NCBI GenBank assembly: GCA_902799705.1
Contig: CADCBP010000014.1
Location: 24,057-88,056, forward strand
DNA: 64,000 nucleotides
Reading direction: 5' to 3'
DNA from: an uncultured Bacteroidales bacterium
Lineage (GTDB): Bacteria > Bacteroidota > Bacteroidia > Bacteroidales > Paludibacteraceae
In this document: piece by piece, positions 1-64,000 of the stretch
Layout: every line of letters begins with the position of its first letter
How positions within the stretch are numbered: the first letter of the stretch is position 1
Notes under the pieces: generated by a model
The model's database searches: none
What the model was told of the DNA's origin: nothing
Seen by the model: the letters and a program-made list of their open reading frames with translations, nothing else
Position numbers and translations under genes: made by a program

Positions 1-927
1 GCACACCGACCATTTGATCATCTCGTAAGCCGGTATATGTTTATCCTTGTATTTTGGGTGCGGCGTATAGGTGAAGGGCAAGTCGTAGATTGCATCCAAC
101 TGCTCAGTTGTCATCGGGGGGTACGATGGGTTGACGACTACCCATTGTTTGCCGACAGACTGTACGAGCGTCGTCTGATGAATCTTATTCGACTCTATCT
201 CCATGAGGCGGAAGTTCTCCGCATGTTTGCGTTTGTCCCGCAGCGCCTCTTCGTGGGATGCCAGCATGATCGCATCACTCGGGATCTCGGACTTGTCGTT
301 CGTCAGAAATGCCGTCTGGGGTACAGAATGGAATGATGGATTGATGGAATGACGGAATGATGTTTTTATTCTATCAGCAATCTCCGTCATCGCCTGCTCT
401 CCCATACCATAGACGAGGAGGTCGGCACCGCTGTCCACGAGGATGGAAGGCATCAGCTTATCCTGCCAATAATCATAGTGTGTGAGGCGTCGCATGGAGG
501 CTTCAATACCTCCGATTACAATGGGCACGTCGGGATAGAGTTGCTTGAGGATCTTACAATAGGAGGTTGTACAGTAGTCAGGTCGTGCGCCCGGTCGCCC
601 TTCGGGTGTATAGGCATCGTCGGAACGCTTACGTTTGGCTGCCGTGTAATGATTGACCATCGAATCCATGCTACCTGCTGACACCGCAAAATAGATACGC
701 GGCTTGCCGAATTTCTTGAAATCCCGGTAGTCGCCATGCACGTCAGGTTGCGGCACGATTGCCACGCGATAACCCGCCGCCTCGAGAACTCTGCCCAGCA
801 CCGCTGCACCGAAAGACGGGTGGTCGATATACGCGTCACCGGTGAAGAAGACAATGTCCACTTCATCCCAACCGCGCAAATCCGTCTCTTTGCGGGTCGT
901 AGGCAAGTATTTTAAGAGATCAGTCAT
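1..927 (-). CDS. ygiQ: YgiQ family radical SAM protein (N-terminal part, truncated by window edge)
   Basis: The reading frame stays open for 309 codons from the ATG at 925-927 to the window edge, so the C-terminus is missing. The visible part matches the N-terminal region of YgiQ-type radical SAM proteins: GWDEVDIVFFTGDAYIDHPS near the start, GGIEASMRRLTHYDYW in the middle, then DLLVYGMGEQA. The radical SAM CxxxCxxC cluster would lie beyond the edge. The family's substrate is unknown. It is the last visible gene of the long minus-strand run, 13 nt after dnaX. Oddity: four 8-bp GGAATGAT-like units (330-361) lie inside the frame and encode a stretch that does not look conserved for the family. 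Confidence 0.88.
   Translation of the reverse strand, partial: MTDLLKYLPTTRKETDLRGWDEVDIVFFTGDAYIDHPSFGAAVLGRVLEAAGYRVAIVPQPDVHGDYRDFKKFGKPRIYFAVSAGSMDSMVNHYTAAKRKRSDDAYTPEGRPGARPDYCTTSYCKILKQLYPDVPIVIGGIEASMRRLTHYDYWQDKLMPSILVDSGADLLVYGMGEQAMTEIADRIKTSFRHSINPSFHSVPQTAFLTNDKSEIPSDAIMLASHEEALRDKRKHAENFRLMEIESNKIHQTTLVQSVGKQWVVVNPSYPPMTTEQLDAIYDLPFTYTPHPKYKDKHIPAYEMIKWSVC
330..361. repeat. 8-bp tandem array inside ygiQ (4 units)
   Basis: Four consecutive 8-bp units, GGAATGAT, GGATTGAT, GGAATGAC and GGAATGAT, lie in frame within ygiQ. They belong to the imperfect 7- and 8-bp period arrays seen throughout this window, but here the array is coding. Confidence 0.8.
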
Positions 928-940
928 CCGTTGTCAGTCA

Positions 941-2638
941 TCAGTCTATTTGTAAGTCAAGTCTCTCCTTGAGGGTTGCGAGCACAGGGTTCTGCTCCAC
1001 CATCAGTTTATACTTCTCCTCAGCGGTGAACGCCATCTGCTCCTGGTCAAACTCCGCCTGTACAAGCCGGATCTCCAGATGGCCGTTATGGAGTGTTGCA
1101 CGTAACTGCCGTAAAAGGCCCGGTAAAGCCTTCCGCATCTCCGCCATCTGCCAAGGGTTAGGCATCTGAATCTCCGCGGTAAGGTCATCGACCATCTGAG
1201 GCATGTAATCCTCTATGAGTTGTCTGAGACGCGTTTCCTCCTTATGAGTATCGGTCAGACCAACCCACGCGTCCCTGAGTTGGTCAACTGTAAAAGGGCT
1301 GTTCTGCTCCTCTTTGGGTTGTTCTACAGGTACAGCCGGTTGTCCGGATACCACCTCCGGCTTCTTCGGGCCAAGACCTATACTGATTTTCGGCATCTTC
1401 GGTATGGAAGGAACCGCCTCTTTGGGAGTGGTGGCGGTGCTTGGCGCCGTCTTGTTCTGCGGCGGTGCAGGAGGCGTTGCCTGAGCAGGTTGCGTTGCCT
1501 GAACAGGTTGCGCAGCAGGTGTAACCGTCTGAGGCACTTGTTGGGCGACACCTAACTGGCACAGTTTGACAAGTGCCAATTCAACCGTCAGACGTTTGTT
1601 ACGCGCCGTGCGGTAATTGATGTCACAGGTGTTAAGGATATCGAGCGCCATGAAGATCCACACAGGATGGCAACGTTGCGCTTGTTGACCGTAACGAACA
1701 CGCAACGACTCGCCCGTCTCCAACAGAGGTAAGGTCTGCGGGTCTTGGCTCACCAGTACATCACGCAGATGTTGTGCAAAGCCAGTCACGAAATGTCCGG
1801 CATCAAAACCATGATTGAGGATGTCGTTGAAGATCAACAAAGTCTGTGCTACATTATGCTGCAAGGCGTTGTCCACCAACCGGAAATAATAGTCGGCACT
1901 CAGCACATTAAGCACTTCAATCGTGCGCTCGTAGGTGATCTCATTGCCGCAGAAAGCAACTAATTGGTCAAAGATCGACAAGGCGTCGCGCATACCTCCG
2001 TCGGCCTTCTGCGCCACTACGTTCAGTGCTTCCTCACTCACTTTGATACCTTCATTCGCCGCCACTTTCTGCAGGTACGCGATCGTATCGGGAATGGTGA
2101 TGCGGTTGAAGTCATAGACCTGACAGCGACTGAGGATTGTCGGCAGTACCTTATGTTTCTCCGTCGTAGCAAGGATGAAGATGGCATACGAGGGCGGTTC
2201 TTCGAGTGTCTTAAGCAACGCATTAAACGCTCCTTGAGAGAGCATGTGAACCTCATCGATGATATACACGGAGTACTTACCGATCTGCGGCGGGACACGC
2301 ACCTGGTCAATGAGGCTTCGGATATCCTCTACGGAGTTGTTTGATGCTGCATCGAGTTCGTGAATGTTAAACGACCGCTGTTCATTAAAGGCCCTACAGG
2401 ACTCACATTCGTTGCATGCATCGAAGCCGTTTTGCGGATTCGAACAGTTGATGGTCTTTGCGAAGATACGTGCGCAAGTCGTTTTACCCACGCCTCTCGG
2501 TCCGCAAAACAGATACGCGTGCGCCAAATGGTTCGAACGGATCGCGTTCTGCAAGGTCTGCGTCAGCGCCTGTTGACCTACCACTGACTCAAAGGTCTGC
2601 GGGCGGTACTTACGCGCCGATACAATGTAATTTTCCAT
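941..2638 (-). CDS. dnaX: DNA polymerase III subunit gamma/tau
   Basis: 565-residue clamp-loader ATPase that loads the beta sliding clamp at replication forks. Visible motifs: Walker A GPRGVGKT (residues 46-53), a four-cysteine zinc module (C65, C75, C78, C81), the DEVH box (128-131), LLKTLEEPP (141-149), sensor-1 LATTEKHK and the SRC arginine-finger motif (170-172). After about residue 375 comes a Pro/Gln/Ala/Thr-rich linker and a C-terminal tau-like domain. The length suits a full tau form; I see no obvious slippery frameshift site for a short gamma. The start overlaps the end of sfp by 29 nt, so the two are probably translationally coupled. Confidence 0.97.
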   Translation of the reverse strand: MENYIVSARKYRPQTFESVVGQQALTQTLQNAIRSNHLAHAYLFCGPRGVGKTTCARIFAKTINCSNPQNGFDACNECESCRAFNEQRSFNIHELDAASNNSVEDIRSLIDQVRVPPQIGKYSVYIIDEVHMLSQGAFNALLKTLEEPPSYAIFILATTEKHKVLPTILSRCQVYDFNRITIPDTIAYLQKVAANEGIKVSEEALNVVAQKADGGMRDALSIFDQLVAFCGNEITYERTIEVLNVLSADYYFRLVDNALQHNVAQTLLIFNDILNHGFDAGHFVTGFAQHLRDVLVSQDPQTLPLLETGESLRVRYGQQAQRCHPVWIFMALDILNTCDINYRTARNKRLTVELALVKLCQLGVAQQVPQTVTPAAQPVQATQPAQATPPAPPQNKTAPSTATTPKEAVPSIPKMPKISIGLGPKKPEVVSGQPAVPVEQPKEEQNSPFTVDQLRDAWVGLTDTHKEETRLRQLIEDYMPQMVDDLTAEIQMPNPWQMAEMRKALPGLLRQLRATLHNGHLEIRLVQAEFDQEQMAFTAEEKYKLMVEQNPVLATLKERLDLQID

Positions 2639-3179
2639 AAGCTATAGTATATATATATTTCTCTTTTTCGATAGTCGATATTTCGAGATCTCGAGATGCC
2701 GACATAATATGCTGTAATTGTTCAAACGACTGAATCCCTACTCCCTGCGCCTTGACGACCGCTTCTTTCTGCGTCCAGAGGCGCGTGAATTTCCGATCGT
2801 CCATCCCTACTCTCTCTTCTTCATTCATCGTTCGGGCGATGAGTTCCGCGTCGGCGTGCCGGATCGTTTCGATGTCGATACCTACGGGTTCGTCATTTAT
2901 CGCGACGGCGATGCCTTGCTTGCAATGACTGATACTAAAATAAGGACCGTCTTCCCAATATGGTTTGCCGTGCTCGTTGTATTTCCACTCGATATTCCGA
3001 TATTCCGATATCCCGATAAGATCAAAAAGCATCAGCCAACTCTTGAGGCAGCAATATTGCCCGAAGGTATGTTTGTATTTCAGAGCCTGTTCGCGTCGCT
3101 GCGCTGAGACCAGCGGTAACATCCGTTGCACTTCCGTCTCGGTACACTCCTCCATTCTATCAAAAATCATCACTCTCAT
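2610..3179 (-). CDS. 4'-phosphopantetheinyl transferase, Sfp/AcpT-like
   Basis: Transfers phosphopantetheine from CoA to carrier proteins. The conserved core is present: PYFSISHCKQG, then the metal-binding VGIDIE, then LWTQKEAVVKAQGVG. At 189 residues it is slightly short for Sfp types (about 220). I chose the ATG at 3177-3179 because it overlaps the RND stop as ATGA; the longer frame reads back into the RND gene. Two 8-bp arrays fall inside it (2990-3020 and 2669-2707), the second forming part of the C-terminal coding region. No polyketide or peptide synthase lies nearby, so activation of the fatty-acid carrier protein is the likeliest role. Confidence 0.85.
   Translation of the reverse strand: MRVMIFDRMEECTETEVQRMLPLVSAQRREQALKYKHTFGQYCCLKSWLMLFDLIGISEYRNIEWKYNEHGKPYWEDGPYFSISHCKQGIAVAINDEPVGIDIETIRHADAELIARTMNEEERVGMDDRKFTRLWTQKEAVVKAQGVGIQSFEQLQHIMSASRDLEISTIEKEKYIYTIAYGKLHCIGA
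2669..2707. repeat. 8-bp CGATATTT-type tandem array in the 3' part of sfp
   Basis: Successive units beginning with CGA (CGATAGT, CGATATTT, CGAGATCT, CGAGATGC, CGACATAA) with an 8-bp period. They are coding near the C-terminus of the Sfp-like protein. Confidence 0.65.
2990..3020. repeat. 8-bp CGATATTC tandem array inside sfp
   Basis: Three full units (CGATATTC twice, then CGATATCC) and a partial fourth, all coding within the Sfp-like protein (residues SEYRNIEW). Same unit type as the arrays at 2669, 21322 and 56007. Confidence 0.75.
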
Positions 3180-6100
3180 TGCTGCAACTCTTCGTCTTTC
3201 TTTGCATATACCTTCCAATAGACGACAGGCAGGATGGTGACCGTCAGCGGTAAGGTAAACAGGGTTCCGAAGCAAATGACGACTCCCATGGGCATCCAGA
3301 GGCTTGTCGCGGCGATAATCATCGGCAACACTCCAAGCGCCGTTGTGGCAGAGGTGAGGAACACCGGTCGCATTCGACGCAAGCCTGCCTGGAACGCAGC
3401 TTCACGGTAAGTGAGATGTTTGTATTTACGCGCGTCTTCAGCGTACTCGTACATCATGATGGCGTTGCGGACGATGATACCAATCAAACTGACTACTCCC
3501 AACACCGCCGTGATGGAGATATCCAAATCAAAGATCCATAGACCGAGCATCGAGCCGAAAAGACAAAGGATGGCACTGGAGAGAGTCAGCAAAGCCAATC
3601 CAATCTTTCCGAAATGGTAAAGGAGCAAGACTAACATCACCGCAAGGGCAGCCACAACAGACCAAAGTATCTGAGGAATCATCATGTTGTTGATTTCCGT
3701 CAGACCTCCGTAAGCGATAGACACTCCTTCGGGCAAATCCGTGAGGTTGCTTTCCACCCAGTTCTTCACCTTTCGCTCGGCATCCACCTGACTCGTGGAG
3801 CCTCTTAGATCCGCGCCGACAGTCATCGTACGGATTGCGTTCCTGCGTTCCAGCGAAGTATGATGCCAGTTGGGTTCGATAGTAGCCACTTGACGTAAAG
3901 GCACCCACACACCGGGCAGAGCAGTCGGCACTTGTATGGCTCCGAGTTCATCAGCATTGAGGGTGTTGATTCCGGCTGTATAAAGTACTACCGGTACGGC
4001 ATAGGCATTTTCGTAAAGCGTCGTGATGGTCGCTCCCTGCGTTGCCTGCATGAGATATAGCGAGAGCATGGTCTCTGTAATGCCGAGACGGGTTGCTTCG
4101 TCCGCCTTCAGCACTATGCGCGTTGAAGCCGTCATGTTATTGTAATCGCAGTGTACCCACTGCAGATCGGGTTGTGCCACCATGAAATGCAGAATACTAT
4201 CCGCATAGGGCTTCATCATATCCCAGTCCTCTCCCTGCACGCGGATTTCGAGCGGATTCTTCACAGCCTGGTAATCCAGTTGTTTGAAACGCGCATAGGC
4301 ATTGGGGAAATAGTTCTCGTAGCGGCCATTGTATTCTCTGAGAACCTGGGAGGTTGCTTTGCTTGATTTGGTGTTGACAATCAACTGCGCATAGTTCGTT
4401 GCCGGTGTCTGCGGCGTATAAGTAGCGTGGAAACGCGGCGAGGACTGACCGATAAAGGCGGTCACACACGTCACGCGGCTGTCTTGGCGTAAGATATTTG
4501 CCAAAGAATCCGCCACTTCCGCACTCTCTTCAAGCGTGGCTCCTTCACGGAGATGTATCTCCACGGCGAAGAACTCCCGCTCGGCCTTCGGCAGCAACTG
4601 TAAGTTCAGGTGCATGAGCAGGATGATACCTACGAAGGTCGTCCCGCCTAACATGGTCCATGCAATAACAGGATGGTCAAAACAACTCTGCAAGATACGA
4701 CGATAAGCATTCTGCAGCCATGTAAAGAACCTTGTCTGAACGCGCTCCACCAGATTCATCTCTTCGGGTTTGCGTTCACGAATAAACCGGAAGGACAGGA
4801 AAGGTGTTACCCATGAAGCATAGAAAATACTGGCTACCAGAGCAAAGAGGACAGCCCATGGGAAGAGTTGTACGAACTCACCCAACGGTCCCGTGATGAT
4901 TCGCGTCATAGGGAAGAACATTCCGCAGATTGCCATCGTAGCGAGGGACATTGGCACGAAAAGCAAGCTTGTGCTCACGACGGCAGAGTACCAACGCGAG
5001 TGACGACGCGCCAGAAGATTGGTATAACCGTCAATGACGATAACCGAGTCATCGACAATCATTCCCAGCACAAAGATCAGTGCCGCGAGTGTCACAGTAT
5101 TCAACTCAATGCCCGTGACGTACATCAGTCCGATACAAATAGCCGTGCAGACAGGCAGTCCCGTAGCTGCTACCAGAGCGGTGCGCAACGGGAAGAGCAA
5201 CAACATGACGGCTATCACCACGAGGATGGAGATCACAATGTCGCGCAGGAACGAGAGCACGGAGTCATTGACTACCTTCGGCTGGTCGGTGATACGATGG
5301 AAGCGGATGTCGGGCGGCAAGAGAGCCGCAGCTTGCGCTAACTGCTTGTCCACCTCATCGCCGAACGCAACGATGTTATTGCCTGGCACCATTTCCATGT
5401 TCAGGATGAGACAGGACGCGCCGTTAAACTCCACATAACTCTTTGGCGCCTGATACCGGCGCTCGACGGTCGCAATGTCTTTAAGGCGTATCGTTGCACC
5501 CGTCACGGGGTCCGACCACACGATTTGCTCCTGCATCTCATATTCGGATAGGTATGGGATAACTACTTGCAATGCTCCGTGTGCATCACTTTCGCCGCCT
5601 ACCGTACGGATACCTTGCAACGCCATCTGCGCCTGCAGCGCGGAGGGGTTGATGCCATAACGGGACAGTTGTTCGGGGTCGATAGTGACAGCTATCTCTT
5701 CGGTTTGCCTTCCCATGATACGCAGTTTGCCCATTTCAGGGATGGTACGCAAGTGCGAGCATACCTGTTTGGCATATTGCTCGAGTTCGCGCGGGCTGCG
5801 TTCGGGACTCTCCACGGCGATGAGCAGGGACGAGGTGTTGCCGAAATCGTCAATGACGAGGGTCTGCAAGACGCCGGTGGGCAGTTGGGTCTTCTGCAAG
5901 AGCGGCAGGCCCGCGCGGATCTTTGTCCAGGCAGCCTCGTTATTGACAGCCGTCATACGTAGCATGACGTAGATATACGCGAGGCCGTCTTCACTCTGGC
6001 TGTAGGTCAGTTTCTTGTCAACAAATTCGAAGGAGTTGATATAATCCTCGAGAGGTATCGTCACCTGTTGCTCTACCTCATCAGCCGTAGCGCCGGGATA

Positions 6101-6259
6101 ATATGCCACGATAAGACCTTGACGGATGGTGAACTGCGGAAACTCATCCTTGTTCATCTGAGGCAACGACCATATTCCGAATGCCATCAGCCCCAGGAAT
6201 AAAGCCATCACCAATCCATGGCGTCGCATCGCTCCTTCTATGTGTGCACTGGTTTTCAA
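3176..6259 (-). CDS. RND family efflux pump, inner-membrane transporter (AcrB-like)
   Basis: 1027-residue proton-driven exporter of the AcrB/MexB superfamily; the inner-membrane pump of a tripartite system. Family layout is visible: a first membrane helix near residues 15-32, a large periplasmic porter domain, a helix bundle around residues 330-540 with the GMIVDDSVIVIDG motif, a second periplasmic half, and a final bundle with VSLIGIIVRNAIMMYEYAED. It follows its adaptor by 33 nt and overlaps sfp by 4 nt. No TolC-like outer-membrane factor is in the window, so the third component must come from elsewhere. Substrate unknown; drug or bile-type efflux is usual. A heptamer array lies immediately upstream of the start. 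Confidence 0.95.
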   Translation of the reverse strand: MKTSAHIEGAMRRHGLVMALFLGLMAFGIWSLPQMNKDEFPQFTIRQGLIVAYYPGATADEVEQQVTIPLEDYINSFEFVDKKLTYSQSEDGLAYIYVMLRMTAVNNEAAWTKIRAGLPLLQKTQLPTGVLQTLVIDDFGNTSSLLIAVESPERSPRELEQYAKQVCSHLRTIPEMGKLRIMGRQTEEIAVTIDPEQLSRYGINPSALQAQMALQGIRTVGGESDAHGALQVVIPYLSEYEMQEQIVWSDPVTGATIRLKDIATVERRYQAPKSYVEFNGASCLILNMEMVPGNNIVAFGDEVDKQLAQAAALLPPDIRFHRITDQPKVVNDSVLSFLRDIVISILVVIAVMLLLFPLRTALVAATGLPVCTAICIGLMYVTGIELNTVTLAALIFVLGMIVDDSVIVIDGYTNLLARRHSRWYSAVVSTSLLFVPMSLATMAICGMFFPMTRIITGPLGEFVQLFPWAVLFALVASIFYASWVTPFLSFRFIRERKPEEMNLVERVQTRFFTWLQNAYRRILQSCFDHPVIAWTMLGGTTFVGIILLMHLNLQLLPKAEREFFAVEIHLREGATLEESAEVADSLANILRQDSRVTCVTAFIGQSSPRFHATYTPQTPATNYAQLIVNTKSSKATSQVLREYNGRYENYFPNAYARFKQLDYQAVKNPLEIRVQGEDWDMMKPYADSILHFMVAQPDLQWVHCDYNNMTASTRIVLKADEATRLGITETMLSLYLMQATQGATITTLYENAYAVPVVLYTAGINTLNADELGAIQVPTALPGVWVPLRQVATIEPNWHHTSLERRNAIRTMTVGADLRGSTSQVDAERKVKNWVESNLTDLPEGVSIAYGGLTEINNMMIPQILWSVVAALAVMLVLLLYHFGKIGLALLTLSSAILCLFGSMLGLWIFDLDISITAVLGVVSLIGIIVRNAIMMYEYAEDARKYKHLTYREAAFQAGLRRMRPVFLTSATTALGVLPMIIAATSLWMPMGVVICFGTLFTLPLTVTILPVVYWKVYAKKDEELQQ

Positions 6260-6261
6260 AG

Positions 6262-6303
6262 TAATCAGTAATCAGTAATCAGTAGTCAGTGATCAGTTTT
6301 CAG
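6262..6303. repeat. 7-bp TAATCAG tandem array (6 units)
   Basis: Units TAATCAG (three times), TAGTCAG, TGATCAG and TTTTCAG fill the junction between the adaptor gene and the RND gene. The adaptor stop codon and its last two or three codons are inside the array. Confidence 0.85.
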
Positions 6304-7327
6304 TTATGGCACAGCCTTTATACAGTTTCTGATAGCCTTCGGTGATGAGTGTGTCTCCTGCTTGGAGGCCGCTCTTCACGCGCACGCCGTCAGCCTGATA
6401 GCCGTCAATAATAATCTCCCGTCTCACGGCAGTGCCATTCTCCGCCACCCACACCGTATGTCCGGCGGGCGTAAGCAGAATACACTTCGCCGGAATAACG
6501 ACATCTGTATTCTGTGCCAGGCCGGTACCGGGGTCTGAATTTTTCATTTGTACCTTCGCCACCATTCCGGTCATGAGAACCCCGGTGCCTCCGGATATAT
6601 GCGCCACGACATCGTATGTATGCGTGACAGCGTTCGCAGCAACACTCTTCTCGGTGATCGTGATGGGGAAGACGGATTCCACGGCGGCGCACTCCACTTC
6701 GCCCGTTTTGCCCAGCTCGCGAATCTCCGCCTCGGGTACGGTAAAACGGACATTGAAGCCAGAGACATCCAGAACGGAGCATAACTTCGTCCCGGGAATT
6801 ACCGTTTGTCCTTCCTCCATCGTCAGACCGTTTATTACACCGTCGCAGGGCGCAACCAGCGTACATTCCTTCAAGCGTTTCTTTGCCGCTGAATAAATAG
6901 ACTTTGCCTGCGTCAACTGGCTCTGCACTTCGACCATTTTCTGGTCGGATACGACCCCTTTGGCATGCACTTTACTTACTCGGTCATAACCGTCCTGGGC
7001 ATGCTGGAGAGCAGCCTCTGCCCCATGCAGGGCATTAAGCGCTTGGCTATTATCAACCGTCAGGAGCGCTTGTCCCTTGCGGACATGGTCTCCGTTCTTC
7101 ACGTTGATGGAGGTGACGCGTCCCGTGGCCTCCATGCTCAGTGGCGTTTCATGCGTTGGCTCGATCGTTCCTACATAACGAGAGGTGGCACTGCCGGATT
7201 GATGGGCGACCACCGTTGTCTTCACTTTAATCGGAGACTGTGCGTACTCCCTGTTGGCCTGCTTGGAACAAGCCACCAGCGCACAGAGCGCAAGTCCAAA
7301 ACTGATTGTTTTACTAATCTTCAGCAT
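6293..7327 (-). CDS. RND efflux periplasmic adaptor lipoprotein (MFP/HlyD-like)
   Basis: 344-residue membrane-fusion protein linking the RND pump to an outer-membrane channel. The N-terminus is a lipoprotein signal with lipobox LVAC (Cys20), so it is probably anchored in the membrane. A lipoyl/barrel-sandwich segment (ATGRVTSINVKNGDHVRKGQ), a coiled-coil hairpin (LTQAKSIYSAAKKRLKE) and the returning lipoyl half (APCDGVINGLTMEEGQTV) are visible. I chose the ATG at 7325-7327 because it places the lipoprotein signal at the N-terminus. This start overlaps the MATE gene by 14 nt. Confidence 0.92.
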   Translation of the reverse strand: MLKISKTISFGLALCALVACSKQANREYAQSPIKVKTTVVAHQSGSATSRYVGTIEPTHETPLSMEATGRVTSINVKNGDHVRKGQALLTVDNSQALNALHGAEAALQHAQDGYDRVSKVHAKGVVSDQKMVEVQSQLTQAKSIYSAAKKRLKECTLVAPCDGVINGLTMEEGQTVIPGTKLCSVLDVSGFNVRFTVPEAEIRELGKTGEVECAAVESVFPITITEKSVAANAVTHTYDVVAHISGGTGVLMTGMVAKVQMKNSDPGTGLAQNTDVVIPAKCILLTPAGHTVWVAENGTAVRREIIIDGYQADGVRVKSGLQAGDTLITEGYQKLYKGCAITEN

Positions 7328-8630
7328 ATATTTTCTTCCGTTCAATTGTCAGATATACCACTCGGGCGATAAGATGGGCGAAGTACGCGAGATACAACGC
7401 TTGTGTTCCCAGCCAAGTGAAAGTCACTATGTATCCTGTTGCGAAGGCCAAAGCGGCCCAAATCATTGCATTCCTAATCTGCACGCCGGCGGTCGCTCCC
7501 ACATAAACGCCATCCCACATAAACGCCAACGCGCTCACCAAGGGCATAGCGATCAACCATCCCATATACGGCTTTGCAGCCGCCAACACCTCGCTATCCG
7601 AGGTCATGATGGCGATGCTCTCATCGCCCAAGACGGCATAAATTGCCGTAAAAAACAGCCCTACTCCTATGCTCCAGTTGAAGAGCAAACGGATGATCTT
7701 TCTAATATCTGATTGCTGATAACTGATAGCTGACTGCTCGCCGAAAGCCTTTCCCACCAATGCTTCTCCTGCATAGGCAAAGCCGTCCACGAAGAAGGAG
7801 AAGAACATAAAGAGTTTCATGATGATACTTCCTACCGCCAATTCGACATCCCCGTACTGACTCATGAGTGCAGAAAAGCCAACATAGACGACCATAAAGC
7901 ACAACGAACGGATGAAGAGGTTGCCGTTCAGGCTCATCATTCTTCGTATCTCCTGCCATTTCATCGATGCGCGGAATTCTTTTATACCGATATGGATGAT
8001 GCCATACTTGAACACCAGGAAAGCACATGCAAGAAGCAGTCCGCTGTACTGCGCGATAATCGTTCCGTACGCTACACCGATCACTCCTTGTCCGGCATTT
8101 ACCGCCATATAATAACTGGCGGCCATGTTCACAGCATTCACGAGAATATCCGTCGCCATGGGACTTCTTGTATCCTGCATGCCGATGAACCAACCCTTGA
8201 AGGTGAAGAGCATCAACGTGGCGGGAGCAGCCCATATGCGTACATAAAAGTACTCGCGCGCGATGGACGCTACCTCTTCGGAACAAGGCACGACGGCCAA
8301 GACGGCATTAACAAAGAACCACTGGATAGCCCAGACGAAGAGGGTCGCGAGCAGCGCCAAAGTAAGACTCTGCACAAGGATCTTGCGGCATTCGTCTTTT
8401 CGTCCCGCTCCGTACGCTTGGGCCGCAAGGCCTGAAGTGCCGATACGCAGGAATCCGAAGTTCCAATAGAGTAAGTCAAAGAGCATGGTACCAATCGCGA
8501 TACCTCCGATAGCCGCGGCATCGCTCAAATGCCCTACTATCGCTGTGTCCACTATACCCACCAACGGGATAGTGATGTTTGCCAAAATGCTTGGCACCGC
8601 GAGACGTAATATTTCCCGATTCAGGCTCAC
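7314..8630 (-). CDS. MATE family efflux transporter
   Basis: 438-residue cation-coupled multidrug/toxin exporter with about twelve membrane helices. The family pattern is seen in ILANITIPLVGIVDTAIVGH near the N-terminus and the repeated half with KAFGEQSA. The start codon is GTG at 8628-8630 and overlaps the upstream stop codon as GTGA. A four-unit heptamer array (7709-7736, CTGATTG type) is coding here and produces the SAISYQQSD segment, predicted to lie in a loop. It is followed directly by the RND adaptor and pump, so three exporter genes sit together. Confidence 0.92.
   Translation of the reverse strand: MSLNREILRLAVPSILANITIPLVGIVDTAIVGHLSDAAAIGGIAIGTMLFDLLYWNFGFLRIGTSGLAAQAYGAGRKDECRKILVQSLTLALLATLFVWAIQWFFVNAVLAVVPCSEEVASIAREYFYVRIWAAPATLMLFTFKGWFIGMQDTRSPMATDILVNAVNMAASYYMAVNAGQGVIGVAYGTIIAQYSGLLLACAFLVFKYGIIHIGIKEFRASMKWQEIRRMMSLNGNLFIRSLCFMVVYVGFSALMSQYGDVELAVGSIIMKLFMFFSFFVDGFAYAGEALVGKAFGEQSAISYQQSDIRKIIRLLFNWSIGVGLFFTAIYAVLGDESIAIMTSDSEVLAAAKPYMGWLIAMPLVSALAFMWDGVYVGATAGVQIRNAMIWAALAFATGYIVTFTWLGTQALYLAYFAHLIARVVYLTIERKKIYAED
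7709..7736. repeat. 7-bp CTGATTG tandem array inside the MATE gene (4 units)
   Basis: CTGATTG, CTGATAA, CTGATAG and CTGACTG in direct succession. They stay in frame and encode part of a hydrophilic segment between predicted membrane helices. Confidence 0.75.
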
Positions 8631-10291
8631 AAGAACAGAAGAATCATCAGTTGTCCGGTGAGTACACGCAGGAACATCGTCAACGGGTAAACGGTAGAGT
8701 ATGCCACAGCAGCGCGGTCATTCACCGAGCTCTGCGAGGTAGCGTAAGCCAATGCGGGCGGATCGGTGGTGGAACCGGCTATCAGACCCATCAGCGTGAA
8801 ATAATCTAATTTCATCCATTTACGGGCTATGATACCGATCAGCAGAAGCGGCAGCAGCGTGATGAGCACACCGTAACCGATCCAAACATAACCTCCGCCT
8901 ACAAGGGTCGGGATAAAACTCTTACCTGCACCGAAGCCTACGGAAGCAAGGAAGAGCGATATGCCGATTTCGCGGATCATCAAATTGGCTGAAGTGGTGG
9001 TATAGGTCACTAAATGCCATTTGGTACCGAAAGCACCCATCAGGATTGCGATGATTAGGGAACCACCCGCGATACCTAATTTGAACGGTTGGGACAGCCC
9101 GGGCAGTGTAAAAGGTATGGATCCTAAAGCCACGCCTAAAATGATTCCGAAGAATAGCGATGCCAGGTTCGGAGCATCCAGCTTCTTGGCGGAGTTTCCG
9201 AAGGCTTTTGCAATTTTCTCTACTGCCTCCTTCTCGCCTACTACCGTCAGACGGTCACCTAACTGCAGACGTAAATCCGGAGTTGCCAGCAGTTCGATAC
9301 CGGCGCGGCGGACACGCGTGATGGTGATATGGAAAGCGTCACGCACTTTCAAATCACATATCTGTTTGCCGTTGATTTTATCCTTGGTCACCACGATATG
9401 CTGGCTTACAAGGTGGATATTCCTCTCCTGTTCATCCCAATGGATATCTGCTTTCTCGCCGAGCAAGAATACCGTACGTTCGTTTTTCTTATCTGTTACC
9501 AGCCGCACTTGGTCGCCTACGTGCAGCAGTGTCTCTGCGTCCGGCATGAACTCATTGCCATGAATGTCTAATACGCGGCTCACTACGATTGTCACATGCG
9601 TCAGCAGACCTAAGTCACGCACATGCAGACCGTCTATTTGCGGGTTTGTCAGTTTCATGTCATAATGCTCCACTTGCTGCACCTCGCCTTTCTCTGCCTT
9701 CACCTGCTCTTCTTCTTTATCCATCTTGATCCGGAACACCCAGCGGATAACAAGCATTGAGAATAGGATTCCGACTACGCCTAACGGATAGGCCATTGCA
9801 TAACCGGAAGCGATGTCGGGATTGGATACACCTGTCATATCTTGGTACGTCTGTTGGGCTGCACCAAGACCCGGAGTGTTCGTCACGGCTCCAAAGAGCA
9901 CACCGGTCATCGTCGCGATGTCCGTTCCGCTTAACAAGTGAATCACATAAGCCGTCACACAGCCTAATACCACTATACTCGCCGCCAGCATATTCAGGCG
10001 CAGACCGCCCTTGCCGAACGACGAAAAGAAACCTGGTCCCACCTGTAAGCCTATTGAATAGACAAACAGGATGAGACCAAGGTCCTTTGCAAAGGATTCC
10101 ACTAACGGATCAAGCGTCATGCCGAAATGGCTGCACGCGATCGCGCAGAAAAGAATCCAAGTAATACCCAGAGTAATACCTTTGATCTTGAGTTTGGTAC
10201 CCAAGAAAATTCCAATAGCAATGGCAAAGGCAAGCACAAAAATCGAATGTGCTATGCCCGTGCCAAAAAATAAATTACTTATCCAATTCAT
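8627..10291 (-). CDS. Putative transporter of the aspartate:alanine exchanger (AAE/YidE) family
   Basis: 554 residues with the AAE arrangement: about five membrane helices (residues 10-185), two soluble RCK_C (TrkA-C) domains (about 200-375, with GDQVRLVTDKKN and GDRLTVVGEKEAV), then about five more helices including the GLIAGSTTDPPALAYA motif. AspT exchanges aspartate for alanine in lactobacilli; YidE and YbjL substrates are unsettled, so only the family is certain. An aspartase gene occurs at 53.1 kb but is not linked. The gene overlaps the MATE start by 4 nt and follows the pectinesterase-like gene by 28 nt. Confidence 0.9.
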   Translation of the reverse strand: MNWISNLFFGTGIAHSIFVLAFAIAIGIFLGTKLKIKGITLGITWILFCAIACSHFGMTLDPLVESFAKDLGLILFVYSIGLQVGPGFFSSFGKGGLRLNMLAASIVVLGCVTAYVIHLLSGTDIATMTGVLFGAVTNTPGLGAAQQTYQDMTGVSNPDIASGYAMAYPLGVVGILFSMLVIRWVFRIKMDKEEEQVKAEKGEVQQVEHYDMKLTNPQIDGLHVRDLGLLTHVTIVVSRVLDIHGNEFMPDAETLLHVGDQVRLVTDKKNERTVFLLGEKADIHWDEQERNIHLVSQHIVVTKDKINGKQICDLKVRDAFHITITRVRRAGIELLATPDLRLQLGDRLTVVGEKEAVEKIAKAFGNSAKKLDAPNLASLFFGIILGVALGSIPFTLPGLSQPFKLGIAGGSLIIAILMGAFGTKWHLVTYTTTSANLMIREIGISLFLASVGFGAGKSFIPTLVGGGYVWIGYGVLITLLPLLLIGIIARKWMKLDYFTLMGLIAGSTTDPPALAYATSQSSVNDRAAVAYSTVYPLTMFLRVLTGQLMILLFL

Positions 10292-10303
10292 TTAATTATT
10301 TTT

Positions 10304-10327
10304 TCATTTGCTCATTTTCTCATTTGA
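10304..10327. repeat. 8-bp TCATTTGC tandem array (3 units)
   Basis: TCATTTGC, TCATTTTC and TCATTTGA at the junction between the large pectinesterase-like gene and the AspT-like transporter. The stop codon of the former lies in the last units. Confidence 0.65.
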
Positions 10328-13109
10328 GCTCCGCACCGAGGGCGTTGTATTCACGCCCGTCGCGAACGATGATGATCTGTCCGTTGCGAATAACCTTGAC
10401 GGTCTTCACAGCCTCAGCAGCGGTATTTTCCACTCCCTGCGGGTCAGTGCCTGCCGGCAAGCCGAAACCACCACGTCCGTTCGCTTTGCGGATGGTATAG
10501 GTGATACCGTTGTACAAAGCTACCTTGTCATTGAACTCACCACCTTTGAAGAGGATGGGTTTTTCTCCCTCAGCCTCAGCCATGTAAATAGCGTCCGGTT
10601 CGAAGTCCTCCGCTTTCTCCTCGCACACAGCCTGCTGTGCATCGTTCTGCGCGTCAGCCGCCCAAGCTCCAAGCGTGTAGTCGATAGTATAGGTAGCTGC
10701 TTCGTCTGCCGTGAGGATGGTCTCCATCTGCTTTTCATCGTTATTGAGCACGAAGGTTACGTTGTTCGACGCCGGAGAAACGACTTGTCCTGCGGCATTC
10801 ACGGAGTTGTACTCACCGAACTTTTCAGGCAGAATATTCATACCTCCGCAAGTCCAGCGCTGGATCTTGTCTTTCTGAGCGTTGGCGTCTTTAGTCATCA
10901 CGAGGTCGTCTGCCAACAGAGTATTGAGGAATATTGTCTTCGGCTTATTGTTCCAAGAGCGCCCGAGACTTACTACCGGCTTGGTGCCCGCGATATTATC
11001 TGCATAACGAACCGAACAACTCTCGAAAACATAACCTTTATCGCTATCGGCGGAGTTACTTGCCGTCAATGCATCCTGACCTCCACCATTCGTTGAGCGT
11101 TGCTCGCATATGAGTTCGGTATTCTTAAAATATACACTTCCATCGCCGCAGATGAAATCTACGGTGCCGTGGATCTTGCTCGTCTCGAAGTACTTCAGTG
11201 CACCTTGTAGATTGCTGTAATAAGTGTCTTGGTACGAAAGCAGACATACGTTCTTGCAAATCGTCTTAGTACCTTTGTCTTGAAGAACAACAGCTACGCC
11301 ATCATTGTTTTTGTAGTAATCAAACGTATTTTGCAAAGTCAAATCCTGTAAATACGTATTTGTCACATTCTTCTCAATCAACAGAGTAGCAGTAGCACCA
11401 ATTCCCGGAGTGAGGGCTTTATTCTTAATGATCACTCCCTCCATAGACTGACCGATAATAGAGATATTATTCTTCGTAATAGGCGTCAGAACGGTCTCTC
11501 CTAAATCATAGGTGCCATTCGGCAGGAATATCTTATCGCCGCTCTCGGCTTGAACCAGCGCCAGTAGGAAGCAAGCCGCATCTCCAGCCGGAACGATGAA
11601 ATAACCCGTAGCCTCATCTTTCTCAAGGAAATCCAATACATTATATACAACAATCTTGTGGATATACTGCTTGGCTGTCCAACTCAGTGTCAGCGTTGTT
11701 GCCTCGCCTGTATATTTGTACGAATACTCTGTTCCGTCCGGTGTAGCACCCTCCGAGCCGTTCTTTACTACAGTAGTGCGTCCGATCTCGGTCTCACCAT
11801 TCTTCAAAATCACGTCTCCACTCTCCGAATAGGTGCAAAGCGTCACATTCACAATCGCATTGCCTGCTACTTGAATATCAATGCTTCCGTCTGCGTTGAA
11901 ATACCACCCGTGCGTTGGGTCATGGAACGAACCGCCGTTTGCTGTTACAGTCTCATGATCCTCGGGATAGAAGATCGAGTTGGTGAAGTTATACGTCTGT
12001 ACGCTTCCAATAGTTGCAGTCTCGATCGGGGTTACTTTCGCCTGAATCGTCGTGTTGCCGGTAATCACATCTCCTACGACGGCTTTCTTGCCGCTGGTAT
12101 AATACCAGCCGCGGAACACATTGCCTTCTGCGATAGCCGGCAGGTCTTCCATGTCGTAAGGCAGAACAGTCAGACTGGCACCCTCATACGTCTCCATTCG
12201 ACCTAACTCCGTTCCATTCTGGTCCTTGAAAATTACATTACAAGGAGTAATATCTGTTGCCTCAGCAAAAAAATAGGGAAGGAACGTCTGCGAACCCAAC
12301 TCAAACGTCAGCGTTGCGGCATCGCCCGTATAAACGTACAGCACGTTCTGCGCAAAATTACCTGCCTTCTCGCCGCAAACAGCCTTGTTGCTGATGGTGG
12401 CGAAATCCGCTCCGTCTTTCTTGATAGTGATGTCCGTGTTGCTATATTGACATGCACCAAGGGTGAATTTCACCGGTCCATCAACCGGAACGGTGATTGT
12501 ACCGCCCTGCACGCCATGCTGACCGCCGTTGTACGTTGTTCCCTCTACGCTCACACCCTGAGGCAGTTCACCGCCTTCCGGCAGAAGCACCTTATAAGGA
12601 TTCTCGCGGAACTCTATTTGGAAGTCCGTAAACGTACGTGCAACGTCCTCCACGAACTGGATCTTCTGGAGTACACCTTCTCCTGTACCTGACGGACGAT
12701 TGATATAGATATTCGTCTGTTCTGCCGTCAGCTCAATAATCTCCGTACGGTATTCACCATTATTTGTCGTCTCTTTAATAAGCGTTTCAGCTGTGGGTGT
12801 TTCACCTGCCCAAGTTGATACTCCTAACTTAAGGGAACTGCCTGCTTTACGTGGACCGAAAGTCAATTTCAATTTGCCGGCAACTGCCGCTTTTGTAAAA
12901 TAAGCGTAGCCGCTACTATTCATCTTCACGCCGTTGAGACCTAAATTTGTACTCGGGGCGTCATTGACATACCCGCCGTAATACAGACCACGATCCGGCG
13001 ATTTAGTTGGAATTTTAGCCTCTGTGTAATCCCACAGCAGGTCATTTGATCCTGCCCAGATTGCCATACTCGTTAAAGCGGCAATCATAAAAAGAATTGT
13101 CTTTCTCAT
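10320..13109 (-). CDS. Secreted multidomain pectin methylesterase-like protein (CE8)
   Basis: 929-residue secreted enzyme predicted to remove methyl esters from pectin. Order: signal peptide (1-19); a beta-rich module beginning NDLLWDYTEAK (about 20-155) also found in the next gene; two further beta-rich, possibly carbohydrate-binding modules (about 160-490); then a right-handed beta-helix pectinesterase domain (about 500-780). Catalytic motifs are kept: QDTYY (Asp628), GTVDFICG (Asp651), LGRSW (Arg717). The tail NGQIIIVRDGREYNALG resembles the short type IX-type C-terminal signal common in Bacteroidales. It overlaps the upstream paralogue by 4 nt. Polygalacturonan is the expected substrate; no pectate lyase is nearby. 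Confidence 0.9.
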   Translation of the reverse strand: MRKTILFMIAALTSMAIWAGSNDLLWDYTEAKIPTKSPDRGLYYGGYVNDAPSTNLGLNGVKMNSSGYAYFTKAAVAGKLKLTFGPRKAGSSLKLGVSTWAGETPTAETLIKETTNNGEYRTEIIELTAEQTNIYINRPSGTGEGVLQKIQFVEDVARTFTDFQIEFRENPYKVLLPEGGELPQGVSVEGTTYNGGQHGVQGGTITVPVDGPVKFTLGACQYSNTDITIKKDGADFATISNKAVCGEKAGNFAQNVLYVYTGDAATLTFELGSQTFLPYFFAEATDITPCNVIFKDQNGTELGRMETYEGASLTVLPYDMEDLPAIAEGNVFRGWYYTSGKKAVVGDVITGNTTIQAKVTPIETATIGSVQTYNFTNSIFYPEDHETVTANGGSFHDPTHGWYFNADGSIDIQVAGNAIVNVTLCTYSESGDVILKNGETEIGRTTVVKNGSEGATPDGTEYSYKYTGEATTLTLSWTAKQYIHKIVVYNVLDFLEKDEATGYFIVPAGDAACFLLALVQAESGDKIFLPNGTYDLGETVLTPITKNNISIIGQSMEGVIIKNKALTPGIGATATLLIEKNVTNTYLQDLTLQNTFDYYKNNDGVAVVLQDKGTKTICKNVCLLSYQDTYYSNLQGALKYFETSKIHGTVDFICGDGSVYFKNTELICEQRSTNGGGQDALTASNSADSDKGYVFESCSVRYADNIAGTKPVVSLGRSWNNKPKTIFLNTLLADDLVMTKDANAQKDKIQRWTCGGMNILPEKFGEYNSVNAAGQVVSPASNNVTFVLNNDEKQMETILTADEAATYTIDYTLGAWAADAQNDAQQAVCEEKAEDFEPDAIYMAEAEGEKPILFKGGEFNDKVALYNGITYTIRKANGRGGFGLPAGTDPQGVENTAAEAVKTVKVIRNGQIIIVRDGREYNALGAELK

Positions 13110-14611
13110 TGTTTATAAGTATTTGTTTGTATGATTGTCGGAATTTCTTTTGCCCACTCGCCGAGAACGTAGTCAATCGTATAGACTCTCGCCTGTTTGG
13201 GCGTGAGGATGGTATTCATCGGACGTTGCTGCCCGCGGAAAGTAAAGACCACTTCGTTCTTCTTGGGCGAGATAATCTTTCCCTTGACGTTCTTCGTGCG
13301 GTACTCTCCGAAACAAGCGGGCACTACGCGCATTCCGCGCAAGGTCCAGCGATGGATGTTCTTGTTGTCCGTCAGGGCGAAATCGCCGGCACTGTAGTCG
13401 AGTGTAGTACGGAGGAACACACATTTGGGATAGTTGTTCCAACTGCGTCCGAGGCTCACTACCGGACATTCGCTTTTGATGGTACAGCTCTCGAACACGT
13501 ACCCTTTGTCCGTCTCGGCGGCATTGCTCGCCGTCAAGGCGTTTACACCGTACGGACGGCGCTCCGAGAACAGCAGGCAGCGATTGAAATACACATTGCC
13601 GTCCCCGCAGATAAAATCCACTGTGCCGTGTATCTCGCAGTCCTCGAAATACTTGACTGCGCCGGCTTTGTGGCTGTAGTAGGTGTCCTGGTGCGAGAGC
13701 AGACGTACGTTCTTGCAGATTGTCTTCGTGCCCTGGTCCCAGAGACAGACGGCTCGTCCGTTGTTGTTCGCATAATAGTCGAGCGCGTTCTCTATCGTCA
13801 GGTCGCGCAACACGGTGCCTTCCACGTCATCGGCGATGCGCAGCGTGGCGGTCTTGCTGATGGACTCCAGGCGATAGTCCGGCTTGTTACGGATGATCGT
13901 GCCTTCCATCGACTCACCGATGATGCTTATGCCATCGGCTTCGATGGCGGTGAGCGTCAACGCGCCAAGGTCATACACGCCGTTCGGCAAATAGATCGTC
14001 TTATGACCCGTCGCGTTCGCGTCCGCCAGCGCGCGTAAGAAAAAACGGGCATTCTCCGAGAGGGTGTCTATGTTCACCTCTTGGATATACGCCTGCTCTT
14101 CCCCCTTGTCCGGATCGCAGGGTCGCGGCTCATAGACTGCGCCTTCCACAAACTCGATGCGTTGCAGCACCGCCTCCATCTCCAGCAGACGCGTGATATA
14201 GATATTATTCTGCTCCGCCGTGAGCGGAATACACTGCGTACCCGACTTGCGTATCTCGCATGTCACGCCTATGCGCGTCTCCTCGAAGGGCCGGTCTCCC
14301 GTCCAGGTGTGTACTTGAAGCGAGGCGCGGTTGATACCGCTTCGCGGGGCAAAAGTGAGTTTTAGCACACCTGCCACCGGAGCTTTCGTGAAGCAGCACC
14401 AACCCGAACTGTTCAGTTTGATGCCTTTCAAGCCGTTCTTCACGCCCTCGGGGTCGTTGACGGTCCCTTCGAACTGCAAGCCCCGATCGGGATTATTCTG
14501 CGGCGGTGCGTTCGTGTAGTCCCACAACAGGTCGTTTTCGCCGGCAGCGATGCTCCCTATTTGCAGGAGCATCACCGCCAACACTATTCCTATTTTACGA
14601 AACATCATCAT
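13106..14611 (-). CDS. Secreted pectin methylesterase-like protein (CE8), paralogue
   Basis: About 501 residues. It has a signal peptide, the same NDLLWDYTNAP module as its neighbour, then a pectinesterase beta-helix with FLPNGVYD-type framework, QDTYY (Asp near 309), GTVDFICGDG (Asp near 332) and LGRSWNNYP. It lacks the two extra modules and the C-terminal sorting-like tail of the 929-residue protein. The start is one of three ATG codons in a row (14603-14611), directly after the hpf stop; the frame can also open at TTG 14612-14614. The two genes look like a tandem duplication that later diverged in domain content. Confidence 0.88.
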   Translation of the reverse strand: MMMFRKIGIVLAVMLLQIGSIAAGENDLLWDYTNAPPQNNPDRGLQFEGTVNDPEGVKNGLKGIKLNSSGWCCFTKAPVAGVLKLTFAPRSGINRASLQVHTWTGDRPFEETRIGVTCEIRKSGTQCIPLTAEQNNIYITRLLEMEAVLQRIEFVEGAVYEPRPCDPDKGEEQAYIQEVNIDTLSENARFFLRALADANATGHKTIYLPNGVYDLGALTLTAIEADGISIIGESMEGTIIRNKPDYRLESISKTATLRIADDVEGTVLRDLTIENALDYYANNNGRAVCLWDQGTKTICKNVRLLSHQDTYYSHKAGAVKYFEDCEIHGTVDFICGDGNVYFNRCLLFSERRPYGVNALTASNAAETDKGYVFESCTIKSECPVVSLGRSWNNYPKCVFLRTTLDYSAGDFALTDNKNIHRWTLRGMRVVPACFGEYRTKNVKGKIISPKKNEVVFTFRGQQRPMNTILTPKQARVYTIDYVLGEWAKEIPTIIQTNTYKQ

Positions 14612-14614
14612 CAA

Positions 14615-14890
14615 TTATCCGTTCTTGCGGCGCTCTACTTGGGACTCCAACGCAGCCAGGCATGCATCGAGTGCTTCCTCAAAACTGTCGGCAGTCTTCT
14701 CGGCGAACAAGCCGGCAATGCGGACCTTCACCTCTTTGTTGGCGTTCGTCTGCGGCTTGATAACCGACATACGGATCTCTACTTTGTCATCGGCGTTCAA
14801 GTGACGCTCGAAACGATTCATTTTCTTCTCAATAAACTGCTCCAGTTTGTCAGCCATCTCAAAATTGACGGCATTGATCGTTACGTTCAT
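14615..14890 (-). CDS. hpf: Ribosome hibernation-promoting factor, short HPF/RaiA type
   Basis: 91-residue ribosome-associated inhibitor, the usual length of short HPF. It binds the 30S decoding region and stabilises inactive ribosomes. Visible pattern: MNVTINAVNFEMADKLEQFI, then EKKMNRFERHL, KVEIRMSV and a basic C-terminus. I chose the ATG at 14888-14890 because the promoter (14936-14966) lies inside the longer alternative reading frame. It is the first gene of the long minus-strand run and is followed after 3 nt by the pectinesterase-like gene. Confidence 0.9.
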   Translation of the reverse strand: MNVTINAVNFEMADKLEQFIEKKMNRFERHLNADDKVEIRMSVIKPQTNANKEVKVRIAGLFAEKTADSFEEALDACLAALESQVERRKNG

Positions 14891-14935
14891 AATGCAAATT
14901 TTTAAAAGGTTAAACGATATTTTTAAATCACGCTG

Positions 14936-14966
14936 CAAAATTACAAAAAAAAAATGACATACACAA
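14936..14966 (-). promoter_or_regulatory. Bacteroidota-type promoter for hpf and the downstream run
   Basis: On the minus strand TTG (14964-14966), a 20-nt spacer, then TAATTTTG (14936-14943). Transcription should start near 14933, giving a leader of about 43 nt before hpf. I see no other promoter of this quality between here and ygiQ. Confidence 0.75.
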
Positions 14967-15008
14967 GCGTGTATGTATTTTTCATGAATTTTTATGTGTA
15001 TTTCATTC

Positions 15009-15920
15009 TTATCGCCATACACCGAGACAGCGGCAAGGGGTTGTCTTGGGTTGGGAAGAAGCATCGTAAGGAGAGATAGCGTAGGAGATTTTAATACCTA
15101 CGTCAAAGAGAGCCATCTGAGACACCAGTTTTTGTCCTTGGCGGTTAGCCTCCATAACGGGCATAAGGATGCGTTGGAGCGGAAAGCCGTCGCGTGTGTC
15201 CGTGAGCATAATCATACTGACCGCATCGCTCCGAGCAGGGGTGTATTTGCTTAAGCAATAATCGCAATAAGCACCCACCACAATATACGAATTATGCGTG
15301 CGGGAGTTTTTGTTAATAGGAATCTTATAACTCAATTCGGCCGTTGCCCACCATAATACTTTCGGTAGCGCCAATCGGCCTTCATTATACATCGCAAAAT
15401 TCCGCGAAGCGGCTAATGGATAGGCTTCGTACACGCGGTTGCCATACGCGGGGTAAAAGACAGAGAGCGCCGCGTTTTCTGCGCTCTGCTTCCAACTGTT
15501 GGTCAAAGGGAAGGCGGCTTTGATCCCCGCAAGGAATAGAACGTTCTTCGCCGAGAAGGCCAGTTGTACGGGTACGCCGATAGACCAAGTGGTGTAGCGC
15601 TCGCTGAGGTTGCCGATCAGATAGTCCACTTCCATCTGTTGGTTCTCTACATCAATCGTCGAATAGTGGTCTTCGTAGTTGATTTTTCTAAATCCCGCTT
15701 GATGATAGTCGCACGAGAGACCGATACGAAAACCGATCACGTAAGGCGAGAGGTAATTGTAATAGAGGTGTGCGCCGCCGTTCAGCCCCATTTGCGACTG
15801 CACATATACCGGCTGAGACGACCAAGCGGTAACTCCGCCATGAACACCCATTTCGAATAGGTGTTCTGCGTGCGCCAAGAGCGGGAGAAGCAGTACTATG
15901 GATAGCATCAATCGTCTCAT
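15009..15920 (-). CDS. Outer-membrane beta-barrel-like protein of unknown function
   Basis: 303 residues: signal peptide MRRLMLSIVLLLPLLAHA, then alternating amphipathic segments with many aromatic residues (YYNYLSPYVIGFRIGLSCDY, YTTWSIGVPVQLAFSAKNVLFLAGI), typical of a small outer-membrane barrel like the OmpA/PorT-type proteins common in Bacteroidales. No catalytic motif is seen. I chose the ATG at 15918-15920, which overlaps the stop of the upstream secreted protein as ATGA, so the pair is probably co-translated and may act together at the cell surface. The C-terminal Cys-containing tail is unlike a classic barrel end. Confidence 0.65.
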   Translation of the reverse strand: MRRLMLSIVLLLPLLAHAEHLFEMGVHGGVTAWSSQPVYVQSQMGLNGGAHLYYNYLSPYVIGFRIGLSCDYHQAGFRKINYEDHYSTIDVENQQMEVDYLIGNLSERYTTWSIGVPVQLAFSAKNVLFLAGIKAAFPLTNSWKQSAENAALSVFYPAYGNRVYEAYPLAASRNFAMYNEGRLALPKVLWWATAELSYKIPINKNSRTHNSYIVVGAYCDYCLSKYTPARSDAVSMIMLTDTRDGFPLQRILMPVMEANRQGQKLVSQMALFDVGIKISYAISPYDASSQPKTTPCRCLGVWR

Positions 15921-18289
15921 GGAATCAATTTCTTTTCTGTCCATACTTGATCTCCCTGCTCGTAGCGATAGAGATAGATGCCGTGCGTCACTTGGTTTTC
16001 CCGAACAGGCACACCGCGACTGTCATAGATAAACACGTGTACCGGCTGTTCTTCCTGTACTGCTGTGTTGATTTCCAGAATATTGGAGCAAACCTCCTCA
16101 TCGCCGTCAAGCGTGAGTATCATCTGGAATGTACCGTGCAGTTCGTCAAACTCCGAATAGTCGTCTTCGTTGGCACCGGGGATGGGTTCGCCGTTCTTGT
16201 ACCACTGATAGCCGAGTACTGTGCGGTTCGGGAACAACTCCCGTACGGCGATATTATCGACGAGCAACACCCAATTGTATTTATTCACAATAATCGAATA
16301 ACATTCCGGCTCAGGCGGTGTCGGCGGATCCGGTGGTGTTGGCGGCACAGGCGGGTCACAATGCTCTATTTCTACGTGTAACATATAATAGACACTATCG
16401 AAGCCGCAACTACTACGGAGTGTGTCACGCAGGGTGTCTGCCAAAGCGAATGACTTTTCGCGCCAAGTGATTTGCGGTAGAGTGTCGCAGACGGTTGTGT
16501 CCGTCCTCACCGTATCCGGTGTCATGCAAAGGTGGATCTCGATGTCATCCAGCGCAAAATCATTACCGTTACCATTGGTCACATTGTTGTATATAGACAG
16601 ACGGATGGCATTCACGCCAATAGGGACGGTGAAGTTCATACCGACAAGGTGCCACGCAGATGAGTATTGCCAATCGGTTTTAGCCGGTAGATTCTCGTCA
16701 AAAGGAATCTCTTTGGTGTTCTTTTCCGCTAAGGTCTCGCCTGTTTGCGGATTCGTCAGCACGAACTTCAGACAAGGCGCAATGACAGGACCACGGTTGC
16801 GCGTGTACCAATCGTATTGGAACCATGTGAACACATTCGCTATGTAGGCACTGAAAGTCAGTTCTATACCTTCGCATAAACCACTTATTTCCGTTTGGTA
16901 GAACTGCTGGTTGCCTCCACTGCCGTCTATCTCCATAAAATAGCCGCGCGAGTAATCGTTCGGATAGGTATGGTCATCCTGAATGTACCATTGGGAGCGA
17001 TAGGTGGATTGGTCTGCACCGGGCAAAGACCATCCGGTGGTATCTCCGTTACAATAGCCGGATTTGGTGACAATATATTTGCCGGAACCCATACTATGGA
17101 AAACATCACTGGTTACCTGTGCGTAACTCATACCCAACACGCGTGTTTCGCTTACCCGAGTATCGCCTGGGTCATTGCCCCCGAAATCCTCGCGGAAGAG
17201 CAACAATCCATCCGTACAAAGTTCTTCCATAGGCGGTTCCGGCGGCTCACAGGTGTTCACTTTCAGCAGGAACGGCTCACTCATAGCACGGCAGTTAACG
17301 CTCTCGATATTGTCACGGCTGGAAACGGCTACCCTATACCAGCCGGAATCAGCTTTTTGTATGGCCGACATTGTAAGCGTATTTGTTGTCTCACTCAATT
17401 CCGACCAAGTAAGACTATCGGAAGAGAAAAACCATTTATAGGCTAAAGGCTTAGTAAACGGACTATACATCTCCGCGAAATTGGCGGTGAGTGTAACTGT
17501 TTCATCGCTACACACCTCATCTTCACCGTCAATACTTACCGGCGGCGCGCACAGATGTATCTCAATATCATCTATAGCGAAATCATTACCGGTTGTACCT
17601 GTGGCATTATTAAAGATGGTTAGTTGGATTTTGTCTAGTCCGCTCGGCACAGTGAAATTCATACCCACCAAGTGCCATGCTGCAGATTGTTGCCAGCACG
17701 TATTATCTCCGGTATAGGAGTCATCGTATGGGATGTCTCCGGTATCGTATGTCGCCAATTCGGCTCCTGTATCGGGATTGGTCAACACGAATTTCAATCG
17801 CGGATAAGAGTATTTTCCGGGACTGCCTACATACATGCCCCAAGTCATGACATTCGCCACATAGGCTGAGAAAGTCAGTTTGGCACCTTCACACAACCCG
17901 TTGATAGTTGTCGAATAAAACGCTGCATGATCCCCAGCGCCGTCTATTTCCAGCAAATATCCGCGTGTCAGGTCTCCAAAATGCGTGTGGTCATCTTGTA
18001 AGTGCCATTGAGAAGTACCTTTACCATTGCAATATCCTTGTTTCGTCACCAAATATATTCCCGCCCCCATACTGCCAAACGCGTCAGTAGTTGCTTGCGT
18101 ATAACTCATGCCCGAAACCGGATCTTGACCTACTCTCGGATCCTCCGGGTCATTTCCCCCGAAATCCTCTCGAAAGAGCAATGTGCCTTCCATACATAGC
18201 TCATCCGACGGCGGTGCAGCCACCCCCGCACCAACGCCCAATAGCATTAGCGCGGATAGCAACATCCTATGTATAAAACGATTTACCAT
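15917..18289 (-). CDS. Secreted protein with duplicated FREDFGG domain and type IX-like sorting tail
   Basis: 790 residues. After a signal peptide there are two copies of a roughly 225-residue beta-rich module (about 31-255 and 358-600), each opening with LFREDFGGNDP and ending with NDFAIDDIEIHLC or NDFALDDIEIHLC. They are separated by an immunoglobulin-like segment. A Pro-rich stretch and a second Ig-like region follow. The C-terminus (VHVFIYDSRGVPV, HGIYLYRYEQGD, EKKLI) has the features of a type A type IX sorting domain, so surface display or release is likely. The module resembles adhesin or carbohydrate-binding folds, but I cannot name a ligand. It starts an operon with the barrel-like gene. 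Confidence 0.75.
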   Translation of the reverse strand: MVNRFIHRMLLSALMLLGVGAGVAAPPSDELCMEGTLLFREDFGGNDPEDPRVGQDPVSGMSYTQATTDAFGSMGAGIYLVTKQGYCNGKGTSQWHLQDDHTHFGDLTRGYLLEIDGAGDHAAFYSTTINGLCEGAKLTFSAYVANVMTWGMYVGSPGKYSYPRLKFVLTNPDTGAELATYDTGDIPYDDSYTGDNTCWQQSAAWHLVGMNFTVPSGLDKIQLTIFNNATGTTGNDFAIDDIEIHLCAPPVSIDGEDEVCSDETVTLTANFAEMYSPFTKPLAYKWFFSSDSLTWSELSETTNTLTMSAIQKADSGWYRVAVSSRDNIESVNCRAMSEPFLLKVNTCEPPEPPMEELCTDGLLLFREDFGGNDPGDTRVSETRVLGMSYAQVTSDVFHSMGSGKYIVTKSGYCNGDTTGWSLPGADQSTYRSQWYIQDDHTYPNDYSRGYFMEIDGSGGNQQFYQTEISGLCEGIELTFSAYIANVFTWFQYDWYTRNRGPVIAPCLKFVLTNPQTGETLAEKNTKEIPFDENLPAKTDWQYSSAWHLVGMNFTVPIGVNAIRLSIYNNVTNGNGNDFALDDIEIHLCMTPDTVRTDTTVCDTLPQITWREKSFALADTLRDTLRSSCGFDSVYYMLHVEIEHCDPPVPPTPPDPPTPPEPECYSIIVNKYNWVLLVDNIAVRELFPNRTVLGYQWYKNGEPIPGANEDDYSEFDELHGTFQMILTLDGDEEVCSNILEINTAVQEEQPVHVFIYDSRGVPVRENQVTHGIYLYRYEQGDQVWTEKKLIP

Positions 18290-18317
18290 TTCGTAAAAAA
18301 GTATAGATTTTGCGCGG

Positions 18318-18348
18318 CAAATTTACTGCTTTTTTTTGACATGTGCAA
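18318..18348 (-). promoter_or_regulatory. Bacteroidota-type promoter for the duplicated-domain secreted protein
   Basis: Minus strand: TTG (18346-18348), 20-nt spacer, TAAATTTG (18318-18325). Predicted start near 18315, about 26 nt before the ATG. The sequence upstream of the TTG is GCGCGCGC, followed by CTTGCACAT, closely matching the polysaccharide promoter at 37.9 kb. Confidence 0.75.
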
Positions 18349-18398
18349 GCGCGCGCGCATTTTTTCCGAATTTTTACTGTTAAGGGGGAGTATGTCCA

Positions 18399-19076
18399 TC
18401 AACCCGGCATGAGTTGTCCCGGCGGGCTTTGTTCATTGCGAGGGATATCATTCCGTGTTTCTCCGGTTTCTCTATATCTTTTGTACGCCCTCCGTAGCGG
18501 ACTGGAAAACGCCTGCAATCTCGGCCGAAAATCAATCGGTTCGAAGGAGATCTCCTCTATCTCGACCTCCTCTTCCTCCTTCGCTTTCTGTGCCGCGGCC
18601 TTCAACTGCCGGTAAATTGCCACGTAGGTATATTGATAGAAACGGGAGTAGGGTTTGAGGCCGGGTTCGGGCTTGGCACCGCCTTTGAACACACGGAAAT
18701 AATGCATCAAAAAACGGATCCTCCATTCCAAACCTTCCGCCGTGCAGTCTTTCTCCAAGGCATGTGCACGACGCTGCGCTTCCTTGATTATCTCCCTGTT
18801 TTCCACGCACGCCGCCGACCAATGTTTCGGAAAATGGTAGGTGTAGAGTTCAAAGAGTCCGGAGCGGAAACGTGAGGGTCTTACGATGATGCGTTTTTTG
18901 CGGGCTTGTCCTTCTTTGACCATATCCATGGCGCCCCAGAACATGTCGATGCCCGTATTGGCACGGAAATAGCGCACGCCTTTGGAGTGAGGAGTGGATC
19001 CCGCCGGAAGTTGCACAAAAGTGGCAATAGTGGATTTCAAACGGTCAATAACGATATTTTTCAGGTGTCGCGACAT
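18399..19076 (-). CDS. Conserved-looking cytoplasmic protein of unknown function
   Basis: 225 residues; I do not recognise the family. It has no signal peptide or membrane segment. It is rich in Arg, Lys and aromatics (FRANTGIDMFWGAMDMV, FELYTYHFPKHWS), with a central helical part, an acidic run (EEEEVEIEEISFEPID) and a basic, Pro-rich C-terminus. It stands alone with its own promoter about 120 nt upstream and a heptamer array in its leader. Its codon use resembles the neighbours, and the long frame plus a good promoter argue that it is a real gene. A nucleic-acid-binding role is possible from the charge pattern only. Confidence 0.6.
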   Translation of the reverse strand: MSRHLKNIVIDRLKSTIATFVQLPAGSTPHSKGVRYFRANTGIDMFWGAMDMVKEGQARKKRIIVRPSRFRSGLFELYTYHFPKHWSAACVENREIIKEAQRRAHALEKDCTAEGLEWRIRFLMHYFRVFKGGAKPEPGLKPYSRFYQYTYVAIYRQLKAAAQKAKEEEEVEIEEISFEPIDFRPRLQAFSSPLRRAYKRYRETGETRNDIPRNEQSPPGQLMPG

Positions 19077-19116
19077 GCTGCGTAATGCTCTGATAATGTG
19101 TAGTTTACATGATTGA

Positions 19117-19165
19117 TTTAGGGTTTAGGGTTTCAAATTTAGGATTTCAAATTTAGGATTTAGAG
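19117..19165. repeat. 7-bp TTTAGGG/TTTCAAA tandem array (7 units)
   Basis: TTTAGGG twice, then TTTCAAA, TTTAGGA, TTTCAAA, TTTAGGA and TTTAGAG, lying in the 5' leader of the unknown gene (18399-19076). It is the reverse complement of the unit type in the 57.36 kb array (TAAACCC, TAAATCC). Confidence 0.85.
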
Positions 19166-19195
19166 GGAAGCGCCAAGTGATCCCGATTTCGAGTG

Positions 19196-19226
19196 CAAAG
19201 ATACAACAAAAAAATGACATTTCCAA
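19196..19226 (-). promoter_or_regulatory. Bacteroidota-type promoter for the unknown gene at 18.4-19.1 kb
   Basis: Minus strand TTG (19224-19226), 20-nt spacer, TATCTTTG (19196-19203), a full consensus match. The leader of about 115 nt includes the 7-unit heptamer array. Confidence 0.8.
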
Positions 19227-19249
19227 ATTTTTGCCTTTGAAAATGTCAT

Positions 19250-19359
19250 TAAAATTAAGTTTTTGGATTATTCGCCCCCTTTCCTCTGCTTCGCTCGTTC
19301 CCCCGTTTCATCGGGGGACATCATGCTGCAAAATTACAGCAAATTTTTGATATATGCAA
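19250..19359 (-). promoter_or_regulatory. Second promoter and possible small RNA start, with G/C hairpin
   Basis: Minus strand TTG (19357-19359), 20-nt spacer, TAATTTTG (19329-19336). A transcript would begin near 19326 and immediately contain a perfect 6-bp hairpin (CCCCCG at 19300-19305 with CGGGGG at 19312-19317). It could be a second, upstream promoter for the 18.4-19.1 kb gene or a small RNA. No open frame follows closely and no U-tract terminator is visible. Confidence 0.4.
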
Positions 19360-19388
19360 ATAAGTACGTCATTTTTTTATCTTTCCCC

Positions 19389-19490
19389 TTCCCTTGTTAC
19401 GGGTCTGGTTGGAGCAACGCTCCCCGCTGCTCCTGCCGTTCGAAGCCAAAAGTTAATTGGCTTCTCCATCCGGTTGACGGGGACACCTAG
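19389..19490 (+). repeat. Structured 88-nt element, copy A
   Basis: From GTCTGGTTGG (19403) to ACACCTAG (19490), with weaker similarity extending back to 19389. It can form two hairpins: GGAGCA with TGCTCC, and GAAGCC with GGCTTC. Copy B lies inverted at 59693-59792; the first 43 positions differ at only three sites, and one pair changes from C-G to T-A. Both strands have nearby promoter-like signals, so the transcribed strand is uncertain. The rest of this 656-bp intergenic region (19491-19732) shows nothing I can name. Confidence 0.7.
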
Positions 19491-19732
19491 GGGCACAAAA
19501 AAAGCACCGTACAACGTTTGCTCGAGAAAACTTCCTGAGAATAGGATTTGAGGCCTGCTTTTTCCTCTGTAATCCGGCCACCTCATCGCTACCCGGGGAT
19601 TAGGAATGTAAACTAATCCAATGCACGGGGTCTCGGCGGAGAGTACCGGCACGCCATTAGTGAAGCATTTGCACTCGGTTAGTTGTAATTTGTTGAGTTT
19701 TCCGGTTCCTATTTGTTGTACGATGCTATATC

Positions 19733-21073
19733 TTATCTGCGCCAACCCAGAGTCAGGACGATACGATGGGTTGCGGTATTGAGATCATAAGGGTTGTCCA
19801 GTGCGTTCTCATGCGCATAGAGTTGCATGCGCTGCCAACGGTACTGGTAGGCCAGTTGTGCTACGAAATTAGCCCCTCTGTAGCCAATGCCACCGGAGAC
19901 ATACTGAGTCCATCTGACGCGTTGGAAATAGACATCCTGGCGTTTCAACGTGGGGTCCACATGGACAACCAGATCCGAACGCGAGAAGGCACTCTCAAAG
20001 ACATATCCGGCATTGATATACAGTCCCGGAATAGGGATGACTTCGAGTCCTGCGCGCAGGCTGTGATTGTCAAGCGCCCAAGCCTGATGACGGTAGTCAT
20101 ACTGGAAAGCGATGAGGGCGTAATAGTTCACCTGGAAAGCAAGCGAAGTGCTTAGATGCAGCGGTTGATGATAGTCCCCGAACTCCTTATCCGTATCGTA
20201 CCACGTTGAACGCAAGGTGTCGGTGAGAGCATAAAAATCCCCTCTGGTACTACGGCGAAGCCTGCCGAGAGACGGTGTCTCCAGTCCGAAACCGAGACGT
20301 AGCCAGGACACCGGACGATAGATGACCCCTGCAGCCAAACCGACTCCTGCGCCGTTGAAGACCAAGGTAGTGCGGTTGATATTATACATCGCCTTTTGCT
20401 GCACATTAAAGACATCAAACGTCTCGTCGTATTGTGCGTCGCCGGAGAAGGAGAAGGAATGGATGCGCAACCCTAATCCGACGTACCATTTATTCGCAAT
20501 ATTCGTTGCCCAGTCAAAAGTATATTCGTTCACATACCCCCACTCTCGCAAGAGCAAAGCACTGGAGTTGTTCATCCGCTCGGCGCAGTAAGGAATCTTT
20601 AAATCCGCACCCGTAGAAGCAAAGAGTTTTCCAAGAGAAGGAATGCTCCCACTTGAGACATCGAAGAGCCGGTTATAGGACTGCACACGATGGTAGGAGA
20701 AGAGGAAATTATGTGCCTGGACACCCGTTCCGTCTGCCGCCCCCGTCGGTATATGAATGACGATAGAGGCCTGCGGTGCCATGAAGATATTCGACCGTCC
20801 TTTGAGGTTCGTGCCGCGCTGGGTGTTGATGCCTATCGCATCATCGAGCGTAAGCATCACTTCGTGATGTCGGTACAGTCCCAGGCCGGCAGGGTTGTCC
20901 AACGAGGCAGAAGGGTCACCGCCTATCGCGGTCATCGCTCCTCCCATGCCGACATAACGTGCCGTGCCCATGATCGTTCGTTCACCGAGACGCTGAGCGT
21001 CTTGGGAATAGCCTACCCCGACCCTCCCTGAAAGGAGGGAGATCAATGCTAGTATGTAAAGGGCTCGTTTCAT
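19733..21073 (-). CDS. FadL/OmpP1-like outer-membrane barrel protein
   Basis: 446 residues: signal peptide (cleavage probably after GVGYSQ), then GTARYVGMGGAMTAIGGDPS and SLDNPAGLGLYR, the N-terminal hatch-like pattern of FadL/TodX-type and related Bacteroidota barrels, followed by many amphipathic strands ending in HRIVLTLGWRR. FadL proteins pass hydrophobic compounds across the outer membrane; the substrate here is unknown. The start overlaps the small lipoprotein gene by 4 nt (ATGA), and both follow trpS on one transcript. Confidence 0.82.
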   Translation of the reverse strand: MKRALYILALISLLSGRVGVGYSQDAQRLGERTIMGTARYVGMGGAMTAIGGDPSASLDNPAGLGLYRHHEVMLTLDDAIGINTQRGTNLKGRSNIFMAPQASIVIHIPTGAADGTGVQAHNFLFSYHRVQSYNRLFDVSSGSIPSLGKLFASTGADLKIPYCAERMNNSSALLLREWGYVNEYTFDWATNIANKWYVGLGLRIHSFSFSGDAQYDETFDVFNVQQKAMYNINRTTLVFNGAGVGLAAGVIYRPVSWLRLGFGLETPSLGRLRRSTRGDFYALTDTLRSTWYDTDKEFGDYHQPLHLSTSLAFQVNYYALIAFQYDYRHQAWALDNHSLRAGLEVIPIPGLYINAGYVFESAFSRSDLVVHVDPTLKRQDVYFQRVRWTQYVSGGIGYRGANFVAQLAYQYRWQRMQLYAHENALDNPYDLNTATHRIVLTLGWRR

Positions 21074-21327
21074 TTGATGCGGATGGTTACGGTGGTGTCT
21101 TGGACGTTGAGGTACTCGATGGACTGAGTAGTCGGAGTAGTCGGAGTAGTCTGAGTAGTCTGAGTAGTCTGATTAACATGCGTCACCGGAATACTCGGAG
21201 TAGGCAGATCGCCCTTCTCTACCTCAGGCGAATAGTACGCATCGTCGATGGGGACGTTTTGCACCGTCGAGCAGGCGGTGAAAAAGCCCGCTGCCAATAG
21301 AAGTAATATGTAGATTTTTTTCGACAT
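21070..21327 (-). CDS. Small lipoprotein with Thr-rich repeat
   Basis: 85 residues with a clear lipoprotein signal (MSKKIYILLLLAAGFFTACS, lipidated Cys19). The C-terminal part holds a TTQ/TTP tripeptide repeat made by a 9-bp tandem DNA repeat (21131-21174, GAGTAGTCT/G units). I chose the ATG at 21325-21327; the frame extends 8 codons upstream through an 8-bp array that looks non-coding. It overlaps the downstream barrel gene by 4 nt. It may assist that barrel, but this rests on position only. Confidence 0.7.
   Translation of the reverse strand: MSKKIYILLLLAAGFFTACSTVQNVPIDDAYYSPEVEKGDLPTPSIPVTHVNQTTQTTQTTPTTPTTQSIEYLNVQDTTVTIRIK
21131..21174. repeat. 9-bp tandem repeat coding TTQ/TTP
   Basis: About five 9-bp units (CGGAGTAGT, CTGAGTAGT) in frame within the small lipoprotein. 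The period is a multiple of three, so copy-number change would lengthen or shorten the Thr-rich stretch without frameshift. Confidence 0.8.
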
Positions 21328-21353
21328 ATCGGTATAGCGATATTCCGGCATTC
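21322..21353. repeat. 8-bp CGATATTC-type array at the lipoprotein start (4 units)
   Basis: CGACATAT, CGGTATAG, CGATATTC and CGGCATTC. The lipoprotein start codon lies in the first unit, so the array supplies its translation-initiation region. Confidence 0.7.
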
Positions 21354-21360
21354 CTACCGG

Positions 21361-22350
21361 TCAGATTTTTCTAAATCCGATGATCTCGCGTACCTCTTCG
21401 ATGGTTTTCTCTGCACGTACAGCCGCTTTCTCTGCACCATCCCGCATGACGCGCTCAAGGTATGCATCATCGGATGAGTATGCAAGGATCTTCTCGCGTA
21501 TCGGTGCCAGCAGTTTGTTGGCATCCGCCGCCATCTGTTTCTTCATGTCTCCATAACGGATCTCCATGCGGTTGTAGAGGTCGTTGTAATACTCGGTTGC
21601 CTCGGGTCCGCAGAGCAGTTCGCAGAGCGTGAAGAGGTTTTGTATCACCTCGGGTTTCTCCTGATTGAGTTGGGTCGGACCCTGATCGGTCACCGCGCGC
21701 ATAATCTTCTTGGTGACAGTCTTCTCGTCATCGCAGAGATAGAGGCAGTTGCCTTCGGATTTGCCCATCTTTCCCGTCCCGTCCAGTCCCGGCACTTTGA
21801 CCGCTTTGTCGGCAAAATGGAAGGAGGCGGGTTCTTTGAAATACTCGACGTTATAGATTCTATTGAATCTACGGGCGAAGAGTCGCGCCATTTCCATGTT
21901 CTGCTCCTGGTCTTTTCCAACGGGCACTTTGTCGGCCTTGTGCATCAGGATATCCGCCGCCATGAGGCATGGATAAGTGAGCAGTCCTGCATTGACGTTA
22001 TCGGGTTGTTTGCGTACCTTCTCTTTAAACGAAGTAACGCGCTCGAGTTCGCCCAGATAGGCGTTCATATTGAGGTACAGATAGAGCTCGAGTACCTGCT
22101 TCACGTCGGACTGCACGTATATCCGCGCCTTCTCGGGGTCGATGCCGCAGGCGAGGTATTCGCTGAGGATGGTCTTGACGGAGTTACGGATGTTCTCCGG
22201 CGTCGGATGGGTCGTAAGCGAATGCCAGTCGGCGATAAAGAACATGCAGTCGTATTCGTCTTGCATCTGCACAAAACTCTTCACCGCCCCGAAATAGTTT
22301 CCGAGGTGCAGGTTTCCCGTAGGACGTATTCCACTAATAACTCTCTCCAT
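21361..22350 (-). CDS. trpS: Tryptophanyl-tRNA synthetase
   Basis: 329-residue class I aminoacyl-tRNA synthetase that charges tRNA-Trp. Signature motifs: GNLHLGN as the HIGH motif (His15) and GKMGKS as the KMSKS loop (194-198), with GLLTYPCLMAADIL and VPVGKDQEQ between them. Its length is normal for bacterial TrpS. I chose the ATG at 22348-22350; the longer frame starts at a TTG inside a heptamer array. It follows the Lrp regulator by 22 nt and precedes the lipoprotein by 33 nt. Confidence 0.97.
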   Translation of the reverse strand: MERVISGIRPTGNLHLGNYFGAVKSFVQMQDEYDCMFFIADWHSLTTHPTPENIRNSVKTILSEYLACGIDPEKARIYVQSDVKQVLELYLYLNMNAYLGELERVTSFKEKVRKQPDNVNAGLLTYPCLMAADILMHKADKVPVGKDQEQNMEMARLFARRFNRIYNVEYFKEPASFHFADKAVKVPGLDGTGKMGKSEGNCLYLCDDEKTVTKKIMRAVTDQGPTQLNQEKPEVIQNLFTLCELLCGPEATEYYNDLYNRMEIRYGDMKKQMAADANKLLAPIREKILAYSSDDAYLERVMRDGAEKAAVRAEKTIEEVREIIGFRKI

Positions 22351-22356
22351 TGATGA

Positions 22357-22380
22357 TTTCAAATTTATGATTTCAAATTT
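22357..22380. repeat. 7-bp TTTCAAA tandem array between lrp and trpS
   Basis: TTTCAAA, TTTATGA, TTTCAAA and a partial unit. The Lrp stop codon is formed by the array. It is the same unit as in the 19117 array. Confidence 0.75.
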
Positions 22381-22831
22381 CTACGGGTATTTGACGATAG
22401 ATCGGTTGCGCGAGGGCCGTTAACGTAGTTGTATCCGATACGCCCGGAATAGCCTGAATCTTGGTGGTCAGGAGCGAGAGGAGGTGCTCGTTGTCATGCG
22501 CAAAGACCTTAATCAGGATACCAAACGCGCCCAAGGTATATTGCGCTTCGACCACCTCCGGTATCTGCTGCAAAGCAGTAATAACCTGGTTGGACATCGA
22601 GGCCTTCTCCATCGTGATACCAATATAAACGCAGAGCTGATAGCCCAGCATCTTCGGCTGCACATGGTAACTGGAACCGGTAATGACACCATTGTCGAAC
22701 ATTTTCTGCACGCGCTGATGCACCGCCGCGCGACTCACTCCGCACTGCTCCGCAACATCCTTGAACGGGATGCGGGCACTCTTGGTAATAATCTTGAGGA
22801 TTTTACGGTCTAACTCGTCAATTTTTTCCAT
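22373..22831 (-). CDS. Lrp/AsnC family transcriptional regulator
   Basis: 152 residues: N-terminal winged helix-turn-helix (about 1-62, with LDRKILKIITKSARIPFKDV and CGVSRAAVHQRVQKM) and C-terminal RAM/ACT-like ligand domain (VYIGITMEKAS onward). Such proteins form octamers that sense amino acids. It leads the trpS transcript and starts from a promoter that overlaps the one for the divergent O-methyltransferase, so control of either direction is plausible. The effector cannot be told from sequence. Confidence 0.93.
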   Translation of the reverse strand: MEKIDELDRKILKIITKSARIPFKDVAEQCGVSRAAVHQRVQKMFDNGVITGSSYHVQPKMLGYQLCVYIGITMEKASMSNQVITALQQIPEVVEAQYTLGAFGILIKVFAHDNEHLLSLLTTKIQAIPGVSDTTTLTALAQPIYRQIPVEI

Positions 22832-22892
22832 TATTTTGATAAATATAAAAATTTCTTAGCCTTTCAGGCACGATTAATTTAATTTTTGCTTG

Positions 22893-22940
22893 CAAAATTA
22901 GTAAATTATTTTGATATGTGCAAATTTTTTTATACTTTTG
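22893..22940. promoter_or_regulatory. Overlapping divergent promoters of lrp-trpS and the O-methyltransferase
   Basis: Minus strand: TTG (22921-22923), 20-nt spacer, TAATTTTG (22893-22900) for lrp. Plus strand: TTG (22911-22913), 19-nt spacer, TACTTTTG (22933-22940) for the methyltransferase. The two -33 regions interleave within TTGATATGTGCAAA, so both polymerases cannot bind at once. Confidence 0.75.
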
Positions 22941-22959
22941 CATCAAATTTAGTATCATT

Positions 22960-23616
22960 ATGACACTTGACGAGTATATTTCTGTTCATTCGAGCCCTGA
23001 AAATGCCGTTTTGGAGCATATCACGCGCGCCACGCACGTTCATATATTAAATCCCCACATGTTGAGCGGTCATGTCCAGGGTCGCGTACTGAGTATGCTG
23101 AGTTGGATGATTCGTCCGAAACGCATCTTGGAGTTGGGTACGTTCACGGGTTATAGTGCGCTGTGTCTGGCGGAAGGGTTGGCGGAAGACGGAAAACTGG
23201 TAACCATCGAGCATAACGATGAACTGGAAGAGACAATAAGACGCAATTTATCGCTCTCACCTCTATGCGAGCGAATAGAATTGCGCATTGGTGATTGCAA
23301 AGAAGTCCTAAACGCCGAAGGCAATAAACGCGAAGCAATAAACAGCGAAGCGCTTTACGACCTTGTCTTTATCGACGCCGACAAGCGGGAATACTGTACG
23401 TACTTGGATTTGGTCTATCCCTTGGTGCCCGTGGGTGGTTTTATATTGGCAGACAACACGCTTTGGGACGGCCATATTATCGATCCGGCGTACGACAAAG
23501 ACAAACAGACTTTGGGTCTGAGGGCATTCAACGACAAAGTAAAAGAGGATGACCGCTTTGAGCAAGTCATCCTCCCTTTACGCGACGGACTAACGTTGAT
23601 GAGAAAAGTGAAATAG
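22960..23616 (+). CDS. SAM-dependent O-methyltransferase (family 3)
   Basis: 218 residues of the cation-dependent catechol/caffeoyl-CoA O-methyltransferase family. Visible motifs: ILELGTFTGYSALCLAEGL (SAM-binding loop), the acidic residue in LVTIEHNDELE, and YDLVFIDADKREY with the metal-binding Asp. Bacterial members methylate small hydroxylated compounds; no substrate can be assigned. I chose the ATG at 22960 because the longer frame runs through the promoter. Its 3' end overlaps the convergent thioesterase gene by 50 nt. Confidence 0.9.
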   Translation: MTLDEYISVHSSPENAVLEHITRATHVHILNPHMLSGHVQGRVLSMLSWMIRPKRILELGTFTGYSALCLAEGLAEDGKLVTIEHNDELEETIRRNLSLSPLCERIELRIGDCKEVLNAEGNKREAINSEALYDLVFIDADKREYCTYLDLVYPLVPVGGFILADNTLWDGHIIDPAYDKDKQTLGLRAFNDKVKEDDRFEQVILPLRDGLTLMRKVK

Positions 23617-24106
23617 CTTCTTCCCACGAATAGTCTTTTTCCTCAACCGTAGAGGGTAAATAGCCCATCGTCTCTTTCGCTTTCTCCTGTGGGAACGTGA
23701 AGTACGTGCAGGTACATTCGCAGAGCAATTCTCCGTCAGCGGAAAAGAGTTCTCCTTTTACGATAGCTACATTCCGGCGCATCTCCACGAGAGATCCGCG
23801 CAGTTTGATGTAGTCCTGCAGCGTGGAGACGGGTTTATGATAGCGCATCTCCATCTTCGCCGTGACGCCGGCAGTCTTGAGGAGATGGAAGACCACCCAT
23901 CCGCATACTTCGTCCAAGAGTACTGCCTGCACTCCGCCATGAAGGGTGTTGAGCCACGACTGATGGTTCTGCGTCGGCCGCCAAATGGAAATGATATCAT
24001 CCCCGTCTTCGAAGAAACGCATCTGCGTTCCTATCGGATTGTCCGGACTACAGCCAAAACAGTTATATCCGGGCGTATGTATCCAAGGATTGATAATTCG
24101 TTTCAT
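23567..24106 (-). CDS. Hotdog-fold acyl-CoA thioesterase, PaaI-like
   Basis: 179 residues with the PaaI-type motif LHGGVQAVLLDEVCGW, then AGVTAKMEMRYHKPV, typical of single-domain hotdog thioesterases that hydrolyse acyl-CoA. An N-terminal CFGCSPDNPIG segment fits the same family. It starts 4 nt inside the PP2C gene (ATGA overlap), so it is probably co-expressed with the kinase/AAA+ module, although a shared function is not obvious. Its last 50 nt are antisense to the O-methyltransferase gene. Confidence 0.88.
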   Translation of the reverse strand: MKRIINPWIHTPGYNCFGCSPDNPIGTQMRFFEDGDDIISIWRPTQNHQSWLNTLHGGVQAVLLDEVCGWVVFHLLKTAGVTAKMEMRYHKPVSTLQDYIKLRGSLVEMRRNVAIVKGELFSADGELLCECTCTYFTFPQEKAKETMGYLPSTVEEKDYSWEEAISLFSSTLVRRVKGG

Positions 24107-24882
24107 GCTCTATCCGTAACTGTAAGCCAGATAGCGGAGATATTGTCTTTTCCTCCCGCCACTTTGGCTGCATCTACCAAATGTTCCACCAGATCCTTCT
24201 CGGACCAGTTGTTTTGCATCGCTTCATCAATCACGGCATCTATCTGCTCGTCTGTCAGCATATCCGTTATACCGTCGGAGCAAATCAGATAATGGTCGTC
24301 CGACAAGATGCGGTCCGTCACGTCCGCCACGTCCGCAAACACGGTCTCACCCGCGCCAAGCGAGTTATAGATGAGATTCGACTGCTGACTCTGGTCTCCT
24401 GTCAGGTTGCGCATCGAATGGTCCTCGCTAATCTGCTTGAGAATACCGTTACGATGGCGATACAAACGGCTGTCTCCGATATTGATGCTAAACACGCGAC
24501 CGTCGTAAGAGAACAGACCTACAAACGTAGTACCCATCCCCCGAAATTGCGGCAACTCAACACCTTTTCTGTTGATCAACTCATGTGCACGTTGTGCCCA
24601 TTCTTTGGTCGCAGCCACTATCTTGTCGGACAATAACTCATCGGGGAGACTGTTGAGAAACTCATCAAACGACTCAACCGCCAACTGGCTGGCAAACTCA
24701 CCTCCTTCATGACCTCCCATGCCATCCGCCACGATAGCCGCAAAGCGGGTAAAGTTATGCATAAAGAACGAGCCGTCACGCGATTCGTCCTGACAGAACT
24801 CTCGATTGAGGAGTATCGTGTCCTCGTTGTTCGTCCGAACGCATCCTACGTCCGAACGCAAAGCGTACGAAATCGTAATCAT
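24103..24882 (-). CDS. PP2C-family Ser/Thr protein phosphatase
   Basis: 259 residues of the metal-dependent PPM/PP2C family. Motifs: SDVGCVRTNNEDT with the metal-binding Asp and Glu, VADGMGGHEGGEFAS, INIGDSRLYRHR, DHYLICSDGITDML and GGKDNISAIWL. It should remove phosphate from Ser/Thr. It overlaps the FHA gene by 4 nt and shares the operon with the Ser/Thr kinase, so it is the probable eraser for that kinase. No membrane segment, so it acts in the cytoplasm. Confidence 0.95.
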   Translation of the reverse strand: MITISYALRSDVGCVRTNNEDTILLNREFCQDESRDGSFFMHNFTRFAAIVADGMGGHEGGEFASQLAVESFDEFLNSLPDELLSDKIVAATKEWAQRAHELINRKGVELPQFRGMGTTFVGLFSYDGRVFSINIGDSRLYRHRNGILKQISEDHSMRNLTGDQSQQSNLIYNSLGAGETVFADVADVTDRILSDDHYLICSDGITDMLTDEQIDAVIDEAMQNNWSEKDLVEHLVDAAKVAGGKDNISAIWLTVTDRA

Positions 24883-25559
24883 GGATCTACTGTGAATTCA
24901 ACGGTTGAAAATCGTATCTTATCGCCTATATGGATAGGCTGAGCCACATTAACCGGTATCTGTTGACCGTTGAGGAACGTGCCGTTAGTCGAACCGATAT
25001 CGGTTACGGTCCATTCATTACCGGCATAGTCAATACGCGCGTGCTGACCGGACACATCGCCGAACACACCGAAGACCGAAGGATAATGGCCTCTACGACC
25101 GATGATCACACCAGCTGCCAGACCCAAACGGATTCCGTACATCGGACAAACAAGGTGACCCGGTTGTAATCCGAACGAGCTCGCAGCTCCCGGACGAACG
25201 GTCTTGTCTGCACCACCTGCAGGAGTCTGCTGCGGTTGCTGCGGAGCCGGTTTCGGCTGTTGAGGAGTAACTTGCGGCTGTTGTGCAGGTTGTGGCGTCT
25301 GCTGCGGAGCAGACTGAGGTTGCTGAGCCGGTTGCGGTTGTTGCGGCTGTTGACCTGCCGCAGGAGTTTGAGGCTGCGGGTTAGGTTTGCCCTTGAACTC
25401 ACTGGCCTTGATCAATTCCGCGCCGCATTGTGTACAACGACGACCTCTGCCGAACACTTGACAGGAAGGGCAGATATACAATTCCGTACCACATTGGTCG
25501 CAGAAATAACTATCGCTTTCAATGTCACATTTGCATTTGGGGCATTTAACTAAATTCAT
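24879..25559 (-). CDS. FHA-domain protein with two zinc ribbons and a TVRP threonine motif
   Basis: 226 residues. Two N-terminal zinc ribbons (C6, C9, C20, C23 and C30, C33, C42, C45), a Pro/Gln-rich linker (about 59-113), the motif DKTVRP (118-123), and a C-terminal FHA domain (about 150-223) with IIGRR, SGQH (Ser170, His173) and STNGTFLNG (Asn192), the phosphothreonine-binding residues. The DKTVRP motif matches the repeats at the kinase N-terminus. Position just before the FHA domain recalls GarA and OdhI, where a phosphorylated N-terminal threonine binds the protein's own FHA domain. Likely the phospho-reader of this module. Confidence 0.92.
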   Translation of the reverse strand: MNLVKCPKCKCDIESDSYFCDQCGTELYICPSCQVFGRGRRCTQCGAELIKASEFKGKPNPQPQTPAAGQQPQQPQPAQQPQSAPQQTPQPAQQPQVTPQQPKPAPQQPQQTPAGGADKTVRPGAASSFGLQPGHLVCPMYGIRLGLAAGVIIGRRGHYPSVFGVFGDVSGQHARIDYAGNEWTVTDIGSTNGTFLNGQQIPVNVAQPIHIGDKIRFSTVEFTVDP

Positions 25560-25590
25560 ATAGTTTCAATTTTGATAGTTAACAAATAGA

Positions 25591-28500
25591 TTACATATCC
25601 TCTTCCTCGAACGTATTGAGTTCTTCCTGTGTTGCCGTATCGTCCAGCAACTTCGGCTCCAAACGACCGCCTTGGCGTTGTTTGACATCCGTGAAGTAGT
25701 TGTTCACAACGCGGGCGTTACCGAAATGACGGTCACGTTTGGCAAACAGGTCGATAAAGTGCTGCTCCATCTTCTTGTCTGCCTCAGGAGTCAAGACATA
25801 GCCGGCCTTCTTGGCCTTCATGCGGAAGATCTCTGCCAGTTGCTCGCCGGTATAGTCCTCAAACGTGATAGACTTGTTGAAACGGGAAGTCAAACCGGAG
25901 TTGGACTCAACCCAAATCTTCATCTCGTGCGTATAACCGGCTGCAATACAAATGAACTTGCCTTTGTAGTCCAGCAATAACGGCAACAAGGTGTTGATAG
26001 CCTCCTGACCGAAATCGCCTTTGCCTCCTTCGCTCAAAGCATAAGCCTCGTCGATAAACAACACGCCGCCCAAAGCGCTCTTGACCACTTTTGCCGTTTG
26101 AGGAGCCGTATGACCGACATAGCCGATCACCAAGTCCTTACGGGTCACTTCAACCAGCTTATTGGTCGGCAGCAAGCCTAAGGAGAAGAAGATATCCGCC
26201 ATGATACGAGCGACCGTCGTCTTACCCGTTCCCGGATTACCGAGGAACAGATAGTGGTCGAGGTCCATCTTGAAGTTACGTCCCATCAACTTGGCACGTT
26301 TCTGCTCTACCATGATCGTACGTGCCAGACCGCGCACCTCGTTCTTTACATTATCCAAACCGATCAAGTCGTCCAATTGCTTCATGCACTCCGAGATATC
26401 AATCTGCTTCGGTTTCTCGTACGGGATATCCGAGGCCTCAAAGGTATTACACAGTTCCTGCGTGATCTCTTCCGTAGGTATCGCGGAGATACGTTTCGCC
26501 TGATGGCGCTTGATGGACTCATATAGCTTAACCATCTCGCGGGCATTACCGAATTTCTCGTCGCGCTTGTCATACATCTGACGAATAAGCATCGTAAGCA
26601 GTTCGTCCGCCTCCGGCGTGAATACTTTCTTCTTCTTTTTAGCCATCGAAACCAAGATCTGCTTGAGCTGTTCCGGTGTATAATCTTCGATATGCATTCG
26701 ATCGGTAAAACGACTGCTGAAACCCGGATTCGCATCTTGCAGGAATTGCTCTATCTCCTTACGGTAGCCGGCAATAACGACTACGAACTTACCGCGGTCG
26801 TTTTCCATACGCGTCATGAGCGCATCTACGGCCTCCGATCCTGTCGTGTCGCTCGAACCGCCGCCTCCTGCGCTTGACGGCAACAAGGTATAGGCCTCGT
26901 CAATAAAGAGAATACCGCCCATCGCATCTTCACACGCTTTGTTCATCACCTTGGCGCTCTCGTTCACATAAGACGATACCAGCGATTTACGCTCGCGCTC
27001 AACAACTTTGTCCGTCGGTAGCAGACCGATAGCCTTGAAGATACGGCCTAACATTCTTGCCACAGTCGTCTTACCTGTTCCGGGATTACCGGTCAGCACA
27101 ATATGTACCGGCGTCAGCTCTGCTTGCGCAAAGCCCAACTCTGCCATACGTTTGTCGTTCTGCGTCTTAAGCGCTATCTCACGGATCTTCTCCTTCACTT
27201 CCTCCATGCCGACCAACTCGTCCAGTTCAGCCAGCAACTCATCAACCGTCTTGTCCGCCATAGCCTCCGCGCCTTCTATATCTTCGCGCGTGATCACATG
27301 CTCCATGCCATCTACGAACGTACCATTCTCCTTGGCTTCCTGGATACGGTCACCTTGGTTCTTAAGCGCATTCTCAAAGGCTTTGCGTACCTCACGGGCA
27401 TTGGCGAAGTTACGCGTACGGGAGTTATACATCTTACGGAAGAAGTTATCTACCTGTTGCTCTGCCTCCTCGTCCAAGGTCAGTTTCTTGCCCTTCACCA
27501 TGCGACGGAAGATCTCTGCCAACTCTTCTGCCGTATAATCGCGGAAGTCAATCGTCTTCGAGAAACGCGACTCCAGACCGGAGTTGGACGCGATAAAGTC
27601 CGCCATCTCCTTGTTGTATCCTGCGGCAATAACGACGAACTGTCCGCGACGGTCTTCCATCAACTTAAGCAAGGTATCGATAGCCTCTTGACCGAAACTG
27701 TCTCCTTCGCCCTGCTTGAGCGAGTATGCTTCGTCCACAAACAGGATACCGCCCATCGCCTTATTGACGCAATCCATTACCTTCGGCGCCGTATGACCTA
27801 CATACGAACCTACCAAGTCACCACGACTCACTTCTACCAACTGACCGATCGGCAGCACCTCCAGCGAACTCAGTACGTCCGCTAACAGACGAGCCATCGT
27901 CGTCTTACCCGTTCCCGGATTACCAAGGAAAAGGAAGTGATCCGTTATCTCTCGCTTGACATTTGCCCCGTCACGCAAAGCATCCATCTCCAGTTTGTTG
28001 ACAATCTGACGTACCGCATCTTTGATATTCTCCACGCCCACATACTTGTCAAACTCAGCCATCGCCTCTTCCGTCGTCTTGCGTCTGTACTCGGGACCTT
28101 GGATATCTGCCTCGGTAGCCACCAACGTATTCCTGTCACGACGAACGGCAAACTCACTTATCTCAAGCGCCTTGTCTTTAGCGATATGCGCCGACATCGA
28201 TACACCCGGATGGTCTCGGTAGTACTGTTTGTAAACTCTGTCCAGTTTATCCTTTGCAGCCGGCTCTAATGTCAAACCGTATTCGTTCTTCAGCATCATT
28301 TCCGTCATGTCGAGAATCTGCTCAGCCGAATAAGGTTGCAAATGGAACTGGTAGCGGAACAGCGAAGCAATAGTCGGGTTGTTCTGTACGAACTTACCTA
28401 AGCCCGTCTCTGTTCCCATCAAGATAACAATCGGATTGCCGTCCCATTTCTTGATACCGTTGAACAGCACATCCAGATCCGTCACATTACGTACCTCGTC

Positions 28501-28923
28501 GTCCGGAAGCAATTTCTGCACGTTCTCGATACATAAGATACCGTCACGCGCCGCCATGATATTGTTGTCAAAATCGTCTGCGAAGCCGGCAAATTCCGAC
28601 GCATCAATTACCTTCGGCGTAGGTTTGGAGATAATCTTGTTCTCGTAGAACAAATCTTGTATCACTCGCAACAAAGTCGATTTACCCATGCCGGCATCAC
28701 CCAAAATAAGCATGTTATGGCGTTTCACTTGCTGGCCGTTCATTCGTTGGCGGGACATAAGCGCTTCATACGTATCCAAAATATCACGCAGTTGTTGCTT
28801 GATTTCCGCCATGCCGATAAGGGAATGCAGTTGTTTCTGAGCCTTATCTACGAGTTTCTCACCACACCACTTGCAGTAGTTGGCTTCTTCTCGGTTGTCT
28901 TTGTTACATTTTTTGCATCTCAT
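25591..28923 (-). CDS. Zinc-ribbon AAA+ ATPase with four tandem AAA modules (CbbX/SpoVK-like)
   Basis: 1110 residues. N-terminal zinc ribbon (C3, C6, C17, C20), then four AAA modules with Walker A motifs at residues 75-82 (GDAGMGKS), 334-341, 612-619 and 894-901 (each GNPGTGKT). Modules 2-4 resemble CbbX/SpoVK ATPases, with DEAY Walker B motifs and GNAR or NAR sensor-2 regions. Module 1 is divergent: its Walker B reads ILCIENV, lacking the usual Asp-Glu pair. CbbX-type proteins remodel client proteins as rings; a chain carrying four modules is unusual. It sits 31 nt before the FHA gene and 15 nt after the kinase gene, indicating a common complex. Confidence 0.9.
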   Translation of the reverse strand: MRCKKCNKDNREEANYCKWCGEKLVDKAQKQLHSLIGMAEIKQQLRDILDTYEALMSRQRMNGQQVKRHNMLILGDAGMGKSTLLRVIQDLFYENKIISKPTPKVIDASEFAGFADDFDNNIMAARDGILCIENVQKLLPDDEVRNVTDLDVLFNGIKKWDGNPIVILMGTETGLGKFVQNNPTIASLFRYQFHLQPYSAEQILDMTEMMLKNEYGLTLEPAAKDKLDRVYKQYYRDHPGVSMSAHIAKDKALEISEFAVRRDRNTLVATEADIQGPEYRRKTTEEAMAEFDKYVGVENIKDAVRQIVNKLEMDALRDGANVKREITDHFLFLGNPGTGKTTMARLLADVLSSLEVLPIGQLVEVSRGDLVGSYVGHTAPKVMDCVNKAMGGILFVDEAYSLKQGEGDSFGQEAIDTLLKLMEDRRGQFVVIAAGYNKEMADFIASNSGLESRFSKTIDFRDYTAEELAEIFRRMVKGKKLTLDEEAEQQVDNFFRKMYNSRTRNFANAREVRKAFENALKNQGDRIQEAKENGTFVDGMEHVITREDIEGAEAMADKTVDELLAELDELVGMEEVKEKIREIALKTQNDKRMAELGFAQAELTPVHIVLTGNPGTGKTTVARMLGRIFKAIGLLPTDKVVERERKSLVSSYVNESAKVMNKACEDAMGGILFIDEAYTLLPSSAGGGGSSDTTGSEAVDALMTRMENDRGKFVVVIAGYRKEIEQFLQDANPGFSSRFTDRMHIEDYTPEQLKQILVSMAKKKKKVFTPEADELLTMLIRQMYDKRDEKFGNAREMVKLYESIKRHQAKRISAIPTEEITQELCNTFEASDIPYEKPKQIDISECMKQLDDLIGLDNVKNEVRGLARTIMVEQKRAKLMGRNFKMDLDHYLFLGNPGTGKTTVARIMADIFFSLGLLPTNKLVEVTRKDLVIGYVGHTAPQTAKVVKSALGGVLFIDEAYALSEGGKGDFGQEAINTLLPLLLDYKGKFICIAAGYTHEMKIWVESNSGLTSRFNKSITFEDYTGEQLAEIFRMKAKKAGYVLTPEADKKMEQHFIDLFAKRDRHFGNARVVNNYFTDVKQRQGGRLEPKLLDDTATQEELNTFEEEDM

Positions 28924-28938
28924 AACTTATACGGCTTC

Positions 28939-31900
28939 TTAGGAGTGAATATTAAATTTCTTTTTGAAGATCTCGATCCATAATTCCCAGGTTGATTTGC
29001 CTTCAAACTCAGCCGCGGCTTGTTTCTCCGCTTCTGTAATCTCACGGGAATACTCAAACTCTACCTTGGCGCCGGATTTGCTGTTGTAATACGTACCCTT
29101 CATCGCCGAATAGGTTTCGTCCGTGAAGGTACAGTTATATGTTCCGTCCAAGACGTTGTTCTTCACTTGATCACGCAGGAACATCGTCTTTTTCTCCGTA
29201 TTGATAGAACCGGCTACTTTCTCGTTTGTTACATGCTTGAAGCGTACATGAATAATGCCTTCTACATTATCCGCTGAAGCGGACGTGATATCCAGCAACG
29301 AAGTCTTGCCGTTGAAATAGCCCTTCCACGTCCCTACCATGTGCGGGATATGCGAGGAAGTGATGGACTGTTGTGCCATCAGACGCGGCGTTAAAGCAAC
29401 CATCAACGCAAACAGACCGGCTGTTATAACCATCGTCGGGATTGCCCACCATAGTAACTTCTTCAGATTCGCGCTAAGCGTGTTCTCATAAGCTTTAGCC
29501 TCATCGATAATAGGCGAATCAAACGTACCGGATGTCGGATGGAAAGTATAGTGAAGCGGTTGGGCAAGGATATCGTCCAAACGCGAACCATCCGTAAAGG
29601 CATTCATATCGCTATGATTTAGAGGCAGGTCAATATAGCACTTCTTAAGAATAAGCCATCCGACTACTACCAGAATAAGCGCGATAGCATAAGGCGCTAC
29701 CGGCACAAGGAACGCCATCAGCAGATACAAAAGCCAATAAAGGAAAGCGGCTACAATCCACGAGCAGATGACCTCTCCGATCAGTTTGCCGTCCAAGCCC
29801 GTCATGATACACATCGGGATAAACAAGATAAAGGTAGTCACTTCGGTAAAGCCCCAGAAATGGCCCTTCATAATGTTGCCCTCAAACGGGAAGCCAAGTA
29901 CACAAAGCACAACTACCAAAGTCGCTAACGGCACAAAGCATAGTAATGCCAGCAATATACGAACCGCTACCATAGCACCATATTGACGTTTGGCGCCGTT
30001 GATCGCGCCTTGTACTTGCGAGGTGGCATACTGATATCGGCCTACCTCCGGCAGATCATCGTCCAGCGAAGCCAGGAACTGCATATACTGGTCCGTCTTC
30101 TTTTCAAACGCAAACTGGCGCGACAAATCGAGTTTGTTATCCTCTTGATAGAAAACCGTCAACCACTCTTTCAGACCGCGTTTATCCGATAATTCCGTCT
30201 TCAGTTCAGAACGGGACAGTTTCTTTGCATCCTGAGGTTTGTTCAGTATTTTGCCCGAAGCCGTACGGTAGAACGGCTCTACGCCCATACCCTGAATACA
30301 TTTGTACGTCGCAACTTTCTCGTTATAAGGAGCCGGTTTCTTGCGGTTGTCCTTCGAGTTGATATCAAAGCAATACTCGATAAAGTCGATCCAACTGTCA
30401 TACGTTCCTTTGGACTTGAGGTAGAAATAGAGTACCGTGCCTTTGATGGAACGAACGTAATTGTAAATATCATTCAGTCGGCTTTGCTCTGCAGCTGAGT
30501 ACTCATTAGGGTTGAACGTGGCATCTATCGCTTTATTGAGTGCCTCTCCGATGTGCTGATACGTGTACATCGTGTTTTGATCCCAACCTAACTGGAAGTT
30601 CACACTTCGGCTACAACAGAACAGCACGCCCCACGACGAAGCACCTGCCGTCATCTTCCATCCGTCAAACACGGTGCGGATACGAGCCGCTACGTTCTTG
30701 TCGCGATACTCAATCCATTTGATGAACGCCGGACGACGGATATCCCGCCACGTATCATCCGTAACGCTGTTCTCGCGGGCTGCATCAATCACATCTTTGA
30801 GTGTGTTACAATCTATCTGTTTGCCTGTTCGGGTTTCATAGACGAACGGCTGATTCGGATCCAGAGTATAAACGAGTTCTACTACAGCGTCGCGCAAGTC
30901 TTCCGGCTTGGCATTCGGCACACTCATCTTCTTATACAGATTACCTGCATACTGGTCCAGACCTTGCATCCGCAGCAATACATACAGCAGGTCACTACCG
31001 TTCTTCAGATTCTTTACGTAAGCGGCTCTGTTATGCAAGATAGCCGACGCTATCTCCTGTTGTGTCGTGCAAGGATTGCCTTTGACGTCATAATAAGGCA
31101 TCGCCGGATCAAGTACGTAACATGCGGCATAGACACCGGCCTGCTTGTCCGTCGCGTACTTGTTCTCTACGATCTCTTCGATCTCCACCTCCAACTCCGG
31201 ACGAAGATTCTCCTTCAACCATTGGTTGATCTTACCGCTATAGAGGTATTTCTGCGCTAATGCCTGATCTTTGTACATCAGTTCCGCCAACTCTTCCGGA
31301 GAATTGGCAATCTGATTCTTACCGGCATTATAGATCACATGGAAGGTCGATTTCTTCTCTTCCTTTGCCGGCACAAATGATGCAAACGGATCACCTCCGC
31401 TGGCCCATTCTTTGATTTGTTGGAACGTAGGACGAATCGCATAATCCACAGCCGTCAGAGCTTTAATAAGACTCAGCGTATGTCCTTTCAGGTTGTCCGG
31501 ATAAGGCAGTTTACCAATCTGTTTCCAGCGCATCAACTCTGCCTCTTTCTGACGGAAAGCACTCTCGCCCATCCACAGACACAACAACGCGATACCTAAC
31601 GAATAGAAGTCGCTACTCTTGGTCAGCTCGCGCGCCTGCCCGGGTACACTATAATAAAACTCGGGCGCCGCGTACGTGGGCGTGCGCGCTTCTTTCGCTT
31701 TGTCACCCGGTTGAATGCGAACAAGACCGTCCTTGTCAAAACGGGACGAGATTCCGAAATCGGTCAGTACCAGACGTGTCTTTCCCTTATCCACAAACAG
31801 GAAGTTAGCCGGTTTGACATCGCAATGCAAGAAGCCTTTCTCATGGCACGTGTGGATACAAAGCGCCATCATCACAGCCAGTTTCTTTAACTGCAACTCA

Positions 31901-32490
31901 TCGCCTTGGATATCATAGGACGCCAGACTGCCGCCTTCGCAATATTGCATCAACTCATAAGCTACAGTCTCATTCGTATTGGGATTCGTCCAATTGCCGA
32001 AACTGTACAATCCTACCAGACCCGCCTTACCATCCGTGGACTTGACGGCCTTCAAAATCTCCGTATCGGCCAAACTCAAGCCCGGATAGTACAGCTTAAG
32101 TACAAACTGCTTGCCTCCGTGCTCTACCAGCAACAGGTTACCTTCACCCGTTCCTTCGGACAGCACTTTGACGAACTTGTACTTCTTCCCGTCAATAACG
32201 TACTCTTTCTCATACGTCCTGTTCAATTGGTCAATTGCCTGTTGGGCGGTACGTACCGTTTTATCGCCTACCCCGCCTCCGGGCATCTGAGGACGAATGG
32301 TCTTCGACACATCGCCGCTACCTACGCCCTGCGGACGAATCGTCTTCTCCGTGTCGCCGTTACCAATGCTCGTAGGACGAATAGTCGCATCGCCGTTAAC
32401 AGTTCCGGAATTCGTCGGACGAATGGTCTTGTCGCCATTATCTCCGCTACCTCCTAAAAAGTCGCTTGGTCTGATTGTTTTATCTGCCAT
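28939..32490 (-). CDS. Transmembrane Ser/Thr protein kinase with N-terminal TIRP repeats and periplasmic C-terminal domain
   Basis: 1183 residues. An N-terminal low-complexity region carries six motifs (DKTIRP, DKTIRP, DATIRP, EKTIRP, SKTIRP, DKTVRT; threonines 5, 22, 37, 50, 64, 79). A protein kinase domain follows (about 104-395): glycine loop EGTGEG, Lys132, HCDVKPAN (222-229), DFG (244-246), APEF. HCD replaces HRD. A long region of unknown fold (about 400-870) is followed by about five membrane helices and a periplasmic beta-rich, lipocalin-like domain starting VGTWKGYFNGK. I chose the ATG at 32488-32490, which begins MADKTIRP. Its neighbours suggest it writes the marks read by the FHA protein. 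Confidence 0.9.
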   Translation of the reverse strand: MADKTIRPSDFLGGSGDNGDKTIRPTNSGTVNGDATIRPTSIGNGDTEKTIRPQGVGSGDVSKTIRPQMPGGGVGDKTVRTAQQAIDQLNRTYEKEYVIDGKKYKFVKVLSEGTGEGNLLLVEHGGKQFVLKLYYPGLSLADTEILKAVKSTDGKAGLVGLYSFGNWTNPNTNETVAYELMQYCEGGSLASYDIQGDELQLKKLAVMMALCIHTCHEKGFLHCDVKPANFLFVDKGKTRLVLTDFGISSRFDKDGLVRIQPGDKAKEARTPTYAAPEFYYSVPGQARELTKSSDFYSLGIALLCLWMGESAFRQKEAELMRWKQIGKLPYPDNLKGHTLSLIKALTAVDYAIRPTFQQIKEWASGGDPFASFVPAKEEKKSTFHVIYNAGKNQIANSPEELAELMYKDQALAQKYLYSGKINQWLKENLRPELEVEIEEIVENKYATDKQAGVYAACYVLDPAMPYYDVKGNPCTTQQEIASAILHNRAAYVKNLKNGSDLLYVLLRMQGLDQYAGNLYKKMSVPNAKPEDLRDAVVELVYTLDPNQPFVYETRTGKQIDCNTLKDVIDAARENSVTDDTWRDIRRPAFIKWIEYRDKNVAARIRTVFDGWKMTAGASSWGVLFCCSRSVNFQLGWDQNTMYTYQHIGEALNKAIDATFNPNEYSAAEQSRLNDIYNYVRSIKGTVLYFYLKSKGTYDSWIDFIEYCFDINSKDNRKKPAPYNEKVATYKCIQGMGVEPFYRTASGKILNKPQDAKKLSRSELKTELSDKRGLKEWLTVFYQEDNKLDLSRQFAFEKKTDQYMQFLASLDDDLPEVGRYQYATSQVQGAINGAKRQYGAMVAVRILLALLCFVPLATLVVVLCVLGFPFEGNIMKGHFWGFTEVTTFILFIPMCIMTGLDGKLIGEVICSWIVAAFLYWLLYLLMAFLVPVAPYAIALILVVVGWLILKKCYIDLPLNHSDMNAFTDGSRLDDILAQPLHYTFHPTSGTFDSPIIDEAKAYENTLSANLKKLLWWAIPTMVITAGLFALMVALTPRLMAQQSITSSHIPHMVGTWKGYFNGKTSLLDITSASADNVEGIIHVRFKHVTNEKVAGSINTEKKTMFLRDQVKNNVLDGTYNCTFTDETYSAMKGTYYNSKSGAKVEFEYSREITEAEKQAAAEFEGKSTWELWIEIFKKKFNIHS

Positions 32491-32519
32491 AATATAATAT
32501 AGTGATTGTTTGATGTCTG

Positions 32520-33467
32520 TTAATCGTTCACTTCCCATTTTTTGGTAGTGATCACCTCATTTATCTCCACATTTTCATACACCCATACGCCGCCGTGCCA
32601 TGGTTCTGCGCACTCCGAAGGCTCATGATGGTGACAACCGCAGTAGTTACAGATCCACTCTACCGGTTTCTGTACCACTTCCCGATGCCGCGTCACAGTA
32701 ATAACCGGCAACTTGCGTGCGCAGTAGTAGTTACGTTGCATCTGCGGCGTCGTTCCTGCATCCGGAGCCATGTCCTCCATGATTCCGTTCATCTCAACTA
32801 CGTTCTGCTTGTACTCCTGTACAATCTCACGCATCTGCTCAATCTTGATATTCCACTTCGGACGTTTTGGCGCCTCCGGCTGTGGTGTTTCCGGCTTCGG
32901 AGTATCCTTCTTCTCTTCCGGTTGAGGAGTCTCAGCAACACCGTTCTGAATCATCGCCAGCAATTCCTCGTATTCGGATACCAATGCCTGGTCTTCAGCA
33001 CTCAGCTCTACTTCCTCTACGCCTTCCTCCTCGGCTAATGCCGCACTCTCCAGAATCTGACGCTCCAGCTCCACCATTCGTTGCTGGAGTTCGCACATGC
33101 GTTTGAATTTCGGATCCGTTTTAGCCTCGGCAATAGCCTGTTGAGCCATGTGGTCCAACGGATGATTGCACTTGCGGCAGAAAGAACGGAAGTTCAGCGT
33201 ACCGCACTCAGGACATACGATTCCTTCACGTGAGTTACCGCACTCCGGACAGAAACGGTCGGACGGATCCATCGGAGAACCGCAGAACGTACAGATATTC
33301 GGATTCGTCGGCTTTCCGCAATGAGGACAAATCTCGGCGGTTAACGTGATAGGAGCTCCGCAATGAAAGCAGTTCTTTCCGGGCGTCGTCTTTGTGGGAC
33401 GATATTGGCGATACTGCTGTTGTTGCTTTTGTTGCTCTTGTTGTAGAGATTGAGGATCTTGTGCCAT
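32520..33467 (-). CDS. Multi-zinc-ribbon protein of unknown function
   Basis: 315 residues. After a Gln-rich N-terminus come three zinc ribbons in a row (C33, C36, C47, C50; C59, C62, C73, C76; C85, C88, C97, C100), a coiled-coil region (about 120-175), a Pro/Glu/Lys-rich linker, a second helical part, and a C-terminal cluster (C273, C276, C278, H279-H281, C286) that could bind another metal. No enzyme motif is seen. It is 29 nt upstream of the kinase and probably belongs to the same complex, as an adaptor or scaffold. I do not recognise it as a named family beyond the ribbons. Confidence 0.85.
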   Translation of the reverse strand: MAQDPQSLQQEQQKQQQQYRQYRPTKTTPGKNCFHCGAPITLTAEICPHCGKPTNPNICTFCGSPMDPSDRFCPECGNSREGIVCPECGTLNFRSFCRKCNHPLDHMAQQAIAEAKTDPKFKRMCELQQRMVELERQILESAALAEEEGVEEVELSAEDQALVSEYEELLAMIQNGVAETPQPEEKKDTPKPETPQPEAPKRPKWNIKIEQMREIVQEYKQNVVEMNGIMEDMAPDAGTTPQMQRNYYCARKLPVITVTRHREVVQKPVEWICNYCGCHHHEPSECAEPWHGGVWVYENVEINEVITTKKWEVND

Positions 33468-33488
33468 AGGGCAAAATATTTCTATTGA

Positions 33489-34721
33489 TTACTGTAAACA
33501 ATTGTCAAGCGCTTGGGTGATCGCTTTCTTATCCAGATGTTGACCGATAAACACCAGTTTCTGCATACGATCTCCATATTGCTCGTCCCAGTCTTTGCGC
33601 AGTTGGGGATCGTCCGCCATGAGTTGCATCAGCTCCTCTTTTGGCATGGTAGCAAACCACTCGCCGGCTTTGCGGAGATTGAACTGCCGTCCGGCCTGCT
33701 CGAAGAGATAACACATGTCGTATTCTTCAGCAAAATAACACATTCCTTTGCAGCGCAATACATTCTTTGGCCAATGAGCCGCAACGAACTCGTCGAAGAG
33801 TCCGAGGTCGAACGGTTTGCGCGCGTAATATACATAGGTGTCAATGCCGAATTCCGCAAGGTGGTCATGTCCTTCGTGATCATGGTCATGATGATGGTGA
33901 TGATGTTCATGCTCATCATGATCGTGTTCATGCTCATCCTCGTCATCATCGTCGTCATCGTCATCATCATGATGATCGTGATGGCGGGCATCCTCTACTT
34001 CCTGAATCCAGGTAGCGGAAGTAGCCGTGCGGTCAAAGTCAAAGAGGTGGGTATTGAGCAGCTTGTCCAGATCGACGTCACAGTAGTTCGTCTCGATGAT
34101 CTCCGCCTTCGGCTGGATAGCCCGGATGATGGATTTGATATGTTCCAACTCCTCGGGGGCCACTTCAGCAGCCTTGTTGAGCAGGATGATGTTACAGAAC
34201 TCTATCTGCTCGATGACCAACGCCTCAAGGTCCTCTTCTTTGGGCACATAATGCGCCAAAGCATCGCCCCCATTGAACTCATCCCTCAGACGCAGCGCGT
34301 CCACCACGGCGCAGATACAGTCGAGAACCGGCAGTCCGTCTTGGGCAAACTGCGGCACCATCTGTGCATAACTGCAGAGCGTCTGGGCGATCGGAGCCGG
34401 TTCGCAAATACCGGAAGCCTCGATGACGATGTAGTCATAGGCTTTTTGTGCGGCGAGGTCGTGCAGTTGCGAAACAAGGTCCATCTTCAGAGAGCAACAT
34501 ATACAACCGTTCTGTAGGGCAACGAGGCTGTCATCGTTTTGGCTGACTACCCCGCCCTGCTGGATCAGCGAAGCATCGATGTTCACTTCTCCTATATCAT
34601 TGACTATCACCGCAAAACGGATACCTTTCGTATTCGTCAGAATGCGGTTTAAAAGTGTGGTTTTGCCACTCCCGAGATAACCCGTGAGCAGCAAAACCGG
34701 TATTTTGTTAATTGTTAACAT
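33489..34721 (-). CDS. CobW/ZNG1-family GTPase with His/Asp-rich metal-binding stretch
   Basis: 410 residues of the COG0523 G3E GTPases: Walker A GYLGSGKTT (from residue 14), the metal-site motif GCICCS (CICC at 73-76), EASG (101-104), and a C-terminal CobW_C domain. Between them (about 245-290) is a stretch almost wholly His, Asp and Glu, typical of zinc-handling members. Such GTPases insert or deliver metal to client proteins; eukaryotic ZNG1 supplies zinc. The next three genes encode zinc ribbons, which are plausible clients. Its start overlaps the end of the GT117 gene by 14 nt. Confidence 0.92.
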   Translation of the reverse strand: MLTINKIPVLLLTGYLGSGKTTLLNRILTNTKGIRFAVIVNDIGEVNIDASLIQQGGVVSQNDDSLVALQNGCICCSLKMDLVSQLHDLAAQKAYDYIVIEASGICEPAPIAQTLCSYAQMVPQFAQDGLPVLDCICAVVDALRLRDEFNGGDALAHYVPKEEDLEALVIEQIEFCNIILLNKAAEVAPEELEHIKSIIRAIQPKAEIIETNYCDVDLDKLLNTHLFDFDRTATSATWIQEVEDARHHDHHDDDDDDDDDEDEHEHDHDEHEHHHHHHDHDHEGHDHLAEFGIDTYVYYARKPFDLGLFDEFVAAHWPKNVLRCKGMCYFAEEYDMCYLFEQAGRQFNLRKAGEWFATMPKEELMQLMADDPQLRKDWDEQYGDRMQKLVFIGQHLDKKAITQALDNCLQ

Positions 34722-37700
34722 AAGCAGCGTATTCCGGATAATATTTATCTACAAATTCCGACTGTCCGAAGCGTTCGCAGGTCTGGAGAACATAACTCAA
34801 AACGGCTGCTTCACGACCGGTAGTCGATTCCATAACTTGACGCTGACGACGGTCGAGCGACTGAGCAAAACGCAGGTACTCCACACACGTCTTGGCTACT
34901 TCATCCATGATGGCGAGCGCTTTCTCATCCTGATGCAGGAGGAAATACATCTGTGCCATGGAGGCGGAAGTGTAGTCGTACGGGATATTATACCCCGGCA
35001 GTTGTTCTTCGGAGAAATCGAGCACCTCAAGCGCTTTGTCGCGTTGGTTCTCGCGGATGAGTTGTTCTGCCAGTTGGGCAAACATCATCCGGTGCGTGCG
35101 GCACATACGCATGAGGTTTTCGTCGATATAGATGCCCGGGATATTCATGTTGCCATATGCGAACTTGTGCATCATATTCTCGTACATCTTCTCCGTGTTG
35201 ACGCGGGGTTGCCCGTCACGACTGCGGGTCGGCGTAATCTGATAGGTGAGTCCCGTCAGTTCCATGTATGGCTCAAGGCCAAGATAATAGTCATTACCTA
35301 CGGTAGCGCAGAAATAGATGGGTCGCTCCCATTTGTTGGTGGAGAGCATCTCCATGATCATCATCTGCGAACGGGTGTACATCCGTTTCTTCTGGAACAT
35401 GATCTGCTCGCCGTCAGGGGTCTCCACATAGAGTTGATCGGACGGCAAATAGTTATCCCCCTCGCGCGTCTTGGTACGCGGGTCGTCCGAGCGGAGGAAG
35501 TTAAACGCTTTCTCCACGGAGACGGGTTGTCCCAGACGGTTATCAACACGGGCTATCTCATTCGCTCCGGGCATGTAATCCTTGTATTCCCAGGAAATCG
35601 GCAGTGCCTTCGAGTCGTAGTACGGGCGCTTCATCTGCGCGATATACCAGTCTGTCTGAAGATACGAGAGGTTGCAGACACGGATGTCTGTTCCGACCTC
35701 TTCGACCTCCTGGTTGTACCATAAGGGGAAGGTGTCGTTATCGCCGTTGGAGAACAGGATAGCCTGCGTCTCGCAAGACTTGAGGTAGTTGGCTCCGAAG
35801 TCCCTGCAGGAGTAGCGTTGCGAACGGTCATGGTCGTCCCAGTTCTGCTGCGCCATGAGTGCCGGAACACCTAAGCAGAGCAAGGAAGCAGCGAGGGCTA
35901 CGCAGGTCTTACCCGTTTCGCTCTTCAGCGCACTATTGATCCAGTCTATGAGTGCCAGCACACCCAGGCCGATCCAGATACAGAAAGCATAGAACGAGCC
36001 TGCGTAGGCATAGTCACGCTCACGAGGCTGGTAAGGCGTCTGGTTGAGGTACAACACAATCGCCAAGCCCGTGAGGAAGAAGAGGAGGAAGGTCAACGTG
36101 AAGTTCTTCCATCCTTCGCCTTCACCCTTTGCGTTGCGTTTTCCGCACTGCCATACGATGCCGATGACACCAAGGAGAAGCGGCAGGAAATAATAGACGT
36201 TATGTCCCTTGTTCTCTTTGAGTTCGGTCGGCAGCAAGTCCTGATCGCCAAGCATGGCATTATCGATGAACGGAATACCGGAGATCCAGTTTCCTTTGGT
36301 GATGTCGCCGTATGACTGCAGGTCGTTCTGGCGTCCCACAAAGTTCCACATGAAATAGCGCCAGTACATGAAGTTCACCTGATAGCGGAAGAAGAACCGG
36401 AGGTTTTCTCCGAAGGTCGGACAGTAGTCCGTTTTCTGCTGTCCGCAGTACTCATAACGGACACGTTTTCCCTTGACGTTCGCCCATTCCTTGTATGCCT
36501 GCACATGGCTTCCCTGCGAAGAATACATACGCGGGAAGAGCATGCAGAACTGCTTCATATACTGATAGTCCGTCTTGTAGCCGGTGATCACATAATGGTC
36601 TTTCTCGCCTTCCACTTTTGGTGCGGGCGCATACTGCGCATGTCCTTTCTTCTCAACCGGCACGCACATGTTTCCTTCGATACGCAACTCTACGGGCGCG
36701 TTGTATGTCTGGCCGTAGAAAAGCGGACGATCGCCGTACTGCTCGCGGTTGAGGTAGTATTTGAGCGAGAAGACATTGTCGGGGCTGTTCTGGTCCATCG
36801 GGGTGTCGGCATTGGAACGAATGACGAGCGCAGCGTACGAACTGTACCCGATGAGGATGACAGTTAACATCAGTACTCCCGTGTTAAGCCAACGCCAGAG
36901 ATTTTTGCCTTTTGCCTCTTCGTACTCGGCATCCGAACGTTTCTTCGTGTAAAGAATCGCCCAGACGAGGAGTCCGACTGTCAGGATAAGACATACCCAC
37001 ATACCCGTATTGAACGGGCATCCGAGACCGTTCACAAAGAGCAGTTCGAACCATCCGATAAGTGTCGGGAAGCCCGGTATGATGCCGTACAAAATGACCA
37101 GCAAGACCAGACACGAAGCCAGAAAAGCATAGATCATTCCCTTCCACGAGAAGTCATAACGGCGGAAGTAATAGACGAGTCCGATCGCCGGAATAGTCAG
37201 GAGGTTCAAAAGGTGTACACCGATACTCAGACCCATCAGATAGGCGATGAGAATCAGCCATTTGTCAGAGCCTTCTTCGTCCGCTTGTTCATCCCACTTG
37301 AGGATGAGCCAGAAGACGACCGCCGTGAACAAGGAAGACGAAGCGTACACTTCTCCTTCGACAGCCGAGAACCAGAAGGTGTCGCTGAAGGTGTAAGCGA
37401 GGGCACCTATGGTGCCGGCACCCAGCAAAGCGATGCCTTTCCACAACTCATCAGGTTGCACGAGTTTCTTCGCGAGGGCGGTAATGGTCCAGAAAAGGAA
37501 GAGGATCGTGAACGCGCTCGCAAGTGCCGAGAGGGCATTGACACACATTGCTACGTGCGCCGTGTCCGAGGCAAAAAGACTGAAGAAATGACCCATGAGC
37601 ATGAAGAACGGTGCTCCGGGCGGGTGTCCAACGTCCAGTTTCCAGGCGCTGGAGATGAACTCACCGCAGTCCCAGAACGAAGCGGTGGGCTCCATAGTCA

Positions 37701-37773
37701 GGAGATACGTCGCTGCAGCGATTGCAAACACAACCCATCCGCAGAGCGTATTCCATAATTTGAAATTTTTCAT
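34708..37773 (-). CDS. GT117/DUF2723 membrane glycosyltransferase
   Basis: 1021 residues. The N-terminal half holds many membrane helices with the DUF2723 opening (TYLLTMEPTASFWDCGEF and GHPPGAPFF), where the luminal/periplasmic Asp-Glu region is catalytic in GT-C enzymes. The C-terminal third is soluble and may hold TPR-like helices. The human relative TMEM260 is a protein O-mannosyltransferase; Bacteroidota members are thought to glycosylate exported proteins. It begins the operon that continues into CobW and the kinase module. Its promoter faces away from the polysaccharide operon. Confidence 0.88.
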   Translation of the reverse strand: MKNFKLWNTLCGWVVFAIAAATYLLTMEPTASFWDCGEFISSAWKLDVGHPPGAPFFMLMGHFFSLFASDTAHVAMCVNALSALASAFTILFLFWTITALAKKLVQPDELWKGIALLGAGTIGALAYTFSDTFWFSAVEGEVYASSSLFTAVVFWLILKWDEQADEEGSDKWLILIAYLMGLSIGVHLLNLLTIPAIGLVYYFRRYDFSWKGMIYAFLASCLVLLVILYGIIPGFPTLIGWFELLFVNGLGCPFNTGMWVCLILTVGLLVWAILYTKKRSDAEYEEAKGKNLWRWLNTGVLMLTVILIGYSSYAALVIRSNADTPMDQNSPDNVFSLKYYLNREQYGDRPLFYGQTYNAPVELRIEGNMCVPVEKKGHAQYAPAPKVEGEKDHYVITGYKTDYQYMKQFCMLFPRMYSSQGSHVQAYKEWANVKGKRVRYEYCGQQKTDYCPTFGENLRFFFRYQVNFMYWRYFMWNFVGRQNDLQSYGDITKGNWISGIPFIDNAMLGDQDLLPTELKENKGHNVYYFLPLLLGVIGIVWQCGKRNAKGEGEGWKNFTLTFLLFFLTGLAIVLYLNQTPYQPRERDYAYAGSFYAFCIWIGLGVLALIDWINSALKSETGKTCVALAASLLCLGVPALMAQQNWDDHDRSQRYSCRDFGANYLKSCETQAILFSNGDNDTFPLWYNQEVEEVGTDIRVCNLSYLQTDWYIAQMKRPYYDSKALPISWEYKDYMPGANEIARVDNRLGQPVSVEKAFNFLRSDDPRTKTREGDNYLPSDQLYVETPDGEQIMFQKKRMYTRSQMMIMEMLSTNKWERPIYFCATVGNDYYLGLEPYMELTGLTYQITPTRSRDGQPRVNTEKMYENMMHKFAYGNMNIPGIYIDENLMRMCRTHRMMFAQLAEQLIRENQRDKALEVLDFSEEQLPGYNIPYDYTSASMAQMYFLLHQDEKALAIMDEVAKTCVEYLRFAQSLDRRQRQVMESTTGREAAVLSYVLQTCERFGQSEFVDKYYPEYAAYVNN

Positions 37774-37824
37774 TTGTTTATCGTTATTTTTTTGTTTTTA
37801 GGCCATTTTACGGCAATTTGGCTG

Positions 37825-37855
37825 CAAAGGTACGAATAAAAGTTGAAAGTTGAAA
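37825..37855 (-). promoter_or_regulatory. Promoter for the GT117-kinase module operon
   Basis: Minus strand TACCTTTG (37825-37832). At the expected -33 position (37853-37855) there is only TTT, inside a TTGAAAG heptamer array, so the array replaces the usual TTG. Leader about 49 nt. Confidence 0.6.
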
Positions 37856-37869
37856 GTTGAAAGTTGAAA
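37842..37869. repeat. 7-bp GTTGAAA tandem array (4 units)
   Basis: Four identical GTTGAAA units directly upstream of the -7 box of the GT117 promoter, covering its -33 region. Change in unit number would change promoter spacing or context. Confidence 0.85.
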
Positions 37870-37924
37870 GTTTTTGATTTTTTAGCTGAAAAGGCACATT
37901 TTTGAAAATATTGTACGCGCGCAC

Positions 37925-37955
37925 TTGCACATATAAAAAAAATGTTGTATCTTTG
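37925..37955 (+). promoter_or_regulatory. Promoter for the polysaccharide operon
   Basis: TTG (37925-37927), 20-nt spacer, TATCTTTG (37948-37955). Upstream is CGCGCGCA followed by CTTGCACAT, the same extended arrangement as the promoter at 18.3 kb. The start is expected near 37958, giving a 78-nt leader that contains a heptamer array. Confidence 0.8.
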
Positions 37956-37964
37956 CGGACTTTT

Positions 37965-38006
37965 TGAAAATTGAAAAGTGAAAGGTGAAAAGTGAAAGGT
38001 AAAAAG
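37965..38006. repeat. 7-bp TGAAAAG tandem array in the polysaccharide operon leader (6 units)
   Basis: TGAAAAT, TGAAAAG, TGAAAGG, TGAAAAG, TGAAAGG and TAAAAAG, located between the promoter and the first start codon, hence transcribed. Confidence 0.85.
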
Positions 38007-38035
38007 AATATAATTTTTTAAAAAAATATACAAAA

Positions 38036-38791
38036 ATGATTAACGTTGGAATTATTGGTTGCGGCTTCGTAGGAGGAGCCCTCAAGAACTGGTTGGAGAA
38101 CAACAACCCTGATTGCAAATTATTTATCAGCGACCCTTACAAGGGTTACAACGATGACCTGAGTGACATTGATGTCGCATTTCTTCAGATCCATGTACCG
38201 ACAGAGGAAGACGGCACGCAGGATTTAACGCTGATGAAGGAATTGATTCAGAAATTGCCGGACGTGCCGGTATTCGTTCGTACGACTATCCTTCCAGGCA
38301 CCAGTGCACGTCTTTCAAAAGAAACAGGACATCAGGTGTTTTACATGCCGGAGTTCCTCACCGAGCGCACGTTCATTGAGGACTTCAACAAGCAGACCAT
38401 GGTCTTCACCGGTGCTCAGAACTTACTGACGAAGATTTTCGTCGGCAAGAAATTCACCGTCATGAGTCCGCTCGAAGCGGAGTTGACCAAGTACATGCAC
38501 AATGTCTTTGGTGCCTACAAAGTAACCTATTTCAACGCTTGCCGCGAGTATTGCGAGAAAATGGGAGCCGATTGGCGCAAAGTGCACACCGGCATTCTCC
38601 TCTCCGGTTACATCAACGACACCCACACCTACGTCCCGGGACCCGATGGTAAATTCGGTTATGGCGGAAAATGTTTCCCGAAAGATGTGAACGCATTTGC
38701 GGAAATGACCAAAGGAACATCCCTTGGAATACTCTTGGAGCACCTCCACGAACTGAATGTTCATTTCCGTGGTGTCGAGGAACACATTTAA
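38036..38791 (+). CDS. UDP-sugar/GDP-sugar dehydrogenase-like protein lacking the C-terminal domain
   Basis: 251 residues with the first two domains of the UDP-glucose/GDP-mannose dehydrogenase family: NAD-binding GIIGCGFVGG (5-14), FVRTTILPGTS, MPEFLTER, and the catalytic-cysteine motif FGYGGKCFPKD (Cys213). The protein ends soon after, whereas Ugd and relatives have about 400 residues with a C-terminal UDP-sugar binding domain. The next gene is a complete Ugd. There is no sign of a frameshift remnant downstream, only 116 nt with an 11-bp repeat. It may oxidise a different sugar, act with a partner, or be regulatory. First gene of the polysaccharide operon. Confidence 0.82.
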   Translation: MINVGIIGCGFVGGALKNWLENNNPDCKLFISDPYKGYNDDLSDIDVAFLQIHVPTEEDGTQDLTLMKELIQKLPDVPVFVRTTILPGTSARLSKETGHQVFYMPEFLTERTFIEDFNKQTMVFTGAQNLLTKIFVGKKFTVMSPLEAELTKYMHNVFGAYKVTYFNACREYCEKMGADWRKVHTGILLSGYINDTHTYVPGPDGKFGYGGKCFPKDVNAFAEMTKGTSLGILLEHLHELNVHFRGVEEHI

Positions 38792-38838
38792 AAATCTCAC
38801 GGAACACATCTAAGAGCCTCCAAAAACGGTCTAATCCC

Positions 38839-38871
38839 GACGGTCGAACGACGGTCAAACGACGGTCAAAG
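38839..38871. repeat. 11-bp GACGGTCAAAC tandem repeat (3 units)
   Basis: GACGGTCGAAC, GACGGTCAAAC and GACGGTCAAAG between the short dehydrogenase and ugd. A similar 11-bp array occurs at 61517-61560. Confidence 0.8.
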
Positions 38872-38907
38872 CCAAGGTTAGTACTCTATAACACCCTTTT
38901 TTGAATC

Positions 38908-40146
38908 ATGAAGATTGCAGTTGCAGGAACAGGTTATGTAGGTCTCAGCATCGCTACCCTACTCGCCCAGCATAACAAAGTGACGGCGGTGGACATCATC
39001 CCGGAGAAAGTGGAGATGATCAACTCTCGCCGTTCACCCATCCAAGACGAGTATATTGAGAAATACCTCGCCGAAAAAGAACTCGACCTCACGGCGACAC
39101 TCGATGCCGAATCCGCTTATAAGGACGCGGAATACGTCGTCATTGCCGCTCCGACGAACTATGACAGCCAGCGGAACTATTTCGACACTTCTGCAGTAGA
39201 GAACGTCATCGAGACTGTCCTCCGTGTCAATCCGAAGGCATTCATGGTCATCAAATCCACCATCCCTGTCGGCTACACGGAAACCGTCCGCAAGAAGTAC
39301 AACTGCGAGAACATCCTTTTCTCGCCTGAGTTCCTGCGCGAGTCCAAAGCGCTCTACGACAACCTATACCCGTCCCGCATCATCGTCGGTACGGTCAAAG
39401 GCGACGAACGTCTGACCAAAGCCGCAGAGCGTTTTGCCGGATTGCTCAAAGAGGGTGCCATAAAAGAAGACATTGAGACCCGTATCATGGGACTGACGGA
39501 GTCCGAAGCGGTAAAGCTGTTCGCCAACACCTATCTTGCGCTGCGCGTCAGTTTCTTCAACGAACTCGACACATACGCGGAAATGAAAGGCCTCAACACC
39601 CAGGACATCATTGACGGTGTTTGCCTCGACCCGCGTATCGGTACGCACTATAACAATCCCTCTTTCGGCTACGGCGGTTACTGCCTACCGAAAGACACCA
39701 AGCAACTTTTGGCGAACTATCAGGATGTCCCGGAGAACCTTATCGAAGCAATCGTTGAATCGAACCGCACTCGCAAAGACTTCATCGCAGACCGTGTTCT
39801 GTCGAAAGCCGGTTATTACGACTATTACAACAACGGACAGTACAACGCCGCCGAGGAGCATTCTTGCGTCATTGGCGTCTATCGCTTGACGATGAAGTCG
39901 AACAGCGACAACTTCCGCCAGTCATCTATCCAAGGCATCATGAAACGCGTGAAGGCAAAAGGCGCGCAGGTAATCATCTATGAACCGACTCTGGAAAACG
40001 GCACAACGTTCTTCGGTAGCGAAGTAGTGAACGACCTGAAACAATTCAAACTTCGCAGCCAGGCCATCATCGCCAACCGTTATGACAGTTGTCTGGACGA
40101 CGTGAAAGAAAAAGTGTATACACGAGATATTTTCAAGAGAGACTAA
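38908..40146 (+). CDS. ugd: UDP-glucose 6-dehydrogenase
   Basis: 412 residues. Oxidises UDP-glucose to UDP-glucuronate with two NAD+. All family parts are present: GTGYVG Rossmann loop (7-12), [20 protein letters not shown], the central helical domain, the catalytic [10 protein letters not shown] (Cys259) and a C-terminal nucleotide-binding domain (about 315-400, [14 protein letters not shown]). It provides uronic-acid donor for the polysaccharide made by this operon. The stop overlaps the next start by one base (TAATG). Confidence 0.95.
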
Positions 40147-41291
40147 TGGCTTATACGTACCATATTTTCGCGCCTTACCGCGTTTGCCCGTTGGGTGCGC
40201 ACGTAGATCACCAGCACGGCCTGGTTTCCGGTTTTGCCATTGACAAGGGGGTGGACCTTTGGTTTAACATTACGGAGGATGGCAGTGTCCGGCTGAAGAG
40301 TCGTTCTTTTCCAGGCGATGTGAGCCTGCGTGTCGATGACAAGACCCGTGTAAAAGAAGGCAACTGGGGTGACTATGTTCGTGGCGCCAAATACGCCTTG
40401 CGCAAACGCTTTGAGTTGAAACGCGGCATCGAAGGCGAGATAGCAGGTTCGTTACCTATCGGAGGTTTGAGCAGCAGCGCAGCGGTGCTGATAGCCTACG
40501 TAATGGCCTACGCCAAAGCCAACGATATTACTCTGACAAAGATGGAGATCATCAAGATCGCTTCGGAAGCCGAGCGCGAATATATCGGATTGAACAATGG
40601 TATTCTGGACCAAGCGTGTATCGCGTTAGGCGAACAGGGCAAGTTGCTTTTTCTGGACACTGCGACGGAACAATACCGGCTGATAGAACCCGGGGAAGAT
40701 CTGGCGGAGTATGAGATAGCTATCATCTTCTCGGGACTGACTCGCAGTCTGGTGAACAGCGATTACAACCTGCGCGTAGGAGAATGTAAAACCGCCGCAT
40801 GGTGCATGCAGGCTTACAAGGACCAACCGATCAAGCCCTTGGACCAGACCTTCTTGAGGGACGTGCCATACGAAATGTACGAAGCGACCAAAGACCGGAT
40901 GCCGGCTCGTTTTGCCCGCCGCGCGGAACATTTCTACACGGAATACCGCCGTGTGCGCAAAGGGGTGACAGCGTGGGAAAGCGGCAACATGGAGTTGTTC
41001 GGCCAACTGATCAAAGAAAGTTGTGAGAGTTCAATACACAACTATGAATGTGGCAGTCCGGAATTAATCAAGATATACGATATCTTAAAAGACCTCAAAG
41101 GTGTTTATGGCGGCCGATTCAGCGGTGCAGGTTTCAAAGGCGCTGTCATCGCATTCGTTGATCCGAAACAGAAAGAATCCGTGGAGAAAGCCATTACAGA
41201 ACAGTATCTGACAACATATCCGGAGTACAAAAAGACGTTCGGCATTCATTGGGTACACTCGACGGATGGCGCACGGTTTACAGAAGAATGA
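40146..41291 (+). CDS. GHMP kinase, galacturonokinase/galactokinase-like
   Basis: 381 residues. Sugar-1-kinase of the GHMP superfamily: PLGAHVDHQHG (15-25), ATP loop PIGGLSSSAA (104-113), and C-terminal GGRFSGAGFKG. The first motif (PYRVCPLGAHVDHQ) resembles plant galacturonokinase (PYRISPLGAHIDHQ) more than galactokinase, which has a GEHTD-type sequence, so I favour a uronic-acid kinase. This is recalled similarity, not a search. The next gene is a nucleotidyltransferase, so the pair could activate a free sugar acid to its UDP form. I chose the ATG at 40146, overlapping the ugd stop by one base. Confidence 0.8.
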   Translation: MAYTYHIFAPYRVCPLGAHVDHQHGLVSGFAIDKGVDLWFNITEDGSVRLKSRSFPGDVSLRVDDKTRVKEGNWGDYVRGAKYALRKRFELKRGIEGEIAGSLPIGGLSSSAAVLIAYVMAYAKANDITLTKMEIIKIASEAEREYIGLNNGILDQACIALGEQGKLLFLDTATEQYRLIEPGEDLAEYEIAIIFSGLTRSLVNSDYNLRVGECKTAAWCMQAYKDQPIKPLDQTFLRDVPYEMYEATKDRMPARFARRAEHFYTEYRRVRKGVTAWESGNMELFGQLIKESCESSIHNYECGSPELIKIYDILKDLKGVYGGRFSGAGFKGAVIAFVDPKQKESVEKAITEQYLTTYPEYKKTFGIHWVHSTDGARFTEE

Positions 41292-42022
41292 AAACAATCG
41301 TCATAGCAGCAGGGTACGCGACGCGTTTGGGAGAACTGACCAGAAACTTCCCGAAACCGTTATTGAAGATAGGTGACAACACTATCTTAGGTCGTCTTTT
41401 GGATGACATCGACCCTATTGAAAGCATTGACGAACATATTATCGTGACGAACCACCGTTTCGCACCGATCTTTGAGGAATGGGCAAAAGAACAACACTAC
41501 TCCAAGCCCCTCACGATTGTAGATGACGGAACGAACAATAACGAGGAACGCTTAGGCGCAGTAGGAGACTTACTTTTCGTGATGGCACAAAAGGAAATAG
41601 ATGATGACTTATTAGTCGTAGCGGCAGACAATCTTCTCTTTTTCCATTTCAAGGATTTTGTGGCGTTTGCGAAAGAGAAACAAACGAGTTGTATCATGTA
41701 CCACGAGCAACCGTCAATAGAGAAATTACAACGTACCGGTGTGGTCGTGTTGGATGAGGACAACCGTGTGTTGGAGATGGCGGAGAAACCGCAACAACCG
41801 AAGACACACCATGCCGTGCCACCGTTCTATATCTATCTGCGCAAAGACTTTGACCTCATTCGTCATTGTCTCAAGAACGGTTGTGGCAACGATGCCCCCG
41901 GTAACTTGGCGCATTATTTGGTAGAACACACAGCGATGCACGCCTGGCCAATGACCGGCGGACGATTTGATATCGGCAGTCTCGACACCTATTATGAGGC
42001 CTGCGAAAAATACGGAAAATAG
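41288..42022 (+). CDS. Sugar-1-phosphate nucleotidyltransferase
   Basis: 244 residues of the NTP_transferase family: MKTIVIAAGYATRLGELT (the GxGTRL-type nucleotide loop, here with AAGYATRLG), FPKPLLKIG, VAADNLLFF as metal site, and GGRFDIGSLDTYYEA near the end. It should join the sugar-1-phosphate made by the preceding kinase to a nucleotide. The sugar and nucleotide cannot be fixed from sequence. Start ATG overlaps the kinase stop as ATGA. Oddity: the loop lacks the usual Gly-Gly pair (AGGxGTR). Confidence 0.85.
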   Translation: MKTIVIAAGYATRLGELTRNFPKPLLKIGDNTILGRLLDDIDPIESIDEHIIVTNHRFAPIFEEWAKEQHYSKPLTIVDDGTNNNEERLGAVGDLLFVMAQKEIDDDLLVVAADNLLFFHFKDFVAFAKEKQTSCIMYHEQPSIEKLQRTGVVVLDEDNRVLEMAEKPQQPKTHHAVPPFYIYLRKDFDLIRHCLKNGCGNDAPGNLAHYLVEHTAMHAWPMTGGRFDIGSLDTYYEACEKYGK

Positions 42023-42025
42023 ACG

Positions 42026-43558
42026 ATGAACGGAACAACGGGAAAACGATTGGCAAAGAACACGGCATTCATGTATATACGCATGTTTGTACTGATGGTC
42101 GTATCGTTCTATACGTCCCGTATTGTGTTACAGCAACTTGGTGTAGATGACTACGGTATATTTAATTTGGTGGGCAGTATTGTTGCTATGTTTGCGTCGC
42201 TGCGCATCATCTTTGCTTCCTCGACTCAACGGTATTTGAATTATGAGTTAGGTCAAGGCAACGCGCAGAACCTGCAGTTGGTCTTCAATCTCAGCATATA
42301 TATCAATCTTCTTATCGGAGTAATTTTCGTGCTCGCGGTCGAAGCCTTGGGACTATGGTTCTTCACGCATGGTATCAATATTGCACCGGGTCGCATGGAA
42401 GCCGCTTTCGTCGTCTTCCAATGCGCGACAATCATCGCGGCGATAAGTATTCTGACGTCCGTTTTCGATGCCGTTATTATCGCGCACGAGCGCATGAATT
42501 TCTATGCCGTCATCGCCATCGTGGAGAGTCTGATGAAGTTAGGCACCGCCTATCTGTTGAGTCGCGCACCGATAGACAAGTTGATTTTCTACGGGTTGTT
42601 GCTGTTAGGCGTGAGTGTGGTAGTCCTGTTTATCAATCTGATTTATTGCAAATGGCATTTCCAGGAAGTGAAGTTACGCCTGATATGGGACAAGACTTAT
42701 TTCAAACAGATGACGCAATTCGCAGGCTGGAATTTCTTAGGCAATACTGCGTATGCCGTGACTCAAAACGGAATCAACATGGTGTTGAATGTTTTCGGCG
42801 GCACAGTGGTGAATGCGGCACGCGGAATAGCGTTTCAGGTAAGTGAATTGACCAAACAATTCCTGATTAACATCAATACGGTCATGACGCCCTACAGCAT
42901 ACAAGCGTATGCCGGCGGACGACACGAAGACTTCCAAAAAGCTGTTTTCGTCTCCTCGAAGATCCTGTTCTATGTACAGTTAATGCTTACTATTCCTATT
43001 GTCTATTTGACACCGTGGTTATTACAGTTATGGCTCGGACAAGTTCCTGACTATTCGGTTGTTTTCCTGCGATTGGTATTATGTATCACTCTGGTTCGCT
43101 CGGTTCACGGCCCCTTGGACACAGTCTTCAAAGCTAAAGGGGAATTGAAATACTATCAGATAGCAGAAGGTGTTATTTTATCCTTGCCGCTGTTGTTGGG
43201 TTATCTGGTACTGAAAGCAGGCGCCCCTTATGCAACGGTCTTTGTCTGCTGTATAGCGATGGAGATCGTGAATCTCATCGTCATGCTCATTCTGGCGCAG
43301 CACATCGCCGATTTCAACAGCAGGGCCTATACGCGCAGTATTCTGCTGCCGTCTGTGCTGTGTCTGGTATGCGCCGGAGGTCTTTTCTACTGGGATTTGC
43401 AACTAACGCCTATATGGCAACAGATACTATTGAGTTTAGCTGCGATGGGTGCATGCTCAGCCTTTTGGTGGGGTATCATGCTGACAAGAGACGAGCGGCG
43501 ACAATTATTATCATTAATACCGTATTATCATGCTAAGTCTAAGTGTCGCGAGAGATAA
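42026..43558 (+). CDS. Polysaccharide flippase, Wzx-like (MOP superfamily)
   Basis: 510 residues with about 12-14 membrane helices; begins AKNTAFMYIRMFVLMVVSFY and YTSRIVLQQLGVDDYGIF, the standard N-terminus of O-antigen/capsule flippases. It moves lipid-linked repeat units across the inner membrane. It starts 4 nt after the nucleotidyltransferase and its 3' end overlaps wzy by 29 nt. The clear Wzx plus Wzy pair shows that this locus uses the Wzy-dependent pathway. Confidence 0.92.
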   Translation: MNGTTGKRLAKNTAFMYIRMFVLMVVSFYTSRIVLQQLGVDDYGIFNLVGSIVAMFASLRIIFASSTQRYLNYELGQGNAQNLQLVFNLSIYINLLIGVIFVLAVEALGLWFFTHGINIAPGRMEAAFVVFQCATIIAAISILTSVFDAVIIAHERMNFYAVIAIVESLMKLGTAYLLSRAPIDKLIFYGLLLLGVSVVVLFINLIYCKWHFQEVKLRLIWDKTYFKQMTQFAGWNFLGNTAYAVTQNGINMVLNVFGGTVVNAARGIAFQVSELTKQFLININTVMTPYSIQAYAGGRHEDFQKAVFVSSKILFYVQLMLTIPIVYLTPWLLQLWLGQVPDYSVVFLRLVLCITLVRSVHGPLDTVFKAKGELKYYQIAEGVILSLPLLLGYLVLKAGAPYATVFVCCIAMEIVNLIVMLILAQHIADFNSRAYTRSILLPSVLCLVCAGGLFYWDLQLTPIWQQILLSLAAMGACSAFWWGIMLTRDERRQLLSLIPYYHAKSKCRER

Positions 43559-44951
43559 ATTAGGGGTGACCATCCTTTTGATAGCTCTTCTTGCGCTTTT
43601 CTTCGTAGCGCCGGAAGGTCAAGCGGTCATCACAGTAGCCATGTGGGGCGTGGTAATTTGGTTTTGTGCGAAGCGCCCGAAAGAGCGGCTTTTACTTTTG
43701 CTTTTCCAAGTCACCCTGTTCACCTTCCTCATGACACGACTCATCTTGCCGGACTTCTTCCATACAAGCTACATGGCAGATGACGTAGATGGCACCATTC
43801 GTATGTTTGACGCAGAGACATTGCGGTTTATCTATACTACGCTGGCGCTCAGTATCTTCGGCTCCTATTTGGGCTTTGCCATTATTCCTGAGCAGCAGGG
43901 CGACAAGATTCAATTATATGATACTTCCACCGCGTATGTCGATGGTGTACGACACATCAGCAAGATGCTTTCCTACGTCTGTGCCCTGTTCTTCGCTGTG
44001 ACAATTGTGGAGAAAAGTATCTTCGTTTTCAACAACGGCTATTTCGAGTTATATGCGGATTTTGAGAGCCGATTGCCGTCTATTATCCATAAGCTGTCTT
44101 CCCTTTATACACCACTCTTCATGCTCTATTTAGCGACTTTTCCGACCAAACAAGAGGCCCGTGGTGCATTGTGGCTGTATTTCCTTATTGCGTTGTTATC
44201 CTTGACAACGGGAAGCCGAACCGCATTTATGTTGACCTTAGTCTTTCTGCTTTTCTATTTTTGCCTGAGAAATGTGGTCAATCCGGAAGAACCATGGTTG
44301 TCACGCAAGGCGGTAATAGCCATTATTTGCGTTATTCCTTTACTTCTGGCCGGAATGTTCATGATTGATTTTATCCGTGCAGAGAGGGAAATGGAAGATG
44401 CAGGCATTGCCGATATGTTCATCAATTTCTTCTATCAACAAGGAACTAGTGCGCAAGTAATCGGACTGACGTACGAAATGCGGGATTTATTGGATGACGG
44501 GCGCATCTTCTCCTTTGGTCAAATCATTGACAATTTCAATAAGAATATTATCTTCAAGATAATGGGCACGGCAGTAGAGTACCGTCCCCAGACAGAAGAA
44601 ATGGCTTTGTATGGTCACTCGTTGGCCAACACACTATCAAACCTACACATGCATAAGAGTTTCTTAACCGGTGTCGGTTTAGGTTCTTCATACATTGCCG
44701 AAGTTTGGCATGACTTCGGATTTATCGGCTTGATGCTTTGGAACATGATGTACGGCATTATCTTTGCGCGTTTCTTTACCTGGGCACAGAAAGGTCTCTG
44801 GTCATGCGCTTTCGGGCTGCTGATGATTCCTGAAATCATTTATTCGCCACGAGGTCATGCCACTGCATTCTTATATGTCTTCTTCAGTATTACCATATTG
44901 TTGGTTTTCTATATGATTCACGTCCTTGCCAAACGCTACATGAAACAATGA
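43530..44951 (+). CDS. O-antigen/capsule polymerase, Wzy-like
   Basis: 473-residue membrane protein with about ten or more helices and the large periplasmic loop usual for Wzy. The segment LTTGSRTAFMLTLVFLLFYF and the later VGLGSSYIAEVWHDFGFIG fit the O-antigen polymerase pattern. It should join lipid-linked repeat units. Identification rests on topology, location beside wzx and those short motifs, because Wzy sequences are poorly conserved. It overlaps the next gene by 4 nt. Confidence 0.82.
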   Translation: MLSLSVARDKLGVTILLIALLALFFVAPEGQAVITVAMWGVVIWFCAKRPKERLLLLLFQVTLFTFLMTRLILPDFFHTSYMADDVDGTIRMFDAETLRFIYTTLALSIFGSYLGFAIIPEQQGDKIQLYDTSTAYVDGVRHISKMLSYVCALFFAVTIVEKSIFVFNNGYFELYADFESRLPSIIHKLSSLYTPLFMLYLATFPTKQEARGALWLYFLIALLSLTTGSRTAFMLTLVFLLFYFCLRNVVNPEEPWLSRKAVIAIICVIPLLLAGMFMIDFIRAEREMEDAGIADMFINFFYQQGTSAQVIGLTYEMRDLLDDGRIFSFGQIIDNFNKNIIFKIMGTAVEYRPQTEEMALYGHSLANTLSNLHMHKSFLTGVGLGSSYIAEVWHDFGFIGLMLWNMMYGIIFARFFTWAQKGLWSCAFGLLMIPEIIYSPRGHATAFLYVFFSITILLVFYMIHVLAKRYMKQ

Positions 44952-46000
44952 GAATTCTGGTGAACATAGATCACATGGCCAGCGGCGGTGCCGCACGGGT
45001 GACGTCTGTGCTCTGTAACGGACTCGTGCAGCGAGGTCATAAAATGGTGTTGGCATACAACGTGCAACATGGGACGCGTTATGTCCTTGACGAACGCATA
45101 CAACGTATAGACAACAGCGTTCTCCGCCGAGGAAAGAATCATTTGGCAGGATTGGTACTACTGATAGAACGCGTACAACGCTACAAACACATTATCCGAG
45201 AACAGCAACCGGATTTACTTATCGGGGTGGAACCCGAACCGTACTTGTATGCACGCATGGCGAGTATCGGCTTTCATATTCCCGTCGTAGCAGTGGATCA
45301 TACATCGTATCGCCGCAAGCAACATTGGTTCACCCGTTGGATAAGATGGCGGGCATACCGATGGGCGGACAAAGTAAGCATTTTAAGCCATGCAGACGAA
45401 TCCATATTAGGGAAACGTATTCCTCGAAAAACAGTGGTTTACAATCCTCTTTCTTTCCCCATTTACGAGAAAGAAACGCAACGGGAGAAAATCGTTCTCT
45501 GCGTTGGAAGACGCGATGCGTGGGAAGTGAAGGGCTTGGACCGGATGCTCCGTATATGGGAACAACTGGCACTTAAGTACCCTGGTTGGCAATTGGTGTT
45601 TGCCGGACTGACGCAAGAAGGGACCGTTCCTCCACAGGTAAAATTTTTAGGAGAAGTTAAGGACATGCAGACCTTGTACCAACGCGCAGCAATCTTTGCC
45701 TTACCCAGCCGTATAGAAGGCTTTCCAATGAGCCTTCTGGAAGCCGGTTCACAAGGATGCAGTTGTATTGCTTTCGCGCTGGGGGGAGTAACAAAAGAGA
45801 TATACAAAAACGGGAAGAGCGGTATTATTGTTCCTGACGATGACGAACAGGAATTTGCCGCACAACTGAGCCGATTGATGGGTGACGAGAACCTGCGCCA
45901 ATCTTTTTCGCAAGCAATCCGAGAAGAGATGCACAAGTTCTCGGTAGAACAGTTTATCGACTCATGGGAACAAATATGTAAGGAACTATGCAAAGCATAA
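44948..46000 (+). CDS. Glycosyltransferase, GT4 family
   Basis: 350 residues, GT-B fold. N-terminal NIDHMASGGAARVTSVLCNG (the GGAxR loop) and C-terminal donor-binding region with LPSRIEGFPMSLLEAGSQG, including the conserved E-x7-E motif. Cytoplasmic or membrane-associated; adds a sugar to the lipid-linked repeat unit. Acceptor and donor are unknown. Overlaps wzy by 4 nt and the next glycosyltransferase by 13 nt. Confidence 0.92.
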   Translation: MRILVNIDHMASGGAARVTSVLCNGLVQRGHKMVLAYNVQHGTRYVLDERIQRIDNSVLRRGKNHLAGLVLLIERVQRYKHIIREQQPDLLIGVEPEPYLYARMASIGFHIPVVAVDHTSYRRKQHWFTRWIRWRAYRWADKVSILSHADESILGKRIPRKTVVYNPLSFPIYEKETQREKIVLCVGRRDAWEVKGLDRMLRIWEQLALKYPGWQLVFAGLTQEGTVPPQVKFLGEVKDMQTLYQRAAIFALPSRIEGFPMSLLEAGSQGCSCIAFALGGVTKEIYKNGKSGIIVPDDDEQEFAAQLSRLMGDENLRQSFSQAIREEMHKFSVEQFIDSWEQICKELCKA

Positions 46001-47130
46001 AGCACATACTCATCATAGCAGACGGATATCCGAGTAAAGGTTTACCCTACTCTGCCTTCATCGCCAATATCGCGCAAGAGATGACGCGGCAGGGCATGCA
46101 TGTGACAGTCATTGCCCCGCAGTCGCTTACCAAACACTGGCTGCGCAAGGTGCCTTTGGCTCCGTGTTATTTCACGCAAGAAGTAGATGGACGGACCATC
46201 CATATTTATCGCCCCTACTCCCTTACGGCAGGCGATGGAAGACTTGGGTTCATTACTCGTTGGTGCAACCGATTGGTGACCACCCGGACTGCCAAGCGTT
46301 TAAAAACTCAGGATGCAGTGTACGCCCATTTCTGGTTAAATGCCGCGATGGCAATACCATTTGTACAACAAAAGCACCTACCGCTGGTCGTGGCAACAGG
46401 CGAAGATATTATCCCGATTGCACAAATCAACGATCAAGAAAAAGCATGGCTTAAAGAGTATGTTAAAAGTGTCATTTGTGTCAGCACCAAGAATAAGCAG
46501 GAGAGTGTGAATTACGGGTTAGCGGATGAAACAAAATGTCATATACTGCCCAATGCATACAATCCACAGGAGTTCTATCCGGAAGACGGAAAGGCCATGC
46601 GGAAACAATTAGGCATCGAGGAGAACGACTTCGTAGTAGCTTTCTGCGGACGATTCAATGATCGCAAAGGTGTCTTCCGCGTAGATGAGGCCCTCAAGCA
46701 ATTGAATGATCCGCATATCAAGGCTATATACGTGGGTAATCCGGCGGATAATTGCAAAGACGAGCCCAACTATACATACATCGCATTTAAAGGGCAATTG
46801 CCCCATAATGAGATTGTCCATTACCTCAATGCTGCGGATGTATTTGTATTACCCAGCATGGCGGAAGGATGTCCGAACTCTGTCATTGAGGCGATGGGTT
46901 GCGGTTTGCCGATTATTTCTTCAGACCTGCCATTCAATTATGACATTCTGGACCAGAACAACAGTATATTGATAGACCCATCAGACGTGAGAGCCATCCT
47001 GCAAGCCATCACACGGCTGAAAGAAGATAAAGGCCTGCGCAACTCTTTGGCACAAGGGGCTCTGCAAAAGGCACAGACTTTATGCATTGAGCAACGCGTA
47101 AAACGTATATTAGAGATAATGAAATCATGA
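45988..47130 (+). CDS. Glycosyltransferase, GT4 family
   Basis: 380 residues, GT-B fold. N-terminus HILIIADGYPSKGLPYSAFI and C-terminal LPSMAEGCPNSVIEAMGCG with the donor-phosphate binding E-x7-E motif; FNDRKGVFRVDEAL in the linker. Likely adds another residue of the repeat unit. Overlaps both neighbours (13 nt and 4 nt), indicating translational coupling. Confidence 0.92.
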   Translation: MQSIKHILIIADGYPSKGLPYSAFIANIAQEMTRQGMHVTVIAPQSLTKHWLRKVPLAPCYFTQEVDGRTIHIYRPYSLTAGDGRLGFITRWCNRLVTTRTAKRLKTQDAVYAHFWLNAAMAIPFVQQKHLPLVVATGEDIIPIAQINDQEKAWLKEYVKSVICVSTKNKQESVNYGLADETKCHILPNAYNPQEFYPEDGKAMRKQLGIEENDFVVAFCGRFNDRKGVFRVDEALKQLNDPHIKAIYVGNPADNCKDEPNYTYIAFKGQLPHNEIVHYLNAADVFVLPSMAEGCPNSVIEAMGCGLPIISSDLPFNYDILDQNNSILIDPSDVRAILQAITRLKEDKGLRNSLAQGALQKAQTLCIEQRVKRILEIMKS

Positions 47131-48209
47131 TAGTAGCACTCAATTTCATAGCATTGCCGGACGAACGAGGTTCAGGTGCATTCCATTACATCCGCAACCT
47201 GTTAGCTGTAATGGGAGAGTACACCCTTCGCGACACACATTTTATCGTATATAAGCAGCAACAGATTAGTGATGCGTACATAGGCATGCCTTCCAATGCC
47301 GATGTTGAATATATCAATGTGCCTACCCTCGGAAACGGCTTCAAGCGCATCCTCTTTGAACAAACACGTTTCTACCGGTATATTAAACCTTGCGATGTCT
47401 TCTATAGCTATTGTACATCTTTGCCGCTATACGTCCAAGCAAAACGAATATTCACATTACATGACGTCTATTACCTGACCAACCCTGAACGCTATGGATG
47501 GTTGCAACGCACGTACCTTAAGTTCATCACGCGTCTCTACGCCCGGCGGGTGGACGAGATTTTGACCGTCTCTTATTACAGTCAAGGACAGATCGAAGGG
47601 TATATCCCTGCAGCACGCGGAAAAGTGCGTATGACACACAATAGTCTGCCGGAATATTGCGCTGAAGAACAAGAAGTAGCTATTGAGCCGAAACCTTTCT
47701 TCCTTTTCGTAGGAAGTGTGCAACCCAGCAAGAACATCGTCAGGACGGTCCAAGCTTTTGTGCAATTCAACCAAGCACATCAATACCAACTCCTCGTGGT
47801 CGGCAAACCCTTGCAGAACTCGCAGGTGATTCTGGACCAAATAGCCGGCATCCCGGACGTACATTATTTGGGATACATGCCCGATGAAAAAGTGACCTAT
47901 CTGTATAAACGCACCGAAGCTGTGGTGTTGTTTAGTCTGTGCGAAGGGTTCGGCATTCCTCCATTGGAGGGTTTTCGCTTTGGTAAACCCGCCTTGACAG
48001 CGAATACAACGAGCCTACCGGAAGTGGTAGGAGAAGCCGGTATACAAGTAGATCCGCTGAACATCAACGAGATGGCTGCGGGCTTCCAAAAAGTATTGGA
48101 CCAACGTAACCGCTTGGTACAACATACACAGGAACAGATTGACAAGTTCGACCGCCATACAGCCTGCGAAACATGGATGAAAAGTCTGCAAATCAATTTT
48201 AGTAAATGA
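47127..48209 (+). CDS. Glycosyltransferase, GT4 family (mannosyltransferase-like)
   Basis: 360 residues, GT-B fold. It has the shape of the WbaZ/mannosyltransferase branch: ERGSGAFHYIRNLL, FTLHDVYYLTNPERYGWLQR, FFLFVGSVQPSKNI and FSLCEGFGIPPLEGFRFGKP. The exact sugar is unproven. It overlaps the preceding gene by 4 nt and the GT2 gene by 4 nt. Confidence 0.9.
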   Translation: MIVALNFIALPDERGSGAFHYIRNLLAVMGEYTLRDTHFIVYKQQQISDAYIGMPSNADVEYINVPTLGNGFKRILFEQTRFYRYIKPCDVFYSYCTSLPLYVQAKRIFTLHDVYYLTNPERYGWLQRTYLKFITRLYARRVDEILTVSYYSQGQIEGYIPAARGKVRMTHNSLPEYCAEEQEVAIEPKPFFLFVGSVQPSKNIVRTVQAFVQFNQAHQYQLLVVGKPLQNSQVILDQIAGIPDVHYLGYMPDEKVTYLYKRTEAVVLFSLCEGFGIPPLEGFRFGKPALTANTTSLPEVVGEAGIQVDPLNINEMAAGFQKVLDQRNRLVQHTQEQIDKFDRHTACETWMKSLQINFSK

Positions 48210-49030
48210 AACAACCGAAAGTCATAGTATTACTACCCGTCTATCGGAAAGACTCACCCGTATATCTGCGTCTGGCCGTAGATAGTATGTTAGCGCAGAC
48301 GTATGACCCCCTACATATTCTTCTCGGCATAGATGGTCCGATAGAAGGAGACTTGGAGCAATGTGTACAGGGTTACGCATCTGACCCACGTATTACTATC
48401 CTGCCATTTGCCGAGAACCGGGGTTTGGCCATGACACTCAATGATATGATCCGATGGGCACAAAAGCAAGGTTATTCTTTCTTTGCGCGCATGGACGCGG
48501 ATGATATATCTCTGCCTGAACGCATAGAGAAACAAATGGCTTTTCTTTTGGCTCACCCGGAGATAGATGTAGTCGGCGGTGCCACCAATGAGATAGACGA
48601 GAACGGGAACAACCGCAACAAAATCAATCATTACCCGCTCACCCCGGAGGAATGCTATCGCTATTTCGCCAAACGCAATCCGGCGGCTCATCCTGCCGTG
48701 ATTCTCAAACAGTCACTATTTGATAAAACCGAGTGTTTGTACCGCCCCGGATACCGGCAAAACCAAGATACCATGCTCTGGTTCGATGCGTTCAAACACG
48801 AAGCACGGATAGCGAACTTACCGGATGTAGTGCTGAACTTCCGCGTCACAAATGACTTTTTTACGAAGCGCCGTAATGGTTGGACATACGCAATAGACCT
48901 TCTTAAAGACCGAAAAATCATCAATCGCGAACTGCATTATGGATGGAAGGCTACTATTTATGCATACTTATTATTCTTGTTCCGCATTTCGCCGTCATGG
49001 CTTATTCGCATCGCATACAAAATAGCATAA
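48206..49030 (+). CDS. Glycosyltransferase, GT2 family
   Basis: 274 residues, GT-A fold: VLLPVYRKDSPVYLRLAVDS, then FARMDADDISLPERI with the DxD-type metal motif (DADD), and a C-terminal amphipathic part with a hydrophobic segment (YAYLLFLFRISPSWL) that may touch the membrane. Adds a sugar to the repeat unit. Its stop overlaps the next start by one base. Confidence 0.93.
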   Translation: MKQPKVIVLLPVYRKDSPVYLRLAVDSMLAQTYDPLHILLGIDGPIEGDLEQCVQGYASDPRITILPFAENRGLAMTLNDMIRWAQKQGYSFFARMDADDISLPERIEKQMAFLLAHPEIDVVGGATNEIDENGNNRNKINHYPLTPEECYRYFAKRNPAAHPAVILKQSLFDKTECLYRPGYRQNQDTMLWFDAFKHEARIANLPDVVLNFRVTNDFFTKRRNGWTYAIDLLKDRKIINRELHYGWKATIYAYLLFLFRISPSWLIRIAYKIA

Positions 49031-49641
49031 TGAAGATACTTAAATACATATTTGACCGCCTTATGGCTCTAATCGGCCTACTCTTCCTTTGGCCGGTATT
49101 GCTTATTGTCGCTATCCTGATCAAATGCCGCATGCCGGGACCGGTTCTGTTCGTGCAACAACGTGTGGGCAAAGACGGCAAACTCTTTCACTGCCATAAG
49201 TTCCGCTCGATGATGGTCGGGCATAACGGAAGTAGTGTCAGTGTAGCCGGCGAAGCACGCATCACACCGCTCGGCGCAAAGCTGCGTAAATACAAATTAG
49301 ATGAACTACCAGAGTTATGGGATGTCTTCATCGGTAATATGTCCTTCGTAGGGCCACGGCCGGATGTTCCCGGATATGCCGACAAGTTACAAGGAGAAGA
49401 CCGGATAATATTGACACTTCGTCCGGGCCTCACGGGCCCCGCGACACTCAAGTACCGCAATGAAGAAGAATTATTAGCTACCGTTGCGAATCCTAAGCAA
49501 TACAACGATGAAGTCATTTATCCCGACAAAGTTCGAATTAACCGCTATTATGCGGAACATTATTCATTCATCAAAGATATACAGATGATCTTCTGTACCA
49601 TATTAAGAAAGCACATGACATACAACCATGAAATAATTTAG
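49030..49641 (+). CDS. Initiating sugar-phosphate transferase (undecaprenyl-phosphate, PglC/WcaJ type)
   Basis: 203 residues of the small monotopic phosphoglycosyltransferases, which contain only the catalytic core. N-terminal membrane helix FDRLMALIGLLFLWPVLLIV, then KCRMPGPVLFVQQRVGKDG, CHKFRSMMV, LDELPELWDVFIGNMSFVGP and GPATLKYR. It transfers the first sugar-1-phosphate to undecaprenyl phosphate and so starts repeat-unit synthesis. I chose the ATG at 49030, one base into the stop of the GT2 gene. Confidence 0.95.
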   Translation: MKILKYIFDRLMALIGLLFLWPVLLIVAILIKCRMPGPVLFVQQRVGKDGKLFHCHKFRSMMVGHNGSSVSVAGEARITPLGAKLRKYKLDELPELWDVFIGNMSFVGPRPDVPGYADKLQGEDRIILTLRPGLTGPATLKYRNEEELLATVANPKQYNDEVIYPDKVRINRYYAEHYSFIKDIQMIFCTILRKHMTYNHEII

Positions 49642-49643
49642 TT

Positions 49644-50894
49644 ATGGAACGAAAAACAATATATTTATGTTTGGCTCACATGTCCGAAGAAGGACTGGAG
49701 CAGAAATACATCAAAGAGGCGTTTGACACCAACTGGGTAGTGCCTCTGGGACCGAATGTGAATGGGTTTGAGAAAGACCTCGAGGAATTTGTCGGCGAGA
49801 ACAAGCACGTAGTAGCACTCTCGGCCGGCACAGCCGCGGTTCACCTGGCGCTCATCGGCTGCGGTATCGGACCGGGCGATGAGGTATGTGTGCAGAGTTT
49901 CACCTTCTGCGCCAGCTCCCACCCTGTCAAGTACCTCGGCGCCACGCCGGTCTTTATTGACTCCGAACCGGATACCTGGAACATGGACCCGCAGCTGCTG
50001 GAGCAAGCTATCCTGGACCGCAAAGCCAAAACCGGCAAATACCCGAAAGCCATCATTCCTGTTGCCCTGTACGGTATGCCGTACCGCATCGACGAGATCA
50101 TGGCTATCGGAAACAAATACGGTATCCCCGTCATCGAAGATGCTGCCGAAGGATTTGGTAGCCGGTACAAAGGCCGGGTACTCGGTACGTTCGGCCAATA
50201 CGGTGTGCTCTCGTTCAACGGTAATAAGATGATCACCACGTCCGGCGGCGGTGCGCTCATCTGCGAGAACGAGGAGCAGAAGGACAAGATCATGTGGTAC
50301 GCGACGCAGGCACGCGAGGCCTATCCGTACTACCAGCATGAAGAGGTGGGTTATAACTACCGCATGTCGAATATCTGTGCTGGTATAGGTCGCGGTCAGA
50401 TGTCCATCGTTAACGATCATATTCATCATCACCAACATGTGCAGGCACGCTATGCCGAGTTGCTCAAAGACATTCCGGGTATTCATTTGCATGAAGCGCC
50501 AAATGCTGATTTTGACGCGAACTATTGGCTCTGTACCATAACCATTGATCCGAAAGTACGCATCAAGGGACAAGAGAATGCCTACAAAGAGATTATAAAA
50601 TCTGCTGTGGGCGGAGCGGCCGGAGTCATTCATCAAGTGGATTCGCCAACTACCGACTGCCAGCCGAATGATAACGTAGAAGCCTTGCGCCTCTTTATGC
50701 TCGAGCGGAAGGTGGAAGCGCGCCCGGTATGGAAACCCATGCACAAACAACCGGTGTATGCCGGCTGCCCGGCGTATGTCAACGGCGTGAGCGAAGCGCT
50801 CTTCAAAGTAGGTATGTGTTTGCCGGCCGGTCCAATGGTTAGTGACGAGGATCTGGAATATATTGTGCAATGTATCAAAGAAGCTATTTGTTAA
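49644..50894 (+). CDS. DegT/DnrJ/EryC1/StrS family aminotransferase
   Basis: 416 residues, PLP-dependent sugar aminotransferase. Features: WVVPLGPNVNGFE, ALSAGTAAVHLAL (phosphate binding), Asp166 in VIEDAAEGFGSRY, and the PLP lysine in FNGNKMITTSGGG (Lys195). It adds an amino group to a keto-sugar nucleotide, as in PglE or PseC. No matching 4,6-dehydratase is seen in the window, so the substrate is made elsewhere. It follows the initiating transferase by 2 nt; such pairs often make a bacillosamine-type first sugar. Confidence 0.93.
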   Translation: MERKTIYLCLAHMSEEGLEQKYIKEAFDTNWVVPLGPNVNGFEKDLEEFVGENKHVVALSAGTAAVHLALIGCGIGPGDEVCVQSFTFCASSHPVKYLGATPVFIDSEPDTWNMDPQLLEQAILDRKAKTGKYPKAIIPVALYGMPYRIDEIMAIGNKYGIPVIEDAAEGFGSRYKGRVLGTFGQYGVLSFNGNKMITTSGGGALICENEEQKDKIMWYATQAREAYPYYQHEEVGYNYRMSNICAGIGRGQMSIVNDHIHHHQHVQARYAELLKDIPGIHLHEAPNADFDANYWLCTITIDPKVRIKGQENAYKEIIKSAVGGAAGVIHQVDSPTTDCQPNDNVEALRLFMLERKVEARPVWKPMHKQPVYAGCPAYVNGVSEALFKVGMCLPAGPMVSDEDLEYIVQCIKEAIC

Positions 50895-50895
50895 C

Positions 50896-52122
50896 ATGGA
50901 ACGGGAATTTATATTAGTCAACATCATCGGTTTCGATAAACCAGGCGTAACATCGGCGGTGACGGAAGTGTTGGGTAAGTACGGCGCATTTGTCCAGGAT
51001 ATCGGACAGTCGAACTTGCATCACCAACTCAACCTCAGCATTCTCATCCGTGTCGATGACCCGTCCAAAAGCGGGGACATGATCAAAGAGGTACTGTTCT
51101 GCTGCTCGCGCCTCGAGATGATTGTTCGCTTCACGCCGCTAAGCGAAGAGGAATACGCCGCGTGGGTCGGCCGTCAGGACCAGGACCGCTATGTTGTGAC
51201 TTTACTGGCGCGGGAGATCAACGCTCTTCATATTGCCCGCGTCACGGCATTGCTGTCATCCAGACAACTGAACATTGATAATATTTTGCGTCTGAGCGAG
51301 CGTCCTGACGTGCAGATTCCCATCGACAAACGGCATAGTTGCATTGAGTTCTCGCTGCGGGGTTTCCTGCCCGACCGGGAAGCCCTGCAACGCGAGTTGT
51401 TGGAGGTGTCCCGCGAAGAAGGCATTGATATCTCTTTCCAGCGAGATGACATGTTCCGCCGGAACAGGCGTCTTATCTGCGTGGACATGGACTCCACCTT
51501 TATCCAGACGGAGGTCATTGACGAGCTGGCGATGCGCGCCGGAGTGGGTGACGAGGTCAAAGCCATCACCCTCTCGGCTATGCGTGGAGAGATTGATTTC
51601 AAAGAGAGCTTCACCCGCCGCGTAGCCCTGCTCAAAGGGCTGGACGCATCGGTGCGCCAGGACATCATTGACAAACTTCCCATTACCGAAGGGGCGGATC
51701 GTCTTTTCAGCGTGCTCAAGAAATGCGGCTTTAAGATCGCCATTCTCTCCGGTGGATTCATGTTCGTAGGCAAGTACCTCCAAGAGCGGTTCGGTGTCGA
51801 TTACCTCTATGCGAACGAACTGGAGATAGAAGACGGCAAGTTCACGGGCCGCTATGTGGGCGACATTGTCGATGCGCGCCGCAAGGCCGAACTGCTCGAA
51901 CTCATCGCACAGGTAGAACACATCGACTTGGCGCAAGTCATTGCCGTAGGAGACGGTGCCAATGACCTCAACATGCTCGGCAAAGCCGGACTTGGCATCG
52001 CCTTCCACGCTAAACCCAAAGTAAAAGAGAGTGCACAACAGGCCATCTCTACTGTGGGCCTCGACGGCATTCTGTATTTCCTCGGATTCAAAGATTCATT
52101 CCTCAAAGAAACACACGAATAA
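50896..52122 (+). CDS. serB: Phosphoserine phosphatase with two N-terminal ACT domains
   Basis: 408 residues. Two ACT domains (about 1-85 and 98-180) followed by a HAD phosphatase: CVDMDSTFIQTEVIDELA with the nucleophile Asp197 and Asp199, FSVLKKCGFKIAILSGGF and VGDGANDLNML. It makes serine in the last step of the phosphorylated pathway, and the ACT domains suggest feedback by an amino acid. I chose the ATG at 50896, one base after the aminotransferase stop. From this point the operon holds housekeeping genes. Confidence 0.96.
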   Translation: MEREFILVNIIGFDKPGVTSAVTEVLGKYGAFVQDIGQSNLHHQLNLSILIRVDDPSKSGDMIKEVLFCCSRLEMIVRFTPLSEEEYAAWVGRQDQDRYVVTLLAREINALHIARVTALLSSRQLNIDNILRLSERPDVQIPIDKRHSCIEFSLRGFLPDREALQRELLEVSREEGIDISFQRDDMFRRNRRLICVDMDSTFIQTEVIDELAMRAGVGDEVKAITLSAMRGEIDFKESFTRRVALLKGLDASVRQDIIDKLPITEGADRLFSVLKKCGFKIAILSGGFMFVGKYLQERFGVDYLYANELEIEDGKFTGRYVGDIVDARRKAELLELIAQVEHIDLAQVIAVGDGANDLNMLGKAGLGIAFHAKPKVKESAQQAISTVGLDGILYFLGFKDSFLKETHE

Positions 52123-52123
52123 T

Positions 52124-53083
52124 ATGGCATTTTTCGGATTATTTAACAGAGAGAAAAAAGAGACGCTCGACAAAGGTCTTGAAAAGAGCAAAGAATCGGT
52201 GCTCAGTAAGATTGGGCGTGCAATCGCCGGCAAATCGACTATTGATGATGATGTGCTGGATAACCTGGAAGAAGCGCTCATCACCTCCGATGTGGGAGTG
52301 GAGACTACCCTGCGTATTATTGAACGCGTGCAGGGGCGCGTGAAGCGTGATAAATATATCGGTTCGGACGAACTGCGCCAACTGCTGGTGGACGAGATTG
52401 CCTCGCTGCTGCAGGAGAACAACGTGGAGGACGTGCTCGACTTCTCCGCTCCGCTGCCCGCAAAACCATACGTGGTAATGGTTGTCGGCGTCAACGGCGT
52501 AGGCAAGACCACCACCATCGGCAAGTTAGCCTATCAGTACAAGCAGGCCGGCAAGAAAGTCTATCTCGGAGCAGCCGACACGTTCCGTGCTGCCGCCGTA
52601 GAGCAGTTATGTATCTGGGGCGAACGCGTAGGAGTGCCGGTTATCAAGCAGCAACAGGGGTCTGACCCCGCGTCCGTAGCCTACGACACGCTGCAGTCCG
52701 CAAGGGCCAATGATGCGGACGTGGTACTCATTGACACCGCAGGGCGCTTGCATAACAAGATCAATCTCATGAACGAGCTCACGAAGATCAAGAAGGTGAT
52801 GCAGAAAGTGGTACCTGACGCACCGCACGACGTAATGCTCGTCCTCGACGGTTCGACCGGTCAGAATGCCTTCGAGCAGGCACGGCAGTTCACGGCAGCC
52901 ACCCAAGTGACATCCCTCGCCATCACGAAACTGGACGGCACAGCCAAAGGCGGAGTGGTTATCGGCATCAGCGACCAATTCAAGATTCCTGTGCGGTACA
53001 TCGGTTTGGGCGAGAAGATGACAGACTTGCAGGTCTTCAACCGCAAGGAATTCGTAGATTCACTTTTAGGAGCAATAAAATAA
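52124..53083 (+). CDS. ftsY: Signal recognition particle receptor FtsY
   Basis: 319 residues. SRP-family GTPase at the inner membrane that docks ribosome-SRP complexes. It has a short acidic/basic N-terminal part, the NG four-helix region, G1 loop GVNGVGKTT (122-130), DTFRAAAVEQL, DTAGR and TKLDGTAKGG. The long acidic A domain of the E. coli protein is absent, as is normal in Bacteroidota. Start ATG at 52124, one base after the serB stop (TAATATG). Confidence 0.97.
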   Translation: MAFFGLFNREKKETLDKGLEKSKESVLSKIGRAIAGKSTIDDDVLDNLEEALITSDVGVETTLRIIERVQGRVKRDKYIGSDELRQLLVDEIASLLQENNVEDVLDFSAPLPAKPYVVMVVGVNGVGKTTTIGKLAYQYKQAGKKVYLGAADTFRAAAVEQLCIWGERVGVPVIKQQQGSDPASVAYDTLQSARANDADVVLIDTAGRLHNKINLMNELTKIKKVMQKVVPDAPHDVMLVLDGSTGQNAFEQARQFTAATQVTSLAITKLDGTAKGGVVIGISDQFKIPVRYIGLGEKMTDLQVFNRKEFVDSLLGAIK

Positions 53084-53108
53084 CAAAAATTACAAAATAA
53101 CAAATACT

Positions 53109-54503
53109 ATGGACAAGTATCGTATAGAATCCGACCTCTTGGGCGAGTTGCGAGTGCCCTCCGAGGCGTATTACGGCGTGCAGACGCAGCGCGGCATTGA
53201 CAACTACAAAGTGTCTAATCTCAAAATGTCTGATTTCCCGGAGTACATCATCGCCATGGGTTACATCAAACTCGCAGCTGTAGAAGCGAACCACGAGTTA
53301 GGTGTCATCAATGATGAGATCTACAAAGCGATTGCACAAGCCTGCCGTGAGATCATCGATGGAAAGATGCATGACCAATTCCCCACGGATCTGGTACAGG
53401 GCGGTGCCGGTACCACAGTGAACATGAACGCCAATGAGGTGATTGCCAACCGTGCATTGGAGATCATGGGCCACCAGCGTGGCGAATACCAGTATTGCTC
53501 GCCGAACGACCATGTCAACTGCGCACAAAGTACCAACGATGCCTACCCTTCCGCTTTCCGCTATGCCTTCATACGCATGAACCGTGGGCTGGAGAACGAA
53601 CTGAAAAATCTCATTGCGGCACTGCGCAAGAAAGGCGACGAGTTCAACGACTCTATCAAGATGGGTCGTACCCAATTGCAGGATGCTGTGCCGATGACCA
53701 GCGGACAGGAGTTCCATGCATTCGCCAATAACCTCGAAGAAGAGGTTGCCAACCTCGAGCGCAATGTCCGGTTGCTTTATGAGATCAACATGGGCGGTAC
53801 AGCTATCGGTACAGGACTCAACGCTGTTGCCGGTTATGCCGAACTGTGCATCAAGAAGATGTGCGAACTGACGGGCGAGCCATTCCTGTTGGCGAGTGAC
53901 CTGGTAGAGGCGACACCGGACACCGGCGCGTACGTCAGCTACTCGGCTTCCCTCAAACGTCTGGCGGTCAAACTGAGCAAGATGTGCAATGACTTGCGAC
54001 TGATGGCTTCAGGTCCGCGTTGCGGCTTGCATGAGATCAATCTGCCGCCGATGGCGCCGGGCAGTTCCATCATGCCGGGTAAGGTAAATCCTGTTATTCC
54101 CGAGGTCACCAACCAGGTATGTTTCAAGGTCATCGGAAATGACACCGCCGTCACTTTCGCGGCAGAATCAGGACAACTCCAACTCAACGTCATGGAGCCG
54201 ATTATCACCGAATGTATCTTCGAGTCCATCACCTGGCTGCAGAATGTGATGAAGATCCTGCGCGAGAAATGTATCAACGGCATCACCATCAACCGCGAAC
54301 ATAACCTCGAGACGGTAAAGCACTCCATCGGCATTGTCACGGCTCTGAACCCCGTCATCGGTTACAAAGCCTCAACGAAGATTGCCAAGGAGGCCCTTGA
54401 GACCGGAAAGAGCGTCTATAACCTCGTGCTCGAACACGGTCTTCTGAGCAAAGAGCAGTTGGACGATTTGCTTGATCCCGCACACATGCTCGCAGCTCAC
54501 TAA
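53109..54503 (+). CDS. aspA: Aspartate ammonia-lyase
   Basis: 464 residues of the fumarase/aspartase superfamily. Aspartase-type motifs: GGAGTTVNMNANEV, SPNDHVNCAQSTNDAYPSA, GRTQLQDAVPMT and the signature loop GSSIMPGKVNP. It converts aspartate to fumarate and ammonia, feeding fumarate reduction typical of Bacteroidales; fumarase C is the main alternative but GRTQLQDAVPM favours aspartase. It ends the plus-strand run and is followed by a good terminator. Confidence 0.92.
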   Translation: MDKYRIESDLLGELRVPSEAYYGVQTQRGIDNYKVSNLKMSDFPEYIIAMGYIKLAAVEANHELGVINDEIYKAIAQACREIIDGKMHDQFPTDLVQGGAGTTVNMNANEVIANRALEIMGHQRGEYQYCSPNDHVNCAQSTNDAYPSAFRYAFIRMNRGLENELKNLIAALRKKGDEFNDSIKMGRTQLQDAVPMTSGQEFHAFANNLEEEVANLERNVRLLYEINMGGTAIGTGLNAVAGYAELCIKKMCELTGEPFLLASDLVEATPDTGAYVSYSASLKRLAVKLSKMCNDLRLMASGPRCGLHEINLPPMAPGSSIMPGKVNPVIPEVTNQVCFKVIGNDTAVTFAAESGQLQLNVMEPIITECIFESITWLQNVMKILREKCINGITINREHNLETVKHSIGIVTALNPVIGYKASTKIAKEALETGKSVYNLVLEHGLLSKEQLDDLLDPAHMLAAH

Positions 54504-54537
54504 GGGACGCAGACACACGCGCGCATGCGCATATTTA

Positions 54538-54572
54538 AATAAGGTGACCTTTGGGGCCACCTTATTCTTTTC
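54538..54572. terminator. Convergent rho-independent terminator
   Basis: Stem AATAAGGTG (54538-54546) pairs with CACCTTATT (54558-54566), followed by CTTTTCT. It lies between aspA (plus) and the Ser/Arg-rich gene (minus) and probably serves both, more strongly on the plus strand. Just before it (54510-54531) is an alternating purine-pyrimidine tract of the ACACGCGCGCATGCGCAT type. Confidence 0.85.
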
Positions 54573-54587
54573 TATCCATTGAATGTT

Positions 54588-55982
54588 TTATCTGCGAGTG
54601 CCGGCACTTCCGCCACCGGAACGTCCTCCTCCGGAGAATCCTCCTCCGCCTGAACGGCTACCTCCGCCACCGGAGTATCCGCCACTCGAACGGCTGCTTC
54701 CACCGTAACTACTGCTGCGACTTGCGCCTGAGTAAGAGCCACTTGAACGGCTGCTTCCTCCGTAACTACTGCTGCGACTTGCGCCTGAGTAAGAGCTACT
54801 GGAACGGGTGCTTGCACTGCCGGAATATGTCCGTGCGCTGGAACTGCTGCTGGCGGTACGACTACTCGTACTATAGGTCGAACCTGCGGAGCGGGTGCTG
54901 CTTGCAGAACGGCTCGAGCTGTATGACGTCGCGCTGCCTGCGCTGCGGGTGGTTGCCGAACCGGATGAGGTACGGGCTGTCGCCGTTCCCGAAGTGCTGC
55001 GACTACCGGTGGCTACGCTGCTTGTGCTGCGGGAACCGGCACTGCGGGTAGTGGTTACTGCGCTGCCGCTTGCCGTGCGGGCGGTTGCCGAGCCGGTAGC
55101 GGTACGGGTACCTGTACTACGTGCGGCTGCGGTGTTCGTGCTACCATACGTGCGGCTGCTTGCAGACGAGCGGTCAAGAGAACCTGCCGTGCGGGTGCTT
55201 GCCGTTCCGGTTGCCGTGCGACCTCCGGACAATGCGGCTCCGCTGGTACGACGGATATCACTCGCGTTGGTCATTCCTGCGTTGCGTTGCGAGAACGAAC
55301 GATCGGGATGGGCTACCGCATAATCTCTGCGGGATACGTCGCGGTGCAAGTCTGCATAACCGTAGCGAACTGCGCGAGCGTGACGGAACGAGCAGCAGTG
55401 GTGGTGATGATGCCATGCGTAGCAGCGACGCCAATACCAATCATGCGCCCAGCAGTCATGTACGTACCACCATCCGGGCCAATAACCCCAGTACCAAGGG
55501 CTGTGCCATGCGAACCAAAGATCACTCCAGAACCAGTCGTATATTACAGGACGGTAAACGAATACCGGCTCGATGATATAGTTGGTTCCATATACGTACT
55601 CGTCACCTACTATCTGTACGCTTACCTCGTTCTTCTCGTCTTTCTCAACGTAGATAGAGGCTACGTCTTGATAGATATCTTTCGCGAGGATAGCCTGCAA
55701 AACGATCAGTCGCTTGTTTCCCTCACCCGTCTCTATTACGCGCAGGTAATCTACTTGACCGTCGCCATTCAGGTCGAGGTTGCAGAACGCGCTGTCCGGA
55801 TTGTTGAGCATCGTCTCGAACTCTTCCAGATTCTTAGACTCAGCAAACAGTTTAGCTACAACCTTCAAGTCCAGGCCTTCAGAGATGTCCGAACTGTTAG
55901 CAGAAACTGTTACTGTCTGTTCCGCCCATGCCGCCATGCTCATGAGCATCAACGTCATCAAAAGTGTAGTTAATCGTTTCAT
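54588..55982 (-). CDS. Secreted Trp/Tyr-rich protein with a very basic Ser/Arg/Gly/Thr repeat tail
   Basis: 464 residues, family not recognised. Signal peptide (1-20); a folded part (about 21-140) with an EF-hand-like LDLNGDGQVDYLRV; a region extremely rich in Trp, Tyr and His (about 145-200, for example WYWGYWPGWWY and HHHHHCC); then about 260 residues made almost only of Ser, Arg, Gly, Thr, Ala and Tyr, ending in Gly-rich repeats. A 57-bp tandem DNA repeat codes part of the tail. Such a tail is likely disordered and positively charged, perhaps binding polysaccharide or forming a matrix; that is inference. Single gene with an 8-bp array upstream. Confidence 0.75.
   Translation of the reverse strand: MKRLTTLLMTLMLMSMAAWAEQTVTVSANSSDISEGLDLKVVAKLFAESKNLEEFETMLNNPDSAFCNLDLNGDGQVDYLRVIETGEGNKRLIVLQAILAKDIYQDVASIYVEKDEKNEVSVQIVGDEYVYGTNYIIEPVFVYRPVIYDWFWSDLWFAWHSPWYWGYWPGWWYVHDCWAHDWYWRRCYAWHHHHHCCSFRHARAVRYGYADLHRDVSRRDYAVAHPDRSFSQRNAGMTNASDIRRTSGAALSGGRTATGTASTRTAGSLDRSSASSRTYGSTNTAAARSTGTRTATGSATARTASGSAVTTTRSAGSRSTSSVATGSRSTSGTATARTSSGSATTRSAGSATSYSSSRSASSTRSAGSTYSTSSRTASSSSSARTYSGSASTRSSSSYSGASRSSSYGGSSRSSGSYSGASRSSSYGGSSRSSGGYSGGGGSRSGGGGFSGGGRSGGGSAGTRR
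54684..54797. repeat. 57-bp tandem duplication in the Ser/Arg-rich gene
   Basis: Two consecutive copies of about 57 bp, each coding the 19-residue unit SYSGASRSSSYGGSSRSSG. The period is a multiple of three, so the frame is kept. Confidence 0.85.
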
Positions 55983-56006
55983 AATCGTGTTGTTTTAAAT
56001 TGTTCT

Positions 56007-56046
56007 CGGTATCCCGGTATATCGGCATATCGGTATCCCGATACCT
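56007..56046. repeat. 8-bp CGGTATCC tandem array (5 units)
   Basis: CGGTATCC, CGGTATAT, CGGCATAT, CGGTATCC and CGATACCT, between ribBA and the Ser/Arg-rich gene, probably in the leader of the latter. No clear -7 box is seen in this gap. Confidence 0.8.
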
Positions 56047-56074
56047 TAGTCTTTCAAATATCGTGCCAAAGTCT

Positions 56075-57340
56075 TCACACTAATTTCAGATCATGGTGCA
56101 TTTTTTCTTTTTTGGTACGCATGTAGCGCTCGTTCCATCGATTCGGAGCAATCTCTATCGGTACGTTCTCCACGATCTCAATGCCGTAGCTCTCCAGTCC
56201 GACGCGTTTCACGGGGTTGTTGGTCATGAGGCGTAACTTGCAGGCATTCATCTCGCGCAGGATCTGCGCTCCTACTCCGTAGTCCCGTTCATCCGGACGG
56301 AATCCCAAGTGTACATTCGCCTCCACGGTGTCTTCGCCTTGTTCTTGCAGTTTGTACGCGCGGATCTTGTTCATCAGGCCTATACCCCGCCCTTCCTGGT
56401 TCATATATACGATCAGTCCGCGTCCTTCGGCTTCTATCATCTGCATTGCCTTCGTCAACTGCTCGCCGCACTCGCATCGTTTTGAACCGAAGATGTCACC
56501 GGTCATACAACTGGAATGTACGCGGCACAGGATAGGTTCGTCTTTGGTCCACTCCCCTTTGCTCAGCACTACGTGCTCCAGTCCCGTGGTCAAGTCACGG
56601 AACGGTGTCAGCATAAACTCGCCGTTCTGCGTCGGCAGGAACACCGTCTCGCCACGCTCGATAAGCCCGTCATTAAGCGGCTCATTGAGCGACTGGTCCT
56701 CTGCCCCTTCACCTTTCACCTTTAACCTTTCACCTTTATTGAGCCGGTAGGCGATAAGGTCCTTGATCGTGATGATCTTCAGTCCGAACTTCTTCGCTAC
56801 TTCCTGCAGTTGTGGCATGCGCGCCATGGTGCCGTCCGCGTTCATGATCTCTATCAGTGCCGCTGCGGGCTGCAGTCCCGCCAGTCGTGCCAAGTCCACG
56901 CCGGCTTCCGTGTGTCCGGCGCGCTGCAACACGCCGCCGACCTTGGCATACAAGGGGTTGATGTGTCCCGGTCGACCGAACGTCTCGGGCTTGCTCGCAG
57001 GATCGGCGAGTGCCAGGATGGTTGCTGCGCGGTCGGCTGCAGACACGCCCGTCGTGCAGCCCTCTAACTTATCCACCGTCACGGTGAAAGGCGTTCCGAG
57101 CATCGACGTGTTGTTGGCCACCTGGTGCATCAAGTCCAACTGCGCGCAGCGTGCCTCCGTGATAGGACAGCAGAGCACTCCGCGACCGTGCTGCAACATG
57201 AAATTCACTTTCTCCGGCGTGATCTTCTCCGCCGCGATGATGAAGTCACCTTCGTTTTCGCGGTCTTCATCGTCCACGACGATGACGAACTTCCCCTGAC
57301 GGAAATCCTCTAATGCTTCTTCTATTGTATTGATTCTCAT
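56075..57340 (-). CDS. ribBA: Bifunctional 3,4-dihydroxy-2-butanone 4-phosphate synthase / GTP cyclohydrolase II
   Basis: 421 residues. The N-terminal RibB domain (about 1-200) has [23 protein letters not shown] and RPGHINPL, with [15 protein letters not shown]; the C-terminal RibA domain (about 230-400) has [19 protein letters not shown] (zinc cysteines) and [11 protein letters not shown]. It makes both early riboflavin precursors. The linker contains the segment [12 protein letters not shown], coded in part by a four-unit heptamer array (56710-56737), which lengthens the inter-domain linker. The gene follows the LptF/G-like permease across a 16-unit heptamer array. No FMN riboswitch is visible. 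Confidence 0.96.
56710..56737. repeat. 7-bp CACCTTT tandem array inside ribBA (4 units)
   Basis: CACCTTT, CACCTTT, AACCTTT and CACCTTT, in frame, coding part of the linker between the RibB and RibA domains. Confidence 0.85.
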
Positions 57341-57356
57341 AATTCTTTTAAACCTT

Positions 57357-57468
57357 TAAATCCTAAATCCTAAACCCTAAATCCTAAATCCTAAATCCTA
57401 AACCCTAAACCCTAAACCCTAAATCCTAAACCCTAAATCCTAAACCCTAAATCCTAAACCCTAAATCC
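57357..57468. repeat. 16-unit 7-bp TAAATCC/TAAACCC array
   Basis: Sixteen uninterrupted heptamers, nine TAAATCC and seven TAAACCC, without other variants. They fill the lptF/G-ribBA junction. The stop codon and last codons of the permease lie inside. The TAAACCC unit equals the plant-type telomere repeat, but this is an internal bacterial array. Confidence 0.95.
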
Positions 57469-58926
57469 TACCCCTCTAACCTTGGAAACAGCCTGTTTCC
57501 AAGCCTTCTCCCATGCTTCGGGATTGAACAGGGGAGAGTCCGTAGCAGCCTTGTAGGTCAGGAATATACCTATCGGCAGCAGGACGAACGAACTCAGCCA
57601 CATGCCTGCCCAGCAGGGCCATAAGGCTTCGCGCGCCATCTTGTATCCCGTGTTGTCAATGATGTAATAGACGATAAACATCACAACGGAGATCACTACC
57701 GGTGCTCCCAGACCTCCCTTCCTGATGATAGCTCCCAGCGGCGCACCGATGAAGAAGAAAATCAGGCAGGCGAACGCCAAGGTATATTTGCGGTACAACT
57801 CGATCTGATGCTTACGGATATATCGCTCGGCATCTTCCAGCAGCAGCGCGTTGTACTCTATCTGGTCGCGGTATGCCCGGGCTTTCTCGCCGGCAATAGT
57901 CAGCACCTGCCTCTGGCGGTAAACGTCGATCGAGTTCCATAACTGCTCCCAGTTATATTTCTCCTTCTCCTCTTTCGTCAGTTGCGTCGGCAGGAGTACT
58001 TGCCGTCTTGTCTCGCGTCCGAAATAGCGGTCTGTCAGCAACCGGGTGCTCTGTTCTCTGCTCCGCCCTTCGGCCACCACGCGCACAGAATCAATGGAAT
58101 GCGTCAACTGAGCCACGTTCTTACTCACGTGCTGGTCCTCCAATATCGATTCGTCAAAGCGGTTAAAATCCGTGGCAAAGTCAATCAGCAACCGTTTATG
58201 GGCGAACGTCTCACGCCTGTACGGGATATTCTTTGAGGAACGCGTGGCACGCTGTTGACGCTTGTTCAGGTCTTCGAAGGACTCACCGTTGATCAGGTCA
58301 AAAATCAGGTAGTGTTTGTCCTCGCTGGCTTTCAGACGTCCTGTATCCGCCACCATCACCTTCACGTTCTCAAATCCGTTCGAGTAGTCGTATATCATGA
58401 TGTTCAGCAACTCGCCGCGGGACGTCTTGTCATGCACGTATATATGGAATCCGCTGATGTCATCATAGAACTCCCCCACCGGGATCTCCAACTCCGGACT
58501 CTTCTGCCTGAGTGAGAAGATGAGCGCCCATAACTTCATCTGCGATTTAGGCAGCACATTGTTGCTGAAAAAAAACGCACCTACGCTGAGCAACGCCACC
58601 GCTATCGCCAACGGACGCATGATCCGGAAGAGCGAAATACCCGCCGCCTTCATCGCCGTCAACTCCGATTTCTCCGCCAGGTTACCGAACGAGATGATCG
58701 AACTGAGCAGTATCGCCAATGGCAATGCCAGAGGTACTACGGCCGCCGTGGCATATATGAAGAACTCCGAGAGGACTCCCAAGCCGATTCCTTTTCCTAC
58801 GAGGTCATCGACGTGAATCCACATGAACTGCATCAGCAGGATGAAGATGGCAATGAAGAATGTAGCCAAGAACAGCCCCAGAAAATTCCGCAGCAAGTAC
58901 ACATCTATTTTCTTCACCCAACTCAT
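57454..58926 (-). CDS. LptF/LptG (YjgP/YjgQ) family permease
   Basis: 490 residues with three N-terminal helices (YLLRNFLGLFLATFFIAIFI), a periplasmic beta-jellyroll region, and three C-terminal helices including FFIGAPLGAIIRKGGLG. Such proteins form the membrane part of the LptB2FG transporter that extracts LPS from the inner membrane. It is longer than typical LptF/G (about 360), with an extra basic helical insertion (about 230-370), as in many Bacteroidota. The last residues (GFRV) are read from the heptamer array. Partner subunits are not in the window. Confidence 0.9.
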   Translation of the reverse strand: MSWVKKIDVYLLRNFLGLFLATFFIAIFILLMQFMWIHVDDLVGKGIGLGVLSEFFIYATAAVVPLALPLAILLSSIISFGNLAEKSELTAMKAAGISLFRIMRPLAIAVALLSVGAFFFSNNVLPKSQMKLWALIFSLRQKSPELEIPVGEFYDDISGFHIYVHDKTSRGELLNIMIYDYSNGFENVKVMVADTGRLKASEDKHYLIFDLINGESFEDLNKRQQRATRSSKNIPYRRETFAHKRLLIDFATDFNRFDESILEDQHVSKNVAQLTHSIDSVRVVAEGRSREQSTRLLTDRYFGRETRRQVLLPTQLTKEEKEKYNWEQLWNSIDVYRQRQVLTIAGEKARAYRDQIEYNALLLEDAERYIRKHQIELYRKYTLAFACLIFFFIGAPLGAIIRKGGLGAPVVISVVMFIVYYIIDNTGYKMAREALWPCWAGMWLSSFVLLPIGIFLTYKAATDSPLFNPEAWEKAWKQAVSKVRGVGFRV

Positions 58927-58936
58927 TCACTCATTC

Positions 58937-59145
58937 TTATTGTAAATAAACATAGATAAATTTTCGTAGCAAATATGTATTTATTTATGTTTATTGCTGA
59001 TTATTTATAGAGAACTCGCAGAGTTCGGAAAGATTTGTTGAAATGAGCCATGTTAAATTTATTTATAAATGGGTCAGTTTAACAAAACTTTGGAGTACGC
59101 AGTACTATAAATAATCAGTGTTTATCTATTTTTATTTACTAATAA
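58937..59145. mobile_element. MITE-like element with terminal inverted repeats
   Basis: About 209 bp. The left end (58937-58960, beginning TTATTGTAAATAAAC) is the reverse complement of the right end (59121-59145) with one indel and one mismatch. A nested inverted repeat lies inside (CTGATTATTTATAG at 58997-59010 against 59105-59118). No open frame. It fills the gap between the LptF/G-like gene and cdd exactly, and could also act as a terminator for cdd. No target-site duplication was identified. Confidence 0.6.
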
Positions 59146-59146
59146 A

Positions 59147-59629
59147 CTACCCCTTCAGGTTTTCGCTCACGAAGATCAAAGGCAGCAGGTCGGCAGCGGA
59201 CTCGAATACCCAGATGGCATCCTCGCCGTACAACAGCACTTCCATCTTTCCGCCGTAGCGGTGCTCTGTCTCGATCATCACTTGGCGGCATGCGCCGCAG
59301 GGGGAGCCGGGCTCTTTGGTGAAATGCCCGTCCGTGAAGCACGCTATTCCCAAGCGCATCACCGGCTGGTCCGGATATTGTGCGCCGGCAGCGAATAAGG
59401 CTGTGCGCTCCGCGCATAATCCGCTCGGGTAAGCCGCGTTCTCCTGATTGCAACCGGGTATCAAAGTACCGTTCGCTAATTTCGCTGCCGCCCCCACATG
59501 AAAGCCGCTATAGGGGCAGTAACTATGCTTCGTCTGCTCCTTTGCCATCTCGAGCACTTCGCGCTGCTCATCCGTCAACTCGTCCCATTGATAGGCACGC
59601 ATCTTCGTTGTCAAATTGTATTCTTTCAT
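59147..59629 (-). CDS. cdd: Cytidine deaminase
   Basis: 160 residues, homotetrameric type. Zinc-site motifs CAERTALF (Cys72, Glu74) and PCGACRQ (Cys111, Cys114), plus SYCPYSGFHVGAA. It deaminates cytidine and deoxycytidine for pyrimidine salvage. The ATG at 59627-59629 follows a leader of about 180 nt that contains structured element copy B between direct repeats; this leader length is unusual for the gene and could be regulatory. Confidence 0.96.
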   Translation of the reverse strand: MKEYNLTTKMRAYQWDELTDEQREVLEMAKEQTKHSYCPYSGFHVGAAAKLANGTLIPGCNQENAAYPSGLCAERTALFAAGAQYPDQPVMRLGIACFTDGHFTKEPGSPCGACRQVMIETEHRYGGKMEVLLYGEDAIWVFESAADLLPLIFVSENLKG

Positions 59630-59662
59630 ACTATTGATTTGGTTATATTATTTTCCACATCC

Positions 59663-59691
59663 AAAAGGCCGAGACCTTTGCAGGCGCAAAG
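59663..59691. repeat. 29-bp direct repeat, copy 1
   Basis: AAAAGGCC, three bases, then ACCTTTGCAGGCGCAAAG. Matches copy 2 at 59791-59819 except at two of the three middle bases. The two copies flank structured element B. Confidence 0.9.
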
Positions 59692-59692
59692 A

Positions 59693-59792
59693 CTAGGTGT
59701 TTCCGTTAAGCGATGGAGAAGTGCCTTGACTTGGCTCTTCGAACGGCAGGAGTAGCGGGGAGCGTAACTCCAACCAGACGCGCTACAGGGAA
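59693..59792 (-). promoter_or_regulatory. Structured element, copy B, in the cdd leader
   Basis: Read on the minus strand from GTCTGGTTGG (59779) to ACACCTAG (59693), 87 nt, with similarity to copy A (19403-19490) continuing to 59792. Hairpin 1 pairs GGAGT with ACTCC (the C-G pair of copy A is T-A here); hairpin 2 pairs GAAG-GCC with GGC-CTTC around a shorter loop. It lies between the cdd promoter and start codon, so it is transcribed as part of the cdd leader. Confidence 0.7.
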
Positions 59793-59819
59793 AAGGCCTA
59801 CACCTTTGCAGGCGCAAAG
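59791..59819. repeat. 29-bp direct repeat, copy 2
   Basis: Second copy of the direct repeat at 59663-59691. It overlaps the -7 box of the cdd promoter, whose TTTG it supplies. The half CCTTTGC and GCAAAGG is itself palindromic. Confidence 0.9.
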
Positions 59820-59845
59820 GTACAACTTTTTTTTGATATACGCAA
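59815..59845 (-). promoter_or_regulatory. Promoter for cdd
   Basis: Minus strand: TTG (59843-59845), 20-nt spacer, TACCTTTG (59815-59822). Start expected near 59811. Confidence 0.8.
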
Positions 59846-59857
59846 AAAAATATGCAA

Positions 59858-59898
59858 TTTTAAATTTGAATTCTTAATTTTTAATTCTTAATTTTTAA
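59858..59898. repeat. 7-bp TTCTTAA/TTTTTAA tandem array
   Basis: TTCTTAA, TTTTTAA, TTCTTAA and TTTTTAA (59871-59898), preceded by degenerate units from about 59858. It lies between the divergent cdd and DUF1016 promoters; the rest of this 396-bp gap holds the cdd leader described above. Confidence 0.75.
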
Positions 59899-59986
59899 TT
59901 TCTCTCCTGCATGAAGTGCCAATAACCCCCAAACCACACCTAAACCGGCAAAATGCCGTGCAAAATTTATTTTTCTTCCAAAAACC

Positions 59987-60017
59987 TTGCGTATTTCATA
60001 AAAAATGCGTACCTTTG
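59987..60017 (+). promoter_or_regulatory. Promoter for the DUF1016 nuclease gene
   Basis: TTG (59987-59989), 20-nt spacer, TACCTTTG (60010-60017). The ATG at 60026 begins only eight bases after the box, so the mRNA should have a leader of roughly five nt or none. Confidence 0.75.
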
Positions 60018-60025
60018 CGGCGGAA

Positions 60026-61153
60026 ATGGCAGAACGTGCAGCAATAGAGCATTTTGATTACTTGCACTTGTTGGCGCAAGTGAAACAACGTGTGCGGTTG
60101 GCGCAGCAGCGTGCGATCTATTCTGCCAACGATGAAATGCTGCGGATGTATTGGGATATCGGTCACCTTCTTTCAGATGCACAGAAGCAGATCGGTTGGG
60201 GCAATGGAGCGCTAAAAAGGCTGTCTGTAGATATGCGTAACGACTACCCTGAGATAAAAGGCTTCTCCGTTCGCAACTGCCAATGTATGATTCAGTTCTA
60301 CAATGAATATAACCAAGAACTGACCCTTCCTAAAGACACTTTGCCAAATACGCAATCGCCGGTTGCGCAATTAACCGAACAAAATACGCAACTGTCGGTT
60401 GCGCAATTACCAAAATACAATTTTACACTACCCATACTTCATTTGCCTTGGACGCATAATATCATTTTGATTCAGCGCGTAAAGGACATTAAAGCCCGGT
60501 ATTGGTACATGGTGCAATCCATTACCGGTCACTGGTCAAAGGACTATCTGGCAGATGCTATCAAGCAGGATTATTACAAAAGGCATGGTGCATTGGCAAA
60601 CAATTTCGACGTAGCATTGCCACAACAGGAAGCCGAAGAAGTGAAGTCCATGCTTAAAGACCCCTATCTGTTTGATATGCTGACATTCAAAGACAAGTTC
60701 GATGAGCGTGATATTGAATTGGGGTTAGTCAAAGAAGTAGAGAAATTCTTGCTTGAAATGGGTACCGGCTTTGCCTTCATGGGCAGGCAATATCATTTGG
60801 ACGTAAGCGGCGATGATTACTATATTGATTTGCTGATGTACAATACTTTCATGCACAGATATATGGTTATAGAACTCAAAAACACAGAGTTTTTACCGGA
60901 ATATATTGGCAAACTCAATTTCTATTGTTCCGCAGTGGACGATATACTATGCCGGGAAGGCGACAACAAAACAATAGGTTTGTTATTATGCCGTACAAAG
61001 GACAAGATTAAAGCGGAGTATGCCCTTCGTGACATTAACAAACCTATCGGAGTATCGGATTACGAAATAGGTAATATGCTCCCCAAAGACCTTCGCTCAT
61101 CGCTTCCTTCCATTGAAGATATTGAGCGTGATTTAAGCGAACCAACAGAATAA
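60026..61153 (+). CDS. PDDEXK nuclease family protein (DUF1016/YhcG)
   Basis: 375 residues. DUF1016_N helical domain (about 25-180, AQQRAIYSANDEMLRMYWDI) and C-terminal PDDEXK domain: YYIDLLMYN (Asp268) with VIELKN (Glu283, Lys285). Members occur alone or beside restriction-modification loci; the function is unproven. A 12-residue repeat (NTQSPVAQL, NTQLSVAQL) at 108-128 comes from two 36-bp units (60347-60418). I chose the ATG at 60026 because the upstream ATG (60005) lies inside the promoter. Single-gene unit flanked by repeat-rich DNA, which suggests acquisition. Confidence 0.88.
   Translation: MAERAAIEHFDYLHLLAQVKQRVRLAQQRAIYSANDEMLRMYWDIGHLLSDAQKQIGWGNGALKRLSVDMRNDYPEIKGFSVRNCQCMIQFYNEYNQELTLPKDTLPNTQSPVAQLTEQNTQLSVAQLPKYNFTLPILHLPWTHNIILIQRVKDIKARYWYMVQSITGHWSKDYLADAIKQDYYKRHGALANNFDVALPQQEAEEVKSMLKDPYLFDMLTFKDKFDERDIELGLVKEVEKFLLEMGTGFAFMGRQYHLDVSGDDYYIDLLMYNTFMHRYMVIELKNTEFLPEYIGKLNFYCSAVDDILCREGDNKTIGLLLCRTKDKIKAEYALRDINKPIGVSDYEIGNMLPKDLRSSLPSIEDIERDLSEPTE
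60347..60418. repeat. 36-bp tandem duplication in the DUF1016 gene
   Basis: Two imperfect 36-bp units, each coding NTQ-x-VAQL-type residues, in the linker between the N-terminal and nuclease domains. In-frame period. Confidence 0.75.
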
Positions 61154-61262
61154 ATATACAATACTTATAATCCCAACCACCGCCTATGGGCAAGGAATAA
61201 GAAACATACGGAGCTGAACCGATAGCGGGCAACGGCTCAAGACATAAATAATTAACAGCATT

Positions 61263-61425
61263 TAGCTTAATACTTGGTCTCTATAAAACCTGGACAGTTA
61301 TATAGAAACTAAATTCTTCCAAGGAAAAGCCTGAATGCTCATGCGAAAGCGTGGGCTTTTCCGTAGATATATATTTGGAAGAATAGGTTCGTCCAGGATT
61401 CCTTAGAGACCGAATATAAGCAAAC
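61263..61425. repeat. 163-bp imperfect palindrome (possible structured RNA or foldback element)
   Basis: Nested pairing arms in order: GGTCTCTA (61277) with TAGAGACC (ends 61411); CCTGGAC with GTCCAGG; ATTCTTCCAA with TTGGAAGAAT; GGAAAAGCC with GGCTTTTCC; the loop is near GCTCATGCGAAAGC. The outermost arms extend to TTAGCTTA and TAAGCAAA. Bulges between the arms differ on the two sides. It lies in the 547-bp gap between the DUF1016 gene and the TPR-AraC gene. It may be a foldback mobile element or an RNA. Confidence 0.75.
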
Positions 61426-61516
61426 TACAAAAGTCTGCGCTTTTTTCGTGTATATATGTTTGTCCCCTTAAAATCCGCGCCGCCCAATGTACTGTTATTA
61501 AGATTGTACTCTCCCG

Positions 61517-61560
61517 ACCGACCGACAACCGAGAGATGACCGAGAGATGACTGGGACAGA
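61517..61560. repeat. 11-bp ACCGAGAGATG tandem repeat
   Basis: ACCGACCGACA, ACCGAGAGATG, ACCGAGAGATG and ACTGGGACAGA, same period as the array at 38839. Nothing else identifiable lies between here and the promoter at 61675. Confidence 0.7.
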
Positions 61561-61674
61561 AAAACCGTCCTTTTTATGTGGAAAAATTGACACAAAATGC
61601 CCTAAAACGTCATTTTGTCCGAAAATGATTACATTTTTGCAATAAATGATTACAGATATTTGGAAAAAAAGCAG

Positions 61675-61682
61675 TATCTTTG
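61675..61682 (+). promoter_or_regulatory. Promoter -7 box for the TPR-AraC gene
   Basis: TATCTTTG, a perfect -7 box, 18 nt before the ATG at 61701. The expected -33 TTG is not at the 20-nt distance, so recognition may depend on a regulator. Confidence 0.65.
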
Positions 61683-61700
61683 CACCCGAATTAGAATCGT

Positions 61701-63422
61701 ATGAAAAGGACACGACAAACAATCTTGTTTTTTGCCCTTCTGATAAGTCTCATTTCATGGGCGCAGGCGGATGTTTCCTCCCGTCTGGAGCGCTATGCCG
61801 GGCGGTATGCGCAGACCGCCAGCGCCCCGGACCGCATTCCGCTTGCGAATGATTTCTTTGGCTACCTTCTTCAGATAGACTATATCGACGAACCGGTCGC
61901 TTTCCCCGCTTCCGCCCATATCGACTCGGTGGACGTGAATGTCTATTACTACCTCGCGGAGTGGTACTACGGCGAGGGGGCGTATCGGCAATCGGCGGAC
62001 TACTGCGCCCGTGCGGCGGAGAGCTGTACGGACCATGTGGATGAGAACTCCAAGGGCGATGTCTATAGCCTTCTTGGCGCGGCATATTTCCGTCTGGGCG
62101 AGTTTGACAAGGCAGCTGACGCGCTCAATGTATGCTATGGGATAGACAGCCGGAGCGGCAATTACGACCAGGTCAGTTCTACTCTCAATAATATCGCGAG
62201 TGTCTTCGTGGCGGCGGGCAAGCCTCAGGAGGCGGAGAAATACGTGCTGGAGGCGATAGCCGCCAACAGCCTGACGGACAACCCTGCGCGCAGGGCGGTG
62301 CTTTTCGGCACGGCGTCGGAGATGTACAGGGCGATGGGCGAACCCTCCAAATCGCTCTCTTATGCCCTGAAAGCACTGGAGATAGAGCGCGAGCGGGGCG
62401 ACAGTGCCAAGATAGGTGTGCGGCTCTCGCAGGTAGCCAACGCCCAGTTGGGCATGGGCAGGATCGAGGACGCCGGACAATCGTTAGAGGAAGCCATGCC
62501 GCTTCTGGAGGCTTCGGGCAACAGGCACTCGTTGGGTATATGCATGAACCAGACGGGCGACATCCTCTCTTTGGAAGGCAAGGACAGCGAAGCGGAGTAT
62601 TACTACCGCGAGGCAGCGAAGATCTTCTTCGGCCAGCGGGACATGTATAACGAGCAGCACGCGCGCGAGGGATTATATAAGGTGCTCAAATCCACTTCTC
62701 CCGATGAGGCGATGCTGCATCTGGAGCGGGCGAAGCTCCTGCACGACTCCGTCTATCGGCAGGAGACCGCCGAAGCCATCAGCCGCTACAACGCCATCTA
62801 CGGCATCGATAAGCTGCAACAGGAGGCGGACCGTGCCCGGAAGCAGCGGCACACGTTTCTGATGGTAGCCCTTGGGATGCTGGCGGTAGTGGTGCTTTTC
62901 TGTATCGGTGCATGGATCACCTACCGCCGCAACCGGCGTAAGACAGAGGACTATGAGCAGGAACGGCGTTCATTGCAGCGCCGCTATGACGAGATCAGCC
63001 GCCGGTACCGTAATATCGTCATGGATAGCCTGCCGGACAGGAACACCCTGACGGACGAAGACCGGTCTTTTCTGGAGGAACTGACCAAAGTCATTGACGA
63101 GGAGATGGAGAAGGGCAATGCCGATGTCGAGTCCGTAGCGGAGCGTATGCATATCACTCCGCGCACGCTCCAGCGGCGCATGAACCAGACCCTCTCACTC
63201 ACGCCGCAGGCGTATCTGACTCGGGTACGGATGCAGAAAGCGAAGTTCCTGCTGCTCAACTACCGTGACATCACTGTCAACGAGGTGGCAGAGAAATGCG
63301 GCTATACGCTGATGACCAATTTCACCCGTGCTTTTGTCCGTTTTTACGGCATCAAGCCGAGTGAACTGCGTCTGCAAAAAACGAATACTGATTTTACCCC
63401 CCCCATGCGAAGGGCGGCATAA
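61701..63422 (+). CDS. TPR-transmembrane-AraC family regulator
   Basis: 573 residues. Signal-like N-terminus (1-23), periplasmic tetratricopeptide repeats (about 75-350, for example YSLLGAAYFRLGEFDKAADAL), one membrane helix (FLMVALGMLAVVVLFCIGAWI, about residue 390-410), a cytoplasmic coiled coil, and a C-terminal AraC-type double helix-turn-helix (about 465-560, ESVAERMHITPRTLQRRM and CGYTLMTNFTRAFVRFYG). This single-protein receptor design is common in Bacteroidota. It may control the BspA-like gene next to it; ligand unknown. Confidence 0.9.
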   Translation: MKRTRQTILFFALLISLISWAQADVSSRLERYAGRYAQTASAPDRIPLANDFFGYLLQIDYIDEPVAFPASAHIDSVDVNVYYYLAEWYYGEGAYRQSADYCARAAESCTDHVDENSKGDVYSLLGAAYFRLGEFDKAADALNVCYGIDSRSGNYDQVSSTLNNIASVFVAAGKPQEAEKYVLEAIAANSLTDNPARRAVLFGTASEMYRAMGEPSKSLSYALKALEIERERGDSAKIGVRLSQVANAQLGMGRIEDAGQSLEEAMPLLEASGNRHSLGICMNQTGDILSLEGKDSEAEYYYREAAKIFFGQRDMYNEQHAREGLYKVLKSTSPDEAMLHLERAKLLHDSVYRQETAEAISRYNAIYGIDKLQQEADRARKQRHTFLMVALGMLAVVVLFCIGAWITYRRNRRKTEDYEQERRSLQRRYDEISRRYRNIVMDSLPDRNTLTDEDRSFLEELTKVIDEEMEKGNADVESVAERMHITPRTLQRRMNQTLSLTPQAYLTRVRMQKAKFLLLNYRDITVNEVAEKCGYTLMTNFTRAFVRFYGIKPSELRLQKTNTDFTPPMRRAA

Positions 63423-63486
63423 TAGAGAACAACCCGTCTTCGCAGACCCAATAGACGGTGCGCATGAATAATGCGTTCCGCCTTTT

Positions 63487-63506
63487 TGCGTTTTACGCAT
63501 TTTTTT
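63487..63506 (+). terminator. Rho-independent terminator after the TPR-AraC gene
   Basis: TGCGT (63487-63491), loop TTT, ACGCA (63495-63499) followed by seven T. The stem is short but the T tract is strong. Confidence 0.65.
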
Positions 63507-63632
63507 CATGTTATCAAACTTATTTATTGTCTTCTGCGAATAAAACATGTATATGAACCAACAAACAAAACTAACATAACAAACAATCTTTAAAACCGAT
63601 GGGGCGATGGGATATAACAGCCAAAAATGCTT

Positions 63633-64000
63633 ATGAGAAAAATTTTAACTTTAGTCGTCTGTAGCCTTTTGGCTATATGTACGGTGAGTGCCAGTCAGTA
63701 CAGCATGTCCGGCACGTTCAAGAACGGTGGTACATGGAAGGTTGAGAATGGCGTCCTATATGTGGATGCAGAGACTATTCCGGACGCATATGGACCTGGA
63801 TGGAGAGAGATGCCCGCCGAGTTACCAGACGAATGGGTTGTCTGGACACGACAGAATTTGTCAGATTGGTGGGGGAGTTCCTATTCTATTACGAAAGTGA
63901 TTTTGTCTGGTAAAGTAAAGAAAATTGGCAAATATGCGTTTAGCGGCTTAGTGGCATTAAAAAAGGTAGAAATAGCCAGTACAAATAATATTGAAATTGG
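63633..64000 (+). CDS. BspA-like leucine-rich-repeat secreted protein (N-terminal part, truncated by window edge)
   Basis: The frame is open from the ATG at 63633 to the end (122 codons). Signal peptide MRKILTLVVCSLLAICTVSA, then SMSGTFKNGGTWKVENGVLYV and SITKVILSGKVKKIGKYAFSGLVALKKVEIA, the LRR_5 repeat pattern of BspA-like surface proteins that bind host proteins or other cells. The C-terminus is outside the window. Upstream lie 210 bp with the terminator; no clear TAnnTTTG box is visible, so the promoter is uncertain. Confidence 0.85.
   Translation, partial: MRKILTLVVCSLLAICTVSASQYSMSGTFKNGGTWKVENGVLYVDAETIPDAYGPGWREMPAELPDEWVVWTRQNLSDWWGSSYSITKVILSGKVKKIGKYAFSGLVALKKVEIASTNNIEI

Follow-up and report, generated by a model that had tools for sequence, protein, structure and literature searches.

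Predicted phosphothreonine docking sites arrayed on a Bacteroidales kinase and echoed in the FHA protein of the same operon

Introduction

In an uncultured, gut-type Bacteroidales bacterium, the N terminus of a Ser/Thr kinase carries a series of short threonine-containing motifs, and one further copy is found in an FHA protein encoded in the same operon. This arrangement raises the question of whether the kinase recruits the FHA protein through its own phosphorylated threonines and of what role the copy in the FHA protein itself would have. A first-pass annotation had proposed that the kinase phosphorylates itself at several sites in order to recruit FHA proteins and that the FHA protein can lock itself. 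We examined these proposals in a window of 64,000 nucleotides, which is the whole stretch of DNA that was analysed, and in related loci from other genomes. On the strength of sequence comparison, the kinase tail is probably an array of phospho-docking sites for the FHA protein of its operon.

The operon and its products

The operon consists of five minus-strand genes arranged head to tail and encoding a zinc-ribbon protein, the kinase, a triple AAA ATPase, a zinc-ribbon/FHA protein and a PP2C-type phosphatase (Table 1). The gene order was kept in relatives with complete loci, and the locus of L084 was without the zinc-ribbon and PP2C genes.

Table 1. Coordinates in the window of the operon genes and motif copies
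Feature	Position	Strand	Basis
Zinc-ribbon protein, first in conserved gene order	32520..33467	-	Pfam DZR 6.1e-11; synteny
Ser/Thr kinase gene	28939..32490	-	Pfam Pkinase 1.2e-25
Kinase motif 1, DKTIRP (T5)	32467..32484	-	Read from translation
Kinase motif 2, DKTIRP (T22)	32416..32433	-	Read from translation
Kinase motif 3, DATIRP (T36)	32374..32391	-	Read from translation
Kinase motif 4, EKTIRP (T50)	32332..32349	-	Read from translation
Kinase motif 5, SKTIRP (T64)	32290..32307	-	Read from translation
Kinase motif 6, DKTVRT (T78)	32248..32265	-	Read from translation
Three-AAA-domain protein, SpoVK/EccA/CbbX type	25591..28923	-	Pfam AAA, 3 stretches
Protein with double zinc ribbon, Pro/Gln-rich linker and FHA domain (226 aa)	24879..25559	-	Pfam FHA 8.8e-15 (residues 152-217), DZR
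Single DKTVRP (T120) in FHA protein	25191..25208	-	Read from translation
PP2C-type phosphatase	24103..24882	-	Pfam PP2C_2 1e-15; overlaps FHA gene by 4 bases

The kinase is laid out as a motif tail (approximately residues 1 to 95), the kinase domain, a long further region, hydrophobic stretches and a C-terminal beta-rich domain (approximately residues 1040 to 1183). The residues that define a Hanks-type kinase (K132, D224, K226, N229 and D244-F-G) were invariant among 12 aligned sequences. Based on hydropathy, the hydrophobic stretches at residues 835 to 1039 were read as about five membrane segments, and the inferred topology would then place the C-terminal domain in the periplasm. An AF2 model of this domain had a mean pLDDT of 75 and eight strands, and a Foldseek search with the model gave weak barrel-like matches (TMq of 0.36 to 0.54 among the 50 matches listed). 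A Pfam search with the same domain (window 28942 to 29373) at a threshold of 0.1 gave no match. The modelled domain may be a periplasmic sensor; because the Foldseek matches were weak, no ligand is proposed for it.

Profile searches against NCBIfam placed the AAA protein over the cut-offs for SpoVK (7.5e-223), EccA (5.9e-193) and CbbX (1.6e-181), with scores summed over domains, while the PP2C protein matched an Stp1-like model below the cut-off (1.5e-47). The kinase had seven matches, all far below cut-off and none named PknG, in a library that may lack a PknG model. In a comparison with the anti-phage systems of PADLOC, the kinase matched mad6 (1.8e-31) and the AAA protein matched IetA (6.6e-29) and mad8 (4.9e-14), and no match was obtained for the FHA, zinc-ribbon and PP2C proteins. 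Against the NCBIfam mad6 model, the kinase reached 48.9 bits compared to a cut-off of 460. A literature search, in which few subscription journals were covered, found no paper with the DKTIRP motif or recognised as dealing with the operon.

A motif array at the kinase N terminus

Translated from its ATG at 32490, the kinase has the N-terminal sequence MADKTIRP, and all six motifs are within the first 81 residues. The first-pass annotation had described six near-identical TIRP-type motifs; these were confirmed, except that the sixth copy ends in T and not P. Its threonine positions were right for residues 5, 22, 50 and 64, but the two given as 37 and 79 were one too high and are residues 36 and 78. 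The resulting Thr-to-Thr spacings are 17, 14, 14, 14 and 14 residues. Six matches to xT[IVT]R were reached in none of 20,000 shuffles of the tail, for which the mean number was 0.21. The same residues are encoded by different codons in the copies of the kinase and FHA genes, and the TIRP copies are therefore no recent DNA repeat. From its composition, the tail is likely to be disordered.

The specificity of the motif was examined in the window's own genome with a DNA pattern for [DE]KT[IV]RP. Five matches were detected, three in the kinase gene, one in the FHA gene and one at window position 51708, whereas a reversed-pattern control gave none. The EKTIRP at 51708 was rejected as a chance match, as it is in a minus frame that is antisense to a longer plus-strand ORF (50842 to 52122), which we take to be SerB-like from its appearance, without a profile search. 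A search of this genome for other clients, in which the tail served as the query, returned the kinase and one fragment (E value of 0.028) that has four stops and was rejected. Other kinases provided a control set of 22 loci, from which 4 without a recognisable kinase ORF were left out; at least two such motifs ahead of the kinase domain were found in 0 of the remaining 18.

The FHA protein of the operon

FHA domains prefer phosphothreonine, and the FHA protein is the candidate reader of the array. It scored 55.3 bits against the Pfam FHA model (cut-off, 20.7), and its domain was the only FHA domain found by a search of its own genome, which is rated 94% complete and gave three matches to Pkinase, of which one is interrupted by a stop. 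A phosphothreonine pocket pattern (S..H followed by S[TS]NG) was present after the Gly-Arg in 30 of 31 FHA proteins, including that of the window; the Gly-Arg itself served to locate the domain and is not part of this count. The exception, L114, has SSWG in place of S[TS]NG, yet the motif is present in both of its proteins. The single DKTVRP that the first-pass annotation had placed ahead of the FHA domain was borne out, with T120 located 34 residues ahead of the Gly-Arg.

Both the profile and the model of the FHA domain matched DgcB, OdhI and GarA. The protein fell short of the NCBIfam OdhI model (23.7 bits; cut-off, 200) and of the TagH-type VI_FHA model of type VI secretion systems (T6SS) (29.7 bits; cut-off, 120.25). 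An AF2 model of the FHA protein, built from four alignment rows, had pLDDT values of <50 over the motif and at residues 154 to 171. As the latter form part of the recognition region, docking was not judged from this model.

Conservation of the motif in related loci

In 26 loci, the kinase tail could be read together with the FHA protein (L056 and L085 are separate contigs from a single genome). Five more loci gave the FHA protein but no intact tail, either because the kinase is broken (L054) or because no kinase was found on the contig (L081, L107, L108 and L115). Between 3 and 7 copies of T[IVT][RK] were present in 14 loci (13 of a first set and L114). Among the first 16 loci, the 14 tails that are not of the TAVA type described below contained 60 copies, all with Thr and none with Ser at the central position and 59 with Arg at +2; one of these tails, that of L080, has no copy. 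Across all 26 tails, the core context [DE][KA][TS][IVTLM] was occupied by Thr in 61 cases and by Ser in 0, and even the looser pattern x-x-[TS]-[IVTLM]-[RKH] had 79 Thr and 2 Ser. The expectation set out in the first-pass annotation, that the number of motifs would vary among orthologues while the motif itself stays, was therefore borne out, with copy number ranging from 3 to 7, Thr kept and Ser absent from all 61 core contexts.

The FHA protein had the motif flavour of its own kinase in 16 of the 26 loci with both genes. Nine of these have the copy N-terminal to the FHA domain (the window, L048, L049, L050, L055, L052, L053, L104 and L114), and in the other seven it forms the last six residues of the protein (L057, L058, L059, L060, L082, L083 and L085). 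Six FHA proteins have no copy (L080, L084, L105, L106, L113 and L116), those of L109, L110 and L111 have an [AT]T[LI]KAP stretch that was not counted as one, and that of L112 has ESTVRV, which is not present in its kinase. A blind search for the best 6-mer shared by the tail and the non-domain part of the FHA protein fell on or overlapped the motif in 15 of 26 loci (13 of 16 and 2 of a further 10). For these 15, between 0 and 224 of 2,000 shuffles gave a match as good, the maximum being for L059. Overall, the matching tags in many relatives suggested a self-contained phospho-docking circuit.

Motif flavours and placement

Differences in flavour provided a further comparison of the two partners. 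In L052 and L053, the kinase tail consists of GTAVAPQ repeats, and the FHA protein has PQGTAVAS just ahead of its domain. For the FHA proteins of this TAVA flavour, the score was 31 with their own tails and no higher than 21 with any of the 12 TIR-type tails. In the other direction the ranges overlapped, as TIR-type FHA proteins scored 24 to 33 with their own tails and 14 to 29 with TAVA tails, and one cross pair of unmatched flavour scored 29, equal to many matched pairs. This overlap on one side of the cross-flavour control slightly lowered our confidence in the docking explanation. The TAVA flavour was seen in two sister genomes with a weak place in the tree (83/71), and in L053 its copies have nearly the same DNA sequence. 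The zinc-ribbon proteins of both L052 and L053 start with TKTAVRT, which looks like a blend of TAVA and TVR.

A third flavour was detected in L104, in which the kinase has GTIINN, its one TII copy, and the FHA protein has GTIIGN. This locus belongs to an eight-row clade (100/96) in which six others are of the TIRP type, and both partners therefore seem to have changed, as judged from this one genome.

The placement of the FHA copy differed between clades, being ahead of the FHA domain in one and at the very C terminus in another. In L081, EKTVKA is ahead of the FHA domain, and this protein falls into a clade of nine rows together with L084 and the seven C-tail loci (98/93; 99/95 in a second tree). 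Within that clade it stands beside L057 and L083 at 87/95 in one tree and is unresolved in the second. From these trees, the side of the FHA domain that bears the motif changed within the clade. The FHA protein of L084, a member of clade II, has no copy.

Clade III (100/100) comprises 12 FHA proteins, each of them from family f2. Nine of its loci have a kinase, and in these the FHA copy is absent from five (L080, L105, L106, L113 and L116), ambiguous in three (L109 to L111) and mismatched in one (L112). The kinase tails of this clade are looser, with 0 to 3 matches to T-[IVTLM]-[RKH] and none in L080 and L111, and several keep Thr copies, such as the five DDKTM of L106. From this pattern, the kinase tail appears more general, with the FHA copy seeming clade specific.

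Two irregular loci were also noted. The kinase gene of L054 is without the tail and much of the catalytic domain, and the position of its FHA protein that aligns to DKTVRP reads EESVKQ. In this locus (L054:4873-7838), the zinc-ribbon gene runs into the activation-loop region of the kinase, and a further frame break follows; this single case could be an assembly fault. In L080, in which the FHA protein is without the motif, the AAA protein (7921-11262, minus strand) has SATVRP at about residue 830 in the linker ahead of the third AAA domain, which may be a chance match or a relocated copy.

Alternative explanations

A shared motif could arise if it were no more than the substrate consensus of the kinase, with the tail and the FHA protein both being substrates and the FHA pocket reading something else, such as the activation loop or the AAA protein. 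Kinase specificity would explain why motif and flavour are shared, and it is consistent with the clade III FHA proteins, which are mostly without the motif yet keep the pocket pattern. Kinases of this kind generally accept Ser as well as Thr, however, and the 0 of 61 Ser in the core context would be left unexplained, as would the presence of up to seven spaced copies. We regard this explanation as improbable. Still less credence was given to the tail being a low-complexity repeat that grows and shrinks without a phospho-related role, for example as a constitutive dock or a solubility tag. The tail is repeat-like and variable in copy number, and the near-identical DNA of the L053 copies fits such an origin, but the TIRP copies vary in their codons and not in their Thr and Arg (as seen in the +2 position in 59 of 60), the array is kept across several families, and a matching FHA copy occurs on either side of the domain.

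The self-lock proposed in the first-pass annotation is compatible with docking. The phosphorylated motif of the FHA protein would fold into the pocket of the same molecule, as in GarA and OdhI, and thereby end the signal. Each FHA protein with a match has one copy in a non-domain stretch beside the domain, with the Thr 24 to 38 residues from the Gly-Arg in the 8 N-side proteins measured. Furthermore, DgcB, OdhI and GarA, which are among the closest FHA structures, each bind their own tail according to the available part of the source (PMC6733907). In the window, a Thr copy is indeed ahead of the FHA domain, but the arrangement did not hold family-wide, as the copy is C-terminal in seven relatives and absent from 5 of the 9 clade III loci. 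The seven C-tail loci, in which the copy forms the last six residues, favour binding in trans. As a general account of the motif, the self-lock is thus a minority possibility, although a better one than the two alternatives above. The termini of an FHA domain lie far from its pocket, and in the seven C-tail loci the last FHA strand begins 14 to 18 residues ahead of the Thr; for these reasons, we lean toward binding in trans in that clade. Where an FHA protein carries its own copy, an OdhI/GarA-type lock in cis (PMC6733907) and a TIFA-type binding in trans (PMC7083832) are both candidates. We read such self-binding, whether in cis or in trans, as a clade-specific addition to docking on the array.

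Comparison with known systems and proposed mechanism

The comparisons that follow draw on those parts of the cited papers that were available. By analogy, the closest precedent for recruitment, which the first-pass annotation did not name, is PknG with GarA/OdhI in Actinobacteria. Autophosphorylated threonines in the disordered N-terminal extension of PknG (T23, T32, T63 and T64 in MtbPknG; T14, T68, T92 and T93 in CgPknG) recruit the FHA protein, and a Thr on the N-terminal side of the FHA domain is phosphorylated next (PMC8546545). The window kinase likewise has a series of Thr in an N-terminal extension that precedes the catalytic domain, and the pair matches the PknG/GarA anatomy without a PknG or OdhI family match over cut-off. 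In contrast to the N-terminal sequence of PknG, which is described as poorly conserved in the text available (PMC8546545), the tail here is a spaced array of a fixed motif that is often shared with the FHA protein. The kinase here also has membrane-like segments, and its operon further encodes zinc-ribbon proteins, a triple AAA ATPase and a PP2C. We read the kinase-FHA pair, by analogy, as an arrayed version of PknG-type docking.

Other systems resembled the operon in part. In T6SS, PpkA in its activated form associates with Fha1 and stimulates Fha1 phosphorylation, and PpkA-Fha1-PppA similarly unites a membrane-associated kinase, an FHA protein and a phosphatase, but none of the proteins encoded in the operon is a T6SS component and no motif array is described in the part of the source available (PMC10482370). 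The juxtamembrane segment of StkP has seven phosphothreonines, and the corresponding phosphorylated segment of PknB is bound by FhaA; S. pneumoniae is reported to have no FHA domains (PMC12077195). The Thr array is likewise beside the catalytic domain, but it is N-terminal, whereas the StkP/PknB segment joins the kinase to a membrane helix and has no repeated motif described in the available text (PMC12077195). TIFA, from metazoan innate immunity, is an FHA protein with a phosphorylated Thr of its own that engages the FHA domain in a second dimer and so leads to oligomers (PMC7083832); the accessible part of that paper describes no kinase array, and trans binding is hypothetical here. The best PDB sequence match over the zinc finger, linker and FHA domain was ArnA (8s05 and 5a8i), an archaeal zinc-finger/FHA protein that binds a phosphorylated partner (PMC6509490). 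That partner, ArnB, is a vWA protein, and no motif common to both is described in the portion available (PMC6509490).

According to the docking model, the kinase would autophosphorylate the threonines of its tail, and the FHA protein of the operon would bind these through its phosphothreonine pocket. With several tail sites and one FHA protein species, several FHA proteins could therefore sit on a single membrane kinase. Where a copy is also present in the FHA protein, the kinase would presumably phosphorylate that copy too, and the phosphorylated FHA proteins could then fill their own or each other's pockets and be released from the kinase or extend on it. Membership in the operon suggests that the PP2C would reset the circuit, and synteny prompts the guess that control of the neighbouring triple AAA ATPase is the likely output. 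The recruitment proposed in the first-pass annotation is supported by comparison, with Thr kept, one FHA domain in the genome and flavours shared.

A bolder extension of the model, which we think unlikely, is a private phospho-code for each operon, in which the array is written by the kinase, the FHA protein, which bears one copy of its own, reads it and polymerises outward in trans so as to gather or gate the AAA ATPase, and coevolution of motif and pocket insulates operons from each other. If the docking model is true, the operon would encode a compact writer-reader-eraser circuit in Bacteroidota with a docking code readable from sequence, and PknG-type docking would extend in arrayed form to another phylum. 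The natural TIRP, TAVA and TII variants would then allow FHA specificity, and the coevolution of kinase and reader, to be tested directly. The circuit would also be a first entry point to a triple-AAA-ATPase operon on which the literature search had found no paper.

Distribution and neighbouring genes

Genomes were searched with the kinase or an FHA-protein profile as the query. Within the family, the kinase query and the FHA-profile query detected the two proteins in the same 7 of 358 genomes. Positive genomes numbered 14 of 221 in family f2; of two other families, one had 4 of 79 and the second 5 of 80, and the order of these two gave 9 of 164 and added none. In a sample across the phylum, 7 of 395 were positive. 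The close relatives are metagenome-assembled and include a sheep-rumen Bacteroidales bacterium (L048), uncultured Bacteroidales RUG11932 (L049) and a roe-deer-rumen Paludibacteraceae bacterium (L050).

The operon was also considered as a mobile element, and this was rejected on GC content and tRNA genes: its GC content of 0.498 was similar to that of the flanks (0.497 and 0.498), and the window has no tRNA. A plasmid search with the kinase gave kinase-domain matches but no record in which one place covered 80% of the query. Two loci on viral contigs were returned by the FHA alignment query and rejected, as L086 had no operon gene that could be found and L087 had one weak match, which Pfam identified as a prohead protease with zinc ribbons.

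The genes flanking the operon in the window are common to the near relative L049, and no such sharing was noticed in the other 13 of the 14 loci listed. Several neighbouring genes were recorded as minor observations. In L084, a 1,605-aa protein that combines a SAM domain and numerous TPR repeats is encoded directly upstream of the reduced operon (L084:356-5170), and in L059 a SUKH/SMI1-KNR4-like gene (L059:7303-8079) is inserted between the zinc-ribbon and kinase genes. The CobW gene adjoining the operon in the window (Pfam cobW, 2.6e-46) encodes a stretch rich in His, Asp and Glu (window 33870 to 33995).
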